NCBI RefSeq assembly: GCF_014190775.1
Contig: NZ_JACHVP010000006.1
Coordinates: 62,001 to 126,000, forward strand
Reading direction: 5' to 3'
From: Leifsonia aquatica
GTDB taxonomy: Bacteria > Actinomycetota > Actinomycetes > Actinomycetales > Microbacteriaceae
Length of the DNA: 64,000 nt
The position numbers and the translations under genes are program-made. Positions 1 through 64,000 of the stretch are shown here, one piece after another. The notes below the pieces were generated by a model, which was not told the origin of the DNA, made no database searches, and was given only the letters and a program-made list of their open reading frames with translations. Each line of letters opens with the position of its first letter. Position 1 is the first letter of the stretch.

Positions 1-333
1 GAGCGAGTACCCAGCCTCCTCGACGGCCTCGCGAACCCGCGCGGGATCAACAGGGCTCTCGCTAGAGACCACGACGGTTGAGACTCCCCCAGCTTTGAGG
101 TCGATGTCCACTCCGGACACGCCCTCGATCGCCGAGACCTCCTCGGTGACGCTGCGCACGCAATGCTCGCACGTCATTCCTTCGACGAGGAACTGCGTTG
201 CGAGCGCGTTCACGGGCGACGCGCTCGATGCGTTCACAACGTCCAGGTCTGCCTTGGCGTGAGCAGGAGCGCAGCACGCGCAGCCACTGTTCGCGTCCTG
301 CAGGCCGAGGTCCTGAAAATTCTGCGTGGCCAC
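1..333 (-). CDS. Heavy-metal-associated domain protein, CopZ-like copper chaperone (3' end cut by window edge)
   Basis: The reading frame starts at a GTG preceded by AAAGGAG with 6-nt spacing and stays open for 111 codons to the window edge. A Cys-rich N-terminal part (CACCAPAH, about residues 18-25) is followed by a heavy-metal-associated fold with the copper-binding motif GMTCEHC at about residues 60-66. Family knowledge: such domains carry Cu(I) through two cysteines and hand it to CopA-type ATPases. The extra Cys motif before the domain is unlike the short CopZ at 25428. It could instead be the N-terminus of a longer protein such as an ATPase, since the end is not visible. Confidence 0.8.
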   Translation of the reverse strand, partial: MATQNFQDLGLQDANSGCACCAPAHAKADLDVVNASSASPVNALATQFLVEGMTCEHCVRSVTEEVSAIEGVSGVDIDLKAGGVSTVVVSSESPVDPARVREAVEEAGYSL

Positions 334-440
334 GAGTGGCTCCTTTCACGAGCATGAGTCGATGTGCGCGGTAAGCGTCGACGGGGGTCGGGTTGCAAGC
401 GTTCCAACCGTGGGTCATTCTCACCCTCGCAAACCAGGAT

Positions 441-457
441 ATACCCAGCAGGGGTAT
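441..457. promoter_or_regulatory. Probable CsoR operator (ATACCC-N5-GGGTAT)
   Basis: A perfect 6-bp inverted repeat, ATACCC and GGGTAT, is separated by AGCAG. It lies between the CopZ-like gene (start 333) and the csoR gene (ends 507), upstream of the chaperone. The same 17-bp architecture recurs at 12698, 25356 and 25390 beside copper genes, and CsoR operators in actinobacteria have this G/C-run palindrome form. Assignment to CsoR is inference. Confidence 0.65.
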
Positions 458-506
458 GGGGCAATGGGGGCTACAGGTCACACGAGACCGGCACGCTCGG
501 CCGATA

Positions 507-806
507 CTACGAACGCACCAGCCTCGCGATAGCATCCGAGGCTTCTTTGATCTTCGCCTCGCCCTCTTCACCGCCCAGTCGCACTGCATCACTCACGCAG
601 TGCTTCAGGTGGTCGTCAACGAGGCCGAGCGCCACTGACTGAAGTGCGGAGGTCAGCGCCGAAATCTGGGTGAGGATATCGATGCAATACTGCTCCTCAT
701 CCACCATTCGGTAGACGCCGCGCGCCTGCCCCTCGATGCGCTTCAGACGATTGAGATACCGATCCTTGTCGGTGATATATCCATGCACGGTTTCGTGGCT
801 GCTCAT
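507..806 (-). CDS. csoR: CsoR-family copper-sensing transcriptional repressor
   Basis: This 99-residue all-helical DUF156/CsoR protein has the Cu(I) ligand set Cys41, His66 and Cys70, with the same 25- and 4-residue spacing as known CsoR proteins. The conserved core around RLKRIEGQARG at residues 20-30 is present. Apo-CsoR represses copper-export promoters and Cu(I) binding releases it. The gene lies upstream of the CopZ-like gene on the same strand with an operator between them at 441-457. It is nearly identical in its core to the second CsoR at 30530, which suggests module duplication. Confidence 0.93.
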   Translation of the reverse strand: MSSHETVHGYITDKDRYLNRLKRIEGQARGVYRMVDEEQYCIDILTQISALTSALQSVALGLVDDHLKHCVSDAVRLGGEEGEAKIKEASDAIARLVRS

Positions 807-953
807 AGCCGGTTCCTTCGGGTTCTTGCGACATCGCCTAGGCCATCGTACGTCTCGGGATCGGCCTGCCGATCTCGTCGGAATTCCCTCCCAGTCTGAA
901 CCGTCACGCGTTGTTGCTTATTCCGCGGCAAACGCTGGAGCGCCCTGCCGGTG

Positions 954-2351
954 TCACATCGGATCGTTGATATGGAGGTGGTTGCAGGTGTCGTAGAAGT
1001 CCTGAAAGTTGCGAAGCCGCGGCTCGTTGCCCGCTTGCGCACGACAATTGCTCTGACCTAGGCCCGAACCGAACGGCATTCTCGGATCCAGGATGCCGAT
1101 CAAGGCGAGCGAATTGGCATCGGCTCCGGTAGACGCGCGACCGCCAAGGCTGTAGAAGTCCACCGCGTGGCCGCCCCCGCCCGCGTAGTGTTGAGAGTAG
1201 ATCCCGGCGCCTTCGATCTGACCAGTGCACTTGCGGTTGATGTCGCTCACGCCCACGTTCGAGAAGGTGTGCATGGCTATGACGATCGCCTGCAGCACCT
1301 GCGTATCGATCCCGCAGTTCGGTACCGAGCGGCCCTCCGCGATCCACCGGATCTCCATGATGTGATCGGGGTAGGAGCCCGAGAGCTGGCCTGCCGCGAC
1401 GTACCCCATTAGCTCTTGCGCAAGCGCGCGCGCGTCCGAAGCTACTGGAGCGTTGGGTCCGGCCTGACGTGCCGCCTCGGCTGCGGCACGGGCCGCGGCC
1501 GCCGCTGCTGCCGCGCGCGCCGCCACGCCCGCCTGATACTGCTGTTCGGTCACAGCTGTAGCTGAGGAAAGAGACGCGAGCTGAGCCTCCAACTCGCCCT
1601 CATGTGCTGTCTGGGCGGAAAGAGAGGAGATCAAGCTCTGCTGAGCTTTAACCGCGTTGGCGAGAGCAGACTTCGCAGCAGCGGCAAGCGATGCGAGCGC
1701 GTCCCTTGCCGAGTTCGCCTGGTCACTCGCAGCCTTCGCGAGGTTGCTGTCTCGTGCAGCCTGACTATATAGCTTGTCGACGGTCGACGAGAGCTTTCCC
1801 AGGACGCTTAGCCGATATAGCAACCCAGCGCGATTCGAAGTCGTGCTGACCAGGAGCGTGCCCGTCAGATTCCCGCTTCCGGTGCGGACGAACTTCGCCG
1901 CCACGGCCGCTGCGTGCTTCCCCGAAGCGTCTGCTTGCGTTTGCAGGGAAGCAGCATTCGTGGCCAGACGGGTAGCCCGATCCTGCCCAGCGGTGAATGC
2001 CGCCTGCGCGCGCTCATTGTCCCGTTCGCGAGAGGCGGCTTCATCCTCCGCGGCTTTTACTTTCTCCTTGAGGCCCGAAATGAGGGCAGTGATCGCGGCG
2101 ACCTGCGCCTTCTTGCCGGCTTCAGTCGCGCGTGCGGCGAGGACGTCGTTCCAGGAAGGATAGTTGTCGGCTTGCGCCGGGCTGGCCTGCACCACAAGGA
2201 CACTGCTGATCATGATCAGGACGAGAAGGGCAGCCGCGACCTTCCCGCGGGCTCCGCGGAAGGATGTGGCGTAGCGAAGTGACAAGGTCTGCCCGATTTC
2301 GTTCTTTTTGGGGGGTGCGGTGGAGGCTCGATCGCAAGGCTTCGGCCCCAT
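954..2351 (-). CDS. Secreted coiled-coil protein with C-terminal M15-like (HxH) domain
   Basis: About 465 residues. A hydrophobic signal segment lies near residues 40-60 and ends around SPAQA. A long Ala/Glu/Arg-rich coiled coil then runs to about residue 310, followed by a C-terminal domain with four cysteines and the signatures VGVSDINRKCTG, GGGHAVDFY and CNHLHI. His/Asp plus a terminal HxH is the ligand layout of M15-like metallopeptidases, so a cell-wall hydrolase is likely but not shown. The coiled-coil half resembles the N-terminus of the M23 protein at 20427 (YPSW start). The C-terminal domain recurs at 2509, 24213 and 52581. Start at 2351 is uncertain; an upstream ATG at 2402 is in frame. 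Confidence 0.75.
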   Translation of the reverse strand: MGPKPCDRASTAPPKKNEIGQTLSLRYATSFRGARGKVAAALLVLIMISSVLVVQASPAQADNYPSWNDVLAARATEAGKKAQVAAITALISGLKEKVKAAEDEAASRERDNERAQAAFTAGQDRATRLATNAASLQTQADASGKHAAAVAAKFVRTGSGNLTGTLLVSTTSNRAGLLYRLSVLGKLSSTVDKLYSQAARDSNLAKAASDQANSARDALASLAAAAKSALANAVKAQQSLISSLSAQTAHEGELEAQLASLSSATAVTEQQYQAGVAARAAAAAAAARAAAEAARQAGPNAPVASDARALAQELMGYVAAGQLSGSYPDHIMEIRWIAEGRSVPNCGIDTQVLQAIVIAMHTFSNVGVSDINRKCTGQIEGAGIYSQHYAGGGGHAVDFYSLGGRASTGADANSLALIGILDPRMPFGSGLGQSNCRAQAGNEPRLRNFQDFYDTCNHLHINDPM

Positions 2352-2508
2352 GACGTTAACCCGGGACCCGAGGAATGAGGCCCCGAACACGCCGCCCCGC
2401 ATGATGCGAGGGTCGCGCTGTCAGACCCGGAGGGTGATCCCAATCGCGCGCCGGCGTGTACGGCCGCTCGCGTTAGCCGCGTCACAGTGGATCCGGAGCT
2501 CGACGCGC

Positions 2509-3438
2509 TTAGCTGCTCGCAAATTCGGAAACTCGCAGGGTGGTTCCCTTCGCTTGTCGGAAGTCGATGTGGAGGTGGTCGCAGGTGTCGTCGAACGGGA
2601 TGAAGTTGGATACGGCAATACTGGCCCGGCAACCCACCTGACCGAGGTTGGTGTCGGCTGGCATGACGGAGTCCAGTGCTCGGATCAGCTTGACCGATTC
2701 CGGGTCGCCGCCGGTCAGAGGGCGCCCGTTGAGGAGGTAGAAGTCCACCGCGTGCCCTCCCCCGTCGGCGTAGTGCGATGATGCGCTGCCCGCACCTTCG
2801 ATCTGTCCAGTGCATCGCCGGTTGATGTCGCTCACTCCGACAGAATTGAAGGTGGCCAAGGCGACCTGAATGGTCTGCAAGACTCGATAGTCGATGCCGC
2901 ACCCTCGTACGACGCGACCGTCGGCGAGGTTGGCGATCTCAGGAATATGGTTGGGCGTGTACCCGGTCAGTCGCCCCTGAGCGACGGCTGCCATGAGGGT
3001 CTGCGCCAGTCGCTGCACGGTCGGCGACACTGTCGGCTCTAGCGTCGAATCCAGCTTCGTGGTGTCTTCCGCGATTGCGACATCGTCCCTCGTTGCCGCC
3101 GGGGTAGCAGCGCCACCGCCGAGAAGTGTCTGCACAGCAATGCGTGCGCGGGAGACAGTCGCCGCCTCGTCCGCCGTCGTGGCGTAAGCCGGAAGCGCGG
3201 TCGTTCCGATCAGACCGCTGGCTGCGACGACAACAAGAAGCTTCGCCCACGGGTTACGCAAACGGCTCGGCTTCGGCGCCTCTCGCACCCGGATAAGCGG
3301 CGCTATCAACGTGGCTCTACCACGTACAGAGCGGTTGCGGTTCCGGGGGGACCGTCTGTGAGCGGTCGCGATGCTCTCGAACGCGTGCCTCTCGCGGCGG
3401 CTGGAGAATGCGCCACGTGAGGGCTCAGGTTCGGTCAC
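2509..3438 (-). CDS. Secreted M15-like domain protein, Cys-paired
   Basis: About 309 residues. A basic N-terminal stretch and a transmembrane/signal segment (around LLVVVAASGLIGTTALPAYA) precede a short linker and a domain ending in CDHLHI. The domain shares VGVSDINRRCTG, GGGHAVDFY and the four-cysteine pattern with the proteins at 954 and 52581. The metal-binding pattern suggests a murein peptidase. A GTG start at 3438 has GAAGGG six bases upstream, better than the TTG at 3465. A CsoR-like palindrome sits just upstream at 3495, hinting at copper control. A decayed copy lies at 24213-24850. Confidence 0.72.
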   Translation of the reverse strand: MTEPEPSRGAFSSRRERHAFESIATAHRRSPRNRNRSVRGRATLIAPLIRVREAPKPSRLRNPWAKLLVVVAASGLIGTTALPAYATTADEAATVSRARIAVQTLLGGGAATPAATRDDVAIAEDTTKLDSTLEPTVSPTVQRLAQTLMAAVAQGRLTGYTPNHIPEIANLADGRVVRGCGIDYRVLQTIQVALATFNSVGVSDINRRCTGQIEGAGSASSHYADGGGHAVDFYLLNGRPLTGGDPESVKLIRALDSVMPADTNLGQVGCRASIAVSNFIPFDDTCDHLHIDFRQAKGTTLRVSEFASS

Positions 3439-3494
3439 TCGAAACCCTTCGTCGAAACGCGCCAACAGTGCGCCGCGTTACTGGCTTACGGGGG

Positions 3495-3511
3495 ATACCG
3501 GGTAATGGTAT
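3495..3511. promoter_or_regulatory. CsoR-like operator variant (ATACC...GGTAT)
   Basis: The site is ATACCG-GGTAA-TGGTAT. It has the 17-bp frame of the copper operators but only five matched bases per arm. It lies upstream of the M15-like gene that starts at 3438. Copper control is inferred from similarity only. Confidence 0.4.
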
Positions 3512-3711
3512 CCAGTCGTTACCGAATTGTCATATTCGCCGGAAGCTGCCGCGTCCACGCAAGCCGCTGGTGCGAGCCAACTCGCCGCGCCGCCGCCTCC
3601 TTTCAGCCGAGAACCGGCCTGTGTTCGGTTCAATCAGCTGGCTGTCGATGACGAACTCATCCTCAAGAGTCGCCACTCGTGGGGATCTCGAGCGGCGATA
3701 CTCACGCCCAC

Positions 3712-3950
3712 TCAGCGCGACGGCTTACTGGTCAGCTGGTCACGACGGCGACGATAGTCTTCGTCGTCGATCTCTCCCGCCGCGTATCGACGGTCCAGGA
3801 GCTCCAGAGCAGTAACCGGGCGGCCACCGGTCGGGGCCCCGGTCGGCGCGCCAACAGCACGGCGACAATCACTGCTACAGCAACCGCGAGAACGGGCACC
3901 ACCATCCACAGGATCCACCACCCGCCGAATCCGTCCATCATCCCGTACAT
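3712..3950 (-). pseudogene. Small membrane SHOCT-domain protein, frameshifted
   Basis: The gene begins with MYGMMDGFGGWW, behind GGAGGGG, and encodes one transmembrane helix. The matching SHOCT tail (ALELLDRRYAAGEIDDEDYRRR) lies in another frame, so the reading frame breaks near 3835-3845 in a G/C-run. The 239-nt total is not a multiple of three. An intact homologue at 30865-31116 has the same layout (MYGWMM, helix, SHOCT tail). SHOCT domains are short helical modules usually attached to other domains; function is unknown. A sequencing error in the G/C run is possible. Confidence 0.7.
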
Positions 3951-4026
3951 CCCGACCCCTCCGTAGAGCTCTGCAAAAAGCATGACCCTCGGTATGACAC
4001 CAAGACAGGCCATTGGTCCTGTCGAA

Positions 4027-4043
4027 TCACCCCCGGCGGGTAT
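4027..4043. promoter_or_regulatory. Weak CsoR-like half operator
   Basis: TCACCC-CCGGC-GGGTAT keeps one perfect arm of the copper palindrome. It lies between the divergent SHOCT pseudogene and the DUF6153 gene at 4084. The other arm is degenerate, so this is a low-confidence call. Confidence 0.3.
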
Positions 4044-4083
4044 TCAGGCTGGCCGCGGTATCCTCAGGCCGGAAGGAGGGCAT

Positions 4084-4527
4084 ATGTTCGCCAACTGTAT
4101 GTTCACGCGTACCCCCACCTGGCGCTGCCTCCTTCTCGTCCTGGGCGCTGTCATCGGCGTCCTCGTCGGTCTGCTCGCTATGCACGTTGTCGATACGGCG
4201 GCGGCTGGTCATCAACAGATGAACATGGCGCCGGCGGCCGCTGCGCACGCCCCCCTTCAGCAGACCGCTCCAACCGACGCCGGGGCCGGCACCGACCCAG
4301 CCGGGTGCGCCACCGGAAGCTGCGATCCGATTCACGATATGACCGCGATGGTCTGCACCCTTGCGCTCCTTGCAGCGACCATCCTCCTGATCGCGCCCGC
4401 ACTCGGACGGGCACTGCTCAGTCTCGGCTCGCGCGCCGCACCCACGAGCCTGGCTCGCACGATCGCCCGCACCATCGGGCCACCACCGCCACCCTCGCTT
4501 CTGGCTCTTTCCGTCGATCGCAGATGA
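4084..4527 (+). CDS. DUF6153-family small membrane protein
   Basis: 147 residues, starting at an ATG behind GGAGGG. One N-terminal helix (LLLVLGAVIGVLVGLLAMHVV) is followed by a His/Met-bearing extracytoplasmic loop, a short Cys pair (GCATGSCD), a second helix, and a C-terminal tail LSVDRR. The layout matches the proteins at 31242 and 32627 and, more distantly, those at 11407 and 23734. Family function is not known. The position before a DUF305 protein and a multicopper oxidase suggests a role in periplasmic copper handling. Confidence 0.75.
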   Translation: MFANCMFTRTPTWRCLLLVLGAVIGVLVGLLAMHVVDTAAAGHQQMNMAPAAAAHAPLQQTAPTDAGAGTDPAGCATGSCDPIHDMTAMVCTLALLAATILLIAPALGRALLSLGSRAAPTSLARTIARTIGPPPPPSLLALSVDRR

Positions 4528-4610
4528 CGCACGCTGCACCCCGCGCAAGCGCGGAGGTGCTTCAGCCTGCCCACCATCCGCCGATTCACACAACGAAAGA
4601 GACCACACCG

Positions 4611-5219
4611 ATGAACATCAAACTGATTGCGCTCACTTCCGGGGTGCTGCTGACGGCCGCAGCCCTCGCCGGTTGCACTGCTGGCGCCTCCGGCGGCGGT
4701 TCAGGGATGGGCAAAATGCCCGGAATGGACCACAGCAGCTCGAGCACCGAGACGGCGACGTCCGATCACAACCAGGCCGACGTCACGTTCGCCATGGACA
4801 TGGTCTCCCACCATCAGCAAGCCATCGAAATGTCCGACACTCTCCTGGCCAAGCAGGGTGTCGACGCCCGCGTCACCGAGCTCGCCCAGAAGATCAAAAC
4901 GGCCCAGCAGCCGGAGATCGACACCATGAACGGCTGGCTCACCACATGGGGGCAGAAGACCGACATGGGCGGGATGAACATGGGCGGCGACGGCATGATG
5001 TCGCAACAGGATATGGACGCGCTGAAGAACGCGTCCGGCGCCGAGGCCTCCAAGCTGTTCCTCACCCAGATGATCCAGCACCACCAGGGTGCCATCACCA
5101 TGGCCACCACCGAGAGCGCGAAAGGGCAGGCGACCGACGCCGTCGCGTTGGCGAAGAAGATCGCCACAGCACAGACCACCGAGATCGCCACAATGAGACA
5201 GCTCCTCGCGAGTCTCTGA
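4611..5219 (+). CDS. DUF305-family lipoprotein, probable copper-binding
   Basis: 202 residues. The lipoprotein signal ends in LAGC near residue 23. A His/Met-rich segment (MGKMPGMDHSSS) follows, then two DUF305 half-repeats marked by MVSHHQQAIEMSD and MIQHHQGAITMA. DUF305 is a ferritin-like helical fold, common in copper and heavy-metal clusters and proposed to bind metal through these HH motifs. It lies between a DUF6153 gene and the multicopper oxidase, consistent with one operon. A closely similar paralogue lies at 33186. Confidence 0.87.
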   Translation: MNIKLIALTSGVLLTAAALAGCTAGASGGGSGMGKMPGMDHSSSSTETATSDHNQADVTFAMDMVSHHQQAIEMSDTLLAKQGVDARVTELAQKIKTAQQPEIDTMNGWLTTWGQKTDMGGMNMGGDGMMSQQDMDALKNASGAEASKLFLTQMIQHHQGAITMATTESAKGQATDAVALAKKIATAQTTEIATMRQLLASL

Positions 5220-5239
5220 CCCTTCCCGGTGAACCAGGC

Positions 5240-5278
5240 GCGGGCGTCGTCACCCCTCCCCTCCGTGGCGACGCCCGC
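5240..5278 (+). terminator. Terminator-like hairpin after DUF305 gene
   Basis: GCGGGCGTCG pairs perfectly with CGACGCCCGC across a C-rich loop, and a run ending in TTTT follows shortly after. It lies between the DUF305 gene and the multicopper oxidase. A similar hairpin follows the other DUF305 gene. It may only attenuate, since the oxidase lies in the same direction. Confidence 0.5.
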
Positions 5279-5332
5279 CCCTCCCCTTTTCTCTCGACCC
5301 CTCCGGGTCGCCCCTTTCTCACAGGACATCTG

Positions 5333-6847
5333 ATGAACAACCCGAACCTCACCCGCCGCAGCCTCCTCCTCGGCGGCGCCGGCGCCGCCACCGCGTTCGC
5401 CCTCGCCGCCTGCACCGGTGGCCCGAACCTCCTCACCGCGACCAGCAACCCCGTCACCGATGCTGAGAAAGCACGCCGACGCACCGGACACATCACCCGC
5501 GTCCAATTGACCGCCGGAAATACCGACATCGATCTGGCAGGCCGCACCGCCTCCACGTGGGCCTACAACGGGCAGGTCCCTGGACCAACCATCCGCGCCA
5601 CTGCGGGGGACACCATCCGGGCTCATGTGGTCAACCACCTGCCGGACGACACCACTGTGCACTGGCACGGCATCGCGCTACGCAACGACATGGATGGTGT
5701 CCCACCCATCACGCAGCAGCCGATCGGCCCCGGAGCGTCGTTCGACTACGACTTCACTGCCGACGCTCCTGGAACCTACTGGTTCCACCCGCACGTCGGC
5801 CCGCAACTCGACCGCGGACTTCAAGGACCGCTCATCATCGAAGACCCGAACGAACCGCTCAGCTATGACTACGACTGGGTACTCGTCCTCGATGACTGGC
5901 TCGACGGCGTCACCGCAACTCCTGACCAGGTCCTCGCCGACCTCAAGAAGGGAATGGGCGGCATGGGCGGGATGATGGGCGGCAGCCAAGGCGGCGCCCC
6001 CACCCGCAATGGCAACCTGCTCACAAACACCGGCTCCAGCCTTCTCGGCGGCGACTCCGGAGACGTCTACTACCCCTATTACCTGATCAACGGGCGCCCA
6101 GCAGGAGACCCATCGACCTTCACCGCCAAGCCTGGACAGCGGGCACGGTTGCGGATCATCAATGCCGGCGGCGACACTGCGTTCCGGTTCTCTGTCGGCG
6201 GCCACCGGCTGACGGTCACCCACACCGACGGCTACGCGGTGAACCCGGTTGAGGGCGACAGCATCTTGCTCGGGATGGGCGAACGCTACGACGCGATCAT
6301 CACCATCGCCGACGGCGCCTTCCCGATCATCGCGGAAGCCGTCGGCAAGGCCGCCCGCGGGTTCGCCGTCCTCCGCTCCAACGCCAGCAGCCCTACGCCC
6401 AGTTCAGATGGCTCAGCAGTGCCGAACACGCCGCCGATCACCGCGTCGGTCCTCAGCGCCACCACTGCCGACACCCTGCGACAGCGCAGCGTCGATCGCC
6501 GCATCGACATCGCCCTCACCGGCGGAATGATGAAGTACGACTGGGGCATCAACGGCAAAGCGTTCGACATGAACAACCCCCTCGACGGCGCCTACTCCGT
6601 TCGCCAGGGAGAGCGCGTCCGTCTCACCATCGCCAACCAGACCATGATGTGGCACCCGTTCCACATCCATGGCCACACCTTCCAACTCGACGGCGGCGCC
6701 CGCAAAGACACCACCATTGTGCTGCCACACCAGTCAACCACAGTGCTTCTCGACGCCGACAACCCCGGCCTCTGGATGACCCACTGCCACAACATCTACC
6801 ACGCCGAATCCGGCATGATGGCCGTCCTCGGGTACGAGAGCAAATGA
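5333..6847 (+). CDS. Multicopper oxidase (Tat-exported lipoprotein), probable cuprous oxidase
   Basis: 504 residues. The Tat-type N-terminus has RRSLLLGG followed by an AAC lipobox. All copper-site motifs are visible: HWHG, HPH, HPFHIHGH and the C-terminal HCHNIYHAESGM, giving the type 1 and trinuclear centres. Family knowledge: such enzymes oxidise Cu(I) to less toxic Cu(II) outside the membrane. A Gly/Met-rich insert (about residues 205-217) resembles copper-binding inserts of CueO-like enzymes. An in-frame upstream extension to 4673 overlaps the DUF305 gene and is rejected as a start. Confidence 0.92.
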   Translation: MNNPNLTRRSLLLGGAGAATAFALAACTGGPNLLTATSNPVTDAEKARRRTGHITRVQLTAGNTDIDLAGRTASTWAYNGQVPGPTIRATAGDTIRAHVVNHLPDDTTVHWHGIALRNDMDGVPPITQQPIGPGASFDYDFTADAPGTYWFHPHVGPQLDRGLQGPLIIEDPNEPLSYDYDWVLVLDDWLDGVTATPDQVLADLKKGMGGMGGMMGGSQGGAPTRNGNLLTNTGSSLLGGDSGDVYYPYYLINGRPAGDPSTFTAKPGQRARLRIINAGGDTAFRFSVGGHRLTVTHTDGYAVNPVEGDSILLGMGERYDAIITIADGAFPIIAEAVGKAARGFAVLRSNASSPTPSSDGSAVPNTPPITASVLSATTADTLRQRSVDRRIDIALTGGMMKYDWGINGKAFDMNNPLDGAYSVRQGERVRLTIANQTMMWHPFHIHGHTFQLDGGARKDTTIVLPHQSTTVLLDADNPGLWMTHCHNIYHAESGMMAVLGYESK

Positions 6848-6873
6848 CCCGACGGCGTCCGGCCCAACCGCGG

Positions 6874-8247
6874 GTCTGTCCGATAAACGGTGTGTGGGGC
6901 TCGGCGGTTTTCAATAAACGGTTCTCTCGAACCGGCCCGCGAAGGTGATCGCGAACGCGTTGAGGGCGGGTTTCCACCTGATCACCCAGCGTGCCCTGCC
7001 GCCGCCGGTGGGGTCAAGTGACCGGGTGACGAGGTACAGACACTTCAGCGCGGCGGCCTCGTTCGGGAAGTGCCCGCGCGCTCTCACCGCCCGCCGGTAA
7101 CGGGCGTTGATCGACTCGATCGCGTTGGTCGTGCAGATCACCCGCCTGATCTCGACGTCGTATTCGAGGAAGGGCACGAACTCGGCCCACGCACTCTTCT
7201 AGAGCTTCACGATCGCCGGATACCGGCTACCCCACTCAGCGGCGAACTCAGCGAACCGTTCCCTGGCAGCCTGCTCGGATGGGGCGGTATAGACCGGCTT
7301 GAGGGCTTTCACGATCCCGTCGCGGTGCTGCAGGCCGGCACAGCGGAACGAGTTGCGGATCAGGTGGACCACGGACTGCTCGACGATCGTGTGCTCCCAA
7401 GTCGTGGTGATCGCCTCCGGCGGCCCCTTCAACCCGTCACAGACGGCGATCAGGGCATCCTCGACGCCGCGGTTCTTCAGCTCGCTGAACACCTGCAACC
7501 AGAACCGGGCGCCCTCGGCGCCGTCCCCGGCCCAGATGCCCAGGATCTCCCGCTCACCGGCGGTGGTGACGCCCATCACGACATAGAACGGGGTGTTGCG
7601 CACCTGCCCGTCGCGGACCTTGACCACGATCGCGTCGACGAAGATTACCGGATTGATCGCATCCAGCGGCCGGGACGCCCATTCCGCCAGCTCGCCGGCG
7701 ACTTTCTCGGTGATCCGGCTGATGGTGTCCTTAGACACCGTCGCCCCATAGACCTCGTCGAAGTGCGCCGCGATCTCTCCGGTGGTCAGCCCTCGCGCCG
7801 ACAGGGAGAGCACGATCTGGTCGATGCCGTCCAGGCGTCGTTTCCGCTTGGGCACGATCACCGGCTCGAACGACCCATCTCGATCCCGCGGGACCTCGAT
7901 CTGGACCGGGCCGATCTCTGTCAGCACCGTCTTCACCCGGGTCCCGTTGCGCATGTTCGCCGCATCGGAACCCCACCATGCTCGTGGCCGAGGTGCTCGG
8001 TCAGCTCCGCTTCCAGCGCCGCCTCGAGGACGTTCTTGGTGAGCTGGTTCAGCAGCCCTCCCGGGCCAACCAGGCTGACGCCCTGTTCTTTCGCCTACAC
8101 GAGCAGCCGCTCCGCGAGGTCCTTCTGATCAATGATCTCTCCTGTCACGGGATCGACCATCGCATGCAACTCAATCTCGGTCGTGTCCGACACGGCCATC
8201 TCCTTTCGGATCAAGCCGAGCCCTCACACACCGTTATTGAGACAGTC
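6874..8247 (-). mobile_element. IS256-family insertion sequence, inactive
   Basis: Related terminal inverted repeats frame the element: CTGTC...ACGGTGTGTG(G/A)GG at the left and its complement at the right, about 29-30 bp with a one-base gap. Between them is a mutated IS256-type transposase. I see no clear target-site duplication flanking it. It sits between the multicopper oxidase and the cell-wall genes. Confidence 0.78.
6911..8199 (-). pseudogene. IS256-family transposase, disrupted by stops and a frameshift
   Basis: The fragments together give an IS256-type mutator transposase, with the DDE-domain segments VFVDAIVVKVRDG and VCDGLKG and the C-terminal TTNAIESINARYRR. Three lesions are visible: an in-frame TAG after ERLLV near 8090, a frameshift near 7950-7990, and a TAG at 7199-7201 where relatives have Trp. 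A single active protein cannot be made. The start is taken at the ATG at 8199, with the N-terminus MAVSDTTEIELHAMVDP. Confidence 0.85.
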
Positions 8248-8334
8248 CCGGAAGGCTGCCTGGTGGTAGTCACAGCAGACCCTACTCGCGCGGGTGGCTG
8301 TTCCTCGGGTCGAAGGGAGCGGGCGACCGTTCAG

Positions 8335-9306
8335 CTAGCGTGCGGTCCTTTCGGGTTGGTCAGAATAGTTGGGCGCGGGAGCAAGCCCAAAGAGCTCTTC
8401 CAATGTCTGCTTTCCGCTGTCGCGGAGCTGGGACGCCAACGCTGTGCCGACCCACCGAAAGTGCCATGGCTCGTAAGCGAACCCCGTGACCGTCGATTTG
8501 TTGGGCGGGTAGCGAAGGACCCATCCGTATCGGTAGGCGTTGGCAGCAAGCCACACCCCCGTGGACGACCTTCCAAAACAATCGTCCTCGAGCCCGCAAC
8601 CGCTTTGTGTGTCGAGGATGTCGACAGCCATCCCCGTCTGATGTTCGCTGTAACCGGGTCGTGCGCTCGTTGTGTCCGCGTTCGCAGCTCCGCCATCGGA
8701 CTTTGTGTAGGAGGCGTAGACATTGGTCTGGTATTTGTAGGAGCGGTATCCGCTTTGGGCGACGAGAGTCGCTCCGGTTTCGGCTTTCGCGACTGCGGCG
8801 AGCCGGACGAATGCTGCTGCAGCAGCCCGGCGAAGGGTTTGACCATTTGGGTTGGGAATATCCGGGGGGAGGGTTGTCAGGTCACTGGGTTCGTAGGTCG
8901 CAGCGCCGGGGATGGGGCGGAGCTTGTTGACGAGGAACCAGGGGCTGCTGGGGTCTGTCAGCGAGTACACCCCCGGCTGCACCGGCGTGGGCACGATGCT
9001 GGGTACCGGTCGCGTCTCTGGGGGAGAGATAGCGGTCGCAGGTTCGCCGCGGCCGCGGTCGATAGTGCCGGCAGGAGCGATGATGCCGTAGACCGCTCCA
9101 AGGCTCACCGTCACTGCTGCGATGAGAATTGCGCCGATAACTGTTGACCACGCGAAGGTCAGGCGCTCCTGGTAGGGCCTTCGCGCCAGCGGCCGCAAAT
9201 GCGTATAGTCAGCCCACATCGAGCGCAGCAGAGCGAACGTTTCGCGGCTACCCCTTCGGGCTTGCGCGATTCGAGTTTCCAACCCTCGGGCATGTCGGGG
9301 CGTCAC
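8335..9306 (-). CDS. Membrane-anchored D-alanyl-D-alanine carboxypeptidase (VanY-like, M15B)
   Basis: About 323 residues, with one N-terminal membrane helix (around AWSTVIGAILIAAVTVSLGAVYG) and an extracytoplasmic catalytic domain. SGYRSYKYQ, SEHQTGMAVDI and EPWHFRW are the M15B zinc and substrate motifs. Family role: trims the terminal D-Ala from peptidoglycan stem peptides. The GTG start at 9306 overlaps the gatD stop as GTGA, implying translational coupling; an ATG at 9219 is the alternative. It is the last gene of a murT-gatD-vanY-like operon, so it likely acts on the wall made with those enzymes. Confidence 0.85.
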   Translation of the reverse strand: MTPRHARGLETRIAQARRGSRETFALLRSMWADYTHLRPLARRPYQERLTFAWSTVIGAILIAAVTVSLGAVYGIIAPAGTIDRGRGEPATAISPPETRPVPSIVPTPVQPGVYSLTDPSSPWFLVNKLRPIPGAATYEPSDLTTLPPDIPNPNGQTLRRAAAAAFVRLAAVAKAETGATLVAQSGYRSYKYQTNVYASYTKSDGGAANADTTSARPGYSEHQTGMAVDILDTQSGCGLEDDCFGRSSTGVWLAANAYRYGWVLRYPPNKSTVTGFAYEPWHFRWVGTALASQLRDSGKQTLEELFGLAPAPNYSDQPERTAR

Positions 9307-10019
9307 CGACGCCGACTTCCGGAGGCCCGCGCCAGCTGCTCGGCAGCGTGACTGAGATCGGCCAGCTCGACCTGGCCGAAGCGACGTTCGAGCGCGACCC
9401 GGATCAGGTGATCGGCGAAGAAGGGATTGCGTGGAAGGAGGGGCCCGTGGAGGTACGTGCCGAAGGTGGCCCACCTGCGCGCGCCTTCTGTGCGGTCGAT
9501 GCCGTTGTTGCCTTGGCCGGCCGCAACCGTGCCCAGGGGTTGCGCCTCTGGGCCGAGAGTGGTCGCTCCGGCGTGGTTTTCGTAACCGACGAGCGTTCCA
9601 AAATTCGACGTTTCGGCGGAGATGTTGCCGATGCTTCGCTGGGGTGCCGGCTGGGTCTCCAGGTCTAGGATCCCGATCCCTGCCAGTCGGGTGCCGTCGG
9701 TTACTTGCAAGGAATGGCCGAACAACTGGTACAGTCCGCACACCAGCAGCATGGGGGTGCCGTCTTCGGCCATTGCCCGCAAGTCGTGACGGTGTCGAAG
9801 AAGGTCCGGTTGAATTGCAACCTGTCCGCGGTCCTGCCCGCCTCCACCGACAACGAGATCGACGTCTCGGGGGAGCGTTTCGCCGGGATCGAGTTCGAGA
9901 ACGTTGGCTCGGTAGCCTCGCCACTCCAGGCGACGCCGGAGGACGAGCACATTGCCGCGGTCGCCGTAGACGTTCATCTGCGAGGGGTAAAGCGACAGGA
10001 TTGTGAGCGTGCGCTTCAT
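9303..10019 (-). CDS. gatD: Lipid II isoglutaminyl synthase, glutamine amidotransferase subunit GatD
   Basis: 238 residues with a class I glutamine amidotransferase fold of the CobB/CobQ type. The nucleophile elbow LLVCGLYQLFG carries the catalytic Cys, and TYLHGPLLPRNP carries the catalytic His. GatD hydrolyses glutamine and passes ammonia to MurT to amidate D-Glu of lipid II. It overlaps murT by four bases (ATGA) and the vanY-like gene by GTGA, so the three are coupled. This pair is normally a core chromosomal locus; here it is ICE cargo. Confidence 0.93.
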   Translation of the reverse strand: MKRTLTILSLYPSQMNVYGDRGNVLVLRRRLEWRGYRANVLELDPGETLPRDVDLVVGGGGQDRGQVAIQPDLLRHRHDLRAMAEDGTPMLLVCGLYQLFGHSLQVTDGTRLAGIGILDLETQPAPQRSIGNISAETSNFGTLVGYENHAGATTLGPEAQPLGTVAAGQGNNGIDRTEGARRWATFGTYLHGPLLPRNPFFADHLIRVALERRFGQVELADLSHAAEQLARASGSRRR

Positions 10020-11284
10020 GCTGCTTCTCCAAGGATTCCGGGACGGAGCGTGCGTCTGACCGCGAGCATCGCCGTGTACGTGCAGTAGATGCGCTTGAGA
10101 GTCGGCGTTGGAGTCTTAATGAAGAGGTCCAATGCGCGTCGAATATCAGGTTCGCGGATGGCCACCGCTATGTCGTCGTAGTGAAGCCGCAACTCAAGAT
10201 CGGGCGCGCGTGTTCCGGTCACGAGCTGCACTTTGTCGGATTTGAGGGGGGCGAAGTCGACATCCCAAATCCAGGAGACGTCTTTCCCGTCGGCGTCATG
10301 ATCATTGAGCGCGATCATCGTGTGAGCGCCGTCGCCCGAGTACGATTCCAACGCTGCCCGGAATGCGCCGGGATTCTTAACCAAGACCAGGTGGATCGTC
10401 TGTCCTTTGAACGTGATGAGTTCGCCGCGCCCAAACGCGGGCGCTGCATGGGCTAGTGCTTCGGAAGCGCGGTGTGGATCGAAATCGCTACCTAGAACCG
10501 CGCGACTGATCGACAGGGCAGCGACCGCGTTGAGGGAGTTGAACGAACCTCCGAATGAGAGCGTGAATGGAAGCGAAGCGCCGTCAAATGATGCGACAGG
10601 AGTTGGCTCAATCCGCTCAAGCGTGGTCTGGTCGAAGATTGCGATGTTTGCCCGTTGATCCGTCTCAAGCAGCTCGTCGTCCCCGGGAAATAGGGGTTGA
10701 AGTTCAGGGGATGCGCTGAAGGCTGATACAGCAGCGTCGACACCTTGCAGAAAGCGTTCACTGTGCAGCCGGGGATCCAGATCGTTGACGATGACATCGC
10801 GAGTAGTTGCCACAGCGACTTGATGCAGCAGGCTCGTCGTGTGGTCGATCTCGCCATATCGATCCATTTGATCTCGCATCACATTCAAAATGAGCGAGTG
10901 TCGTGGCGGCACCGCGCTCACGAACGCGGCCGCGTGTCCCTCGTCGAGTTCAAGCACGGCAATGTCTGCGTCGAGTCGGCCTGAGAACGAGATTTGCCCC
11001 AAAAGCGACGAGAGGATGCCGCGGCTGTAATTGCTGCCGCTCGGGTTCGAGAAGACTTTCAGGTCGTGCGCTCGAAGAACTTCAACGATGAGTTTTGTTG
11101 TAGTGGTCTTCCCGTTAGTTCCGGCGACCACCACCACGCCGCGGGGTAGGGAGCCAAGCACGTCCGGGAGGAGCGCAACATCGATTCGTTCGATGATCAG
11201 GCCGGGGAGCGCAGATCCGCGGCGGGCGAGTCGCAGCAAAGATCGAACGGTCTTTCCTAGACAAATGGGGAGGAAGTGTTTCAT
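10016..11284 (-). CDS. murT: Lipid II isoglutaminyl synthase, Mur-ligase-like subunit MurT
   Basis: About 422 residues. The Mur-ligase ATP-binding motif VVAGTNGKTTTTKL lies near residue 50, the central domain has VLELDEGHAAAF and LNVMRDQMDRYGEID, and the C-terminal DUF1727 region has ALNDHDADGKDVSWIWDVDF. MurT activates the D-Glu carboxylate of lipid II with ATP for amidation by GatD. The ATG at 11284 gives the usual family length; an upstream in-frame start at 11371 adds 29 residues without a clear ribosome-binding site. First gene of the operon. Confidence 0.92.
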   Translation of the reverse strand: MKHFLPICLGKTVRSLLRLARRGSALPGLIIERIDVALLPDVLGSLPRGVVVVAGTNGKTTTTKLIVEVLRAHDLKVFSNPSGSNYSRGILSSLLGQISFSGRLDADIAVLELDEGHAAAFVSAVPPRHSLILNVMRDQMDRYGEIDHTTSLLHQVAVATTRDVIVNDLDPRLHSERFLQGVDAAVSAFSASPELQPLFPGDDELLETDQRANIAIFDQTTLERIEPTPVASFDGASLPFTLSFGGSFNSLNAVAALSISRAVLGSDFDPHRASEALAHAAPAFGRGELITFKGQTIHLVLVKNPGAFRAALESYSGDGAHTMIALNDHDADGKDVSWIWDVDFAPLKSDKVQLVTGTRAPDLELRLHYDDIAVAIREPDIRRALDLFIKTPTPTLKRIYCTYTAMLAVRRTLRPGILGEAA

Positions 11285-11406
11285 GGTTGGGGCTTTCAAT
11301 GAGTCGGCGAACCGTGGCGCGCAGGGGATGGCGCGCGAGAACATGCCGCGTCTGGCGGCTAGTAGGTACATCGGATCGGGACGCGACGGTCCCGAGAAGA
11401 TGATTC

Positions 11407-11829
11407 CTAGGTTCGACTCACTGAAATCTTGACCACTGCGACAGACCAGTCCGGCGGAGCGACTAGTCGTTCATTGGGTGCACGCGTCGGAACGTGCCTG
11501 AGCTCGATGGGCGCCGTGGCCGTGCTTCGAGCGGCCAACATGTTGGCTAGGGGGAGAGGTGTGTCGCTGTGGCGAGAACGGAGGTACGAATGGTCCTCTG
11601 ATTCCGCGGAGGAGCTATTGTCACTGTGGCTTTCGGACGGTTCATGCACAGCGTCAACCGGGCTTGGCTGCGCCGCCACCACGGCATCCGCAGGGAAGCC
11701 GCCGACGGCATGGCGAGGACTTGAATGGACCCACGCCATGGTCACCAGAACTGCGACGAACAACATGGCCAATGCCAGCAGAAACGCGCGCGTGCGAGGA
11801 TGCCCATTGGCATCGTGTACGCGAATCAT
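11407..11829 (-). CDS. Small single-helix membrane protein, DUF6153-like
   Basis: About 140 residues. One N-terminal helix (AFLLALAMLFVAVLVTMAWV) is followed by a Ser/His/Glu-rich extracytoplasmic region. It ends in ISVSRT, the same C-terminal signature as the DUF6153 proteins at 31242, 32627 and 23734. The ATG at 11829 is chosen because AAGGG lies six bases upstream; the ATG at 11835 directly abuts it. No enzyme motif is seen. Upstream of murT on the same strand, possibly in the same transcript. Confidence 0.6.
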   Translation of the reverse strand: MIRVHDANGHPRTRAFLLALAMLFVAVLVTMAWVHSSPRHAVGGFPADAVVAAQPSPVDAVHEPSESHSDNSSSAESEDHSYLRSRHSDTPLPLANMLAARSTATAPIELRHVPTRAPNERLVAPPDWSVAVVKISVSRT

Positions 11830-12271
11830 GTTCATCCCTTACTGATCTCGATCAGGAGCATTCTCGCAAACGGTCCTGAACGGTCGCTTCGCCCGCGCTG
11901 CGCTGGCGTTGCGGTTGCCGGCGAGGATCCGGAGCGGTGCCGAAAAACGACCGAGCGGGCATTCTCGGAAGAAGTTGAGTGATCCATATGCCCGGCTTCT
12001 CCCCAAGCTCGTGGAGCCGTCGCCTGCACTACACCGCTGATCAGGACGTTGCGTTCATCTTGGTGGGCGTCGCGGCTTGCCGCTCACAAAGGGTCCGTCT
12101 GTGGGGGATCGGTTGCCGCTATGGGTACGTGGGTGCAGCCTTGCGCCTGCACCCTCGTTCTGATGCCCGAAAATAGATCGGAAGGAATCGCGTCGATGCA
12201 GATCGTGCGGCCTGCACTTTCGGCGTACCCTCGCCTATGCATGGGGATGCTGATCGTGAAGGAGAAGCACT
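11830..12271. other. Intergenic region with one hairpin
   Basis: About 440 bp lie between the leftward DUF6153-like gene and the rightward Csp gene. No convincing reading frame was found. A perfect 8-bp hairpin, GGGTGCAG with CTGCACCC, lies at 12131-12154 but has no T-run. The region should hold divergent promoters for the two flanking genes; none could be assigned with confidence. Confidence 0.5.
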
Positions 12272-12676
12272 ATGTCCGCCGTTGAACAAATGCTTGACAG
12301 CTACCCGGCCGATCTCGGAGACGTCGACCGGCAGAAGCTCGTGGCCTGCATCGAGGCGTGTATCGAGTGCGCGCAAACCTGTACCGCCTGCGCCGACGCC
12401 TGTCTCAGCGAAGAGATGGTCGCGGACCTGGTCAAGTGCGTACGCACTGACCTCGACTGCGCCGACATCTGCGCCTCCACCGCCAACGTGCTTTCCCGAC
12501 ACACCGGCTACGACGCAAACGTCACCCGAGCGGCACTGGAATCGTGCCGCGCGGCCTGCGGTGCGTGCGCAGACGAATGCGACAAGCACGCCAGCATGCA
12601 CGAACACTGCCGCATTTGCACCGATGTGTGCCGGCGCTGCGAACGGGCCTGCGCCGATCTCATCGCCGGTCTCTAA
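12272..12676 (+). CDS. Four-helix-bundle copper storage protein (Csp/DUF326 type)
   Basis: 134 residues with about 18 cysteines arranged as CxxxC/CxxC along predicted helices (CIEACIECAQTCTACADAC, CRAACGACADEC, CRICTDVCRRCERAC). This is the pattern of Csp1/Csp3 proteins, which load many Cu(I) ions in the core of a four-helix bundle. No signal peptide is visible, so it is probably cytosolic like Csp3. AAGGAG precedes the ATG. A perfect CsoR-type operator lies just downstream at 12698, next to a decayed gene. Confidence 0.92.
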   Translation: MSAVEQMLDSYPADLGDVDRQKLVACIEACIECAQTCTACADACLSEEMVADLVKCVRTDLDCADICASTANVLSRHTGYDANVTRAALESCRAACGACADECDKHASMHEHCRICTDVCRRCERACADLIAGL

Positions 12677-12697
12677 CCCGTCGGCCCGTCTTCCCGC

Positions 12698-12714
12698 ATA
12701 CCCTGGGAGGGTAT
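12698..12714. promoter_or_regulatory. Probable CsoR operator (ATACCC-TGGGA-GGGTAT)
   Basis: A perfect 6-bp inverted repeat with the same 5-bp spacer length as the sites at 441 and 25390. It lies between the Csp gene and a decayed membrane-protein gene, so it would have controlled that now-broken gene. Confidence 0.62.
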
Positions 12715-12724
12715 ACCATCCCAT

Positions 12725-14196
12725 TATGGATCTCTCCTTGCCGAGTGGTGTTGGGCGCCCGAGTGGGTGATGATTGTCGTGGCGAGCGGGCTGGGGCTCG
12801 CGTCGGCGTATTGGGACGACTCCTGGCATTCCACCCTCGGCCGAGATAGTGCCCTGATTCCTCCGCACCTTACTGTTGTATGCATCAATCGTCGCGGTTG
12901 GCGTCACTTTGAGTCTCTGGGCGGTGCGGATACTTCGCGATACTCGATCCCTGAATGCCCCTGGGTCGCGCGCCGGGGTTCATCCTCGCCGCGGCAAGCG
13001 CTGCTGCCACAGCGATCGCCGCTCCCGCTGATGCCTTTTGGCACAGCACTTTTGGGCGTGACGCAGTCTTGCGGTCGCCTCCGCACCTGCTGTCGGTAAT
13101 TTCAACGACGGTCCTCTTGGGTGCGATGCTGGTCAGCGTTTCCGATCGACCGTGGCGCCAGTTGCAGATCGGGCTATTCGCCGTCGTGCTGGCTGCAGCT
13201 CAGATTCTTGTGATGGAGTACGACACGGACGTCCCCCAGTTCAGCGAGACGCTCTATCTGCCTGTTGCCCTGCTCTCGCTGCTGAGCGCTGGGTGGGTGA
13301 TCATTCGCACGACTAGGTTTTCATTCGCCCATAGCGGCGATCGTCGTTTACATCCTGTTGCGCGCGGCGCTGACCATCGGGCTAACCGGGGCGGGCTGGT
13401 TGGCGCCGTATCTGCCGCTTGCGCTTTTCGGGCTGGCGACCGTTGATCTTCTTCAGTGCCTGCCACGGTTGCGATGCTTGGTCGCCGCCAGCATCGTGGT
13501 CGTCCTTGAATCCCTCTTCTCTGCGATCGGGCTCAGCAGTGTGGAGATAGGGTCGATTCTGCCGTGGACGATGGCAGTGGTGGGCGCGGCTCTCGGCGCT
13601 GTCTTTGTGGTCGGCGTCAGGAATCGCGCTGTTACAGCGACGACCGTTCTCCTGCTCGGGCTGAGTTTTGCGCTGCTCCGGTGCCGGCTAGCGCGCATGA
13701 TCCTGGGCAGGGGTCGTCCTTCGGAACGGCGGCCTTTTCGGTCCAGGGTGACGGGTGGGGCGAACTTGCCGTTACCGTGGACGACTTCCGCGCCACGGCG
13801 GCAATAGCGGGTCGGACGTAGCTGGTTGCCCGGCGGGCCGGCCAAACGATTACGGCACCGCTGGCGGCCGGGTCGGTGAACAGGTCCGGTCGGGCGACCG
13901 GTCGAATCTCACTTCCACATCCAGGCCTGTGGTTCGTCTACGCCGACGTTTCATCCTCTTTCGGGAAGCTTGAGGTGTGGCTTCCGATCTCCCAGGACTT
14001 CACTGGAACCATCAACCGAACTCGGGCGCTATATCAAACGACGGAAACTCGTGAATGGTCCCCGCCGCAATACCTCTGTGCCCTGTCACTTGTCGCGATC
14101 GGAGCGGTGCTCGTGGTCTGGTTGATCGTCTGCGTACGCCGAGTCCCGACCTCGGGAGCCACGCGGCGGTCTTACACGAGCGGCCCTCCCCCATGA
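12725..14196 (+). pseudogene. Decayed polytopic membrane-protein gene
   Basis: Consecutive fragments in different frames form one membrane protein. They run WDDSWHSTLGRDSALIPPHLT, then LLYASIVAVGVTLSLWAVRI, a second FWHSTFGRDAVLRSPPHLL repeat, several helices to about 13700, a GWGELAVTVDDFRATAAIAG segment and a final LWFVYADV-containing part with one helix. At least four frameshifts are needed. The repeated (W/F)HS-T-GRD-PPHL motif suggests an internally duplicated protein with an outer-face His/Asp site. The family is unknown to me. The intact CsoR-type operator in front suggests it was copper-regulated. Confidence 0.65.
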
Positions 14197-14326
14197 TTGC
14201 CTGGTTGATTTGCTGCCAGCTCAATCACCGCACCACCACCACGGGGTCGAGTAGGCCCGTGATGGCACCTGACCATCGACACGACGTACCGTTGTTCTGC
14301 GGTGTCCGCGGAAGCGCACTGTGTCG

Positions 14327-14494
14327 TCACATTCTCATTGAAAACATAGAGAGGAAGAGGTAGAGCGCGCTAACGGCGACAAGGACTACGGCACCGCCGA
14401 TAAGGAGGCGATATCTACGGGCCTTCGCCGGGAGCACGGGTTCAGGTGCAGCTCCGGTTTCCCACCAGGGCCGCTCATTTTGATCGTCTGGCAC
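14327..14494 (-). CDS. Small single-helix membrane protein (55 residues)
   Basis: A GTG start behind GGAAGGAG opens a 55-codon frame. It has an acidic/aromatic N-terminus (MPDDQNERPWWETGAAPE), a basic stretch (KARRYR), one transmembrane helix (LLIGGAVVLVAVSALYLFL) and the ending FSMRM. It lies downstream of, and codirectional with, the DUF3566/CcdA set. Nothing more is known of it. The frame is short but has a good ribosome-binding site and a clear helix. Confidence 0.6.
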   Translation of the reverse strand: MPDDQNERPWWETGAAPEPVLPAKARRYRLLIGGAVVLVAVSALYLFLSMFSMRM

Positions 14495-14536
14495 TTTTCT
14501 CCTTCCTGCCGAGCTGCGTGGCGGCGCCCTGGGGCG

Positions 14537-14941
14537 TCAGTCGTGTCTAAATCCGATGAAGAGTCCGCCGGTCGCTTTGGAACTGAGATCGTAAAGCAGA
14601 GCGATAAGCATCCCGCCCACCATGGTGGCGAGCGCACCGACGAGCCCTACCGCGACCGACCCGACGAGCGCGGTTCCGAAGTTGATTACTTTGGCAACGC
14701 TTGAGGCGGAGGACGCCGTGGTTTCACCCGCCGGGCCGGAAAGGAGGGAATCGATTTGTTGGAACGCGCCGATTTGGTCAAGGATCGTCCAGAGGAGGGC
14801 GCTGGCAAGTACGGTGACTGCGGCCATGATCAGGCCGACTAGGAGGGACACCTTCGCCATCGACCACACACCCGTGTAGACAAGGTGAAGTCGGGCGTCG
14901 TTGCGTTCGGCGCTTTCGCCGATGTTGTGTTGTCTGTTCAT
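14537..14941 (-). CDS. DUF3566-family two-helix membrane protein
   Basis: 134 residues, starting at an ATG behind GGAG. After RLHLVYTGVWSMAKVSLLVG come two long membrane helices separated by a loop (LDQIGAFQQIDSLLSG), the layout of actinobacterial DUF3566 proteins. In chromosomes such proteins often lie near gyrA and have no defined activity. Here the gene is placed 35 bp downstream of ccdA, suggesting cotranscription with the cytochrome-maturation set. Confidence 0.7.
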   Translation of the reverse strand: MNRQHNIGESAERNDARLHLVYTGVWSMAKVSLLVGLIMAAVTVLASALLWTILDQIGAFQQIDSLLSGPAGETTASSASSVAKVINFGTALVGSVAVGLVGALATMVGGMLIALLYDLSSKATGGLFIGFRHD

Positions 14942-14976
14942 AGGGACTCCTTCGGAGCATTTGTCGGGCGGGTTGA

Positions 14977-15792
14977 TCAGATCGGGAGCGTGACCCCACC
15001 GATGAGGGCTTGGAGGCTGTAGATCCACGCGGTCCAGACTCCGGTGACCATGAGGAGGCCGATCACGATCAGGACGGTGCCGCCGGCGATGTTGATGGCT
15101 CGGATGTGTCGGCGCAGGAAGCTGATGGCGCCCGTCGCCCAACCGATTCCGAGGGCGAGGAGGACAAAGGGAATGCCGAGGCCGATTGAGTAGAAGCCAG
15201 TCAGGATGGCGCCGCGCGCGGCGGATTGGCTGGACAGGCTGAGCGAGAGGACGGCGGCGAGGGTGGGTCCCATGCAGGGTGTCCAGCCGAGCCCGAAGAC
15301 GATTCCGAGCAGGGGTGCGCCGATGATCCCGGTCGAGGGGCGGATGGGCAATTTCAGGGTGCGTTGGAAGAACGAGAAGGTGCCGATAAAGGCCAGGCCC
15401 ATCACGATCACTAGAAGGCCGAGCAGACGGGTGATGAGGTCTTGCCAGCGCACTAGCCAGGATCCGAAGGCGCCGAACAGGGCACCGTAGGCGATGAACA
15501 CGATGGCGAAGCCGAGGACGAAAAGCGCGACTCCGGTGGCGGTTCGACGCCTGCTGACGTGCCCCGTGGACCCGGTGACTCCTCCGACGTAGGCCAGATA
15601 CCCGGGCACCAACGGGAGCACGCATGGGGAGGCGAACGAAACCAGGCCGGCGAAAATGGCGATCGGAATTGCCAGAAGCAATCCACCGTTGGCGATGATG
15701 GAGGCGAATTGTGCGCCCACTAGGTCGCCGCCGATCGGCGCCAGCTGGGTTGCGGGAGGGGTCTGGTCATTTCTGGCCAGCAGTGATGGCAC
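14977..15792 (-). CDS. ccdA: Cytochrome c biogenesis protein CcdA (thiol-electron transporter)
   Basis: 271 residues with six predicted helices. The two redox cysteines are in FASPCVLPL (helix 1) and [10 protein letters not shown] (helix 4), the CcdA/DsbD-core signature. CcdA moves reducing electrons from cytoplasmic thioredoxin across the membrane to an extracytoplasmic thioredoxin-like protein. The partner is probably the TlpA/ResA-like lipoprotein at 19802. Its start overlaps the end of the small membrane gene at 15767 by 26 bp. Confidence 0.92.
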
Positions 15793-16045
15793 CGGCGAGA
15801 ATGAGGGCTGCGGCCATCGGGTATCCGGCGGCGAGGTCCACCCAGCCGGGGGGCTGTGTGCCGAAGACGCCGAGGTGGGCGAGCCAATGCTGCAGGCCGA
15901 CCAGGAATCCGATCAGCATGATGAGTTGGCCGACGCGCAGGAACCGGCGTTTGCGTAGGTAGCGGGCACGCAATTGCTCCGGGGTTGGTTTGGCTTCCTC
16001 GTGAGTGGAACGTCGTCGAGGGGGTTCTGCGTTCTTGCGAGCCAT
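15767..16045 (-). CDS. Small two-helix membrane protein in cytochrome-maturation operon
   Basis: 92 residues. A basic N-terminal half ([12 protein letters not shown]) is followed by two helices ([22 protein letters not shown] and [14 protein letters not shown]). It overlaps ccdA and follows ccsB by 46 bp, so it is part of the operon. No named family is recognised with certainty; it may help CcdA insertion or assembly, which is inference from position alone. Confidence 0.65.
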
Positions 16046-16091
16046 GGTTTGCCTTTCTGTTGCTGTTTGTGGTTGATGGGGGTGGTTGGTT

Positions 16092-17090
16092 TCAGAGGCC
16101 GCTGTATGAGTGCAGGCCTTTGAAGAAGACGTTGACGATGCCGAAGTTGAACATCACGGCGGAGAAGCCGATGATCGCCAGCCAGGCCGAGCGGGATCCG
16201 CGCCAGCCGCGGGTGGCGCGCGCGTGGATGTAGCCGGCGAAGACGACCCAGATGATGAAGGTCCACACTTCCTTGGTGTCCCACCCCCAGTAGCGCCCCC
16301 AGGCCCTTTCTGCCCAGATCGCGCCAGCCATTAGCGTGAAGGTCCAGAGGATGAAACCGACGATGTTGATCCGGTACGCCAGGTTCTCCAGGGTGCCGGA
16401 GCTGGGAAGGGTTGCCAGGAACCTCAGCGATGCTGGTCGACTGTCGGCGATCTGTGTCTCTCTGCGTGTCTGCAGCAGTTGTACGGCGGAGAGCGCGAAG
16501 CCGATCGCGAAGAAGCCGGTAGCGATGATCGCGACCATGACGTGAATGACGAGCCAGTATGACTGCAGCGCAGGCGGTAGCGGTGCGACCTCGACGTAGT
16601 AGCGCATGCTGGAGATCCCCAGAAGGATCAGCACAAGCCCGGTGACGAAGGAGCCGAGGAATCGTAGGTCGTACCGGAGCGTGACAACGAGGAAGACGCC
16701 GACGATGAGCAAGGTGCCGGTCATCGAGAATTCATACATGTTTGCCCATGGCACGCGACCTGCGGCGATGCCACGGAAGATGTCGGCGCCGAGCTCAACG
16801 ATGAAGGCGAGAACAGTGAGTGAGTAGCCGGTGCGCAAGCTGACCGACCCGGCCATCGGGGAGCCGGCCTGGTCCACGGATCCGCGGATAAGGGTTGTCG
16901 TGTGCGCCGACCCGGGCGTGTTGCTGGCCGCCACTTCTTGTGCGCGCCGAGCGACGGCGCTAGGGACGGAGGCGGTCGCGTGAGCGCTGCGCCGGGCGAG
17001 GTCCATTGCGAAAGCAATGAACGCTGCCGCGTAAAGGACCATCGAGCAGATGAGCAGGATGACGGAGATCTGTGACAGTGATTCGGTCAC
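16092..17090 (-). CDS. ccsB: System II cytochrome c synthase subunit CcsB/CcsA-type
   Basis: 332 residues with about eight helices. The tryptophan-rich haem-handling motif WAERAWGRYWGWDTKEVW lies near residue 260, and helix-end histidines follow. With ResB it forms the System II synthase that exports haem and attaches it to CxxCH apocytochromes. It overlaps the resB stop by four bases. No CxxCH protein is evident in the window, so its substrate is unclear. Confidence 0.92.
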   Translation of the reverse strand: MTESLSQISVILLICSMVLYAAAFIAFAMDLARRSAHATASVPSAVARRAQEVAASNTPGSAHTTTLIRGSVDQAGSPMAGSVSLRTGYSLTVLAFIVELGADIFRGIAAGRVPWANMYEFSMTGTLLIVGVFLVVTLRYDLRFLGSFVTGLVLILLGISSMRYYVEVAPLPPALQSYWLVIHVMVAIIATGFFAIGFALSAVQLLQTRRETQIADSRPASLRFLATLPSSGTLENLAYRINIVGFILWTFTLMAGAIWAERAWGRYWGWDTKEVWTFIIWVVFAGYIHARATRGWRGSRSAWLAIIGFSAVMFNFGIVNVFFKGLHSYSGL

Positions 17091-18784
17091 GGTGTTCCCT
17101 TCGGGTCGGTGTTTCGTTGTGAGTCCTGATCGGCTTCACGGGTGGTGCGGAAGGCTGCTTGGTGGGCGGACGCCAAGTCGGCTACTGCGTCCTGCAGGTG
17201 GGGGTCGTCGCCGCGAGCGAGTCCGGCGTACTCGATACGGACGGGTTTGTTTTCTTCGACGATCGCTTTCACCCACAGGCGTCGGCGTGGCACGAACAGG
17301 GAGATCAGAAGACCACCGAGCGCCGCGATGGCGAAGAACAGCACCCACCCCTGAGCCGGGTCATGATGGATTTCAAAGGACGCGAACCGGGACACGCCCT
17401 CCAGCGTGATCGAGCCGAGACCGTCAGGCAGTTGCTGCGTCTGACCTGGTTTGAGCTCGATCGACCGGACACCGGTCGCGCCGCCGGTGAGTTGGGTGAG
17501 CTTCGTAGTGTCGAGCGCGTACACCGATTTGGGTGCCCCGGTGTTGATGCCAAGGTCGCCGGAGTATGCGTTCAAGGTCAGCACGGGGTTGGTGAGATCC
17601 GGGTATGAGGAATAGAACGCGCCGGTGTTTGCGGCGGATTTCGTGGGGTAGAAGAACCCGATCAAACCGACTTGTTTGACAAGTCCGTCGGGGACTTTCA
17701 CGACACCGAGAGAGGTGAGGTTCGCGTCTTGTGGGAGGAAGGGGATGAAGTCGCTGAACACGGCGTGGCCTTGCGGGTCGCGGACCGTGATCCGGGGCGC
17801 GTACCCATTTCCGAGCAGATAGACGTCGGTGCCGCCGATCGCCAGCGGTTCGTTGACTTTGATCGTCCTGCGCGTCTTGTCTGGCGAGCCTTGGGTTTGG
17901 GTGGTGACGGTCGCGGTGTAGTCGGTCGGGAGTCCGCGTGCCCGCTTGCTCTGGGTTTCGTAGGTGACCGCGAGCTTGTTGAGGGTGAGCGAGTAGGGGG
18001 CCAGCTCTGCGGGGCTGAAGAAGCGGCCGGGGTTGAATGAATCGTAGGCGGCGAGGGTGTTGATCATGCTTTGACCCTCGACAACCACCCGGTTGCCGTT
18101 GAAACCGAATCCGCCACCGATCCCCACTGTGATCAGGACCCCGATCAAGGCGATGTGGAAGGTCAGGTTGCCTGCTTCGCGCAGGTAGCCCCGTTCGGCG
18201 CTGACTGACAGCTCGCGCCGCTGAGCGGTCTGCTCGCCGGTGAAGGCGGCAACCCGGTATCCGCGTTTGCGGAGAATTGTTGCCGCCGTGGTGATTGCCG
18301 TGGCGGCCGTGGCCGCGGAGGTGGCGGCCCCCGGGCGACTTGACAATTCGATGGTGGTGTAACCGCTCATCCGTGATAATCGGGCGGGCGTTTTTGGTGG
18401 TGTCGCGCGCAGGGAGCGGAGGTGGTGGATCGTGCGCGGCAGGACGCAGCCGATCAGGGAGATGAACAGCAGCAGGTAGATGCTGGAGAACCAGAACGAG
18501 GTGTAGGCGTCGAAGGCTTGGAGTCTGTCCAGCATTGGGGCAAGGCCGGGGTTGTTTTTGAAGTATTGGACGACACCGTTGGGGTCGGAGCTGCGTTGCG
18601 GGACCAGGGATCCGGGGACGGCGGCCAGAGCGAGCAGCAGCAGCAGGAACAGGGCGACGCGCATGCTGGTCAGCTGTCGCCACATCCAGCGCATCCATCC
18701 GGTGAACCCGAGCGCCGGTTCGGTGATCTTGCCCGGGTCGGGAGGTCTGACGTCGACGTCGATGTGGTCCAAGGGCCTAGACAT
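17087..18784 (-). CDS. resB: System II cytochrome c synthase subunit ResB
   Basis: About 565 residues. N-terminal helices around MRVALFLLLLLALAAVPGSL and SIYLLLFISLIGCVLP, a large extracytoplasmic domain, and a final helix (VLFFAIAALGGLLISLFVP) match ResB. The ATG at 18784 overlaps the lgt stop by 8 bp; the longer upstream extension lies inside lgt and is rejected. ResB binds CcsB and apocytochrome. It is coupled to ccsB by a four-base overlap. Confidence 0.9.
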   Translation of the reverse strand: MSRPLDHIDVDVRPPDPGKITEPALGFTGWMRWMWRQLTSMRVALFLLLLLALAAVPGSLVPQRSSDPNGVVQYFKNNPGLAPMLDRLQAFDAYTSFWFSSIYLLLFISLIGCVLPRTIHHLRSLRATPPKTPARLSRMSGYTTIELSSRPGAATSAATAATAITTAATILRKRGYRVAAFTGEQTAQRRELSVSAERGYLREAGNLTFHIALIGVLITVGIGGGFGFNGNRVVVEGQSMINTLAAYDSFNPGRFFSPAELAPYSLTLNKLAVTYETQSKRARGLPTDYTATVTTQTQGSPDKTRRTIKVNEPLAIGGTDVYLLGNGYAPRITVRDPQGHAVFSDFIPFLPQDANLTSLGVVKVPDGLVKQVGLIGFFYPTKSAANTGAFYSSYPDLTNPVLTLNAYSGDLGINTGAPKSVYALDTTKLTQLTGGATGVRSIELKPGQTQQLPDGLGSITLEGVSRFASFEIHHDPAQGWVLFFAIAALGGLLISLFVPRRRLWVKAIVEENKPVRIEYAGLARGDDPHLQDAVADLASAHQAAFRTTREADQDSQRNTDPKGTP

Positions 18785-19745
18785 CGGACCGCTTTCGCAT
18801 CGAGTTCGACCGGGGTACGTCTTCGGGGGCTCCTGCAGCATCGTCGACGGCTGGGGTGGTGGCGACGGCGGGGTTCGGGTCGTCGAAGGGTGTGGGTTGG
18901 TGCCCGTCACGGTACGGCGAGTCTTCGGGTTCGGGGTGGCGTTTGGTTTGCACGAGGAAGAGCGCCGCGCCGAGCGCGACCAGGACGAAGGAGGCCCACA
19001 CGTTGGCGGGGATACCGAGGAGCGTGTTGCTGGTGGGGTCGATACGAATGGCTTCCAGCCAGCTGCGGCCCAGGCCGTACCAGATCAGGTACACGGCGAA
19101 TGCTCGCCCCCATCGCAGATTGAGGCGGCGTTCCAGCAGCAGGATGATGCCGACCCCGATGAGGTTCCAGATGATCTCGTAGAGGAACAACGGGTGGAAG
19201 AGCGATCCAGCAGGGAGGCCGACAGGGAATTTGGGATTGCTCGCTTCGATCTGCAGACCCCACGGCAACGTGGTGGGGAGACCGAAGAGTTCGTGGTTGA
19301 AGTAGTTGCCGAACCGTCCAAGCGATTGTGCGACGAGCAGGGCCGGTGCCAGCGCGTCTGCGAAGGACCAGAACCGGATTTTGGTTTGCCGGCACCCGAT
19401 GTAGGCGCCGACGGCTCCGCCGATGAGGGATCCATAGAGGGCGTTTCCGCCGTCCCAGATGGCGAACACGTTCCACAGGTTCGCGCCGGGGTAGAAGTAG
19501 TCGCCGGTGTGGGTGAAGACGTGGTAGAACCGGGCGCCGACGATGCCTAACGGCACCGCCCAGAGAATGATGTCGAGAACAACGGGGCCGCGGGCGCCCC
19601 GCTGAGCGAGTCGTTTGGATGTGATCAACGTGGCTGCGACGATTCCGGCGAGAATGCACAGCGCATAGGTGTGGATGGTAAGCGGACCCAGCGTGAACTG
19701 GGCGAGCACGGGATCGGGGCTGGGAATGCTGAGGTGGCGGTTCAT
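18777..19745 (-). CDS. lgt: Prolipoprotein diacylglyceryl transferase
   Basis: 322 residues with seven predicted helices. The Lgt signature GRFGNYFNHELFG is present, along with HPLFLYEIIWN. Lgt transfers diacylglycerol to the lipobox cysteine of prelipoproteins in the membrane. The C-terminal tail is Pro/Asp-rich and probably disordered, as in other actinobacterial Lgt proteins. An ICE-borne copy fits the many lipoproteins in the cargo (DUF305 pair, oxidase, TlpA-like, F510_1955). The start at 19745 is chosen over upstream frame that overlaps the TlpA gene. Confidence 0.93.
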   Translation of the reverse strand: MNRHLSIPSPDPVLAQFTLGPLTIHTYALCILAGIVAATLITSKRLAQRGARGPVVLDIILWAVPLGIVGARFYHVFTHTGDYFYPGANLWNVFAIWDGGNALYGSLIGGAVGAYIGCRQTKIRFWSFADALAPALLVAQSLGRFGNYFNHELFGLPTTLPWGLQIEASNPKFPVGLPAGSLFHPLFLYEIIWNLIGVGIILLLERRLNLRWGRAFAVYLIWYGLGRSWLEAIRIDPTSNTLLGIPANVWASFVLVALGAALFLVQTKRHPEPEDSPYRDGHQPTPFDDPNPAVATTPAVDDAAGAPEDVPRSNSMRKRSDV

Positions 19746-19801
19746 GAAAGGGCTTTCGGTGAGGGGTGTGCGGGTGGGGGCTCCTAACGTCGCGGAAGGT
19801 G

Positions 19802-20434
19802 TCACGGTCCCTGTTCTGTCAGAACGGTGCTGATTAGTGCGCTGAGCACGGACGCGTCCGGCAGTTGGCCAAGGATGCGAGCGGCGACGCGTCCGTCCTT
19901 GTCGACGACGAGTGTGGTGGGGACCGCGTTGGGGGCGACAATCCCGCTGAACGCCAGTTGCATGGCACCGTCCGAGGCGTCGAGCACGCTGGGGTAGGTC
20001 ACTCCATAGGTGCGGGCGAAAGCGCGGGCGGTGTCGACTTGGTCCCTGACGTTGACGCCAAGGAATTCGACACCCTGTCCAGCGAATTTTTGGTACGTCT
20101 TTTCGAGTGCGGGCGCCTCCGCCCGGCAGGGCGCGCATCCGGCGTACCAGAAATTGAGGACCAGAACTTTCCCGGCGTACATCGCTGAAGTGGTCGGTTT
20201 GCCGTCTTCGAGCTTTCCCGTGAATGGGACGGGTACCGCACGATTCTGGGGTTTGATTTCGGTGATGGTGCCGTCGCCGGCGACATAGTTCTTGCCGGAT
20301 CCGTCTTTGTACTGCTGAGCGAGGGCGTCGTTGTTGCTGCTGCACCCGGCCAGCGTGACGACGAGCATGACAGCTGCGGCCACCGAGGTGAGGGCGGTAC
20401 GCAGCCTGATGGTTCGCATGATGCGGTTAGCCAA
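19802..20434 (-). CDS. TlpA/ResA-like thioredoxin lipoprotein
   Basis: 210 residues. The lipoprotein signal ends in LAGC near residue 31, and a thioredoxin fold carries the redox motif CAPC within FWYAGCAPCRAEAP. The cis-Pro loop (AVPTTLVVDKDGRV) is present. Such proteins reduce apocytochrome cysteines and receive electrons from CcdA. It overlaps the M23 gene stop by 8 bp, and an internal ATG at 20419 is an alternative start. Confidence 0.9.
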   Translation of the reverse strand: MANRIMRTIRLRTALTSVAAAVMLVVTLAGCSSNNDALAQQYKDGSGKNYVAGDGTITEIKPQNRAVPVPFTGKLEDGKPTTSAMYAGKVLVLNFWYAGCAPCRAEAPALEKTYQKFAGQGVEFLGVNVRDQVDTARAFARTYGVTYPSVLDASDGAMQLAFSGIVAPNAVPTTLVVDKDGRVAARILGQLPDASVLSALISTVLTEQGP

Positions 20435-21704
20435 GGGTGATTCCTCTCGCGCTCATAAATGGTTGCGGGTCGATCCGGTTAGCGTTGACACGGACTTCAA
20501 AGTGCAGGTGGCACCCGGAGGAGCCGCCCGTCGTTCCGACCTGGGCGATGTTCTGACCGGCTTGGATGGTTTGGCCAATATTGACCAGGACTCCGCCCTC
20601 GCGGATGTGCGCATACCCGGTCATCACCCCGGTGCCGTGGTCCAGGAGAATCCAGTTGCCGTAGGTTCCAAGCCAGCCTGCGTAGACGACGCGTCCGGAG
20701 GCGGCGGCGAAGATCGCGGTGCCGCAACCGGCGGCAAGATCTGTGCCGTAGTGGAATGCGCTCGAGCTGGCGACCGGTTTGTCCGGGCGCGGTCCGAACC
20801 GGTCGCTGATCCATCCAGACACCGGTTTCGCCCAACCTTGTCCACCGAGTTGCCCGCCGCCCCCCGACGGAACCGGTGCAGCCGCAGCCGCGGCAGCTGC
20901 GGCGGCCGCTTCTTGCTGACGTCGGGCCTCTTCCCCTTTGCGGTAGTCGGCTTCGGTCGTCTTGCGGTTCTCGACGAGCACTGCCAGTTGGGCTTGCAGG
21001 GTTCCTTGTGTCTGTTGCTGTTCAGCCAGCTGGTTCGCTGCAGTACGGCTGGCAGCGACGGCGTCCTGCAGTGCCTTTTCGGCAGCGCGGCTAAGATTCG
21101 CCAGAGCGGCTTGGGCGGCATCGGCCTGGCGGGTAAGTGATCGGACGGTGTTTGCACTGGTGGTGGCGGCGGCTAAGGCCCGATTGGAGCGTTGCGTGAG
21201 TTGGCTCATGGTGCCGAGTCGGAACAGCAGCGTCTCCGCTCGTTGCCCGTTCAGCAGAAGCAGCGCGGTCGGGTCGCCGTTGCCGAAACGTGCAAGTTGG
21301 GCGACAAGTTGGCCGGCGCGTGCCTGGGATGCGTTCGCGCTCGCCTGCTCCGCATTGGCCGAAGCACGCAGCGTTTGTGCGCGGTAATTTGCTAGATCGA
21401 GTCGTACTTGCGCCGTCTCGTAGTCGCTGCCACGGTCGGCTGCTGCCGCCTGGGCGGTGCGGACGTTGTCTTCCAGTGTGCGCAGAAGGTTGGTGATCCG
21501 ATTGATTTCGGTTGCTTTCGCACTCTCGCTTGAGCGTGCAGCTTCAACCTCCGCCCAGGACGGATAGTCGGCGCCTCGTGCCGGGCCTGCTGCCATCAGC
21601 TGGCTGCTGAGTAGAACGGTCAGGATCAGCACAGCCACTGGCCACCGCACTCGAATTGGTCGGACTCGACGCGTGCTCTTCGTCGAGCCCCGTGTTGCGT
21701 TCAT
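20427..21704 (-). CDS. Secreted coiled-coil M23 peptidase
   Basis: 425 residues. A signal helix ends near ARGADYPSW, followed by a long Ala-rich coiled coil, a Gly-rich linker and an M23/LytM domain with FHYGTDLAA and the terminal CHLHFEV, giving the zinc ligands. This is the EnvC/RipA-like layout, which cleaves or activates cleavage of peptidoglycan cross-bridges. Its coiled-coil half resembles that of the M15-like protein at 954, so two different catalytic tails sit on a shared scaffold. It overlaps the F510_1955 stop by four bases. Confidence 0.88.
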   Translation of the reverse strand: MNATRGSTKSTRRVRPIRVRWPVAVLILTVLLSSQLMAAGPARGADYPSWAEVEAARSSESAKATEINRITNLLRTLEDNVRTAQAAAADRGSDYETAQVRLDLANYRAQTLRASANAEQASANASQARAGQLVAQLARFGNGDPTALLLLNGQRAETLLFRLGTMSQLTQRSNRALAAATTSANTVRSLTRQADAAQAALANLSRAAEKALQDAVAASRTAANQLAEQQQTQGTLQAQLAVLVENRKTTEADYRKGEEARRQQEAAAAAAAAAAAPVPSGGGGQLGGQGWAKPVSGWISDRFGPRPDKPVASSSAFHYGTDLAAGCGTAIFAAASGRVVYAGWLGTYGNWILLDHGTGVMTGYAHIREGGVLVNIGQTIQAGQNIAQVGTTGGSSGCHLHFEVRVNANRIDPQPFMSARGITLG

Positions 21705-22618
21705 GGGGCGCCTTCGATCAGGGTGACCCAGGTGGCGCCGTGATCGGCGGTCGCGACGATTCCGCGGGCATCGGCACCGAGGATCCAGAGTTTGGAGGTG
21801 CCCTGCACTGTTGTCAGCGATTCGGGCAGAGAGTCGAACGTTCCCTTCTGCGCCCAGGTGGAACCGTCGTCTGTGGTTGCCCAGATCTTCTTGTTGACGT
21901 CGACGCCGATGAATGCTCCCGCTGCGGCATCCACCGGGGCGACCAAGTACAGGAGCGGTCCGCCGGGCAAGGCAGAGAAGGTCATGCCAGCGTCCCGGCT
22001 GATCTGCACGCCGGCCTGGGTTGTGGCAAGGAGCGTGTCCGGTGCGTTTGGGTTGACCGCGAGCTTCCGCAACGAGAGGGTCGCGCCATCGTGCCAGGTG
22101 TGACCGCCATCATCGCTGATCCGGACGCGTTGTTGGCCCGCGTCGTAGCCGTAGATCCGTACCCGGGCATCGCTTGTTGTGGCGGTAACGAGGTCGTGGA
22201 AGTCGGTGTGGCCAGAAAGGGAAACGGTCTTCCAGGTTTGTGCGGCGTCGAGGCTTTGGACTAGACCCAGGTTCGCGGGTAACTGCTGCGGGTTGTTGCC
22301 GGGGTCGGGGTGCCCGGATGCGAACATGACGCCAGAACGGGCGATCGTGAACCCCATTGTGTCCTGGCTACTAACGCCGACCCGGGCGGTGGTTTCGGTG
22401 GCGAAACCATCTCCTAGTTTCGCCGCGTCGATTGCCCACACCCCCTGGTGGGTCGCGGCAAAGATGCGACCGTGCGTGGCATCCAGGCCATGCACGTGTC
22501 CGAGCTCGTTCATTCTCGGAGCCGCCGGTGTTGCGGCGCTGCAACCGCTGAGCAGGACAGTGACCGCGACGGTGCTGACGATGAGGGCCGAGGTGTGCCG
22601 ACGGGTGCGCGATGGCAT
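21701..22618 (-). CDS. F510_1955-family glycosylhydrolase-like lipoprotein
   Basis: 305 residues with a lipobox LLSGC near residue 26, then a beta-propeller of BNR/sialidase-type repeats (SDDGGHTWHDG, SRDAGMTFS, TTDDGSTWAQ, TADHGATW). MNELGHVHGLDATHGRIFAATHQGVW at the start is typical of the F510_1955 family, which is common in actinobacterial copper islands. The actual substrate is unknown and a glycosidase activity is only presumed. It overlaps the downstream M23 gene and lies two bases after the upstream one. Confidence 0.85.
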   Translation of the reverse strand: MPSRTRRHTSALIVSTVAVTVLLSGCSAATPAAPRMNELGHVHGLDATHGRIFAATHQGVWAIDAAKLGDGFATETTARVGVSSQDTMGFTIARSGVMFASGHPDPGNNPQQLPANLGLVQSLDAAQTWKTVSLSGHTDFHDLVTATTSDARVRIYGYDAGQQRVRISDDGGHTWHDGATLSLRKLAVNPNAPDTLLATTQAGVQISRDAGMTFSALPGGPLLYLVAPVDAAAGAFIGVDVNKKIWATTDDGSTWAQKGTFDSLPESLTTVQGTSKLWILGADARGIVATADHGATWVTLIEGAP

Positions 22619-22620
22619 GC

Positions 22621-23577
22621 TTATTTCACTTTCTGCGTAAGCCACGCATAGGGGTCGACCGGGGTTCCGTTGACGGAAATGCCGAGATGCAGATGGGCGC
22701 CGGTGCTGGCCCCTGTGCTGCCGACCAGGCCGACCAGTTGTCGGACCTTGACGGTTTGTCCCACACTGAGCGCGAGCGAACCGTAGGCCATGTGGGCGTA
22801 GAGGCTGCTGACGGTTTGTCCCTCGATTTGGTGGTCGATGATGGCGTACACGCCCAGGCTTCCGGACGGATTGCCCACCTCGCGGACGACGCCGTCCGCT
22901 ATCGCCTGGATCGGGGTTCCGGCGCCCGGATTCATATCGATGCCCTCGTGATAGGAGGAGCAACCAGAGCAGGGCGCGACTCGGTAGCCGAATCCGTCGC
23001 TGATGGGCACGCCGACATCGAATGGCCACTGGATCGGGGAGGCGGGGTCGTTTGTGAACGTGTTCGCTGTCCGCAGGAAGGTGTTCGGGGTAGTGACGGT
23101 GGCTTTTGGTTTCGGTTTCGGCGGCGGCGGCGGCGCGGTCACAGCAACTTCTTCGCGTGTGACGGCTGCCGGGTCGGTAGCGGCGACTGTTACCGTCTGC
23201 AGCTCTCCCGGTCGTGCCGTTGCGATCTGTTGCCGTTCGCCGGGCACGATCGCATAGGCCGGGAGGGCGTAGGTTCCGAACAAGGTTCCGGCTAGCGCCA
23301 GCGCAGCAATCGGCGCCCATCGTTTGCGGGTACGTCGTTGCCGAGTGTTTGCCGCGGGACGGGTGACCGGTCGACGCCGCTTGGCGGCGCGTCGGGCGCG
23401 GCGTGACTCGTGCTGGTAGGCGGTCGCGGGAAGCGCGGTCGCGGGAAGCGCGTTCGCGCTTTGTCGATGGCGAGAGTGTGCGGGCATCGTGGCGAAAGGC
23501 TCCGACGTTTTGGCGTGAGAAGACCCGTAGGTCGGCTCGGAAGGGTGACGACGAGACATGCCGACCGGAGGCCACAT
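22621..23577 (-). CDS. Secreted M23 peptidase, LytM-type
   Basis: 318 residues. A long basic N-terminus precedes a signal helix (WAPIAALALAGTLFGTYALPAYA), a Pro/Lys-rich linker (PPPPPKPKPK) and an M23 domain with YHEGIDMNPG and the terminal AHLHLGI. A Cys pair (CSGC) lies just before the active-site His. It probably cuts stem-peptide bridges. It leads the M23/F510_1955/M23/TlpA/lgt run. The start is uncertain; ATG at 23559 is also possible. Confidence 0.85.
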   Translation of the reverse strand: MWPPVGMSRRHPSEPTYGSSHAKTSEPFATMPAHSRHRQSANALPATALPATAYQHESRRARRAAKRRRPVTRPAANTRQRRTRKRWAPIAALALAGTLFGTYALPAYAIVPGERQQIATARPGELQTVTVAATDPAAVTREEVAVTAPPPPPKPKPKATVTTPNTFLRTANTFTNDPASPIQWPFDVGVPISDGFGYRVAPCSGCSSYHEGIDMNPGAGTPIQAIADGVVREVGNPSGSLGVYAIIDHQIEGQTVSSLYAHMAYGSLALSVGQTVKVRQLVGLVGSTGASTGAHLHLGISVNGTPVDPYAWLTQKVK

Positions 23578-23733
23578 TCGTCGCCGATTAACTGGGGAGG
23601 GTGTGTGACGGAGACCATCCGAAGAGAAGCGTCGATCACGTCACAGCAGTGGAGCGCAAAAGCCCAGGCCAGCCAACCGCTAGTGCTTTGCTAGTCAGGT
23701 CGGCGTTTCGCCGTGGGGTCCAGAGGTGCCGGT

Positions 23734-24216
23734 CTAGGTGCGGCTTACCGAGAGTGCGACTAACGACGGACCATGCGCTCGCACAGTCGTAATCGACGAC
23801 ATGGGGACAGCCACGATTCGATGCTCAAGGTCAACAAGCGCGAGCCCTCTGCTTATCGCGAAAAGCGAGACGGCAACCGCAATCACGATCAGAACGCACG
23901 CAGCGCCCGCGATCGCACAACTCAGCTCGCAGACCGTGTCGCACTGCGGTCCAGGAGAGCCCTGAAGGCTCAACAGCGCACTTGCGGATCGAGAAACCGG
24001 AACAGCGGGCGCCTCACCGTGTGGGTGAGTTGCAACGGAGCGGGCACTGGAATGGCTGCCAGCCGAAGCTGCGACGACCTCATGCGGGTGAGTCGAGTTC
24101 ATGGATGTCATCACAAACATCCCGACCGCCAACGCCAACAAGGAAAGCAGCGCGAGCAATACCCGACGCCGACGCGCAGCAACGCCCCGTTTCGGGTCAA
24201 GTCGCGTGAGCGTCAT
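23734..24216 (-). CDS. DUF6153-like small membrane protein
   Basis: 160 residues with two helices (LLALLSLLALAVGMFVMTSM near the start and a second around GAACVLIVIAVAVSLFA). A His-bearing loop and cysteines CDTVCELSC lie between them. It ends in LSVSRT, matching the other DUF6153-type proteins of the window. Function is unknown; association with copper cargo is by position and family company. Confidence 0.65.
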   Translation of the reverse strand: MTLTRLDPKRGVAARRRRVLLALLSLLALAVGMFVMTSMNSTHPHEVVAASAGSHSSARSVATHPHGEAPAVPVSRSASALLSLQGSPGPQCDTVCELSCAIAGAACVLIVIAVAVSLFAISRGLALVDLEHRIVAVPMSSITTVRAHGPSLVALSVSRT

Positions 24217-24850
24217 GTTTCAGTCCTGGGTTGACGGGTAGGGGCAACCCGCATCATAGCGAGCTGTGCTGGGTCGGAGCAGCAGACCGGATGATCTGTC
24301 TGCATTTGCAGGCCAGGTGGAGAGCTTGAGCGTGGTTCCTTGCGCTGCCGAAAATCGATGTGGAGGCGATCCCAGGTGTCGTTGAACGGCAGGAAGTTGG
24401 TGACAGCCACGCTCGCCCGGCAGCCGATCTGTCTCAAATCTGTATCCGTCGGCGCCAGAGGGTCTAGCGCGCGAATGAGTTTCAGCGACCCTGGATCTCC
24501 ACCGGTGAGCGGACGACCATTCGGGAGATAGAAGTCCACTGCATGACCTCCGCCGTTGGCGTAATGCGAGGACGCACTACAGGAACATTCGATCCGGCCG
24601 GTGCACCTTCGATTGATGTCACTCAGACCGACGGTATTGAAGTTCACTAATGCGACTTCATTGCCTGCAGCACGCGATTGTCCACACCAAATCCAGTAAC
24701 AAAACGACCTTCCGCGGGCTTCGGGTGGACGGGGGAGGATTCGGTGCGGACGGCTCGTCTACGTCCGCTCGTGGGAAGTTCCACCTCCATTCAGTGGCCT
24801 TCGAACGCGTGTCTCTCCCGTCGAGACGAGAACGCGTCCACCGTGGTCAG
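24213..24850 (-). pseudogene. Decayed copy of the M15-like secreted protein
   Basis: The best-kept fragment has TVGLSDINRRCTG, GGGHAVDFYLPNGRPLTGGDP and FRQ, close to the protein at 2509. Frame breaks are visible before VALVNFNTVG (a TAG in one frame) and after DFRQ, where GTTLKLS continues in another frame. The last metal motif is changed from DTCDHLHI to DTWDRLHI, losing a Cys and a His. An N-terminal piece (AFSSRRERHAFE) survives near 24800. It is a duplicate that has lost function. Confidence 0.75.
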
Positions 24851-25355
24851 ACGGTTCGAGCGCTGTTCCGTCGCATGAGACTGAGACCCATGAGGCGGAT
24901 CGACGAGGTCGAGAGGAGCGGACCGCGGGACCGCGGGCGTGCTCAAGCGCGGCACAGTCTGCGGCTCCGACACAAAGGCAAACGCTCGCACGGTGGTCAG
25001 GCCGACGATATCGGCGGGATTCGCGAAGCTGCTGGAACTGGTGATCCCAGTGGCTACGATGCACGCGGCGGCTGTCGGCCGATGACCCACAACGGCGGGG
25101 GCCAAGGACGGAGATTGCGAGGAGTAACCCGGATGCCGTGACGAGGTCGGCTGGCAGGCGGCGATTGCTTGGCCGGCCTTCCAAAGCGCTGCGTATTGCT
25201 CGAACATGAGGTTGCCTATGCCACACCGCCAAGCAAGTAAGGATTCGGACTACAAGGGGCATCGAGAACTCGCGGCAGGGCTTGCAAGGAACCGAGCAAA
25301 GAGCTGGCACCACGAAAGGAGCCCGCTACCACGAACCGGCATCCCGGGTTTGGGA
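24851..25355. other. Intergenic region, no confident gene
   Basis: About 500 bp between the decayed M15-like gene and the copZ promoter. A leftward frame of 138 codons (24791-25207) is open but lacks a ribosome-binding site, runs into the pseudogene N-terminus and matches no family I know, so it is not called. Confidence 0.5.
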
Positions 25356-25372
25356 ATACCATCCAGGGGTAT
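25356..25372. promoter_or_regulatory. Probable CsoR operator 1 of copZA
   Basis: ATACCA-TCCAG-GGGTAT, one base off the perfect palindrome, lies 34 bp (start to start) upstream of a perfect copy. The pair sits within 75 bp of the copZ start, consistent with two repressor sites over the copZ-copA promoter. Confidence 0.65.
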
Positions 25373-25389
25373 CATGTTGTCAGACCTCG

Positions 25390-25406
25390 ATACCCTCCGA
25401 GGGTAT
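25390..25406. promoter_or_regulatory. Probable CsoR operator 2 of copZA
   Basis: Perfect ATACCC-TCCGA-GGGTAT inverted repeat 21 bp before the copZ start codon. Identical architecture to the sites at 441 and 12698. Confidence 0.72.
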
Positions 25407-25427
25407 CCCAGCAATCATGGAGGACTG

Positions 25428-25637
25428 ATGGAAACGATCGACTACCAGGTGACCGGAATGACGTGCGAGCACTGCGAGCGGGCAGTGTCCACCGAGGTGG
25501 CCCAGGTCGCCGGCGTCGACAACGTGAAGGTGTCCGCAACCGACGGCATTCTGCACGTCACCACCGGAACCGGCGTGGATGACGCCGCCGTACTCGCCGC
25601 GGTCGACGAGGCCGGCTACGCCGCCGTCCGCAAGTAG
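25428..25637 (+). CDS. copZ: Copper chaperone CopZ
   Basis: 69 residues forming a single heavy-metal-associated fold with the Cu(I) motif GMTCEHC at residues 10-16. GGAGG precedes the ATG. It should carry Cu(I) to the CopA ATPase encoded 40 bp downstream. Two CsoR-type operators lie directly upstream. It is shorter than the related gene at the left window edge, which has an extra Cys-rich N-terminus. Confidence 0.93.
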
Positions 25638-25677
25638 GAAACCCGCACGGCCGTTCCAATCTGAGGAGCACCACGAC

Positions 25678-27975
25678 ATGACAGCATCTCCCTCGCCCGC
25701 CGCAAGCGGCGCCACCCTCGAGCTCGAGGTCGGTGGGATGACCTGCGCGTCGTGCGCTATGCGGATCGAGAAGAAGTTGAACCGGCTGGACGGCGTCACC
25801 GCAACGGTGAACTATGCGACCGAAAAGGCGCGAGTGTCCATGCCGGAGGGCATGGATGTGTCCACCGTGATCGCCGAGGTGGAGAAGACGGGTTACACCG
25901 CCGCTCTCCCAGCCGAGGACCCCGAGACCGACACGAAAGACGCCGACCCGGAACTCCTGGGACTGCGGAACCGCCTGATCGGCAGCGTCGCACTGTCCAT
26001 TCCGGTCATCGCACTGGCGATGATCCCAGCACTGCAGTTCACCTACTGGCAGTGGCTGTCACTCACACTGGCGGCGCCGGTGGTGGTGTGGGGTGCGTGG
26101 CCGTTCCACAAGGCCGCGTTCATCAACGCCCGCCACGGAGCGGCCACTATGGACACCCTGGTGTCGATCGGGACCCTGGCCGCGTTCGCGTGGTCGCTGT
26201 ACGCCCTGTTCTTCGGAACGGCGGGGATGCCGGGGATGACTCACGGGTTCAGCTTCACGGTGGCCGCCTCGGACGGCGCGGGCAACATCTACCTCGAGGT
26301 CGCCGCCGGAGTCACCACCTTCGTGCTCGCCGGACGCTATTTCGAGAAGCGATCGAAGCGGCAGGCCGGCGCGGCCCTGCGGGCGCTCCTTGAACTCGGC
26401 GCCAAGGATGTAGCGGTCATCCGCGACGGCCTGGAGGCGCGCATCCCGATCGAGACGCTGCGGACCGGTGACGAGTTCGTGGTCCGGCCCGGCGAGAAGA
26501 TCGCCACCGATGGGATCGTGGTCGACGGTTCCAGCGCGATCGACATGTCACTGCTGACCGGCGAATCCGTGCCCGTCGAGGTCACGGCGGGCGACGCCGT
26601 CGCCGGCGCCACCGTGAACTCCGGCGGCCGCCTCCTGGTGCGCGCCACCCGCGTCGGCAGCGACACCCAGCTGGCGCAGATGGCCAAGCTCGTCGAGGAC
26701 GCCCAATCCGGGAAAGCGGAGGTGCAGCGTCTCGCCGACCGCATCTCCGGCGTCTTCGTCCCGATCGTCCTGGGCATCGCCGCGCTCACCCTGGTCGCTT
26801 GGTTGGTCACCGGTCACCCGGCGGCTGCAGCGTTCACTGCCGCCGTGGCGGTGCTGATCATCGCGTGCCCCTGCGCTCTTGGACTGGCCACCCCGACGGC
26901 ACTCCTGGTCGGAACCGGACGTGGAGCGCAGCTCGGCATTCTGATCAAAGGACCCGAAGTACTCGAGTCCACCCGGACCGTCGACACCATCGTCCTGGAC
27001 AAGACCGGTACGGTCACAGCTGGGAAGATGACGTTGGTCCAGGTCATCACCGCGCCCGACGTCGACGAGTCGGTGCTGCTCCGGATGGCCGGCGCCGTTG
27101 AAGCCGCGTCCGAGCATCCGATCGCCCGGGCCATCGCGGCCGCGGCCGCCGACCGCAGCGGAACCCTCCCCAACCCGGAATCCTTCGTGAACATCGAAGG
27201 TCGCGGCGTACAGGGCATCGTCGACGGCCACCTGACGCTCGTGGGCCGACAGTCGCTGCTAAAGGACTGGTCCATCGTTCTCAACGACAGCCTCGCAACG
27301 GCCAAGAACACCGCTGAAGCCGCCGGGCAGACCGTGGTCTGCGTGGCCTGGGACGGGAAAGCGCGAGGACTGCTCGTCGTGGCGGACGCGATCAAGCCGA
27401 CCAGCCGAGAAGCCGTGGACGCGTTCAAACAGCTCGGGCTCACCCCCATCCTCCTCACCGGAGACAACGCGACCGTCGCTCGCGAGGTCGCCCACGCCGT
27501 GGGCATCGACACCGTCATCGCCGAGGTGCTCCCCCAGGACAAGGCCGACACCGTGCGCCGACTGCAGGCCGAAGGCAAGACCGTTGCGATGGTCGGCGAC
27601 GGCGTCAACGACGCCGCCGCCCTGGCAACCGCCGACCTGGGACTGGCAATGGGAACCGGCACCGACGTCGCTATCGAAGCAGCAGACATCACCTTGGTCC
27701 GGGGTGACCTCCGAGCCGCCGCGGACGCCGTCCGGCTGGCCCGGAGCACTCTGGGCACCATCAAGACCAACCTGTTCTGGGCATTCGCCTACAACGTCGC
27801 AGCGATTCCACTGGCGGCGTTCGGGCTGCTCAACCCGATGATCGCCGGAGCGGCCATGGCGTTCTCCAGCGTGTTCGTGGTGAGCAACAGCCTCCGCCTA
27901 CGCGGCTTCCGCTCCAAGAACTCCACGACCCCAACGGACACCGGCATACCGGCGTCCGTCCTCGAAACCGCATGA
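25678..27975 (+). CDS. copA: Cu(I)-exporting P1B-type ATPase CopA
   Basis: 765 residues. The N-terminal metal domain has Cys23 and Cys26 in GMTCASC, followed by eight helices with the CPC motif at residues 397-399, the phosphorylation site DKTGT starting at Asp441, SEHP, and the hinge [10 protein letters not shown]. This is the full Cu(I)-specific P1B-1 signature. It pumps cytosolic Cu(I) out. The ATG at 25678 follows GAGGAG. It overlaps an ATG of the downstream gene, but the better start of that gene is at 27999. Confidence 0.95.
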
Positions 27976-27998
27976 CCACTCACGAGAAGGAGCGCTCC

Positions 27999-28250
27999 AT
28001 GAGCGACAGCTGCTGCAACACCAACCACCACCACGCCGCCACCATGCCGACCGGAAGCACCAACCTCCTCGGCGGGACAGGCGCCGACGATCTCACCGAG
28101 TGCGTCGTGATGAAGGGCAGCACCGTCAGCAAGGCGAAGGCAGAGGCACAAGGCCTCTACCGCGACTACAACGGCGAGCGGTACTGGTTCTGCTGTGCCG
28201 GCTGCGCACCGCGTTTCGACGCCGACCCCACGGCATACATCACCGCATAA
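27999..28250 (+). CDS. YHS-type Cys-rich small protein
   Basis: 83 residues. An N-terminal Cys/His cluster (CCNTNHHHAA) is followed by a YHS-like domain, VVMKGSTVSKAKAEAQGLYRDY, then YWFCCAGCAPRFDADP. YHS domains are short metal-binding modules common next to copper ATPases. AAGGAG lies upstream of the ATG at 27999. It sits between copA and copB, so it may pass or sense copper for either pump; this is inference. Confidence 0.8.
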   Translation: MSDSCCNTNHHHAATMPTGSTNLLGGTGADDLTECVVMKGSTVSKAKAEAQGLYRDYNGERYWFCCAGCAPRFDADPTAYITA

Positions 28251-28307
28251 CCGCCACCGCGCGGTACCGGCGGACACCAGCACATCACCCAGGTGAAGGG
28301 CTACACA

Positions 28308-30512
28308 TTGAACGACCACACCGAGCACGACGGGCGCGACCACCGCGCCCACACCACCTCGACGGAGACCGCCGAAAACCACGAGAACCACGATATGGGC
28401 GAGCACACCGGACACGACATGGCCGGGCACAGCGGGCATGACATGGCTGGGCACGCGGGACACGGCGGGATGGCCGGGCACGCGGGACACGGTGACCATG
28501 TCGCCCAGTTCCGTCGGTTGTTCTGGATCATGCTCATCATCGCCGTCCCCGTCGTCGGTTTCTCCTCGATGTTCGCCATGATCCTGGGGTACCCGCTGTC
28601 GGACGCCGCCTGGGTGGCGTGGATATCGCCGGTCCTTGGCACGGTCATGTACGTGTGGGGTGGTCGTCCGTTCCTCACCGGCGCCGTCAGCGAACTGCGA
28701 GCGCTCAAGCCCGGCATGATGCTGCTGATCGCGTTGGCGATCACGGTCGCGTTCCTGGCGTCTTGGGGCGCGAGTCTGGGGATCCTGGACCACGAACTCG
28801 ACTTCTGGTGGGAGCTCGCGCTCCTCATCGTGATCATGCTGCTGGGCCACTGGATCGAGATGCGGTCGCTGGCCCAGACCACCTCCGCCCTCGACTCGCT
28901 GGCAGCGCTGCTGCCCGACGAGGCCGAACGCGTCGAGGGTGATGGCACCGTACAGGTCGCTCCGGCCGACCTCGAGGTCGGCGATGTCGTCGTCGTCCGC
29001 CCCGGCGGCCGTATCCCCGCCGACGGGCGCCTCGTCGCCGGGTCGGCGAGCATGGACGAGTCGATGATCACCGGCGAATCCCGCACCGTCCGCCGCGACG
29101 TCGGCGACGCCGTCGTCGCGGGCACTGTCGCGACCGACTCCGGTCTGCGCGTTCAGATCACCGCTGTCGGCGACGACACCGCTCTCGCCGGTATCCAACG
29201 CCTGGTCAGCGACGCCCAGAACTCCTCGTCCCGCGCCCAGCGGATCGCCGACACAGCGGCCGGGTGGCTGTTCTGGTTCGCCCTCGGCGCGGCGGTCATC
29301 ACCGCGGTCGTCTGGACCATGCTCGGTCTGCCGGATGAGGCCGTCGTGCGCACCATCACGGTTCTGGTCATCGCCTGCCCACACGCACTCGGTCTGGCCA
29401 TCCCGCTGGTCGTCGCCATCTCGACCGAGCGCGCCGCCCGCGGCGGAGTGCTGATCAAGGATCGTCTCGCCCTGGAGAGCATGCGCACCATCGACACAGT
29501 GCTGTTCGACAAGACCGGCACGCTCACCAAGGGCGAGCCGACCGTCACCGCCATCGAGACCACCGACGGCACCAGCTCCGATCGCCTGTTGGCTCTGGCC
29601 GCCGCGGCCGAGGCGGACTCCGAGCATCCGCTGGCGCGGGCCATCGTCAACGCCGCCGCCGCTCACAATGTGACGGTCGTTCCGGCGACGGGCTTCGAAT
29701 CCTCTCCCGCGGTGGGAGTGTCGGCGACGGTCGACGGCCACCACGTCCAGGTCGGCGGTCCGAACCTGCTGCACGAAGCTGGAGTGGACGAACTCCGGAT
29801 CGCCGACTCCTGGCGAGAGGACGGCGCGATCATCCTGCACATCCTGGTCGACGGAAAGGTGGCTGGTGCGCTCAAGCTGGCCGACGAGATCCGCGAGGAG
29901 TCGCGGCAGGCGGTCGATGCCCTGCACGCCCAGAACGTGCAGGTCGTGATGATCACCGGCGATGCCGACGCCGTCGCCAGATCGGTCGCCAACGAGCTCG
30001 GCATCGACCGGTACTTCGCCGGGGTACGGCCGGAAGACAAGTCCGCCAAGGTCAAGGAGCTCCAGACCGAGGGCCGCAAGGTGGCCATGGTCGGTGACGG
30101 CGTCAACGACGCCCCCGCTCTCGCCCAGGCCGACGTCGGCATCGCAATCGGCGCCGGAACCGACGTCGCGATCGCCTCCGCCGGGGTCATCCTCGCCAGC
30201 GACGACCCACGTTCCGTGCTGTCCGTGATCGAGCTCTCCCGGGCCAGCTACCGCAAGATGAAGCAGAACCTGTGGTGGGCAGCCGGGTACAACCTCATCT
30301 CCGTACCACTCGCAGCCGGCGTCCTCGCACCCATCGGCTTCGTCCTCCCCATGTCGGTCGGCGCGATCCTCATGTCCCTGTCCACGATCGTCGTCGCCCT
30401 CAACGCCCAACTTCTGCGCCGGCTGGACCTGCGGCCAGCGACCAGCGCCCGCGTTGCCCTCGACCGATCCCGCACCCAACCGGCGACGCCGACACCCGCA
30501 TCCCGAAGCTGA
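28308..30512 (+). CDS. copB: P1B-type copper ATPase CopB (CPH type)
   Basis: About 734 residues. A His/Met-rich N-terminus with repeated GHDMAGH units replaces the CxxC domain, and the membrane motif is Cys357-Pro-His359. The DKTGT site starts at Asp401, and SEHP and GDGVNDAPAL are present. CPH ATPases of the CopB group move copper, often Cu(II). Start choice: TTG at 28308 has GAAGGG seven bases upstream; the GTG at 28293 has no visible site. It follows the YHS gene and precedes csoR in one operon. Confidence 0.92.
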   Translation: MNDHTEHDGRDHRAHTTSTETAENHENHDMGEHTGHDMAGHSGHDMAGHAGHGGMAGHAGHGDHVAQFRRLFWIMLIIAVPVVGFSSMFAMILGYPLSDAAWVAWISPVLGTVMYVWGGRPFLTGAVSELRALKPGMMLLIALAITVAFLASWGASLGILDHELDFWWELALLIVIMLLGHWIEMRSLAQTTSALDSLAALLPDEAERVEGDGTVQVAPADLEVGDVVVVRPGGRIPADGRLVAGSASMDESMITGESRTVRRDVGDAVVAGTVATDSGLRVQITAVGDDTALAGIQRLVSDAQNSSSRAQRIADTAAGWLFWFALGAAVITAVVWTMLGLPDEAVVRTITVLVIACPHALGLAIPLVVAISTERAARGGVLIKDRLALESMRTIDTVLFDKTGTLTKGEPTVTAIETTDGTSSDRLLALAAAAEADSEHPLARAIVNAAAAHNVTVVPATGFESSPAVGVSATVDGHHVQVGGPNLLHEAGVDELRIADSWREDGAIILHILVDGKVAGALKLADEIREESRQAVDALHAQNVQVVMITGDADAVARSVANELGIDRYFAGVRPEDKSAKVKELQTEGRKVAMVGDGVNDAPALAQADVGIAIGAGTDVAIASAGVILASDDPRSVLSVIELSRASYRKMKQNLWWAAGYNLISVPLAAGVLAPIGFVLPMSVGAILMSLSTIVVALNAQLLRRLDLRPATSARVALDRSRTQPATPTPASRS

Positions 30513-30529
30513 CCTCCCCTGGAGCCATC

Positions 30530-30847
30530 ATGAACGAGTCCACCGCCACCACCGAGCACGAACACCAGCACGGCTACATCACCGACAAAGCCGGATACAT
30601 ACGGCGCATGAGCCGCATCGAGGGACAAGCCCGCGGGATCGCCCGGATGGTCGACGAAGAGCAGTACTGCATCGACATCCTCACCCAGATCTCGGCGCTC
30701 ACTTCCGCGCTGAAGAGCGTGGCACTCGGCCTGGTCGATGACCACCTCAAACACTGCGTCGCCGACGCCGTGCTGATAGGCGGGGAGGAAGGGCAGGCCA
30801 AGCTCCAGGAAGCCAGTGACGCTATCGCGCGACTCGTGCGTTCATAA
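30530..30847 (+). CDS. csoR: CsoR-family copper-sensing repressor, second copy
   Basis: 105 residues with the Cu(I) ligands Cys47, His72 and Cys76 in the usual spacing, plus a His-rich N-terminus (EHEHQHGY). The core closely matches the CsoR at 507. Located 17 bp after copB, it likely closes a copZ-copA-YHS-copB-csoR operon that it represses through the two operators at 25356 and 25390. Confidence 0.93.
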   Translation: MNESTATTEHEHQHGYITDKAGYIRRMSRIEGQARGIARMVDEEQYCIDILTQISALTSALKSVALGLVDDHLKHCVADAVLIGGEEGQAKLQEASDAIARLVRS

Positions 30848-30864
30848 GATGACGAGCCGTCGGC

Positions 30865-31116
30865 TCAGCTTCCAGAACGACCCAACTCGTCCCGACGCCT
30901 GGCGTACTCGTCGTGGTCGATCTCGCCACGGGCGTACCGTTCATCGAGAATCTCCCGAGGCGACGGACGCCCCTGCTGAACCGCACCACTTCCGGCGGAC
31001 GGACCACGCCGGTTGAGAGTGACCACCAACACGATCACAACCGCGATGATCAGCAACGGCACGATCAGCCAAATGATCCACCACGCCCCCATGCCGCCCA
31101 TCATCCACCCGTACAC
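30865..31116 (-). CDS. Small membrane protein with SHOCT domain
   Basis: 83 residues from a GTG behind GGAGGAGG. A Gly/Met/Trp-rich start (MYGWMMGGMGAWW), one helix and a C-terminal SHOCT segment (ILDERYARGEIDHDEYARRRDEL) are visible. The intact counterpart of the frameshifted gene at 3712. SHOCT proteins have no known enzymatic role. Convergent with csoR and divergent from the DUF6153 gene. Confidence 0.8.
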   Translation of the reverse strand: MYGWMMGGMGAWWIIWLIVPLLIIAVVIVLVVTLNRRGPSAGSGAVQQGRPSPREILDERYARGEIDHDEYARRRDELGRSGS

Positions 31117-31241
31117 GTCTGCCTCCTCCAGTGATCACGCTCAGTATGCGCTGCTCCTGGTCCTGCGAGCCGGGGCTTTAGTCCCATTCAGCCGGACGCG
31201 CTACCCTGATCGGGCATCCGATAGAAGACGCAGGAGGTGTC

Positions 31242-31691
31242 GTGGTCAGCAATAGCTTGCGTGTGCCACGACTGAGCGGACCACGTCGGAGCATCGTTCT
31301 CCTGCTCGGCGTGATCGGCATACTGGTCGGCCTGCTCGCCATGCACGCCGTAGCCCCCACCTCCGCGGCACAAGCCGCTCAGACTGCGCCGGCCATGAGC
31401 ACCACGTCCGGAATGCCGTCGGCCCACGCCGCGACCTTGATATCCCGCAGCGATGGGACCGCGACAACCGGCACGTGCGACGGGATGAGCGGTACAGGGA
31501 AGAGCATGAGCGACACGCTGTGCATGCTCGCCTTGCTGACGACCACCGTGCCTGGTCCGTTGGCGACCCTCGGAATCAGCAGAAGCGAAGCTGTTCAGGG
31601 CCCCCCACCGGTCGCGGTATTCCAGGCAACTACGGCTTCCCCACCTCGAGGTGGGCCGTCCTTGCACGTTCTCTCCATCAGTCGAACCTGA
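31242..31691 (+). CDS. DUF6153-family small membrane protein
   Basis: 149 residues from a GTG behind AGGAGGTG. One N-terminal helix (IVLLLGVIGILVGLLAMHAV), a Met/His loop with MSTTSGMPSAHA, a Cys pair around CDGMSG and a Cys in TLCMLALL, and the tail LSISRT. Almost the same start and end as the gene at 32627, so they are tandem paralogues separated by the His-motif protein. Copper link is by context. Confidence 0.72.
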   Translation: MVSNSLRVPRLSGPRRSIVLLLGVIGILVGLLAMHAVAPTSAAQAAQTAPAMSTTSGMPSAHAATLISRSDGTATTGTCDGMSGTGKSMSDTLCMLALLTTTVPGPLATLGISRSEAVQGPPPVAVFQATTASPPRGGPSLHVLSISRT

Positions 31692-31882
31692 GTCAGGCGA
31701 CGCCGTCCATCACGTCGGCGAACCATCCGGACCGGATCACGGCCGTCGGTAATGGCCCCGCAGGGGGCAGCGACTGTCCAGACGTCGTCATCTTGCGCCC
31801 AGGACGCGCGCCAACGTCAAACGACGCCTCTGCCCCTTGAGAACATCTCAGCCCGCACTTCGAACCGCACAGGACAACGACC

Positions 31883-32545
31883 ATGAATCATCGAGAATCA
31901 GCAAGAATCAAAGCATCCGAGCGCGCGGCCGCCGAACGAAAGAGGCGTAAGCGACGACTGATCTGGACGACAACCGGCGCAGCCGTTGCCGTGCTCGCGA
32001 TCGGGACCGGCATCACCGTGGCAGCGGTCGCATCAGGAACGACAACCGCTCCACGCGCCACAGCAAGCGCACCACCCTGGGCGGCGCCGGCAGACCCGGA
32101 GAGCCGGGCGAAACAAGCCGGACTGGAGGTCGCAACAATGGAAGGCGACGTGCTTCACATCCACCAGCATCTGTCCATAACCATCGATGGAAGCGCGGTC
32201 ACGGTTCCAGCCAACCTCGGCGTGGATCCACTCCAGGGAACGATGTCCGCCCTGCACACACACGACACGTCGGGGATCATCCACGTGGAGTCGGCCACCC
32301 AACGGCCCTTCACCCTGGGTCAACTCTTCACGGAATGGGGCGTCCGCCTCAAGGCGCACACGATCGGACCGTACGTGGACGGAGCAGACGACCGCCGCGT
32401 CACCCTCTTCGTCGACGGGAAGCGAAGCGATACGCCGCTCCCAGCCCTCCGTCTGGCGGACCGCCAAGACATCGATATCGTCGTCACCAGCCACGGACGG
32501 AAGGCAACTGCGCCCGCCCCGTTCGACTGGGCAGCAGCAGGTTAG
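31883..32545 (+). CDS. Membrane-anchored His-motif protein of unknown function
   Basis: 220 residues. A basic, helical N-terminus (ERAAAERKRRKRRL) is followed by one membrane helix, then a compact outer domain with the metal-like clusters LHIHQHLSI and ALHTHDTSGIIHVES, and later FTLGQLFTEWGVRL. Seven histidines in two strands suggest metal binding. I recognise this layout from other actinobacterial membrane proteins but cannot name a function. It sits between two DUF6153 genes in the copper block. Confidence 0.7.
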   Translation: MNHRESARIKASERAAAERKRRKRRLIWTTTGAAVAVLAIGTGITVAAVASGTTTAPRATASAPPWAAPADPESRAKQAGLEVATMEGDVLHIHQHLSITIDGSAVTVPANLGVDPLQGTMSALHTHDTSGIIHVESATQRPFTLGQLFTEWGVRLKAHTIGPYVDGADDRRVTLFVDGKRSDTPLPALRLADRQDIDIVVTSHGRKATAPAPFDWAAAG

Positions 32546-32626
32546 TCGGACGGCGACTCGGGTGTACAGGTTCGTTTCGCGGCAGCACGTTATCCTGGTC
32601 GCGTCCGGGGAACGCGGGGAGGTGTC

Positions 32627-33094
32627 GTGGTGAGCAAGAGCTTCCGCCTGCAGCGACTGACCGCGCTGCAACGCCTGGTCGTTCTCCTTCTGGCGGTGAC
32701 CGGAATCGTTGTCGGACTGCTCGCCATGCACACCCTGACCGCGGTCGTCGGCGACCACAGCGCGCACCACGTCGACGCGCTGGCACACCACGACGGCGTC
32801 ATGTCGGCTCCGGCCGCAGCGGACACGGCCGCTATGGTGCCTGCTTCATCCAGCGGTCTCGCTCACGCGGGTGAGGACTGCAACGGGACCTGCGGGTCAG
32901 GCCACAACATGGCGGACATGGTGTGCCTGCTCGCCCTGCTTGTCCTCACACTGATCCTTACCCTGCGGGTGATCGTTACTCGGCGCGGCAACGACCTGCA
33001 TCGACTCGTCGCCGCTCTCCCGGCCGCGCACCCAGCCGCCCCGGCGCCGCCATCACCTCCATCGCTTCTCGTCCTCTCGATCAGCCGAACCTGA
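32627..33094 (+). CDS. DUF6153-family small membrane protein
   Basis: 155 residues from a GTG behind GGGAGGTG. Helix one (LVVLLLAVTGIVVGLLAMHTL), a His-rich loop (HSAHHVDALAHHDGVMSA), cysteines CNGTCGSGHNM, a second helix and the tail LSISRT. Paralogue of the protein at 31242. Next gene downstream is a DUF305 lipoprotein, repeating the DUF6153-DUF305 order seen at 4084-5219. Confidence 0.74.
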   Translation: MVSKSFRLQRLTALQRLVVLLLAVTGIVVGLLAMHTLTAVVGDHSAHHVDALAHHDGVMSAPAAADTAAMVPASSSGLAHAGEDCNGTCGSGHNMADMVCLLALLVLTLILTLRVIVTRRGNDLHRLVAALPAAHPAAPAPPSPPSLLVLSISRT

Positions 33095-33185
33095 TTCGTA
33101 CCGTTCCGGCACGCACCGGACAGTCCGGCCTGCCATCCGGTGGGCCCACACGAACAGTCAATCGAGCAAGAGAGAAGCATTACGC

Positions 33186-33773
33186 ATGAAGTTCAAGACG
33201 ATGGCGCTCGCCTCCGGCGCCTTGGCCACCGCGCTCATCCTCACCGGCTGCTCGGGCACTCCGACAGCCGGTCACTCCGACATGGACATGGGTATGGGCA
33301 GCTCCTCCACGAGCCGCGCGACCAGTGAGCATAACGACGCCGACGTGTCGTTCGCGCAGAACATGGTCATGCATCACCAGCAAGCCATCGAGATGTCCGA
33401 CATGGTCCTCAACAAGAGCGACGTGAATCCAAAGGTCACCGAGCTCGCGCAGAAGATCAAGGATGCTCAGCAGCCGGAGATCGACACAATGAACGGCTGG
33501 TTGAAGACCTGGAATGCGTCCACCGGAATGTCCCACGACATGGGCGGCATGATGTCCGAATCCGACATGAGCGAACTGAAGGACGCCTCCGGAGCGGAAG
33601 CCGGAAAGCTGTTCCTCACCCAGATGATCACGCATCACCAGGGAGCCATCGAGATGGCGAACGAGGAAATCAAGACGGGAAAGAACACGGATGCCGTGGC
33701 TCTGGCAAAGAAGATCGCCACCGATCAGACCGCCGAGATCGCCACGATGAAGAGCATGCTCAGCAGCCTCTGA
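33186..33773 (+). CDS. DUF305-family lipoprotein, probable copper-binding
   Basis: 195 residues with a lipobox LTGC near residue 20, a Met/His tract (MDMGMGSSS) and two half-repeats marked MVMHHQQAIEMSD and MITHHQGAIEMAN. It is very similar to the protein at 4611, showing that the DUF6153-DUF305 unit was duplicated. Likely binds copper at the outer membrane face. Confidence 0.87.
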   Translation: MKFKTMALASGALATALILTGCSGTPTAGHSDMDMGMGSSSTSRATSEHNDADVSFAQNMVMHHQQAIEMSDMVLNKSDVNPKVTELAQKIKDAQQPEIDTMNGWLKTWNASTGMSHDMGGMMSESDMSELKDASGAEAGKLFLTQMITHHQGAIEMANEEIKTGKNTDAVALAKKIATDQTAEIATMKSMLSSL

Positions 33774-33788
33774 AACCGTCCCACTGAC

Positions 33789-33833
33789 GGCGGGTGCCGT
33801 CACTCCCCCACCCCCCTAACGGCGGCACCCGCC
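33789..33833 (+). terminator. Terminator-like hairpin after second DUF305 gene
   Basis: GGCGGGTGCC pairs with GGCACCCGCC over a C-rich loop. The stem is 10 bp and perfect. No long T-run follows, so strength is unclear. The analogous position after the first DUF305 gene has a similar hairpin. Confidence 0.5.
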
Positions 33834-33918
33834 CCTTCGCCTTCTGGCTGCACTGGACAGAGACAGCTGCGGAGTCAACCGGCTACACTCGGCGCTTCGT
33901 TCCGGGTAACGGTGGATT

Positions 33919-34629
33919 GTGACCCCCGCCCTTGGATCCTTCCCCAGTTGGCTGAACGTTCTTGCGTGGACCTCGATCAGCGTCGGCGTCGCGTGCGCTC
34001 TGATCGTGACAATCGACGTCATCCGGCGGCCCCAGAAGATGGCCGTGATGAACGTGGTCTGGCCCGCCTCCATGCTGTTCGGCGGTCTCCTCTGGTTCGG
34101 AGGCTACCTCCGTTGGGGCCGCACTCGCTCTCAGAACGACGAGAAGACGCCGATGCCTGTCGCGGTCGCGACCGGAACAAACCACTGCGGGGCCGGCTGC
34201 GCTCTCGGCGACCTCGTCGCAGAATGGGTGGCCTTCCTGATTCCCGCGGTCGCCGTCGTCTTCGGGTGGGGGTGGCTCTTCAAAGATAAGATGTTCGCCG
34301 TCTGGATCCTCGACTTCATCCTCGCCTTCGGCCTCGGAATCATCTTCCAATACTTCGCCATCGCCCCCATGCGTGGGCTGAACCTACACCAAGGCCTGAT
34401 CGAAGCTCTCAAAGCGGACGCCGCCTCCATCACGTCATGGCAGATCGGAATGTACGGGGCGATGGCGCTGATCCAACTCCTGCTCTTCCCGGCACTGTTC
34501 GGCGGCCGCGCCCCTGTGAACTCGCCCGAGTTCTGGTTCGCGATGCAATGGGCGATGCTGCTCGGATTCTCTACCGCATACCCAGTCAACTGGCTACTCA
34601 TCCACGTCGGGATCAAAGAACGGATGTGA
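33919..34629 (+). CDS. DUF4396-family polytopic membrane protein
   Basis: 236 residues with about six helices. WPASMLFGGLLWFGGYLRWG and the Cys-bearing NHCGAGCALGDLVAEW match DUF4396, a family often found beside copper or mercury genes with the CxxxC motif proposed to contact metal. A C-terminal FAMQWAMLLGFSTAYPVNWLLI is typical. A GTG start at 33919. It is the last gene of the copper cargo. Confidence 0.8.
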   Translation: MTPALGSFPSWLNVLAWTSISVGVACALIVTIDVIRRPQKMAVMNVVWPASMLFGGLLWFGGYLRWGRTRSQNDEKTPMPVAVATGTNHCGAGCALGDLVAEWVAFLIPAVAVVFGWGWLFKDKMFAVWILDFILAFGLGIIFQYFAIAPMRGLNLHQGLIEALKADAASITSWQIGMYGAMALIQLLLFPALFGGRAPVNSPEFWFAMQWAMLLGFSTAYPVNWLLIHVGIKERM

Positions 34630-34910
34630 CGTCGACCATCGGCGCCTCGCCGTACGTGTCTAACCCCAACGGAACCTGAACCGGACGCGGGCCGGTTCGC
34701 TGATTTCGCTCCTAGAGCTTACGCACGCTCGACCCTGCGGCCGATGAACCCGTCAACCTGACTTCTGCCTTTGGCTGGGGAAGGTGCTCCGCACCTGCGA
34801 TCCCAGACTCTTGTGTGATGGGGATGCCGGAACCCCCGCCCTCCGGGCCGACCGCGCGACGGCGCACAGCGCCGAAATCGGCCAAAGAACGATGAGGGAG
34901 GTAGGGAATC

Positions 34911-35777
34911 ATGAGCGGTAAGGTCATCACCCGGAATCCGCAGGAACGCCATGCAGAAGCGGAGGCACTGCACGCGTCAATCGTGGAGCAGGTCCAGCGA
35001 CTCGCCGAAAGCGGCCAATGGCGGGCATTCCTGGAGTTCGCCCGCTCCTTCCACAACTACAGCCTCAACAACCTCCTGCTGATTCTCGCCCAAAAGCCCG
35101 AAGCGACGATGGTCGCGGGCTTCCGACAGTGGCAAGCGAAGGGGCGTCAGGTCCGCAAGGGCGAGAAGTCGATCAAGATCTTCGGGTTCCGCGAGAAGAA
35201 GACCGAGAGCACGACTGAATCCGGTTCCGAGACCCCGGCCGAAGAGCACACAGTGCGGTACTTCCCCACCCTCTCGGTGTTCGACATCACGCAGACAGAT
35301 CCGATCGAAGGAGCGGACCCACTGCCGGAAGACCCCACCCGACGACTGACCGGCGACGACGACCACGGCGTGATCCGCCCGCTGACGGCTCACCTAGAGA
35401 CACACGGATGGAGCGTCCACCTGGTACTCCTGACGCGCGCGAATGGTCACACCGACCCTGAAACGAAGAAGGTTAGCCTGGCGGAAAACCTCGCGACCGA
35501 GCAGTCCGCCAAGACCCTCCTCCACGAGACAGCTCACATCGAACTGCACCACATCGATGACCTCGACGAGTACCGCACTCATCGCGGGAGGTTGGAGGTG
35601 GAAGCCGAATCCGTCGCCTATATCGTCGCCGGTCTGGCCGGCTTCGATACCAGCGCGTACAGCATCGGCTACATCGCCGGCTGGGCAGAAGAAGACGTCA
35701 CCGTCATCCGAGAGACAGCAAAGCGAGTACTGCAGGCCGCCCACACGATCGCGGAAATCCTTGAGAACCGCGAATAG
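34911..35777 (+). CDS. ArdC-like antirestriction protein (ssDNA-binding, metalloprotease fold)
   Basis: 288 residues. The N-terminal ArdC-type ssDNA-binding region (FHNYSLNNLLLILAQKPEA, GRQVRKGEKSIKIFG) and a C-terminal zinc metalloprotease core with HETAHIELHH and a downstream Glu match the ArdC/IrrE-like architecture. ArdC proteins coat incoming single-stranded DNA during conjugation and blunt host restriction. It leads the mobility region and has its own terminator at 35795. Confidence 0.85.
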   Translation: MSGKVITRNPQERHAEAEALHASIVEQVQRLAESGQWRAFLEFARSFHNYSLNNLLLILAQKPEATMVAGFRQWQAKGRQVRKGEKSIKIFGFREKKTESTTESGSETPAEEHTVRYFPTLSVFDITQTDPIEGADPLPEDPTRRLTGDDDHGVIRPLTAHLETHGWSVHLVLLTRANGHTDPETKKVSLAENLATEQSAKTLLHETAHIELHHIDDLDEYRTHRGRLEVEAESVAYIVAGLAGFDTSAYSIGYIAGWAEEDVTVIRETAKRVLQAAHTIAEILENRE

Positions 35778-35794
35778 CTGATCAGCCAGGAGAG

Positions 35795-35821
35795 GAACCC
35801 CGACCCGCGTGGCTGGGGTTC
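35795..35821 (+). terminator. Probable terminator after the ArdC-like gene
   Basis: GAACCCC pairs with GGGGTTC across a 13-nt loop, followed by TTT. It lies 18 bp after the stop codon at 35777. Confidence 0.6.
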
Positions 35822-35864
35822 TTTCGCGCGCGGCGACGGTTGCGGCCTATGGGTCGACACACGT

Positions 35865-35999
35865 GACAACCGAAGCGAAAAACAGAAACCGGAGAACAGG
35901 AAAGAGAGAGAGCGAACGGACAGAAGGAGAGAAAGCCAAGAGAAGGAACGACGAGGGAGGAAACGAACACACGACGAAAGGACAAAGCGAAAGAGCGAA
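35865..35999. other. 135-nt T-free, purine-rich tract upstream of the relaxase
   Basis: Every base from 35865 to 35999 on the + strand is A, C or G; no T occurs, and A/G dominate in short GA runs. It lies after the ArdC terminator and before the relaxase promoter element. No reading frame of substance uses it. It could be an unstructured leader or part of an oriT/leading region, but I see no nick-site motif I can name. Confidence 0.7.
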
Positions 36000-36022
36000 T
36001 GCACGTAGGCACTCTTCGAGTG

Positions 36023-36072
36023 TGCGCGCGCCGTGCGCGCCAAAAAGCGCGCGCAACCGGAAGTTCTAAGTG
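36023..36072 (+). promoter_or_regulatory. Bipartite ICE promoter element (copy 1, relaxase)
   Basis: Two direct repeats TGCGCGC at 36023 and 36034 are 11 bp apart. 16 bp after the second is CCGGAAGTTCTAAGTG (36057-36072). The same arrangement occurs before ssb and before the 51833 lipoprotein. It directly precedes the relaxase start at 36084. Confidence 0.7.
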
Positions 36073-36083
36073 TGAGAGGTGGA

Positions 36084-38822
36084 GTGGCGCGCTGGAAGCG
36101 CGGGCAGGCGGCCCAAGGGGTCAAGCAGGCGGTTCACTACGCCTTCGGAGGCGTCTGCGACGCCACCCTGACGGCCAAGACCACTGAGGGCGCTGTCGCG
36201 GCGGCCGGTTACGCGGACGCCGTGATGACCCGCTATATCGTCGAGAACGGCGCCATCCGCGATGACCTGCTCACCCGCTCCCAGCTGAAGGATTGGGTCG
36301 ACGGCGTGGACCCGCTCACCGGTGAACGCCGAGGCCGGGACCTGGAGTCGCCGGTTGCGGATCTGATTCTGGATGCGACGATCAACGCCCCAAAGTCCTT
36401 CTCGATCGCCGCAATGTTGGATCCGGAGGTGGCGGCGGCGTACGAGGATCTGCAGGACCGGTTGCGGGACCGGATTATCAAGCTATGGCAGGCCGAGCTC
36501 AATGCCCGCCGCGGCAAGCAGGGCGCCATCCGAGAAGACCTCGCCCGCATCGAAGTAGTCGAGCTGCAGCACGAACGGTCCCGCTCGCTGGACCCGCACA
36601 AGCACCGTCACTTGTGGCTGAACGTCAAGGTCCAGGGCCTCGACGGGAAGTGGTCCAACGTCGACACCCGTGTGGCACTGCGGTTCCAGAATGTCGTGAA
36701 TGCCGAAGGCGACCTGGCCGCCCGGACCGACCCCGCCTGGATCGCCGCGCTGGCTGCCAAGGGCTTCACCTTGAACTCGGACGGGGAGATCGCGGAGCTA
36801 CAGCATCTTGTGCGGCCGCTGTCGAAGCGCTCCGCTCAGATCGAATCGAACAAGGCGGCGCATCTCCTTCAGTGGAAACAGGAGCACCCGGGTGATGAGC
36901 CTTCGTTCGCGGTGCTAGCCCAAATCGATCAGTGGGCATGGGCGGCTGGTCGTCCGAACAAGCCGAGGCAGTTGAACGAGGAGGATTGGGCGTCCATCGT
37001 CATGGCCGAGCTCCTGCGAGCCGATCCGAAACTGCGCCAACCTCGAAGCGAGCTCGTGGCACGATCAGCGGTACTCGATGATCTCGATATCGACCTGCTT
37101 GCTGCGAAGACGGTCGTGGATGCGGATGCCCGATCGACTGGAACGGGTGGACGGTTCAGCGATATGGACATCCGGGCCGGAGCGATCCGCGCACTCGCGG
37201 GTACTGGGGTGCGAGCCAGCCGGGCGGAACTCGAAATCATCGTCGACAAGGTCATCAAGCTCGCTGAACGATCACACACCGTTACTCTGATCGACGCTGC
37301 GGAGATTCCGCATCACGTCAAGCACCGAATGGCGACATCGACAGCAGCCTTGAAGACCACGGTCGCCCTCAGAATCGACCGGCTCTCCTACAACGGAGAT
37401 GACCGAGCGCCAAACGAAATCGTCGCAATCGCCGCTCTCATCGAACCTGACCGAGAGCTTAACAGCGATCAGCTTGCGGGTGCGTCATCGCTTGCGGGAA
37501 CCGCCGGAATCGTTTGCGTTAGCGGCGCGGCTGGGGCCGGCAAGACGACCATGCTAAAGGTCGCGGGCGCTGCGCTCCGGCAGAGCGGTCGAAAGATGAT
37601 CATCGTCGCGCCAACAAAGAAGGCGTCGTCTGTTGCGGGCAGAGAGGCGAACAGCTCGTCGTCCTCCCTTCACCAACTCCTTCACGACTACGGGTGGCGC
37701 TGGAGGGTAAACGAAGCGGGCAGCGTCGACTGGATCAAGTTGAGTCCGGGGGACGTAGATGCGGATTCTGGGGTCACCTATCGAGGCCCTGTCCGCGAAG
37801 TTAGTGCGGGTGACAGGATCGTTGTCGACGAAGCAGGGATGCTCGAGCTCGAGGCTGCCAACGCGCTTCTCGACGTTATCGGGCGAACTGGAGCAGGGGT
37901 CGCCTTGGTTGGTGATCAACGCCAAGCCCTTCCGGTCGGACATTCCGGCGCAATGGCACTGTTCTGGAGACGGTCGCCACGTCGCGTAGAACTCACCACC
38001 ATCCATCGCTTCCGTGATCCTGAGTGGGCACAGCTGAGCTTGAGACTCCGGGAGCCGGACAGCTCTGAAGACATGCACGCGATCGCCAATGAACTGATTG
38101 AGAAGGGACATGTCGTACTAACGGACAACGATGCCGGTGCGGGTCTTGCGATGGTCGATGCGTGGTTTCAGGCCAATGGGGTTGGGGAAACGATCGCGCT
38201 CATCACGGCGACTCATGCCGAATCGCAAACCATCAGCGAGGCAATCCAAGCCCGTCGACTCGCAGCCGGTCAGGTTTCGACAAGACGAAAGTTCATCGGA
38301 CAAGCAGGACAGGTCATCGGAATCGGTGACATCGTTCAGACGCGGCGCAACGACTCGACGACCGGCGTCGATAATCGCCAGTCCTGGACGGTGAAAAAGA
38401 TCACTGATGACGGCTACGTCGTTCTTGCGGCCGCAGAAGACTCGTCAGACGTTCGGAGAATCAGTACGTCTTACGCTGCCGACCACGTGCACTTGGGCTA
38501 TGCATCGACCGTCTACGGCGTGCAGGGCGAAACGACGGACAGGTCGCTGGTCGGTCCGGGAGTTGACGCGGCGGGCCTGTATGTAGGGCTGACTCGCGGA
38601 CGCCAACGCAATGACATCGTCCTCGTGGCTCCCACGCCATCAGCTGCCCACTCCGAGCTAGTGGAGATGATGCAGCGACAGCCGATCGAGGAGACACTCG
38701 AGAAGTCGCGTTCTGCAGCGAGTCAGGAGTTCCGCCGCGCTGCGACGCTTCATCCGTCGGCGACCGGTCCGGCCCAGTCTTCCCCGGACCAACGCGGACG
38801 CGCGGCGTCAATTCAGCGTTGA
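36084..38822 (+). CDS. MobF-type conjugative relaxase/helicase (TrwC/TraA-like)
   Basis: About 912 residues. The N-terminal relaxase domain has a likely nucleophile Tyr in AVHYAFGG and the three-His metal motif DPHKHRHLWLN near residue 175. The C-terminal half is a RecD2/UvrD-type helicase with Walker A SGAAGAGKTTM, VDEAGMLE (Walker B) and YASTVYGVQGETTDR. Such proteins nick oriT and unwind the transferred strand. The GTG at 36084 is chosen with GAGAGGTGG just upstream; an in-frame GTG at 36072 is within the promoter motif. The T-free tract before it may belong to oriT. Confidence 0.9.
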   Translation: MARWKRGQAAQGVKQAVHYAFGGVCDATLTAKTTEGAVAAAGYADAVMTRYIVENGAIRDDLLTRSQLKDWVDGVDPLTGERRGRDLESPVADLILDATINAPKSFSIAAMLDPEVAAAYEDLQDRLRDRIIKLWQAELNARRGKQGAIREDLARIEVVELQHERSRSLDPHKHRHLWLNVKVQGLDGKWSNVDTRVALRFQNVVNAEGDLAARTDPAWIAALAAKGFTLNSDGEIAELQHLVRPLSKRSAQIESNKAAHLLQWKQEHPGDEPSFAVLAQIDQWAWAAGRPNKPRQLNEEDWASIVMAELLRADPKLRQPRSELVARSAVLDDLDIDLLAAKTVVDADARSTGTGGRFSDMDIRAGAIRALAGTGVRASRAELEIIVDKVIKLAERSHTVTLIDAAEIPHHVKHRMATSTAALKTTVALRIDRLSYNGDDRAPNEIVAIAALIEPDRELNSDQLAGASSLAGTAGIVCVSGAAGAGKTTMLKVAGAALRQSGRKMIIVAPTKKASSVAGREANSSSSSLHQLLHDYGWRWRVNEAGSVDWIKLSPGDVDADSGVTYRGPVREVSAGDRIVVDEAGMLELEAANALLDVIGRTGAGVALVGDQRQALPVGHSGAMALFWRRSPRRVELTTIHRFRDPEWAQLSLRLREPDSSEDMHAIANELIEKGHVVLTDNDAGAGLAMVDAWFQANGVGETIALITATHAESQTISEAIQARRLAAGQVSTRRKFIGQAGQVIGIGDIVQTRRNDSTTGVDNRQSWTVKKITDDGYVVLAAAEDSSDVRRISTSYAADHVHLGYASTVYGVQGETTDRSLVGPGVDAAGLYVGLTRGRQRNDIVLVAPTPSAAHSELVEMMQRQPIEETLEKSRSAASQEFRRAATLHPSATGPAQSSPDQRGRAASIQR

Positions 38823-38837
38823 CGATTGCGCAGCCCG

Positions 38838-39248
38838 CTAACTCAAACCGCCAGCGCGGAGCTGGTAGCCGAGCATATTTGCGCCCTCAAGGGAACCGTC
38901 GATCGCCACGTAACAAAAGAGGGCAACTTCGAGAGCATCGGCTCGCCGTTGGGCGTCCGGAAGTACACCTCCCCGGGCGAAGATGAGGGGGCGACGTCCG
39001 TCCGCCGAGGAGATTCTTGCCGCACGCTCGACAAACTCAGGCTCCAAGTTTCCGCGATGATGATCGACCCACGCGACGAACCTATGGCTGTAGAGATCAC
39101 ACGTCGAGCGAACGTCCGGAGACGCGATGACGGTGTCGGCCGCGCCGAGATACACCATCCATTCACGGCACAGTTTGACGGCGCCTTCACGTGACACACC
39201 AGAAGGGATTGGAGCAGGCGACTCTACTGCCATCTCCCAAGTGTGCAT
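38838..39248 (-). CDS. Mrr-like restriction-endonuclease-fold protein, altered catalytic site
   Basis: 136 residues. The order of REGAVKLCREWMVYLGAAD, a D-bearing strand, RFVAWVDHHRGN and GRRPLIFARGG resembles the Mrr/PD-(D/E)xK core, in which the third segment usually reads (E/Q)VK. Here that place reads WVDH, so the catalytic Lys is missing. It may be a DNA-binding or inactive relative. GAGG lies seven bases before the ATG at 39248. It sits between the relaxase and the Qat genes in opposite orientation to both. Confidence 0.55.
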   Translation of the reverse strand: MHTWEMAVESPAPIPSGVSREGAVKLCREWMVYLGAADTVIASPDVRSTCDLYSHRFVAWVDHHRGNLEPEFVERAARISSADGRRPLIFARGGVLPDAQRRADALEVALFCYVAIDGSLEGANMLGYQLRAGGLS

Positions 39249-39471
39249 CAGTCAACCTCGCGCCGATAATGTCATCCAAACTGGGGCAACCGAAAAGGGT
39301 CGTTGGGCCAACCAGTGAGGCTACGCTTCAGACACCAGTATTCGGGCGACGCCTGACAGCCAGGATCGCACCGAGAGGGTCGGTTCGCCTACCCAGGTCG
39401 CTTGGGCCTAGACGATCGCCAGCCGCGAGAGCCCTTCATGGTTTGAGCGTGGAACGTTTTCGGGAGTATTC

Positions 39472-41214
39472 GTGGGGGCTTCGCAATACCTGTTCGACGA
39501 CAATCCTGCGACGCAGGATTTGACGGGCTTAAGAACAGTCGCGCAGACGATTGCGAACGTTGTCGTCGACGAACGATTTGAAACAGTGACTGTCGGTCTC
39601 AACTCCCCATGGGGAGGAGGCAAGAGCACCGCGCTGAATCTCGTTGGCGTCGAATTGAGAAGCCGGCCGTCGACGGTGGTTGTTGAGATAGACCCATGGG
39701 AGTTCGTTGACTCAGGGGATCCTCGCGGCACTCTAATTGCTCGAGTGCTGGAGGGAATCGCAGTTGAGATACAACTTCGCGCGGATAACGCGCGCGCGAA
39801 AGAGGAAAGCAAGATCGCATCGTTTGCGCAGGACGCAATAGACCGGCTCAATGCGTTGCGCAAGAGGGTCTCCTGGAGCAAGGTTGCACAGGTCGCCATT
39901 AAGTCTGCACTTACTCTCACACCGGACATCTCGGGGATGGTGGACGCACTAACGCCCGCGCCTGAAGCTGAGACACCCTCAAAGGGAATGCGTGCCTTTC
40001 GTGAGGACTTCGGCGCATTGCTCGCCGAGATTCCTGACATCGCCAGAGTCGTTGTCCTTATCGACGACCTAGACAGATCTCTCCCCGATGACGTTCTAGG
40101 CGCATTGGAGGCAATCAAACTATTTCTCAGCGTCAAAGGCATGGCTTTCGTAATCGCCGCAGACGACGACTTCATCAGAGAGAGCCTGCGCAATGCGCTC
40201 GACCGCAACGGTGGGTCCCGAGGTCAATTCGCCGACCGATACACCGAGAAGATCGTACAGTTGCCCTTTACGCTGCCGCGCCTCGCATCACAGGACGCCG
40301 TCGCGTATTTGGCCGCACTTTTCGTCCAGGCTGAACAGGGCGAAGCCGCAGCCATTGCAGTGGCTGAACGGGCAACCCAGCGACGAGCAAACGGTGAAGT
40401 TCCATATGCCGTGGTGAATGCCGCCGGTGATATGCCAACAGAGGAGCACCTACGCCTCGCGAATCAGATCGTGCGAGGGATGAGTAGCTCCCGACGGGAA
40501 ACCCCACGACAGCTCAAGCGATTCTTGAACAATTTCGCCGTTAGGGCTGAGATGTTGGGGGCTCAATTCGATGGCTTTCCAATTGACGTGTTGATGAAGC
40601 TCTGGCTCCTTGAACAGAACTATCCTCACTACTTTCGCGACCTCGTTGGAGCGAGCGCCGACGGAAGGGCAAAACTCCTTCGCGCCTGGGAAGAGGGATC
40701 CGACACCACGCCTGTCGAGATCGCCTCATGGGCACAGGAGGCTCCTGCCGCCTCGCTCGCAGCTGAGTGGGTCGATCGGTACGTTTCGTTTGCGACGGCT
40801 GTAGTGGCCACTTTGCAATCCTCTGCGGCCCTTGACGCCGCCCAGGCCGCGCTTCTCGCAGACCTGCTTGATGTATCCGAGCTGACCCGGACCGGAGCGA
40901 TTCAGCGAATGCAGGATGCGCCTACAACTGGCGACGAGGACGTAGCTCGTCACCTTGCGACTGCGATCGTCGGTGACCGCGAGAGTGCGGCGTTGCCGTC
41001 TCTCCAGGCCCTTGCGCATGCTCGTCCAGATCTGAAGCAATTCATTGTCGAATCGCTCCTGGACGACTACGTGCTGAACGCGATCGGCGCTGAACATCTT
41101 CCTTGGCTTAGCGGCCCATTCCGCGAGGTGCTTCTTGCCCTCCGGGACCGCGACTCTACGACCGAGGACCTGCGTACCGCAATCAGCGAAGAGCTACAGG
41201 AGAATCCGTTCTAA
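39472..41214 (+). CDS. qatA: Qat anti-phage system KAP-family P-loop ATPase QatA
   Basis: 580 residues from a GTG behind GGGAG. The KAP NTPase Walker A is GLNSPWGGGKSTALNL and Walker B is VVVLIDDLDRSLPDDVLGALEAI. The C-terminal part is helical. In the Qat defence system (Gao et al. 2020 gene set) QatA is the ATPase. It overlaps qatB as TAATG, and all four qat genes follow on the same strand with tight spacing. First gene of the operon, after a 220-bp promoter gap. Confidence 0.9.
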   Translation: MGASQYLFDDNPATQDLTGLRTVAQTIANVVVDERFETVTVGLNSPWGGGKSTALNLVGVELRSRPSTVVVEIDPWEFVDSGDPRGTLIARVLEGIAVEIQLRADNARAKEESKIASFAQDAIDRLNALRKRVSWSKVAQVAIKSALTLTPDISGMVDALTPAPEAETPSKGMRAFREDFGALLAEIPDIARVVVLIDDLDRSLPDDVLGALEAIKLFLSVKGMAFVIAADDDFIRESLRNALDRNGGSRGQFADRYTEKIVQLPFTLPRLASQDAVAYLAALFVQAEQGEAAAIAVAERATQRRANGEVPYAVVNAAGDMPTEEHLRLANQIVRGMSSSRRETPRQLKRFLNNFAVRAEMLGAQFDGFPIDVLMKLWLLEQNYPHYFRDLVGASADGRAKLLRAWEEGSDTTPVEIASWAQEAPAASLAAEWVDRYVSFATAVVATLQSSAALDAAQAALLADLLDVSELTRTGAIQRMQDAPTTGDEDVARHLATAIVGDRESAALPSLQALAHARPDLKQFIVESLLDDYVLNAIGAEHLPWLSGPFREVLLALRDRDSTTEDLRTAISEELQENPF

Positions 41215-41972
41215 TGGGCACCTCGGGGGCATTCGGTGGTTCCGGAGCATGGTCCGACACAGTTGATTCGCTATACGACAGTGCCGACGCGCTGGGTTCC
41301 GATAACGAGGCCCCAATCGCTACCACCGTGATGGCCACGCTTGGACGATCGTTGGCAAGAGGCGACCGACGCGGCAAGTCGTACGACGTCAGTGATTTGC
41401 TCGGCGGCCGTGGGATCGCTGGAGCGTCGAGCTCTGGCGACGGAAGAGATAGTGGTGGCGCTCCCTTCACCAGGGAAGCAGCGCGCGGGTCGCTGGTCCT
41501 TGACGCTCTAGCGTCAATCGAAAATGGCGAAATCCCACACCTAGTCGAGTACGGGGTCGACTTCACGTCGCTCGAGGGCTTAAGCGGTCTGAAGCTGCTA
41601 ACGGAGCTGATCGGATTGATCCTCGGTCCGCCGTCACATCCAGATGACGCGGCCCTCCAACAAGCACTAATCGCCACGATGCGATCTTCCGAGAAGCAAG
41701 CGGCCGGGACCTTGGCCGAAACCATCGGACGGTTCGTCAGTGAGCTGGCTTGGCGGAGGACTGTGGTTCAGTTAACCACTAGCCAGCGCCGAGTCTCGGC
41801 GATCGGGTCTTCAATGCGTCGTCTGGAGGAACGCGTGAGGACCTATATCAGCGGAAAGGTCCAGCAGGTCACTGGACAGCTAGTGAATGCGACGCCTCAA
41901 ACCGTCGCCGATTACGCTTCCAAGCTGGCTGCCAAAGCCTGTCGATTGTTTGGTCGAGGAGACGACAAGTGA
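41214..41972 (+). CDS. qatB: Qat system accessory protein QatB
   Basis: 252 residues with no recognised enzyme motif. A Gly/Ser-rich N-terminus (MGTSGAFGGSGAW) and a helical C-terminus are seen, the usual QatB make-up. Start overlaps the qatA stop. Identification rests mainly on position between the KAP ATPase and the QueC-like gene. Confidence 0.8.
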   Translation: MGTSGAFGGSGAWSDTVDSLYDSADALGSDNEAPIATTVMATLGRSLARGDRRGKSYDVSDLLGGRGIAGASSSGDGRDSGGAPFTREAARGSLVLDALASIENGEIPHLVEYGVDFTSLEGLSGLKLLTELIGLILGPPSHPDDAALQQALIATMRSSEKQAAGTLAETIGRFVSELAWRRTVVQLTTSQRRVSAIGSSMRRLEERVRTYISGKVQQVTGQLVNATPQTVADYASKLAAKACRLFGRGDDK

Positions 41973-43231
41973 CAAGTCACTCGGTAACAGTCGCACCCGC
42001 GGGCATGGAAGTTGATTCAGACCAGATCCCGCTCGTTTGGCCACGCGAAGGCGATGTAGACGCAAACGTGATTTCCAATTTGTCTTGGGATCTCGAACAA
42101 TTTGCCGCTGCCAGTCCCGCGGCGCGCGACTTCTATCGAATTGCGGCAGCAGCGTATCTGGCAGATAGCGCCGTGTCGAAGCCAGCCGTCTCGCTTCATC
42201 GGCAGCTCCGCGTAACCACATTTGTCGAGGATCCGCAGCCCTGGGAGGCCGGGGCTCTGACCGATCTTGCCGACTTGCTTCACTGGCTCACTGGCGATTC
42301 GTGGGCCTTCATTCTGAACCCGGAGGACGCACGGCTGCCGCTCCAAGTTGCCGAGCCAGCTGACCGAATCCAGCTGCTTTCGGGAGGGCTCGACTCGCTC
42401 TGCGGAGCCGCCATTGGCCTCAGAGACGAATCGAGCATCCGTTTTGTGGGACACCGCGACGCATCACGCGCGGTTCGACACGCGCAGCGGCTCATTGATG
42501 ACGCAATTGGGGACGTGCCCTACGACCGATTCGAGTTCTACCTGCGAGATACCTCGCGGCGAAAGAACCACGGTCCCCGATCGCGATCGTTGATGTTCAT
42601 GGCCCTTGGAGCGATGTCTGCTCACTCACACGGTGCCAGCACGCTATGGGTACCAGAGAACGGATTCACGAGCATCAACCCGCCGTTGGATGCGGGTCGA
42701 GGTGGAACGCTAACAACTCGCTCGACTCATCCATACACGTTCCTTCTCGTGTCGTCCCTGTTGGAGACTTTGGGCATCGGTGTGGAAATCACGAATCCAT
42801 TCACGTCGATGACCAAGGGGGAACTGGTCGCTGCCGCTCTCCCGGACCTTGCAACGCCCAAGTTTGCCGATGCCCTCAAGTCCTCCTTCTCTTGCGCAAA
42901 GGGGGGAACACAATTTCACGGAGGCGATTCCAACCACAATTGCGGTCTATGTGTCGCTTGCGTCGTAAGGCGCGGCGCCTTCTTGGGCGCGGGAATCGAG
43001 GATCCGAGCGATTATGACTGCGAGCTCCTTGACGGCAGTGACTTGGACGGGCTGTTGAAGCAACGGTGGCGCGATATCGTGAGCCTTCGTGAGGCTGCAG
43101 AATTCGGGATCCCCGAAGAGCTTGTGTTGAGTTCCGCTCGGTGGCCGCGCGACACCGACTTCGCCGGCGTAATGGACCTCGTAAGACGCGGTCTCGCAGA
43201 AATTGGACATGTACAACTTCCCAGCCCTTGA
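41969..43231 (+). CDS. qatC: Qat system QueC-like protein QatC
   Basis: 420 residues. The PP-loop QLLSGGLDSLCGA matches 7-cyano-7-deazaguanine synthase, and the C-terminal Cys cluster CAKGG...CGLCVACVVRRGAF is the zinc site of QueC. The N-terminal 120 residues are extra compared with housekeeping QueC. No other queuosine gene is near, so defence rather than tRNA modification is likely. GTGA overlap with qatB. Confidence 0.9.
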   Translation: MTSHSVTVAPAGMEVDSDQIPLVWPREGDVDANVISNLSWDLEQFAAASPAARDFYRIAAAAYLADSAVSKPAVSLHRQLRVTTFVEDPQPWEAGALTDLADLLHWLTGDSWAFILNPEDARLPLQVAEPADRIQLLSGGLDSLCGAAIGLRDESSIRFVGHRDASRAVRHAQRLIDDAIGDVPYDRFEFYLRDTSRRKNHGPRSRSLMFMALGAMSAHSHGASTLWVPENGFTSINPPLDAGRGGTLTTRSTHPYTFLLVSSLLETLGIGVEITNPFTSMTKGELVAAALPDLATPKFADALKSSFSCAKGGTQFHGGDSNHNCGLCVACVVRRGAFLGAGIEDPSDYDCELLDGSDLDGLLKQRWRDIVSLREAAEFGIPEELVLSSARWPRDTDFAGVMDLVRRGLAEIGHVQLPSP

Positions 43232-43955
43232 TTGCCATGCTCACGTCGCTCACGACGTGACCCAGGCTCAGGTGAAGTCCCTCGAAGGCGCCATCATCTT
43301 CGCGATGACTCGTTCCCTAAACGAGTTCCATGCTGCGACTAGCAATCGTCAGCGTGGGCTGGTGTGGGCAATCGGCACTCATCCCGCCAACGCATCGTCT
43401 CTCAACCAATGGTCCGGAGACCGCTTCCGCCGACTTGCGAAGCTATCTCCGATAATCGGGGAGGTGGGACTCGATCGTCGTGGAGACCTGGAGGCCCAAG
43501 CTCGCATATTCCGCGAAGTTCTCGTCAATGCGGGCGCCTCGCTCATCTCTGTGCATTCGACCGGACGAACGCGCGAGGTCATTAATGCACTCGAGAAGAA
43601 TAGCCACCCGGGAGTAATTCTTCATTGGTTCCTCGGAAACCCCCAGGAGGTTTCGCGGGCTGCGGCGTTGGGGTGCTTCTTTTCAGTTAACGCCGCGATG
43701 TCGGACGCTCAACTGACTGCGCTGCCTCTCGACCGGGTGCTACCAGAAACAGACTTTCCTTCGTCGCGAACGCGAACCGGGGCTCGTGTCCCGGGCGACG
43801 TCCGTGCCTTGGAAAAGACTGTTGCCCGCCTTACTCGTAAGGACGTTGGCGAAGTGCGCGAGCTTTGGTATCGCAATCTGCGAAGGCTGTCGCTCCAGGC
43901 AGAGGTGGTCCATCGATTACCGCTAGAGCTGGCTGATGCCTTGGAAAGGGCCTAA
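43209..43955 (+). CDS. qatD: Qat system TatD-family nuclease QatD
   Basis: 248 residues of the TatD amidohydrolase fold. Metal motifs DCHAHV, IGEVGLDR, SVHSTG, LHWFLG and PETDFPSS are all visible, so the nuclease centre looks intact. It is shorter and more divergent than housekeeping TatD. The ATG at 43209 lies inside the end of qatC; a TTG at 43203 is the track start and is less likely. Last gene of the qat operon. Confidence 0.88.
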   Translation: MYNFPALDCHAHVAHDVTQAQVKSLEGAIIFAMTRSLNEFHAATSNRQRGLVWAIGTHPANASSLNQWSGDRFRRLAKLSPIIGEVGLDRRGDLEAQARIFREVLVNAGASLISVHSTGRTREVINALEKNSHPGVILHWFLGNPQEVSRAAALGCFFSVNAAMSDAQLTALPLDRVLPETDFPSSRTRTGARVPGDVRALEKTVARLTRKDVGEVRELWYRNLRRLSLQAEVVHRLPLELADALERA

Positions 43956-44039
43956 GAACACTTTCGGACGGGCCAACATTCTCAGCGCGACTGGACGTCG
44001 AGGGTGTTGTCGAAAGCAATTCGGCGTCCCACCGCTATG

Positions 44040-44078
44040 CGTCTGATGGGGCCCGACAAGGTCGCGCCCCACCAGACG
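44040..44078. terminator. Hairpin between convergent qatD and ssb
   Basis: CGTCTG-A-TGGGGC pairs with GCCCCA-CC-AGACG around a 14-nt loop. It lies in the 130-bp gap between the convergent qatD and ssb genes, where a bidirectional terminator is expected. No T-run, so the call is tentative. Confidence 0.42.
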
Positions 44079-44085
44079 GCAAGGG

Positions 44086-44532
44086 TTAGTTGATCGTCGC
44101 AGAAGCAGCCTGCGGTGTCCGGGCATCCGAGCTAGGCCCGGTCGCGGATGCGTCCAGGCCGTCAGCTTTTGGGACGCGACGGGTCACCTCCGCTGTCGTG
44201 TAGCGGAGCGACGGCCCGACGCTGTCGGCGACGACTTCTGTGGCGGCTCGGGGTTCGCCGGTGGCCTGGTCGGTCCAGTGGCGGAACTCGAGGTTGCCGT
44301 TGACGATGACGGTGTCGCCTTTGGCGAGGCTGGCGCGGACGTTCTCGGCTGTGCGGCCGAAGACGGTGGTGCGGTGGTACTGGGTGTCTCCGTCGACCCA
44401 TTTGCCGTCTTCGAGCTTGCGGTCGGTGACGGCGACGGTGAACTTGGCGAACTTGGTGCCGTTCTGTGATTCGCCGTAGTCAGGGTCGGCGACGAGGTTG
44501 CCTTCGATACTGATGGGGACTCGTGTGCTCAT
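44086..44532 (-). CDS. ssb: ICE single-stranded DNA-binding protein
   Basis: 148 residues with an OB-fold SSB core (GNLVADPDYG, KFAKFTVAVTDR, YHRTTVFGRTAENV, GDTVIVNGNLEFRHW). The short, divergent C-terminal tail ends SATIN rather than the DDDxPF tip of housekeeping SSB, so it may not recruit the same repair partners. It likely coats transferred single strands. Expressed leftward behind a copy of the bipartite ICE element at 44577-44626. GAAAGGA precedes the ATG. Confidence 0.9.
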   Translation of the reverse strand: MSTRVPISIEGNLVADPDYGESQNGTKFAKFTVAVTDRKLEDGKWVDGDTQYHRTTVFGRTAENVRASLAKGDTVIVNGNLEFRHWTDQATGEPRAATEVVADSVGPSLRYTTAEVTRRVPKADGLDASATGPSSDARTPQAASATIN

Positions 44533-44576
44533 TGTTGTTTCCTTTCTATTTGGCGGCCACGGGTTGGGTCGCTTTT

Positions 44577-44626
44577 CACTTAGAACTTCCGGTTCAAGGG
44601 CAGAGAATGCGCGCAGAGAGCGCGCA
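44577..44626 (-). promoter_or_regulatory. Bipartite ICE promoter element (copy 2, ssb)
   Basis: On the minus strand: TGCGCGC (44626-44620), TGCGCGC (44615-44609), 16 bp, then CCGGAAGTTCTAAGTG ending at 44577. The arrangement is identical to that before the relaxase, and it lies 44 bp before the ssb start. Confidence 0.7.
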
Positions 44627-44643
44627 AATCGCGTCCCTGACTC

Positions 44644-45114
44644 TCACGCATTGGCGTGGCTTTGGCGGATCCAGTCGGTCCACTCCGCCGGGACGGCGTC
44701 GTCGCCGGTTTGTGTGAGTTCGGTGTGGCCGTTGTGGCATTCGCCGTTGTACCAAGTCGCCAGGCGTGGGAGGGCGACGGCGAGGCGTTCGTGCCAGCCG
44801 ATGGGTCCGTAGCCGGCGTCGAGGCTGTCGTAGGAGACCAGCCAGGCGGTGTGGAGTGCGGAGAGTTCTTCGACGAGTGCGCCGTGCTTGAACCAGCACG
44901 GCGGGATCTTCCGCGTGGCGATGTTGTAGCGGTGGGTGAACCAGACCACCCACTCCCGCAGGTCGGTCCACACCCGTCGGGCGTCCTCGTCCTCCAGAGT
45001 GCGCCAGTTGATGACGCGGATGCCGAGCATTCCAGGACTCTGCCGGGGCGCTTGGTTCTCCCATCCCTCGGCGAGGGAGGCGACGAGGTCGTCGAGGGGG
45101 ATGTCGTCGGTCAC
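44644..45114 (-). CDS. Hypothetical ICE protein (WFKHG family)
   Basis: 156 residues, soluble, Trp-rich (WTDLREWVVWFTHRYN, CWFKHGALVEELSALHTAW, WYNGECHNGH, AEWTDWIRQ). I know this pattern from actinobacterial conjugation clusters but not its role. Its ATG overlaps the HNH gene stop by four bases, so both are in the leftward transfer operon. Confidence 0.65.
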   Translation of the reverse strand: MTDDIPLDDLVASLAEGWENQAPRQSPGMLGIRVINWRTLEDEDARRVWTDLREWVVWFTHRYNIATRKIPPCWFKHGALVEELSALHTAWLVSYDSLDAGYGPIGWHERLAVALPRLATWYNGECHNGHTELTQTGDDAVPAEWTDWIRQSHANA

Positions 45115-45515
45115 GGCTGCTCCAGGGACGCTTCGATGTAGTGGGCGATCTTGGCCTGCAGCCGGGCGATCGCCTGGACGGAAGCGGTGCGGCGCGAGAC
45201 GAACCCCGAGAGGGCACGGTCGCGGTCGATCAGCTGGTGGACGTATTCGTGGCAGCGCGGGTGCAGCGCGGTCAGGTCTTCATGCGGCTCGTGGGCGGTC
45301 CATCCGTGCGGGGTCTGGGTGACGCCGCGGTAGTCGAGGTGGTGCAGCTCGAGCGAGTGGGAGCCACCGGCGCCGAGGCAGAGGGCGCAGCGGATTTCGC
45401 CGTTGCGGGTCTGCTCGTCGAGGAACCATCGGTCGCGGCGGGCGAACCAGGCTCCGGAGTGCAGGTAGTTGGTGCGGTACGTGTTGCCCCGGGCGGGACG
45501 GCGACGGTTGGACAT
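45111..45515 (-). CDS. HNH-type endonuclease-like protein
   Basis: 134 residues. CALC near residue 43, LELHHLDYRG and HEDLTALHPRCHEYVHQLID are the Cys/His pairs of an HNH/ββα-metal site. Could nick or cut DNA during transfer or act as a toxin; evidence does not decide. It overlaps both neighbours by 1-4 bases within the transfer operon. Confidence 0.7.
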   Translation of the reverse strand: MSNRRRPARGNTYRTNYLHSGAWFARRDRWFLDEQTRNGEIRCALCLGAGGSHSLELHHLDYRGVTQTPHGWTAHEPHEDLTALHPRCHEYVHQLIDRDRALSGFVSRRTASVQAIARLQAKIAHYIEASLEQP

Positions 45516-47320
45516 CAGTCTCCCTCTCCAGCTGATCCTCGGCGATCGAGCGCGGCTTGGTACTGTTCGGCGAACACGACCTGCTGGTCGAGCTCGGTGA
45601 GCTTCTTGCCCGCGCTGACTTGGCGGGCGTCGTCGCGGTCGGTCCAGCCACGCAGGTCAAGCAGGATTCCGCGCCGGTTGCGGTAGGCGAGCAGTCCGAC
45701 GGTCTCGGGCATGCGGCGGATCTCGTCGATTGTCATCACCGGGACCTTCTCGTTCTGCACGTTCGTGGACGACCCGTTGTCGTTATAGGAGTGCCCCGTG
45801 TTCCGGATCCGCCGGGTCCCGAGAAGAGATTCGATGTCGCGCAGGTGGTCGACGTCGGATGCGCCGCCGAGGAGGAGCTTGGCGGTGGCGGCCGACCAGA
45901 TCGTGTCGGCCTCAGACCGCGACCAGGCGGTCTCGGCCTGCGAGAGGGCCTGGAGGACGACGATGGTGGAGATGCCGATGCCGCCACCATCGGCCATGAT
46001 CCGTGGCAGCGCAGGCCAGGAGAACATGTTCGCGATCTCGTCCAGGACCAGCGCGAGCGGCAGATCCAGCCGCGACCCGGGCGAGGCAAGAGCTTTCCGT
46101 CGTGCGGTCTCGACGATGTCGTCGAGGACCGCGCCGAGGAACCCGCCGACGGATCCGGCGCCGGCGCCGGTGCCGACAAGGTAGAGGCTGTTAGATCCGG
46201 CGAGGAACGCGTCGAGGTCGAACTGCTCCCCCGGCCCCGGCGTCATCGCCTTCCTGATCGACGGGATGGACAGCGGTCGGAGCGCGCCGAAGACGCCGAA
46301 CCAGGAGTTCGCCAGGAGCTTCTCATCGCCGTTGATGATCGCGTCCAAGTCCTCCGACCAGCCGGGGGACCCCTGGTTGGCGAGCACGCTCACGGCTTCG
46401 CGTGCGAGGCGCGGGTTGGAGCCCCACCGGGCCAAGGCATCGGTGCCACGTTGGGATACTGCTGCAGCGTGGAGCAGTCGGGAGAGCACGGAGGAAGACA
46501 CTTGCGCCCATTCCTGGTTGGTCTTCGAGGCGCCCAGGGCGGTGCCGGCGATGATCGCCTGACCGCGCTGGTCCGCCACCAGGGGGTCTTCGCACCCGGC
46601 GACCGGCGAGATCCGCAGCGCCGAGCGGACGCCGGTGAGCTCCTGGGGATCGAACACCGTGACCTCGCCGAGCCGGGCGCGTTCGCGCATAGTGGCGGAG
46701 AGATTGTCGTTGCGAGTGGAGGTGGTGATGAGCGGGCCGTCCCAGTCAAGGATGGCGTTGATGATGAACCGGTAGCCCTTTCCAGAGCGGGGCGCGCCTT
46801 CCACGACGATCGAGTCCTCGATCGACACGTAGACGTCCTGCCCGTGAGCGCTGCCAACCTTCCACCCCGCAGCCGACGGATCCGGGTTCACCAACGCTGG
46901 GCGCAGCGTCTTGGCACGCTGGAGCGCCGTGCGTGCGGAGGTGTGCATGCGAACCTCACCGGGCTTGGCGAGCCCGTCACGGCCGCGGAGCTCGTGGATG
47001 AAGTGCCGATCAGACTGGCGGTACCGAAGCCACCAAACCACGACCACCGCCACGAGGCTCAGAAGCAGGAAGACCGCGAGGAGGTCGAGCCCTCGGACCA
47101 AGGTCACCGGTGCTTCGCATCCGCGAGCGAGGGCGAAGCCGCTGGGGTCGCCGCCGATGGCCAGTTGGAGGCCGGCGAAGACGCTCCCAGGCTGGCCTCC
47201 CCCGCCGCAGGTTATGGTGATGGTGGCGTTGGCGATGCCGGTGGTGAGGGCGCCGGCGGCGACGAGGGCGAAGAGGCAGTAGACGGCCAACTGGGTCCAG
47301 GTGGAGCCATGGGTTCTCAT
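45515..47320 (-). CDS. Type IV coupling protein (VirD4/TraG-like, TraM-recognition domain)
   Basis: 601 residues. Two N-terminal helices (LAVYCLFALVAAGALTTGI; DLLAVFLLLSLVAVVVVWWL) are followed by Walker A VEGAPRSGKGYRF near residue 175, Walker B LALVLDEIANMF and a TraM-recognition segment (VLQALSQAETAWSRSEADTIWSAATAKLLLGG). Coupling proteins link the relaxosome to the mating channel and pump DNA. It overlaps the VirB4-like gene by four bases. Confidence 0.9.
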   Translation of the reverse strand: MRTHGSTWTQLAVYCLFALVAAGALTTGIANATITITCGGGGQPGSVFAGLQLAIGGDPSGFALARGCEAPVTLVRGLDLLAVFLLLSLVAVVVVWWLRYRQSDRHFIHELRGRDGLAKPGEVRMHTSARTALQRAKTLRPALVNPDPSAAGWKVGSAHGQDVYVSIEDSIVVEGAPRSGKGYRFIINAILDWDGPLITTSTRNDNLSATMRERARLGEVTVFDPQELTGVRSALRISPVAGCEDPLVADQRGQAIIAGTALGASKTNQEWAQVSSSVLSRLLHAAAVSQRGTDALARWGSNPRLAREAVSVLANQGSPGWSEDLDAIINGDEKLLANSWFGVFGALRPLSIPSIRKAMTPGPGEQFDLDAFLAGSNSLYLVGTGAGAGSVGGFLGAVLDDIVETARRKALASPGSRLDLPLALVLDEIANMFSWPALPRIMADGGGIGISTIVVLQALSQAETAWSRSEADTIWSAATAKLLLGGASDVDHLRDIESLLGTRRIRNTGHSYNDNGSSTNVQNEKVPVMTIDEIRRMPETVGLLAYRNRRGILLDLRGWTDRDDARQVSAGKKLTELDQQVVFAEQYQAALDRRGSAGEGD

Positions 47321-48765
47321 GCCCGCTCACCCCCCATGGCGTCGGTGCGGAAGATGCCGAGTTCGTAGTCGGTGCAGATGTTGCGGATCTTCGCTACCCG
47401 GTCCTGTCCGATCTGCCACAGCCCTTCACCCTTATGAAGCTTGCGGACGAGGTCGGCCTGGGTGTCGTTCCAGCCCAGGATCTCCCGCGACCGCGCGATC
47501 TCACCGGAATGTTGCGCGTAGGAGATGCGGGTCTCGCAGTCGGCCAGGAGGCCGAGAGCGCGGGAGTGGAGGGCACTGTTGCGGTCGCCAAGCGCGTCCA
47601 GGTCGGCGACTCGATGCAGGAGGTACCAGTTGGAGGTGCCGAGGTGGCGGGCGACCTTCTCGTCCTCCACGCGGTCGGCGAGGCCGTCGCCGCCGGAGAC
47701 GTCGTTGAGAAGTTCGACTGCGGCCTCTTCATGGATGATGACGCGAGCTTGCCGGTTCGCGCCCAAGCTGGAGCGGCGGATCCAGTTCGCGGTCGCCAGC
47801 CGAGCGAGCGCCTGCGCTTCCGGCGACGCGCCCTTCAGTGCGGAGGTGTCGACGACCATCATTGGGGCGTCCGCGTCGAAGCGGACGGTGGAGGGCCCGT
47901 CGAAGAAGCCGGTGAGGTCTCCGGACACCATTCGACGCAGCGAGTGAGCGAGGCGGTGGCCAGCGTCCGCGACCTCTGTCGGGATGGTTTCGTTGGGGTC
48001 GACGAGGCGGTCGTAGACGTGAGTGATGGTAACGGTGGAGTTCCCGCGGAGGGCGTCGAGGGCGACGTCGAGGGCCGTGTGCTCGACCGGCTCCAGGTTC
48101 CCGCCCTCGCGGAGCCGGCGGATGATCGTCTTCACCGTCGCACGACGGTATTGGAGTACGTTCTGGTTCCAGTCCTCATCCGAGAACGAGAGGTCCCGTG
48201 GACCCTCATCGAGCAGATTGATCCGCGCAGCCTTGCCGGGGCCGACGGAGATGGAGGTGCCGCCAACGTACGCGGCAACGCGCACCCACTCCCCGTTGGG
48301 GTCGTGCGGCACGGCGATCTTGCGACCCAGCCGGGCGAGCCGGGAGGACCAGGACTTGGCCAGCATCGACTTGCCGGTGCCCTTGACGCCGAGGATGGCG
48401 ACGGAGTGGGAGCGGACGGCTTCGGCGGAGTACGCGTCCCAGGGGTCGAAGCAGAACGGAGCCCGGGAGAGCAGGTTCTCGCCGATGTACGCGCCGGTGA
48501 GGATGTCCCCGGTCTCGGCCAGAAACGGATACGCACCACCCAGCACTTTGGACGAGCAGCGGTGTGCGGGTGGGGTGGCGCGCAGTGGGCCACGCAGGTT
48601 GTGCGGCTGTTTCCACCCCCACGCCGGCATCTTCGACGCCGGCAACTCCGCAGTCTGCAGCTTCCAGGACGAGTTCTTCTCCGCCGTGGCGGTCTGGCGG
48701 TGGCGGCCGTTCGCTCCCGGCTTCTCATTCGCCGGGATGCGACCGATGACAGCTGACTGCTTCAT
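47317..48765 (-). CDS. VirB4-like conjugation ATPase
   Basis: 482 residues with Walker A ILGVKGTGKSMLAKSW near residue 127, Walker B APMMVVDTSALKG, and a helical C-terminus with REILGWNDTQADLVRKL. The protein is shorter than full VirB4 because the membrane-proximal half is a separate gene, SCO6880, two bases upstream. It powers the mating apparatus. Confidence 0.85.
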   Translation of the reverse strand: MKQSAVIGRIPANEKPGANGRHRQTATAEKNSSWKLQTAELPASKMPAWGWKQPHNLRGPLRATPPAHRCSSKVLGGAYPFLAETGDILTGAYIGENLLSRAPFCFDPWDAYSAEAVRSHSVAILGVKGTGKSMLAKSWSSRLARLGRKIAVPHDPNGEWVRVAAYVGGTSISVGPGKAARINLLDEGPRDLSFSDEDWNQNVLQYRRATVKTIIRRLREGGNLEPVEHTALDVALDALRGNSTVTITHVYDRLVDPNETIPTEVADAGHRLAHSLRRMVSGDLTGFFDGPSTVRFDADAPMMVVDTSALKGASPEAQALARLATANWIRRSSLGANRQARVIIHEEAAVELLNDVSGGDGLADRVEDEKVARHLGTSNWYLLHRVADLDALGDRNSALHSRALGLLADCETRISYAQHSGEIARSREILGWNDTQADLVRKLHKGEGLWQIGQDRVAKIRNICTDYELGIFRTDAMGGERA

Positions 48766-48766
48766 G

Positions 48767-50299
48767 TCATTCCCCTTCCAGCGGGACCGGGAGTGCCGCG
48801 GTGACGAACCCGGCTGCCTGCTGCCCTGACATGGACGCCAGCACGAGACGTGCCGGATGCGAGGCCTGCTCGATATCAGTGCGCGCCTTGGCGAGAGCGT
48901 CCTTGGACTCGGCGGAGATCGTCACGAACCCGCGGTACTGGACGTCGCCGAACCCGTCGACAAGGTCATGCTCCCGCACCGCGAGGTCCTCCTCCTCCCG
49001 CAGATGGGTCAGCGGAATCCGCGACGACAGCTTCATCCGAATCGTCGCTGCGGTCTCCATGTCCGACTGGGCCCGATTCAGCTGGGCCAGCGCCTTGTGA
49101 GTCGCCACCGGCCGCACCTGCAGGGTGATCACCCTGGTCGCATCGCCGGTATAGAGAAGTGGCTCGAGGAATCCGGTGCGGACGTCTGTGCGCGGCCACT
49201 CGGCGACCCAAAAGGTCTGGTGCCAGGACTCGTCCACCCGCATCGCATCCCAGCCCTCGTCGATCCCCATCACCGGCGACGGCGCAGATACGATCCCGGA
49301 GTCCTGCTCACGTCGCGTCGCTGCGGCCACGGGGTCGGCGGACAGGGCGTTCAGCTCGTCGAGCTCGTCCGAAGTCAGCCATCCGGCCGGGGTGAGCCGG
49401 GCGTGCTCCATGGACGTCTCGATGCCGGCGACCCGCTCCTTGAGCACGGCGGCAAGGCCGGTGAGTCCTTTCCCCGCGTCGCGGATAGCGCCGTTGAGCG
49501 CGGCGGTGTCGAAGGTGAGGGTGATGTAGTTCGTGAACCCCATCGACCGCTTCGAGGCCGCCTGGGTCAGCGCCCAATACTGCTCGCGCAGCTCGGCGGT
49601 GACCTGCGGGTCGTGTTCGTTCTCCCTAACGACCAAGTAGTCCCGCAACTCATTCGAGGACGCCCGGTCGACGCGGATCCGGATGGTGGTCTCACGGACA
49701 CCGGGCAGGTTCTCCAGCGAGCTGAGCCATTCCACGAACCCGTCGTACGCGGCTTCTTGAGTGCCCTTGTCGCGAAGCGCCCAGGCTTTCGATCCGACCT
49801 TGACGGTGACGGAGGCGAGTCTTCCGCGGGCGTTGTAGATGAAGCCGCCGGCACCAGGGATCTGGACGATCTGCGCGTCCCCGAGCGCGCCGGGGAGGAG
49901 GAACTTGGAGGTCACGACCGGGGTGACCGCGGCGACCTGCGCGTGCCCGACGTTGAGGGAGGCAACGCTCACCCGGAGCCAGACATCGCGACGGAAGATC
50001 GTCTGGCCGGTCAGGCTCCTGCGCGCGTAGCGGGCCGCTTGGGCGACGATCACGATCACGGGTTCGCGCCGGTAGGTGGCGAGCGCGAAGAACACCACGA
50101 CGGCAACGATCGGGATCATCACCCAGATCGCGTTCGTGTCGATGAACAGCGTGGAGAGCAGGACCGCGACGGCGGCGCCGATCACCACCAGCTGCAGGAA
50201 CGTCAGACCGAGGAAGATCCCGCGGCGTTCCCGCGCGGCGAAGCGGACCCGGGGTGCGCCTTCCTCCGTGATGATCTGGTCAGCGGTGAGGGTGGTCAT
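48767..50299 (-). CDS. SCO6880-family conjugation protein
   Basis: 510 residues. Two N-terminal helices (GLTFLQLVVIGAAVAVLLSTLFI; AIWVMIPIVAVVVFFALATYR), a VirB3/PrgI-like start, then a soluble domain related to the VirB4 N-terminal half. It therefore likely forms the missing half of the split VirB4 with the neighbouring ATPase. Actinobacteria-specific family. Two bases before the ATPase gene. Confidence 0.85.
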   Translation of the reverse strand: MTTLTADQIITEEGAPRVRFAARERRGIFLGLTFLQLVVIGAAVAVLLSTLFIDTNAIWVMIPIVAVVVFFALATYRREPVIVIVAQAARYARRSLTGQTIFRRDVWLRVSVASLNVGHAQVAAVTPVVTSKFLLPGALGDAQIVQIPGAGGFIYNARGRLASVTVKVGSKAWALRDKGTQEAAYDGFVEWLSSLENLPGVRETTIRIRVDRASSNELRDYLVVRENEHDPQVTAELREQYWALTQAASKRSMGFTNYITLTFDTAALNGAIRDAGKGLTGLAAVLKERVAGIETSMEHARLTPAGWLTSDELDELNALSADPVAAATRREQDSGIVSAPSPVMGIDEGWDAMRVDESWHQTFWVAEWPRTDVRTGFLEPLLYTGDATRVITLQVRPVATHKALAQLNRAQSDMETAATIRMKLSSRIPLTHLREEEDLAVREHDLVDGFGDVQYRGFVTISAESKDALAKARTDIEQASHPARLVLASMSGQQAAGFVTAALPVPLEGE

Positions 50300-50302
50300 G
50301 AG

Positions 50303-51355
50303 TTATCTCCCAACCTTGACGACTCGTGCCGCGGTGCGGACGGGCGCGGCGGCGGTGCTCGCCCGGGAGAACTGATCGCGGACGGAGAACCGGTGGTGGA
50401 GCGCGGTGCCGACTTCAGCACCGGCGAACGAGACGAGCTTGGTCGCCCACAACGGGCTGAACGACGCGGCGATCACCGCGCCGGCGGCGACGAGGATGAC
50501 GCCGATACTGAGGCTGGCCTTGGTCAGCTCTACAGCCAGAAGGACCACACCGGCGGCGAGGGGCTTGGCGATAAGCAACCCGACAGAGAGGTTCAGCCAA
50601 CGTTGGGCCCAGGCGGTTAGCTTGGGCTGGCCGATCATCATCAGCCCGACCGGGGCCATCGCGGCAAGCGCCAGGAGTCCGAACTCGCGGATCGACATGG
50701 CGATGAACAGGAACAGCGATGCGATCATCATCAAGCCGACGATGAGCAACGCCATCACGTATTCGCCAACCGAACCTGGACCCTGTGCCCCTTGGATGGC
50801 CATACCCCAGATCACGCCGTCCTGGGAGAACTGCATGGTCTTCATCACGGCGCCGTGGATCTGCTTCGGGGCGTCGAAGAGGCCGACGACCCGGAGCAGG
50901 CTTTGGCTCAGGTCGCCGCCTTGGACGGCGGTGGTAAGCGCGTGCGTGATGTCGTCGGTGATGCCGGAAGCCTTCTGCATCCCCCACACGCAGATCGCGC
51001 TGAACGGGATGGCAAGGGCGGCGCCGACGGCGGTGCGGCCGATGCGTGACCAGTCCTGAAGGATCATCGCGATGCCGATCTGGACCAGCGCGACGATCAA
51101 GATGACGGGTGCGGTGACGGCGATCCAGAACAGGAACTGCGAGTGGGCGATGTTCCAGCTGCCCTGGTCGATGTTCGTGTTGAAGGAGCCGGCGATCATC
51201 GTCGCGATGAAGTCGCCGAGGTTCTTGATGGTGGACCCCATGAACTGGGCGATCGTTTGGGATGCCTGGCACCCGAAGTCGGCGACAAAGCAGCCGTAGT
51301 TCGGGGCGAACGGATCCGGTGGTGCGGAAGCGACAGTGGCGATCATGATGGTCAC
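50303..51355 (-). CDS. VirB6/TrbL-like polytopic channel protein
   Basis: 350 residues with about six helices. Near the middle are WFDAPKQIHGAVMKTM-type sequence (LFDAPKQIHGAVMKTM) and LLALAAMAPVGLMMIGQPKLTAWAQRWLNLSVGLLIAKPLAAGVV, typical of actinobacterial TrbL/VirB6 proteins. It should form the inner-membrane channel. It overlaps the small pilin-like gene by four bases. Confidence 0.8.
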   Translation of the reverse strand: MTIMIATVASAPPDPFAPNYGCFVADFGCQASQTIAQFMGSTIKNLGDFIATMIAGSFNTNIDQGSWNIAHSQFLFWIAVTAPVILIVALVQIGIAMILQDWSRIGRTAVGAALAIPFSAICVWGMQKASGITDDITHALTTAVQGGDLSQSLLRVVGLFDAPKQIHGAVMKTMQFSQDGVIWGMAIQGAQGPGSVGEYVMALLIVGLMMIASLFLFIAMSIREFGLLALAAMAPVGLMMIGQPKLTAWAQRWLNLSVGLLIAKPLAAGVVLLAVELTKASLSIGVILVAAGAVIAASFSPLWATKLVSFAGAEVGTALHHRFSVRDQFSRASTAAAPVRTAARVVKVGR

Positions 51356-51675
51356 GCCACGTGGAGCGACTGGCCCCAGTTGATCAGTCCGGCGATGCTG
51401 CCGGCGACTGCGACCCCGGCGAGGCAGCTGAGCACGCCGATGATCCCAGCCTTCTGCACACGGCCGTTGCTGGAGACGTGGCCGACGACGATAAACCCGG
51501 CGGCGATCAGGCCGCCGATCACGCCGAGGATGAGCACGATGGCGAACACGACGTTCGCGATCGTCTGCAAGGCCCCGACGCCGGGCCCGGAGAAGTCCGG
51601 GCTGGGGTTCGGCACCGCCGCCACGGTGATGATGCGTGCGTGGACGGTGACGAGGGCTTCGTTGAGGGTGTTCAT
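51352..51675 (-). CDS. Pilin-like/VirB2-type two-helix protein
   Basis: 107 residues. A short N-terminus, then two helices (LQTIANVVFAIVLILGVIGGLIAAGFIVVG; AGIIGVLSCLAGVAVAGSIAGLI) with a small basic turn, the size and shape of VirB2/TrbC-like pilins. No cleavage site is certain. Sits between the VirB6-like gene and a tiny membrane gene in the transfer operon. Confidence 0.65.
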   Translation of the reverse strand: MNTLNEALVTVHARIITVAAVPNPSPDFSGPGVGALQTIANVVFAIVLILGVIGGLIAAGFIVVGHVSSNGRVQKAGIIGVLSCLAGVAVAGSIAGLINWGQSLHVA

Positions 51676-51827
51676 GATTCTTGGTTCCTTTCCGTGGGAT
51701 CGGTCGACGGTTCGGGTTCTTGTGCTTCGCGCATGCGCCGGGCGGCGAGGTAGCCGGAGGCGGCGATGCCGAGCAGAGCGATACAGATCAGAGTCAGCAG
51801 GCCGAGGAGGTTGATCAGCAGGTCCAT
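51672..51827 (-). CDS. Tiny single-helix membrane protein of the transfer operon
   Basis: 51 residues. A helix (LLINLLGLLTLICIALLGIAASGYLAA) then a polar tail (RRMREAQEPEPSTDPTERNQES). The ATG at 51827 has GGGGAG eight bases upstream; a GTG at 51836 overlaps the stop of the lipoprotein gene and is an alternative. It overlaps the pilin-like gene by four bases, so coupling supports it as real. Confidence 0.6.
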   Translation of the reverse strand: MDLLINLLGLLTLICIALLGIAASGYLAARRMREAQEPEPSTDPTERNQES

Positions 51828-51832
51828 GACGG

Positions 51833-52492
51833 TCACTCCCCGCTCGCGGAGGCTGCGCCGGTCGCGGAGGCCGGAAGGGGGACGGTGAGGATGTTCGCCT
51901 TGCCCTCTGACGGGATGTTCACGGTGAGTTCGAGTTGGTCGACGTCGGCGGGGACGTAGTAGGCGGCGGCGAACGATCGGCTCTTCTCGTTCGGGACCGT
52001 CCAAGTCGTCTGTCCGTGGAAGAGCCCCGCGGGCAGCCAGGGCACGCCAACGGCTTTGGCGGCGGCGGGTCCGTCGACGGTGTCGAGGACGGCCGGTTCG
52101 GGGCGGCCGTCGAACTGGGTGCCCTTAAGGGTGGTGCCGGTGACGTCCTGGAAGTCCTGGTTGCCCTGGGAGGGGATCCACTTGCCGGTCATAGTGACCT
52201 TCAGCAACAGCACTCGGGTTCCGACCGGGAAGAGCTCGGAAGGCGAGTCCGGGAGCGTGCACCGGCAGCCGTGCTTGGCCTTGAAGGTGGTGCCGGGGTA
52301 GACGTCGACCCAGACGCTGCTGACGATGCCTGATGCCGCCGGCATCGCATCCTGTGCGGACGTCGACGTCGGCGTTGGTTTGGCCGGCGCGACTGTGGTG
52401 AACGACGGGTTCCGTGTTGGCGTCGTACCGACGCAGCCGGCGAAGGCCAGGCATGGAAGGAGGGCAACGAGTGCGATCAGCTTCTTGTTCAT
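51833..52492 (-). CDS. Transfer-operon lipoprotein
   Basis: 219 residues. The signal ends AFAGC (lipobox near residue 20), followed by a Thr/Pro-rich linker and a beta-rich outer domain with two cysteines (KHGCRCTL). Reading LFPVGTRVLLLKVTMTGKW is typical of Ig-like surface domains. Preceded by the third copy of the bipartite ICE element at 52524-52562. Probably part of the mating complex on the outer face. Confidence 0.7.
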   Translation of the reverse strand: MNKKLIALVALLPCLAFAGCVGTTPTRNPSFTTVAPAKPTPTSTSAQDAMPAASGIVSSVWVDVYPGTTFKAKHGCRCTLPDSPSELFPVGTRVLLLKVTMTGKWIPSQGNQDFQDVTGTTLKGTQFDGRPEPAVLDTVDGPAAAKAVGVPWLPAGLFHGQTTWTVPNEKSRSFAAAYYVPADVDQLELTVNIPSEGKANILTVPLPASATGAASASGE

Positions 52493-52523
52493 CTCAGTTC
52501 ACCTCGGTTTCGTATGCGTCCTT

Positions 52524-52562
52524 CACTTAGAACTTCCGGTACGGAGCGATTTGTGGCGCGCA
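52524..52562 (-). promoter_or_regulatory. Bipartite ICE promoter element (copy 3, transfer operon)
   Basis: On the minus strand TGCGCGC (52562-52556), 16 bp, then CCGGAAGTTCTAAGTG ending at 52524. It has only one TGCGCGC instead of two. It lies 31 bp before the lipoprotein start and heads the transfer operon. Confidence 0.68.
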
Positions 52563-52580
52563 TTTGGGAGACTCGTTTGG

Positions 52581-53684
52581 TCAGGGCACTTGGATGTGCT
52601 GGTGGTTGCAGGTATCGGGAAAGTCGCTGGTGAAGTTCATGAGCACACCGAGCGTCATGTGAGCGCGGGACCGGCAGTCGCTTTGACCGACCGATGACCC
52701 GCGCGGCGCGTACGGGTCCAGGGCGTGGATCAGCTGGACGGAAAGCGGGTCGGCGCCGGTTAGGGATTGGCGGTTGATCGCGTAGAAGTCGACGGCCTTG
52801 CCTTTCCAATGGGCGGACGCTGTTCCCGCTCCTGGGGTTGTGCCTGTGCAGCGCCGGTTGAGGTCGCTGACCCCGACCTGCTGGAAGGCCTGGACAGCTA
52901 CGACGATCAGCTGGAGGACGTGCGCGTCGATCGTGCAATCCGGCGTCGCGGTACCGTCAGCCATGTTGATGACCTGCTGCTGGTAGCGGGGTTCGAGGAA
53001 GTTCAGCTTCTTCGCCTGAATCGCACCGACGAGGACTACAGCGGCAGCGGCAGCGTCTGCCGGCACCTGACACGCACGGGCGCTCGCTCCCGTCAGTGCG
53101 GCGAGGACCTGCTCGGCGGGAGTCCAGAACGGGGCGTAGTGGTACGGGTCGGCGTTGATCTGGACCGCGTGGGCGACCAGGGTCGGCGCGAGGGTCTGCC
53201 AGTCCGGGACGTGCAGCATGCGTGTGTAGAACGCGGCGGCTGCGGTCGCCGGGTCCATCCGCTCCCCAGGGGTGCCATAGCCGGCGCCCTGCTGGAAGAC
53301 GCCGATCGTGGTGTTGTCGACGGCGTCCCCGTGATCGAGGTTCCGCAGCCCTGACTCCCCAATCGCGACCATCAACGCGAGTGTCTGCCCGTGCGGGGGC
53401 ACGCTCATCTGCTGGCCGACAGTGATGATTGTCGCGGCGATCTTCAATTGATCAGGCCCGTAGCCGTCCACGTTCTGGCCTGCCTCGACCGACGGGACGG
53501 ATCCGCCGCACACTCCCCCGCCGCCACCGAACCCGTTCGCCCCCATCGCGAGCACTAGCGACACCGGCACGGCGACGAGAGCGACAGGGACGACCAGCAC
53601 GATGACGGCCGCGACGATCAGCAGGTTCCGAGTCGTTTTCGGATGCGTCACGGCATGAGCTGCCGCCGCGCCCGCACTGATCAT
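52581..53684 (-). CDS. Membrane-anchored lytic transglycosylase-like protein with M15-like C-terminal domain
   Basis: 367 residues. One N-terminal helix (LLIVAAVIVLVVPVALVAVPVSLVLAMG) precedes a lysozyme-like domain with the Glu of AIGESGLRN and the IGVFQQGAGYG signature, as in VirB1-type transfer lysozymes. A separate C-terminal domain has DCTIDAHVLQ, VGVSDLNRRCTG, KAVDFYAI and CNHQHIQVP and the four cysteines shared with 954 and 2509. It likely opens peptidoglycan for the channel, with two different cutting activities in one protein. The ATG overlaps the sigma-like gene stop (ATGA). Confidence 0.8.
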   Translation of the reverse strand: MISAGAAAAHAVTHPKTTRNLLIVAAVIVLVVPVALVAVPVSLVLAMGANGFGGGGGVCGGSVPSVEAGQNVDGYGPDQLKIAATIITVGQQMSVPPHGQTLALMVAIGESGLRNLDHGDAVDNTTIGVFQQGAGYGTPGERMDPATAAAAFYTRMLHVPDWQTLAPTLVAHAVQINADPYHYAPFWTPAEQVLAALTGASARACQVPADAAAAAVVLVGAIQAKKLNFLEPRYQQQVINMADGTATPDCTIDAHVLQLIVVAVQAFQQVGVSDLNRRCTGTTPGAGTASAHWKGKAVDFYAINRQSLTGADPLSVQLIHALDPYAPRGSSVGQSDCRSRAHMTLGVLMNFTSDFPDTCNHQHIQVP

Positions 53685-54430
53685 GCCGCCACCTCCAACT
53701 CGAGGACGTCCCGGGCGATCATCAGCAATCGCTTGGCGGTCGCGATCCGGGCTCGCGCCGAGCCGGGATGGATGTGGAGGGTGGCGGCGATGGTGTCTGC
53801 GTCGTCGCCGATCATCTCGGCGACTTCCCGGAAACCGCCGGTCTCGGGCACGCACGACACGATCACGGACCCGGTCATCGGCAGTCCCGCGTCCGCGGCC
53901 GCGAGCGCGGCGAGCACGGTTCGGGCGGTCTGGCACACCCGCTCGCGGATCGTGCGGACACTGCGCTTGGACAGCTGGCGGGCTTCTGCCACCCGCTCGG
54001 CGTCGCCGTCGGCCAGGCTCAGGTCGCTCATCACGTGCCAGTCGGATGGGCCGACGTAGTCGGCGACCAACACCATCCAGCGGTGAGCGTCGAACCGGCG
54101 GATCATCGTCTCGAGCGGGTCGATGTCCGAGTCGGACTCGATGTTGACATCGATGGTGATTTCGTCCATCGGGCGATACTTCCGCTCGATCTCCCGCAGC
54201 ACGACGTGACGGGTGATGCCGAACGCGAAAGCATGCGGAGTCCCCAGCTCCGGGTCAAAGGTGGAGCATCGGTGCCAGACCGTTTCGCGGGCCTGCTGTA
54301 AGACGGCGTCGACCTCATTCGGCCAGCCGCGCAATTGGAAGCGGACGTACGGCTGCAACGTGTCGACTTCACGGAGCAGCTCTGTGAGAAGAGCATCGGT
54401 CCGCGTGCGGACTTTGGTTCCTCCAGCCAC
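53681..54430 (-). CDS. Divergent sigma-factor-like regulator (ECF region-2-like and HTH parts)
   Basis: 249 residues. The N-terminal part (EVDAVLQQARETVWHRCSTFDPELGTPHAFAFGITRHVVLREIERK) resembles the region-2 helices of ECF sigma factors, and the C-terminus (VAEMIGDDADTIAATLHIHPGSARARIATAKRLL) resembles a region-4 helix-turn-helix. The similarity is by eye, so other DNA-binding regulators remain possible. GTG start with AAGGAAGG upstream. Located at the head of the transfer cluster, it is a candidate to read the bipartite element. Confidence 0.5.
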   Translation of the reverse strand: MAGGTKVRTRTDALLTELLREVDTLQPYVRFQLRGWPNEVDAVLQQARETVWHRCSTFDPELGTPHAFAFGITRHVVLREIERKYRPMDEITIDVNIESDSDIDPLETMIRRFDAHRWMVLVADYVGPSDWHVMSDLSLADGDAERVAEARQLSKRSVRTIRERVCQTARTVLAALAAADAGLPMTGSVIVSCVPETGGFREVAEMIGDDADTIAATLHIHPGSARARIATAKRLLMIARDVLELEVAA

Positions 54431-54906
54431 GAGATCACAACCTTCCTTGCATGGAGGTGGCTACTGCGAAGGACCGGGTTCGAACCGTATCGGCTCGTCA
54501 GAACAGGGCTGTGTCAGCGCGAATGAGCGCGCGGGAGCCCTCCTTGGACTAGGAAGGTTGGATGTTCCGAGCTGCGCCGGGATGGGAGCTTCGGGGCGGC
54601 GCGCCCGGACTCGATGATGGAGTGGCGGCTTCGACTCTGAAGTTCGGGGGTCTCAGCCACGATGCGTCACCGCCGCCCGGACTCGCCCAGCGAGGCCAGC
54701 AACACGGTGAAGAGGGTAAGAATCTGCCGCTCCATTTGGTGCCGCACGCTACCCCCGAACAGGGGTAGCCGGTCGGCGGCACGCCGGGGTGAACCGGGTG
54801 TTCTACTGACAACTCTCGCATTGCAGATCATTCATCGGATCGACGGGCACTAGATACCCGTCGACGAAGTCCTGAATGACCCCCGGGACAGATGGCGCTG
54901 ACTCGG
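54431..54906. other. Gap between transfer cluster and integration module
   Basis: About 475 bp without a convincing gene. It holds an 8-bp perfect hairpin at 54748-54769 (GCTACCCC with GGGGTAGC) that could be a regulatory or terminator-like structure, and a GGTTCGAACC-like string at 54468 that looks like a tRNA T-arm but has no tRNA body. The promoter of the sigma-like gene must lie at its left. Confidence 0.5.
54748..54769. repeat. Perfect hairpin GCTACCCC/GGGGTAGC
   Basis: An 8-bp stem with a 6-nt loop, no T-run. The core TACCCC...GGGGTA resembles the G/C-run palindromes used as CsoR operators but the spacing differs. Purpose unknown. Confidence 0.55.
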
Positions 54907-55104
54907 TTAGGCGAACACTCCGGTCTTCGTCCGCACACTCGCTTCCACCCATGCCAACACCTCCTCCCGCTTGTAGAGGACGGCGCGGGCCGTCGGCTTG
55001 TAGAACCGTGGCCCCTGACCGCGGTGACGCAGTTGCGCGAGCGCCGCGATCGAAATGCCGGTCAGCTCAGCTGCTTCCGCTGGCTGGATGAATTCTCCTA
55101 TCAT
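54907..55104 (-). CDS. Excisionase-like MerR-fold DNA-binding protein
   Basis: 65 residues. A single winged-helix-turn-helix domain (IQPAEAAELTGISIAALAQLRHRGQGPRFYKPTARAVLYKREEVLAWVEA) matches the small excisionase/MerR-like family. It would help the integrase excise the ICE. Divergent from the XRE gene, with about 100 bp between. Confidence 0.82.
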   Translation of the reverse strand: MIGEFIQPAEAAELTGISIAALAQLRHRGQGPRFYKPTARAVLYKREEVLAWVEASVRTKTGVFA

Positions 55105-55207
55105 TCCCGTCTCCTTCGTTTCGACAACCTAGGAGCCTTCTAGCTGTTGACAATACGGTAGCAACTTTCTCGTCGCTTGACAACAGGAGAGGCTGTAGGC
55201 TGTAGAA

Positions 55208-55801
55208 ATGGCGGACTTTCGATCGGAGAAGAACATCGGCGCACGGATCAGATTGGCGCGCCGAGAACGGGGATTCCGCACGACCGAGGACCTGGCCGAA
55301 GCCATCCCCGGCGGCAACCTCACACCGTCGATCCTGGAGAACATCGAGTCCGGCCGGAAAGCCGATCTCAGCGTGAGCCAGTTGCTCAACATCGCGCGCG
55401 GACTCAACGTCCCGGTGAGTCTGCTGCTTGCTCCGATCGGCACGCCCAACGCTGAACTCGACCTGCCAAACCTCAGCGACGACTTCGCGGGCATGACAGC
55501 GACTGAATTCGACTGCTGGCTTTCCGCAACGTCCGGGAGCGCTTATCGGCCGCGTCTGGCTTCCGAGCGCTCTGACATCGAGATCCTCGCGTCGCTGCGC
55601 GAGCTCGGGACTTTGCGCCGCGAGCTTGATCGCCTGCAGATCGTCCTGGATACCCAGAAGGCATCCGGCGACCGCGACTTGATCGCGTCCAACGGCGAGG
55701 TGCAGCAGCGCCTCGACCGCATCCGCCGCGAGGCCACCCGCGTCGGCGAACTCCTCGCCAGCGCCGGCCTCACTGGCATCATGAACGACCCGGCCGACTA
55801 G
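55208..55801 (+). CDS. XRE-family helix-turn-helix regulator
   Basis: 197 residues. The HTH lies at residues 12-70 (ARIRLARRERGFRTTEDLAEAI, NIESGRKADLSVSQLLNIARGLNV), followed by a helical, charged C-terminus (REATRVGELLASAGL). It probably controls excision/integration. TTGACA at 55177 may be its promoter, but the -10 is unclear. Followed by the integrase with a 37-bp gap, so the two are probably one transcript. Confidence 0.82.
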   Translation: MADFRSEKNIGARIRLARRERGFRTTEDLAEAIPGGNLTPSILENIESGRKADLSVSQLLNIARGLNVPVSLLLAPIGTPNAELDLPNLSDDFAGMTATEFDCWLSATSGSAYRPRLASERSDIEILASLRELGTLRRELDRLQIVLDTQKASGDRDLIASNGEVQQRLDRIRREATRVGELLASAGLTGIMNDPAD

Positions 55802-55838
55802 CCGGAGAACCAAGGAGGTGTAGCGCAGAGCGAAGCTC

Positions 55839-57065
55839 ATGGGAAGCATCGAGAGCTACCAGACCGCCAACGGACGCCGCTACCGCGTGCGCTACCGCGA
55901 TCCCGACCATCGCTCACGCGAGAAGGCCGGGTTCACACGGAAGTTCGACGCCGAACAGTTCCTCGCCACAACCACCGTGACGACTTCGCGCGGTGAGTGG
56001 GTCGATCCCTCATCGGCCAAGGCCGAGGTCGGCGCACTTGCTGCAGAGTGGCTCGCCTCGCGCAGCAATCTCAAGCCGTCATCGCTCCGCCCGCTTGAAG
56101 GCTCGTGGCGCAAACACGTCGCGCCGAAGTGGGCACACCGTCGCGTCGGCGAAATCCGACACAGTGAAGTGCAGAGCTGGATCGCCGAGATATCAAAAGT
56201 CAGCTCGCCGACCGTCGTCATTCGCGCACACGGGGTGCTTGCCGGGATTCTCGACATCGCGATGCGGGATCGGCGCATCACGCAGAACCCTGCCCGCGAA
56301 ATCAAGTTGCCCCGCAAGATCCCGAAGGAGCACGTCTACCTCACCCATCAGCAGGTCCACGACCTCGCGAAGGCCTCGGGTGACCGCGCGCCGATCATCC
56401 TGCTGCTCTGCTACACCGGCCTGCGCTGGGCCGAGATGGTCGGCCTGCGAGTGAAGGACATCGACTTCGAACGGCGACGTATCCGCGTCTCCGAGAACGC
56501 GGTCGAGGTCGACGGGATCATCGAAGTCGGCACACCGAAGTCGCACAAACGCCGCACTGTCCCTTTTCCCCATCTCCTGGACCCGGCGCTGCGTCCGTTG
56601 GTCGAGGGCAAGGGGCCGGACGAGCTCGTCTTCGCCGACAAGCGCGGCATGTACCTGCGGCGCACTCGAGTGAGCACCGCATCACGTTCTTGGTTCGTGA
56701 CCGCACGGATCTCGGCTGGCATCCCACAGATGACCATTCACGATCTCCGGCACACCGCAGCGAGCCTCGCCGTGTCGGCCGGCGCCAACGTAAAAGCCAT
56801 CCAGCGGATGCTCGGCCACGCCTCCGCAGCCATGACTTTGGATATCTACGCCGACCTCTTCGACGATGACCTCGACGACGTTTCGGCACGCCTCGATGAC
56901 GCCGCGACGAAATCAGTTGTGGGGTTTTTGTGGGGGATGGGCAAATCTGGCCAGAAAAAACCCCCGGAATCGTTGAGTTTCCGGGGGTTTCGATCGGCGG
57001 AGACGGAGGGATTTGAACCCTCGGTCCCCTTACGGGGACTCCACCTTAGCAGGGTGGTGCACTAG
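55839..57065 (+). CDS. Tyrosine site-specific integrase with tRNA-derived C-terminus
   Basis: 408 residues. An N-terminal SAM-like core-binding domain precedes the catalytic domain, with Arg196 (CYTGLRWAE), His301-Arg304 (HDLRH), a GH motif in LGHASAAMT and nucleophile Tyr337 (TLDIYADLF). The ORF does not stop there: residues about 373 onward read through the tRNA-Ser terminator hairpin, and from about 387 on are translated antisense from the tRNA-Ser gene itself, ending at a TAG inside the tRNA. In the excised circle the tail may differ. GGAGGTGTAG upstream could serve as a distant ribosome-binding site. Confidence 0.93.
   Translation: MGSIESYQTANGRRYRVRYRDPDHRSREKAGFTRKFDAEQFLATTTVTTSRGEWVDPSSAKAEVGALAAEWLASRSNLKPSSLRPLEGSWRKHVAPKWAHRRVGEIRHSEVQSWIAEISKVSSPTVVIRAHGVLAGILDIAMRDRRITQNPAREIKLPRKIPKEHVYLTHQQVHDLAKASGDRAPIILLLCYTGLRWAEMVGLRVKDIDFERRRIRVSENAVEVDGIIEVGTPKSHKRRTVPFPHLLDPALRPLVEGKGPDELVFADKRGMYLRRTRVSTASRSWFVTARISAGIPQMTIHDLRHTAASLAVSAGANVKAIQRMLGHASAAMTLDIYADLFDDDLDDVSARLDDAATKSVVGFLWGMGKSGQKKPPESLSFRGFRSAETEGFEPSVPLRGLHLSRVVH
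56958..56990 (-). terminator. Rho-independent terminator of tRNA-Ser, inside the integrase ORF
   Basis: On the minus strand AAACCCCCGGAA pairs with TTCCGGGGGTTT (12 bp) and is followed by a six-T run. It directly follows the tRNA-Ser 3' end and would end leftward transcription from the tRNA. It lies within the last codons of the integrase. Confidence 0.85.
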
Positions 57066-57086
57066 GCCGAACTATGCGACGTCTCC
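56998..57086 (-). tRNA. tRNA-Ser (anticodon GCU)
   Basis: On the minus strand the acceptor GGAGACG pairs with CGTCTCC, and the anticodon loop CTGCTAA gives anticodon GCU. A long variable arm (GAGTCCCCGTAAGGGGACC) and T-arm GGGTTCAAATCCC are intact, and the discriminator is G73 with no encoded CCA. Length is about 88-89 nt, as for type-II tRNA-Ser. Integration at its 3' end has left the gene complete. Confidence 0.95.
56999..57060. other. ICE attachment site half (3' end of tRNA-Ser)
   Basis: Integrase ORF abuts the 3' half of the tRNA; att cores of such elements usually span the T-arm and 3' acceptor. The true core length needs the other junction, which is outside the window, so the limits are a guess. 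Confidence 0.45.
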
Positions 57087-57156
57087 TCGGCGCCCGCGAG
57101 CAGGCGCACGTCAGCCATCATAACGGACGCGGGCGGCCGTCTGGGACACGGGACTC

Positions 57157-57849
57157 TCAGGCTCCGGTGTAGGCCATCCGGGAGATCTGGTCGAAGATGC
57201 TGGTCGTGAGGGTGATCGTCCAGATCGTCGACACGATGAACGACAGTGCGATGACGGCGATCGCTCCCCACATCGGCGCCATGCCGCGGCGGTTCGCGAC
57301 AGAGCGGACGATCACGGTGCGGCCGATGACGTAGACGAGCGGGCTGAGGAACGACCAGGCCCAGTGGAACGGACGGACGACGCCGCGGCGCGTGAGCTCG
57401 CGATAGTCGAGCCAGCTGAAGACCACCAGCGCGGCGTACGACAGCCAGCTGACGCCCATCAGCACGAAGTACCAGGGTCCGCCGATGAGGGCGAGCGGGT
57501 CGGGGATGGTCGGCGTGGGGTCGTTGAGGTCGATCGCCGGGAGGTGGATCTGGAGCGTCGGAAGCAGCGCGATGGTCAGCAGCGGCAGGAGGGCGATCAG
57601 CCAGATCCACACGGTCCCGACGGGCGTCGCGGGGTTCAGCTCGGGGCGGGCGGGGCGCACGGCCACCGGCTGCGGGTACTGGGGAACCTGGGCGTACTGC
57701 GGCTGTGCGGTGGCCGGCTGCGTCGCAGCGGCCTGCGAGACGTGCCCGGTCCACTGCGTGCCGTCCCACCAGCGTTGCGGCGCGGCGCCGTACGGGTCGG
57801 CGTACCAGCCGGGGGCGACCCCGCTCGGAGTTCCATTCGCGTCGGTCAT
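57157..57849 (-). CDS. DUF2510-domain membrane protein
   Basis: 230 residues. The N-terminal DUF2510 motif (PGWYADPYGAAPQRWWDGTQWTGHV) is followed by a Pro/Gln-rich linker and four to five helices. DUF2510 is an actinobacterial domain usually fused to membrane helices; activity is unknown. GGAGG lies eight bases before the ATG at 57849. First chromosomal gene beyond the tRNA. Confidence 0.82.
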   Translation of the reverse strand: MTDANGTPSGVAPGWYADPYGAAPQRWWDGTQWTGHVSQAAATQPATAQPQYAQVPQYPQPVAVRPARPELNPATPVGTVWIWLIALLPLLTIALLPTLQIHLPAIDLNDPTPTIPDPLALIGGPWYFVLMGVSWLSYAALVVFSWLDYRELTRRGVVRPFHWAWSFLSPLVYVIGRTVIVRSVANRRGMAPMWGAIAVIALSFIVSTIWTITLTTSIFDQISRMAYTGA

Positions 57850-57919
57850 CGTGCGCGCCTCCATTCCGCGGCCTGCTCCGGCCGCACCCGCGACCTTACC
57901 GCGCGAACCTATGACCGCT

Positions 57920-57981
57920 CGCGAGACGTGACATCTCGCGGGTCCGGAGGCCCTCGCACCCGCAACAAGTCACGTCTCGCG
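57920..57981. repeat. Extragenic palindrome, GAGACGTGAC family, copy A
   Basis: CGCGAGACGTGAC and GTCACGTCTCGCG form the outer 13-bp arms; inner arms are imperfect. The right arm supplies the TGA stop of the SulP gene (codons GAG ACG TGA). A nearly perfect relative lies at 59982. Confidence 0.8.
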
Positions 57982-59529
57982 GACCACGCGTTCCGACAGC
58001 CGCCCGTGGAACGCGTGGCTGCGCTCGTCCAGCCCCACGAGCTCCACCTCGGCTCCGTGGGCGGCGTACTTGGTCTCGACGGCGTCGAGGGCGGCGACGC
58101 TGGAGGCGTCCCAGACGTGGGAGGCGCTGAGGTCGACGACGACGCGGGCGGGATCGTCGGCGTACGAGAACTGGTCGACGAGGTCGTTGCTGGAGGCGAA
58201 GAAGAGCGGGCCGTGCACGCGGTAGTGGGCGACGGATCCATCCTCCGACACCTCGCGGGAGACCCGCACGACGTGCGCGATGCGGCGGGCGAAGAGCACC
58301 AGGGCGAGCAGCACGCCGACGCCGACGCCGATCGCGAGGTTGCCGGTCGCGACGGTGACGGCGACGGTCGTGAGCATCACGAGAGTCTCGGGCACGGGCA
58401 TCCGGCGCAGGGTGGAGGGGCGCACGCTGTGCCAGTCGACGGTCTGCAGCGCGACGATCATCATGACCGCGGCGAGCGCCGCCATCGGGATCGCCGCCAT
58501 CACCGGGGAGAGCACGCCGACGAGCAGGAGGAGGAACAGTCCGGCGACGAGCGTGGAGAGACGGGTGCGCGCCCGCCCGATCTGCACGTTGACGACGGTC
58601 TGGCCGATCATGGCGCATCCCGCGACTCCGCCCCAGAAGCCCGCCAGGATGTTCGCGAGGCCGAGACCCCACGACTCGCGGCCCTTCGCGGAGCGGCTGT
58701 CGGTCAGCTCGTCGACGAGCTTCGCGGTCAGCAGCGACTCGAGCAGGCCGACGAGGGCGGCGGCGAGCGCGGTGGGGGCGATGATCTGCAGGGTGTGGAG
58801 GTCGAACGGCACGGTCCACGGGGTCAGGCCGGGCAGCACGCCGCTGACGCTCCCCTCGTCACCGACGGTCGGGACGGGCAGCCCGAGGGCGAACGCCGCG
58901 AGCGTCACCACGACGATCGCGACCAGCGGGGCGGGCACGGCCTTGGTCAGGCGCGGGAGGAACAGCACGATCAGCACGGTCGCCGCGAACAGCGGGTACA
59001 CCTGCCACGGCACGTCGATCACGTGCGCCAGCTGCGCGACGAAGATCAGCACGCCGAGCGCGTTCACGAACCCGACCATCACCGAGCGCGGGATGTAGCG
59101 GACGAGCTTCGCCAGCCCCGCGACCCCGAAGACGACCTGGATGACGCCCGCCAGCAGCACCGTCGGCAGCACGTACGCGGTGCCGTGCGCCTGCACCATC
59201 GGCGCGAGGACGAGCGCGACCGAGCCCGCCGCCGCGGTCACCATCGCCGGGCGGCCGCCGAGGAACGACATCGCGATCGCGAGCACGACGGACGAGATGA
59301 GCGCCACATCCGGCCCGACTCCCGAGATGAGGGAGAACGAGATCACCTCGGGGATGAGCGCGAGCGTCGTCACCATGCCGGCCAGCACCTCGGTGGCGAA
59401 CAGGCGCGGACGCTTCAGCACGGCACGCACCGGCACCTGCCCGTTCGGGAGGCGGAACGCGGCGGACGGAGGCGCGGAGGGGGCGAGAGGCATCGGGTCG
59501 TGCGCCGGCGGCCGCGCGCGACCGCGCAT
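57970..59529 (-). CDS. SulP-family anion transporter with C-terminal STAS domain
   Basis: About 519 residues. Roughly twelve helices with the SulP core (GLLESLLTAKLVDELT, NILAGFWGGVAGCAMIGQTVVN) precede a C-terminal STAS domain (VVVDLSASHVWDASSVAALDAV). SulP proteins import sulfate, bicarbonate or other anions. The exact anion cannot be seen. Start uncertain between 59529 and 59493. Confidence 0.88.
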   Translation of the reverse strand: MRGRARPPAHDPMPLAPSAPPSAAFRLPNGQVPVRAVLKRPRLFATEVLAGMVTTLALIPEVISFSLISGVGPDVALISSVVLAIAMSFLGGRPAMVTAAAGSVALVLAPMVQAHGTAYVLPTVLLAGVIQVVFGVAGLAKLVRYIPRSVMVGFVNALGVLIFVAQLAHVIDVPWQVYPLFAATVLIVLFLPRLTKAVPAPLVAIVVVTLAAFALGLPVPTVGDEGSVSGVLPGLTPWTVPFDLHTLQIIAPTALAAALVGLLESLLTAKLVDELTDSRSAKGRESWGLGLANILAGFWGGVAGCAMIGQTVVNVQIGRARTRLSTLVAGLFLLLLVGVLSPVMAAIPMAALAAVMMIVALQTVDWHSVRPSTLRRMPVPETLVMLTTVAVTVATGNLAIGVGVGVLLALVLFARRIAHVVRVSREVSEDGSVAHYRVHGPLFFASSNDLVDQFSYADDPARVVVDLSASHVWDASSVAALDAVETKYAAHGAEVELVGLDERSHAFHGRLSERVVRET

Positions 59530-59607
59530 GACCGCGCGGCAGTCCTTTCGGCAGCGGGAGGGAGGCGCCCGCACCGGGAGGCGGACCTGATCACCCTACC
59601 GGCCGCG

Positions 59608-59943
59608 TCACCACCCGATCGTGTTGAACCACTCCCGTCGGCTCGCGATCTCCGCATCCGTCTCGGCCGCGTCGGTGGTGTCGTGCTCGACGAGCCGGCC
59701 GGTGCCGTCGAGGGCGATGAACCGCAGGCAGCGGCCGCAGAGGGCGCGGCCCCCCGGGTACCCGTCGGCGAGCTCACGTGCGGGCCTCCCGGGCTCACCC
59801 GAGCCGGGGCAGCGGGGCGCATCGGCGGACGTGTCCGACCAGAGCAGCGCGCCGCGCCGGTGCAGCCCGGGATGCCCGAGCGGCCGGGTGCAGTGCCGCC
59901 CTCCGTTGCGGCTCGGGCAGTAGCGCGCGGGTGGGGAGTCCAT
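59608..59943 (-). CDS. Small Cys-rich hypothetical protein
   Basis: 111 residues with cysteines in CPSRNGGRHCTRPLGH and CGRCLRFIALDG, a possible zinc-ribbon pattern. No family recognised. It is bounded by the SulP gene and the REP palindrome. The good ATG and codon use support it as real, but it is small. Confidence 0.55.
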   Translation of the reverse strand: MDSPPARYCPSRNGGRHCTRPLGHPGLHRRGALLWSDTSADAPRCPGSGEPGRPARELADGYPGGRALCGRCLRFIALDGTGRLVEHDTTDAAETDAEIASRREWFNTIGW

Positions 59944-59981
59944 GCTCCGAACCTAGCCCGCGGCCTGGGGAGAGACCCCCG

Positions 59982-60039
59982 CGAGACGTGACTTGTTGCG
60001 GGTGCGGGGCCTCCCGCACCCGCAACAAGTCACGTCTCG
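59982..60039. repeat. Extragenic palindrome, GAGACGTGAC family, copy B
   Basis: Perfect 27-bp arms around a 4-nt loop (GCCT). The right arm supplies the last codon and stop of the AI-2E transporter gene (GAG ACG TGA). It shares the outer arms and inner GCGGGT of copy A, so both belong to one repeat family. Confidence 0.9.
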
Positions 60040-61211
60040 GGGGCCAGGGGCGCGGCCGGGTCCGCGACCGCGACGGGCTCGGGGCCGGGGTCGTTGGCGG
60101 GCGGAGTTCCGTGCACCGTGCGCAGCATCGCGGTGACCATCGCGTTCGCGACCGCGATGAGCGGCACCGCGAACAGCGCGCCCGGGATGCCCGCGATCCC
60201 GGTGCCCGCGGCGACGCCCACGACGACGGCGAGCGGATGCACCTTCACCGCTCCCCCGACCAGCAGCGGCTGCATCACGTGCGCCTCGAGCAGGTGCACC
60301 AGCAGCACTCCGGCCAGCATGATGATCGCCTGCACCGGACCGGCGAAGACCAGCGCGATCACGACGGCGATGATGCCCGACACGATGGCGCCGATCACCG
60401 GGATGAACGAGGCGAGCAGCACGACGACGCCGATCGGGATGGCCAGCGGCAGCCCGAGGAAGAACGCCACCAGCCCGATCCCGACGCCGTTGGCCAGCGC
60501 GACCAGGATCTGCACGCGCACGAAGCTCGACAGCGTGGTCCAGCCCGCGTCACCCGCGGCCGAGATCGCCGGGCGACCGCTGCTCGGGAAGAGGCGCGTG
60601 ATCCAGCGCCAGATGCCCCCGCCGTCGATGAGCATGAAGATCGTGGCGAACACCGCGATCAGCGCGCCGGCGAGGAGGTGTCCGGTGGTCGAACCGACCC
60701 GCACCGCGCCACCGATGATCTGGCCGCTGTCCTTCGTGATCAGGTCGCCCGCGCTGGAGATGTAGCCGGCGAGCTGGGCGTCGCTCACGCTCCACGGCGG
60801 CTGACGCAGCAGGTCGCGCACCCGGTCGTACGCGGCGACCGACTCGCGCTCCAGTTGCGGGAGTCCCGCCCGCACCTGCCACACCACGAGCAGCACGAGC
60901 GCGCCGAGCACGGCCGCGAACGCGACGAGGGTCAGCAGGATCGCCAGCCATTTCGGCCAGTGGCGGCGGACCAGGGAGGCGACGACCGGCTGCAGCAGCG
61001 CCGACACCAGGAGGGCGACGAGCAGCGGGATGACGATCTCCTGGAACACCATCACCAGGTAGATCACCACGGCCGCGAGCCCGACGATCACGAGCAGGCG
61101 CCAGGACCATTCCGACGCCGACCGCACGCCGCTCGGGATGGTGGAGTTCGGGCCGGTCGATCTCGAGGCGGACGCACCTCCCGGTCGCGGACGATTCCAG
61201 CGCAGCTCCAT
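60030..61211 (-). CDS. AI-2E/PerM-family permease
   Basis: 393 residues with about eight helices. GIGLVAFFLGLPLAIPIGVVVLLASFIPVIGAI and LLVGGAVKVHPLAVVVGVAAGTGIAGIPGALFAVP are typical of the PerM family, which includes AI-2 exporters and Na+/H+ antiporters. Substrate unknown. AAAGGAG seven bases before the ATG. The C-terminal codons lie in the palindrome. Confidence 0.88.
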   Translation of the reverse strand: MELRWNRPRPGGASASRSTGPNSTIPSGVRSASEWSWRLLVIVGLAAVVIYLVMVFQEIVIPLLVALLVSALLQPVVASLVRRHWPKWLAILLTLVAFAAVLGALVLLVVWQVRAGLPQLERESVAAYDRVRDLLRQPPWSVSDAQLAGYISSAGDLITKDSGQIIGGAVRVGSTTGHLLAGALIAVFATIFMLIDGGGIWRWITRLFPSSGRPAISAAGDAGWTTLSSFVRVQILVALANGVGIGLVAFFLGLPLAIPIGVVVLLASFIPVIGAIVSGIIAVVIALVFAGPVQAIIMLAGVLLVHLLEAHVMQPLLVGGAVKVHPLAVVVGVAAGTGIAGIPGALFAVPLIAVANAMVTAMLRTVHGTPPANDPGPEPVAVADPAAPLAPET

Positions 61212-61309
61212 CAGCGGTCTCCTTTCGAAGGGACCACCTCATCATCTCCGCGCCGCGCCCGCGCGTAAAACCGTTGACTTCGCGGGGCGGAGGTGGGGAT
61301 GCGCACGCA

Positions 61310-61364
61310 CATTCGTGCCGAATGTCGCGTTTGGCGGCGCCAAAGTCGACATTCGGCACGAATG
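61310..61364. repeat. Extragenic palindrome of a second family
   Basis: CATTCGTGCCGAATGTCG and its exact complement (18 bp) enclose a second smaller palindrome, TTTGGCG/CGCCAAA. Located between the PerM and MFS genes, just after the MFS stop. Confidence 0.85.
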
Positions 61365-61374
61365 GAGGCGGCGG

Positions 61375-62703
61375 CTACTCGCCGTAGAAGACGCCGTGGC
61401 GCCGCTTGGCCAGCAGGTACAGCACCAGGCTGATCGCGCAGAGCACCGCGACGTAGATCGGGAACACGCTGCCGAGCCCGACGCTCTGCAGCCAGACGAA
61501 CAGGTAGGAGGCGGTGCCGCCGAAGAGGGCGACGCCGATGCCGTACCCGATGCCGACCGCAGTGCCGCGGCAGTACTGCGGGATGAGCGAGTTGGCGACG
61601 GTGTTGTAGATCGTCAGGTTGAGCAGCAGCACGAGCGAGCCGCCGAGCATCACACCGGCGAGGGAGCCGACGCCGTTGCCCGTGTAGATCAGCACGAGGA
61701 AGATCGTCGGGATGGCCAGGGCCCGCCCGAGCACGAACCAGCGCGAGAGCGCCCACTTGTCCAGGAAGCGGCTGAGCACGAGTGCGCCGACCGTCAGGAT
61801 GATGCTGAGGGTGGTGCTCACCGCGAAGACGCTCGTCGGGTCCTCGCCGTACGAACCGGTCGCCAGCGAGGGCAGGCCCGACAGCCAGGTGTAGTTGTAG
61901 GCCTGGATCGCGCCGACGACGAAGACGACCGCGACGATGCTGAGCCAGTAGTGCTTCACGCCGCGCCACACGCGGATCGACTCCGTGCGGGTGGCGATCG
62001 TCCCCGGGTCGGCCGCGCCGTCCTCGGAGCCCAGGGTCTCGGGCAGCGAGCGCCGCAGCCAGAGCACGATGAAGCCGAGCAGGCCGCCGAGGATGAAGGG
62101 GATGCGCCAGCCGTACGCGGTCATGCCGGCCGGCCCGAGGAGCGCGCTGGCCGTGAACGCGGTGAGCGGCGCCAGGAGGTTGCCGAGGTTGTTGAAGAAC
62201 GCCATGAATCCGGCGACGTAGCCGGGACGGTCGGGCACCAGCTCGACGCCGTACGCGTTGCTGAGCGGTGCCTCGATGCCGGTCGAGAACCCCTGGACCA
62301 GACGGAGGACGAGCACGATGACGCCGGCCCAGATCCCGAGCACTTCGTGGGTCGGGAGGAAGCCGATGATCAGGCTGGCCAGTGCCGTCGCGCCGACGGC
62401 CCAGAGCATGACGACCTTGCGGCCGATCCGGTCGGCGACCAGGCCGAATACGACGCCGCCGACGGGCCGCGCGACGAACCCGACCGCGAACACGGCGAGC
62501 GAGTTCAGCGTGGAGGCCGCCGGGCTGGAACCCGGGAAGAAGGCGTTGCCGATGTAGACGGACAGCAGCCCGAACATCGCCCAGTCGAACCACTCGAGCG
62601 CGTGCCCGGCACTGAGCGCGAAGAGGTTCCGGGTGGTGTGCGGCCGGGCCGCGGTGGGGACGGCGGAGGCCGAGGGGGCCGCGGTGTCCTGGTTTTCCAA
62701 CAT
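61375..62703 (-). CDS. MHS-type major facilitator transporter
   Basis: 442 residues with twelve helices. ADRIGRKVVMLWAVGATALASLIIGFLP and VLVLRLVQGFSTGIEAPLSNAYGVELVP are MHS-family motifs (metabolite:H+ symporters for dicarboxylates, aromatic acids or osmolytes). The second ATG at 62703 is chosen with GAAGGAG upstream. Divergent from the deaminase gene across a 120-bp region with an AT-rich palindrome. Confidence 0.87.
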   Translation of the reverse strand: MLENQDTAAPSASAVPTAARPHTTRNLFALSAGHALEWFDWAMFGLLSVYIGNAFFPGSSPAASTLNSLAVFAVGFVARPVGGVVFGLVADRIGRKVVMLWAVGATALASLIIGFLPTHEVLGIWAGVIVLVLRLVQGFSTGIEAPLSNAYGVELVPDRPGYVAGFMAFFNNLGNLLAPLTAFTASALLGPAGMTAYGWRIPFILGGLLGFIVLWLRRSLPETLGSEDGAADPGTIATRTESIRVWRGVKHYWLSIVAVVFVVGAIQAYNYTWLSGLPSLATGSYGEDPTSVFAVSTTLSIILTVGALVLSRFLDKWALSRWFVLGRALAIPTIFLVLIYTGNGVGSLAGVMLGGSLVLLLNLTIYNTVANSLIPQYCRGTAVGIGYGIGVALFGGTASYLFVWLQSVGLGSVFPIYVAVLCAISLVLYLLAKRRHGVFYGE

Positions 62704-62781
62704 TCTGTGAGCTCCTTCGCTCATCGCAGATCGGGGGACGGGTTGGGTGGTTCACGGAGGGGGTCGAGATGCCTGACAAAA

Positions 62782-62792
62782 CTATAGTATAG
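62782..62792. promoter_or_regulatory. AT-rich palindrome CTATAGTATAG in divergent promoter
   Basis: CTATA-G-TATAG, an AT island in GC-rich DNA, lies between the MFS gene and the deaminase gene. It could be an operator, or contain the -10 boxes. Assigned by composition and position only. Confidence 0.4.
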
Positions 62793-62823
62793 CGATAACG
62801 ACCTCCAGAGAAAGGGACCGACG

Positions 62824-63237
62824 ATGGTTCAGATGATCACGGCTGCGGACGAGAAGCTCATCGCGGAGGCGTCCGCGCTGCTCGTCCGCGTGCACGATGC
62901 CGCCATTACGCGGGTCGCCGCCGCGGCGCTCGGGAAGTCGGGCGCGGTGCACCTCGGCGTCAGCCTCCGCTCCCCCCGCGTTAGCGTCTGCGCGGAGAGC
63001 ACGGCCGTCGCGAACGCGAAGGCCGCCGGTGAAGAGGCGGTCGAGACGATCGTCGCCGTCGGCCTCGGCGAGGACGGGGTGCCAGTCGTGATCAACCCCT
63101 GCGGTGTGTGCCGCGAGCTGGTCCCGGCCGTCGCGCCCGGCGTGCGCGTGCTCGTGGACGACGGCGGCGACGTGGTCGCCGTCGGCTCCCCTGACCTCCT
63201 GCCGATGCCCTGGAAGCGGGCGCGCTCGTACGACTGA
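62824..63237 (+). CDS. Cytidine-deaminase-like protein
   Basis: 137 residues. CAESTAVANA and NPCGVCREL give the zinc-binding Cys and the catalytic Glu of the cytidine/blasticidin-S deaminase fold. It could deaminate cytidine or a related base analogue. Next to a nucleoside hydrolase, so nucleoside salvage is likely. Confidence 0.85.
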   Translation: MVQMITAADEKLIAEASALLVRVHDAAITRVAAAALGKSGAVHLGVSLRSPRVSVCAESTAVANAKAAGEEAVETIVAVGLGEDGVPVVINPCGVCRELVPAVAPGVRVLVDDGGDVVAVGSPDLLPMPWKRARSYD

Positions 63238-63262
63238 GCCCACCCGCTCCGCGAGGAGCGGT

Positions 63263-64000
63263 TCATCGCCAGGGAAGCGGCCGGCGCAGCACGTCGCCGA
63301 TCAACTCCAGCACGCCGTCGAAGTCCATGTCGAAGATCACCCGGTGGAGGGGCCGCGTCTCCCCCTTCACCGGGTGCACGCCCGCGAGGTAACGGTCGCC
63401 GGTCTGCGGATCCTCGAAGGTCTGCAGCGGGCGCTGCACCGAGCCGGTCACCAGCTCCGGCCGCAGCAGGCTCGCCACGGCGAGGCTGTCGTTGATGCCC
63501 ATGGTGCGCTTGCCGTCGGGCCGCGGGTAGGAGCGCGTGTAGAAGCCGGCGTAGTCGGCGCTGATCTTCGTGATCAGCTCCGCGGGTGCGAACCCGGTCG
63601 ACGCGGCGATGTCCAGGAAGAACTCCTCCGGGACCATGGCCTGCCGCGTCACGTAGGGCCCGCACCAGGTGATGTCCCCCTTCCGCTTCGCGACCTCCTG
63701 GGCCGCATCGATGTCGAACGAGACGTTGGGATCGCGGGAGACGCGGAAGCGGCGATCCGCCCACGGCTCGGTGTCTTGGTAGAGCGCCGGGCCGAGCGTG
63801 CCGACGATGGTCGTGCTCCTCAGGCGCTCCATCAGCGCGGGGTCGGTCCGCAGTGCCGTCGCCAGGTTCGTCTGGGGCCCGAGCGCGACGTAGTCGATCT
63901 CGCCCTCGTGCGCGTCGACGAGGTCGAGGAGGATCGGGATGCCGTTCGGCTCGGCCGGCACCGGCGTCCGCGGTCGCAGGCCGGTGTTGCCGAACCCGTC
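63263..64000 (-). CDS. Nucleoside hydrolase (5' end cut by window edge)
   Basis: 246 codons are visible, open to the right edge. The start of the visible part reads DGFGNTGL, the conserved DxxxN loop of inosine-uridine nucleoside hydrolases. ALGPQTNLATALR, IVGTLGPALYQ and NDSLAVASLLRPELV (the metal Asp) follow. It cleaves the N-glycosidic bond of nucleosides. Leftward and convergent with the deaminase gene. Confidence 0.88.
   Translation of the reverse strand, partial: DGFGNTGLRPRTPVPAEPNGIPILLDLVDAHEGEIDYVALGPQTNLATALRTDPALMERLRSTTIVGTLGPALYQDTEPWADRRFRVSRDPNVSFDIDAAQEVAKRKGDITWCGPYVTRQAMVPEEFFLDIAASTGFAPAELITKISADYAGFYTRSYPRPDGKRTMGINDSLAVASLLRPELVTGSVQRPLQTFEDPQTGDRYLAGVHPVKGETRPLHRVIFDMDFDGVLELIGDVLRRPLPWR

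What the first reader, a model, noticed from the sequence alone, without database searches (positions are those of the whole stretch)
39472..43955. Complete Qat defence system between relaxase and ssb
KAP ATPase, QatB, QueC-like and TatD-like genes are in the known order with TAATG, GTGA and 23-bp overlaps. Motifs of QatA, QatC and QatD are intact. It is inserted in the mobility region, not the copper cargo, and is flanked by an Mrr-like gene on the other strand. The ICE therefore carries phage immunity to new hosts.
Basis: partly seen in the sequence, partly recalled or inferred. Interest (0 to 1): 0.6.

Follow-up and report, generated by a model that had tools for sequence, protein, structure and literature searches.

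The report
Divergent Qat phage-defence operon on ICE
A mobile element of an actinobacterium carries a complete, divergent copy of the known four-gene Qat anti-phage system, and most of the Qat-bearing relatives sampled lack a gene needed to make the compound that Qat is thought to use, which makes an open question about Qat testable.

Summary
Window 39472-43955 holds qatA-B-C-D in the known order with the stated overlaps. QatA, QatC and QatD match Qat models but fall below NCBI's naming cut-offs. QatB matches no QatB model, yet it starts MGTS; its family aligns with canonical QatB by profile (98.1%, E 7e-14; one control 0.1%) and its low-confidence model ranks solved QatB first. Leifsonia sp. 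C5G2 has the same ICE segment with qat at 95% DNA identity, and all four genes look constrained. The 'Mrr-like' neighbour matches no Pfam family and is ICE backbone: it follows the relaxase in 19 of 20 related loci. Between it and ssb lies a variable cargo slot; 4 of 7 related slots hold other defence-type genes. QatC belongs to a supported actinobacterial clade with Ser at a position published as invariant Thr. And 17 of 23 Qat-bearing genomes examined have no QueD-family gene, and 2 of 23 a credible QueE (the window's host is one). The proposed donor CDG is therefore unlikely to be universal. Anti-phage activity, co-transcription and transfer were not tested.

The parts
39472..41214 (+). qatA, KAP-family P-loop NTPase, 580 aa, GTG start
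   Evidence: PADLOC QatA 1.4e-53; Pfam KAP_NTPase 1.3e-35; Walker A and B segments aligned with relatives
41214..41972 (+). qatB, 252 aa, starts MGTSGAFGGSGAW
   Evidence: No QatB model hit; hhalign with canonical QatB 98.1%, E 6.9e-14; fold match to solved QatB, Z 8.8; MGTS start
41969..43231 (+). qatC, QueC-like, 420 aa, GTG start, SGGLDS and four-cysteine site; Ser252 at the position of P. aeruginosa T280
   Evidence: PADLOC QatC 1.7e-55; PDB QatC 7.3e-30; fold Z 37.1 over 384 residues; site alignment
43209..43955 (+). qatD, TatD-type nuclease, 248 aa from ATG 43209 (alternative TTG 43203)
   Evidence: PADLOC QatD 2.3e-31; Pfam TatD_DNase 7.1e-26; five TatD motif segments aligned with relatives
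39200..44134 (.). variable cargo slot of the ICE family (approximate limits of homology, not insertion points)
   Evidence: DNA comparison with 7 related ICEs that have both flanks: right limit found in 7 of 7, left limit in 5 of 7
   Evidence: Follows the relaxase in 19 of 20 related loci; no relevant Pfam match for 6 members
36033..38822 (+). MobF/TrwC-type relaxase-helicase, left backbone
   Evidence: Pfam TrwC 1.9e-29, AAA_30 7.2e-38
44086..44532 (-). ssb, right backbone
   Evidence: Pfam SSB 9.6e-26
45515..47320 (-). TraG-type coupling protein, right backbone
   Evidence: Pfam TraG-D_C 1.7e-26
55839..57065 (+). tyrosine integrase of the element, overlapping tRNA-Ser 56996-57086
   Evidence: Pfam Phage_integrase 6.7e-27; ARAGORN

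Best explanation
A complete, closely packed qatABCD anti-phage operon of a divergent actinobacterial branch, carried as exchangeable cargo of an ICE between a conserved gene next to the relaxase and ssb. Mechanism, by analogy with characterised Qat (inferred): QatC binds QatB and, in an ATP-dependent reaction, modifies the exposed N-terminal glycine of QatB (MGTS after removal of Met); the QatBC pair is the core of defence, and the KAP NTPase QatA and the TatD-type nuclease QatD widen or regulate its range. I think the donor is more likely not the queuosine precursor CDG (7-carboxy-7-deazaguanine), because most Qat-bearing actinobacteria examined have no QueD-family gene and QatC lacks the Tyr/Asp pair that reads the deazaguanine; for this last step the odds are about even. 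Shown here: homology, order, overlaps, motifs, constraint, slot. Inferred: activity, chemistry, co-transcription, transfer.
For: Order and overlaps. A, C and D models. QatC: solved QatC at 7.3e-30, fold Z 37.1 over residues 2-420 with both Qat extensions. QatB: MGTS start; profile match 98.1% against one control of 0.1%; solved QatB first in Foldseek and VIA-align. The four genes stand in the same order in two Microbacterium, Protaetiibacter mangrovi, Microbacteriaceae PS02343 and Leifsonia C5G2. dN/dS 0.06-0.31 against Leifsonia C5G2. Slot. Donor: PF01242 in 6 of 23, credible QueE in 2 of 23. Mechanism of known Qat: PMC13279940, parts 1-3 read.
Against: All three recognised proteins are below NCBI's equivalog cut-offs, and QatB is found by no single model. 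The QatB model has mean pLDDT 54.6, its Foldseek match (E 0.087) is not significant alone, and Z 8.8 is within what helical bundles can reach by chance. No sigma-70-like promoter was found (0; 1.5 expected by chance), though actinobacterial promoters may differ. The window's own genome does have adjacent QueC-, QueD- and QueE-like genes, so CDG cannot be excluded in this host. Damaged Qat copies exist elsewhere: split qatB on Rhodococcus plasmid pLP1, an in-frame TGA in the QatC match of G580.
Confidence: 0.8

Rival explanations
1. [quoted passage not shown]
For: Shared QueC core (Cap9 Z 13.8) and N-terminal glycine; proposed in PMC13279940 and PMC13329287; the window's genome has adjacent QueC-, QueD- and QueE-like genes, and G1067 a PTPS gene beside a partial QueE match.
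Against: 17 of 23 Qat-bearing genomes have no PF01242 gene; among them are the hosts of near Qat relatives G072, G228 and both Microbacterium. The nearest relative, Leifsonia C5G2, has a PTPS gene but no QueE match. QatC has a Thr-x-Thr/Ser motif in place of the Tyr/Asp pair that binds CDG.
Confidence: 0.35
2. The operon mainly protects the ICE against competing plasmids, ICEs or satellites and only secondarily against phages.
For: It sits in the transfer region of a mobile element with an ArdC-type antirestriction gene nearby (34911-35777), and related ICEs, including a second one in the same genome, carry other genes in the same slot.
Against: Known Qat systems act on phages (PMC13279940); no data on plasmids were found here, and none were looked for.
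Confidence: 0.15
3. It is a silent or decaying cargo operon without activity in this host.
For: No promoter-like consensus; low similarity to tested Qat; broken Qat copies occur elsewhere.
Against: All four frames are open and the motif segments intact; dN/dS against the nearest copy is 0.06-0.31.
Confidence: 0.06

Closest known systems
qatABCD of Pseudomonas aeruginosa and E. coli (PMC13279940; PDB 9zee/9zef, 9y01/9y02, 9vlk/9vll)
   Same: Four genes in the same order; QatB with MGTS start and an aligned helical domain; QatC with SGGxDS, four-cysteine site and both extensions; KAP NTPase; TatD-type nuclease
   Different: QatC about 27% identical in the structural alignment; Ser instead of Thr at the T280 position; QatB detectable only by profile or fold
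Type IV CBASS Cap9 with its CD-NTase (abstract PMC11996544; PDB 9nto)
   Same: QueC-like enzyme acting on the N-terminal glycine of a partner protein
   Different: QatB is not a CD-NTase; Cap9 matches only the QatC core (residues 131-345); the CDG-binding Tyr/Asp pair is absent in QatC
[quoted passage not shown]
   Same: Core fold and ATP loop (Z 13.3)
   Different: QatC has two extensions and a different substrate site; E. coli QatC does not replace QueC in vivo (PMC13329287, passages)
Defence hotspots of mobile elements, e.g. P2-like phages and P4-like satellites (PMC9122126, search listing only)
   Same: A fixed position in a mobile element that holds different defence genes in different copies
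   Different: Here the position is in a MobF-relaxase ICE family of Microbacteriaceae, bordered by a small conserved gene and ssb; seen in few copies, and also with non-defence genes

Membership tests
Qat (qatABCD) | KAP-family NTPase QatA as first gene | tested here: met
   PADLOC 1.4e-53, Pfam KAP_NTPase 1.3e-35; NCBIfam equivalog cut-off not reached (218 of 600 bits)
Qat (qatABCD) | QatB with N-terminal MGTS and a homologous helical domain | tested here: met
   MGTS start; profile match 98.1% with canonical QatB, control 0.1%; fold Z 8.8 against 5.9 for the next unrelated chain; no single-model hit
Qat (qatABCD) | QatC: QueC core with SGGxDS, four cysteines and N- and C-terminal extensions | tested here: met
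   Motifs; fold match 2-420 to 2-455 of solved QatC
Qat (qatABCD) | QatC T278 and T280, reported invariant | tested here: inconclusive
   T278 kept, T280 replaced by Ser; the same in 11 of 29 QatC aligned, 10 of them one clade. The published invariance does not hold in this sample.
Qat (qatABCD) | TatD-type nuclease QatD with metal-binding motifs | tested here: met
   PADLOC 2.3e-31 and five motif segments aligned with relatives
Qat (qatABCD) | Fixed order A-B-C-D, overlapping genes | tested here: met
   Overlaps of 1, 4 and 23 bp; same order in five related genomes
Qat (qatABCD) | Protection against phages; QatB-QatC complex | not testable with these tools
   Needs bench work
NDG protein deazaguanylation (Cap9-type) | Tyr/Asp pair of the CDG site | tested here: not met
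   Replaced by Thr250 and Ser252 in the window's QatC (reference residues from PMC13279940)
NDG protein deazaguanylation (Cap9-type) | Host able to make CDG (QueD and QueE) | tested here: inconclusive
   Window's genome: adjacent QueC-, QueD- and QueE-like genes, all under the NCBI cut-offs. Other Qat-bearing genomes: PF01242 absent from 17 of 23 in all
Mrr-type restriction endonuclease (flanking gene) | Match to an Mrr family model | tested here: inconclusive
   No Mrr-family match at E 1 for 6 members; the conserved CDLYS...WV(D/E)N stretch shows no invariant lysine as the recalled PD-(D/E)xK motif would; no fold comparison was made
ICE | Integrase, relaxase, coupling protein and conjugation genes together, with att sites | tested here: inconclusive
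   Integrase, relaxase and TraG found; no convincing att repeat at the tRNA-Ser in the 103 kb scanned

The most novel reading that the evidence does not exclude
QatC does not use the queuosine precursor CDG at all. [quoted passage not shown] Qat would then be a second, chemically different kind of QueC-driven protein modification, working in bacteria that cannot make deazaguanines, and the Ser280 clade carried by this ICE would be a natural variant of its substrate site.
Probability: 0.5. Interest if true: 0.65.

Novelty: new member of a known kind. Interest (0 to 1): 0.42.

Why it matters
On its own this is one more Qat operon, in a clade that current models under-name: related operons on a Rhodococcus and an Arthrobacter plasmid are annotated as P-loop NTPase, hypothetical or QueC-like proteins and TatD hydrolase, without the Qat name. 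It bears on an open question stated in PMC13279940: which reaction QatC catalyses. The genome survey gives a simple prediction, that Qat should work without QueD and QueE. Two hosts with nearly the same Qat, one with adjacent QueC-, QueD- and QueE-like genes (the window's) and one with a PTPS gene but no QueE match (Leifsonia C5G2), are a natural pair for that test. The cargo slot is also a place to look for further defence genes.

Tried and rejected
QatB by single models: no hit in PADLOC (except RT-Toprim at 0.013) or NCBIfam; only sub-threshold DUF7856 (0.0095) in Pfam; PDB sequences gave only a cysteine desulfurase at 0.54. A window-type QatB profile found only chance PDB hits, 0.59 and 0.74.

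A clean empty site: none found. The smallest related slot is 2.0 kb and holds a DUF4062 gene. No repeats stand at both borders beyond short two-copy matches, so the limits are limits of homology, not insertion points.

Attachment site: exact repeats of 16 bases or more around tRNA-Ser were sought in C6 42001-145000; only two overlapping 16-mers recurred, 18 kb away. Not pursued.

Relatives in viral contigs: 15 candidate stretches, none confirmed. Plasmids: 141 records, all under 60% identity.

Ser280 as a marker: QatC of L096 (G699) also has Ser but lies on a long branch outside the clade. I left L096 and L097 (long branches) out of the second tree; the 10 Ser rows then form one clade, 98/97, with the motif masked.

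Rows dropped: L084 and L085 (same contigs as L003 and L002) and L098 (partial) from the QatC counts; the ssb comparison with L085 is another ssb and was ignored. Genomes G114 (fragment with a stop) and G857 (weak partial match) had QatC hits but were not among the 18 of the que survey. QueE scoring is loose: G636, G396 and G1066 have only fragments of 84-99 positions at 21-25 bits and no PF01242 gene, and I read them as other radical-SAM enzymes; G1067 has a 39-bit partial match beside a PTPS gene and is counted as probably positive. G580, G699, G751 and G1063 have a PF01242 gene without a QueE match.

Papers PMC13376578 and PMC13044698 are not held, nor was the preprint 10.1101/2025.11.03.686418 seen, so a published answer on the QatC donor may exist that I could not see.
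Full report
What is there. qatA starts at GTG 39472 and ends in TAATG, whose ATG starts qatB; qatB ends in GTGA, whose GTG starts qatC. qatD can start at TTG 43203 or ATG 43209; the ATG gives the 23-bp overlap and fits the starts of two homologues. PADLOC names A, C and D with E-values from 1e-31 to 1e-55 and no QatB. NCBIfam gives the same three well below its naming cut-offs. The segments of QatA (Walker A and B), QatC (SGGLDS, four cysteines) and QatD (five TatD motifs) are intact and aligned with relatives (the motif names are recalled).

Is the second gene QatB? Single-sequence and single-model searches fail. Three other lines agree. First, the protein starts MGTS, the motif that PMC13279940 reports as conserved and whose glycine is essential. 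Of 32 loci examined (30 distinct), 28 (26 distinct) had an ORF starting xGTS upstream of qatC, two started MGTQ or VGTN, and in two none was found; the script looked for starts of the form Met-Gly-Thr, so it favours this. In five Microbacteriaceae QatB, 11 of the first 13 residues are invariant, against 19 of the next 69 and 59 of the last 170. Second, a profile of window-type QatB aligns with a profile of canonical QatB over 166 columns, 98.1% probability, E 6.9e-14, and with a third QatB group at 99.5%; the same profile against QatC, the only control run, gives 0.1%. The canonical profile finds solved QatB at 1e-66 and 4.6e-60. Third, the predicted fold, although of low confidence (mean pLDDT 54.6), has solved QatB as its first Foldseek match (probability 0.95, E 0.087, not significant alone) and as its first VIA-align match, Z 8.8, rmsd 4.9, 162 residues, the next unrelated chain at 5.9. 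The tool warns that helical bundles can reach such Z by chance; I rely on the three lines together.

QatC. The model (mean pLDDT 84.9) matches solved QatC at Z 37.1 over 384 residues, from residue 2 to 420, so both Qat-specific extensions are present; Cap9 (13.8) and B. subtilis QueC (13.3) match only the core. In 29 aligned QatC proteins the position of T278 is always Thr; the position of T280 is Thr in 18 and Ser in 11. PMC13279940 calls both invariant. Ten of the 11 Ser proteins, the window's among them, form one clade (99/99; 98/97 with the motif masked and two long branches left out). All ten come from Actinomycetota. The change is conservative and its effect is unknown.

Distribution and constraint. 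QatC relatives occur in 9 of 299 family genomes (E 0.001, one a broken fragment), 8 of 396 of the order and 7 of 396 of the phylum (both at E 1e-10); these samples overlap and each includes the window's genome. A scan of named genomes gave seven loci: Leifsonia sp. C5G2 at 97% QatC identity, two Microbacterium, Protaetiibacter mangrovi (contig of the same length as that of G228), Microbacteriaceae PS02343 (likewise G072) and two MAGs; hence I take the window's family to be Microbacteriaceae. Leifsonia C5G2 shares 9.55 kb at 95.4% DNA identity, from just before the relaxase to beyond ssb. Against it dN/dS is 0.06 (A), 0.13 (B), 0.21 (C) and 0.31 (D). The qat genes have 58-60% G+C against 67% for the ICE stretch 47317-53936, which fits import from elsewhere.

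The slot. I took the best 20 of the 55 relaxase matches other than the window's listed. The small minus-strand gene follows the relaxase in 19 of 20 (it looks broken or cut in L052 and L055, and has an early stop in L043 as I read it). In 7 of these the ssb-TraG module follows on the other side within the fetched stretch; in one more (L059) the TraG part is present without the small gene and without a detected ssb; in 12 neither ssb nor TraG was found within about 34 kb. In the 7, DNA homology on the right begins inside the ssb C-terminal codons (44134-44177); on the left it is detectable in 5 and ends at 39172-39192, inside the 5' part of the small gene. Slot lengths are 2.0 to 11.7 kb in the 7 relatives and 4.8 kb here. 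Contents, from Pfam scans of 20 proteins and PADLOC scans of 10 of them: L042 E1/ThiF protein; L049 AbiJ_NTD4 and HNH; L052 PDC-S73 candidate defence NTPase (5.3e-128) and Schlafen AlbA_2; L058 multiubiquitin, E1/ThiF and a protein kinase; these four look like defence. L040 (second such element of the same genome; a 1487-aa protein with a sub-threshold nSTAND match), L041 (DUF4062) and L044 (M78 peptidase and others) are unclear. L040 also has genes that look by eye like metal-efflux genes, and L059 has metabolic genes by eye, so the position is not only for defence. No control for ordinary gene content was run; 'defence-rich' is an impression from four of seven.

Mechanism. PMC13279940 (parts 1-3 and 5 of 6 seen) shows for P. 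[quoted passage not shown] the reaction itself could not be reconstituted. PMC13329287 (passages) reports that QatC does not replace QueC and cites the proposal of deazaguanylation. If CDG were the donor, hosts should be able to make it. I searched 18 Qat-bearing actinobacterial genomes plus the five genomes behind L081, L082, L083, L086 and L087. The QueD family (PF01242) is found in 4 of 18 and 2 of 5. QueE (TIGR03365) matches over its full length only in the window's genome (89.5 bits, cut-off 206); G1067 has a partial match beside a PTPS gene. The searches ring in 9 and 10 of 14 named control genomes. In the order at large 64 of 248 genomes match TIGR03365 at E 0.001, none over the cut-off; the window's match is the only one spanning the whole model, the next best being 75.6 bits over positions 6-196. 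So QueE is rare there in general: the result says that Qat persists without it, not that the two avoid each other. Salvage, unknown enzymes, incomplete genomes and missed divergent QueE are possible. In PMC13279940 the words QueE and QueD do not occur, and the passages of PMC13329287 with them do not treat Qat hosts; one search for Qat, queuosine, defense system and QueE (three of four required) found only PMC13329287 with both Qat and QueE. I therefore favour another donor, with about even odds, and note that the window's host is an exception that has adjacent QueC-, QueD- and QueE-like genes.

Verdict. The finding is real and correctly named; it is a divergent member of a known system in a mobile slot. 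The new value lies in the clade-level change at the substrate site and in the prediction that Qat does not need CDG.

Noticed in passing
L107 about 4924-9685 (G000:C2 about 292.9-297.7 kb): The window's genome has a run of genes for a DNA-glycosylase-like, a PfkB-like, a QueC-like, a SagB-like oxidoreductase, a QueD-like and a QueE-like protein, all below NCBI cut-offs; perhaps a deazapurine natural-product or nucleic-acid modification pathway rather than ordinary queuosine synthesis.
   Followed up: partly
L040 (G000:C2:18568-38000): A second related element in the same genome, with 92-95% identical ssb, TraG and neighbours but 72% identical relaxase (which has an in-frame TAA in its match) and a different 11.7-kb slot with a 1487-aa unnamed ATPase-like protein.
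   Followed up: partly
window 38838-39248: A small protein family (CREWM...CDLYSxxYLAWV(D/E)N...) directly downstream of the relaxase on the other strand in 19 of 20 related loci, with no known domain; an unnamed backbone gene of these elements.
   Followed up: partly
L043, L045-L048, L050, L051, L053-L057: Twelve relaxase loci with the small conserved gene but no ssb or TraG homologue within about 34 kb downstream: perhaps mobilizable elements or a different gene arrangement.
   Followed up: no
L099 4110-4960 (Rhodococcus qingshengii plasmid pLP1): A Ser280-type Qat operon in which qatB is annotated as two short ORFs, so it may be broken or misread.
   Followed up: no
window 34911-35777: An ArdC-type antirestriction gene with an M78 peptidase domain stands just upstream of the relaxase.
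   Followed up: no
L101 (Bradyrhizobium barranii plasmid pBb1S5a): A qatBCD set beside CBASS genes; no qatA was annotated or found by tblastn in the 11-kb stretch, and the annotated qatB is short (195 aa).
   Followed up: no
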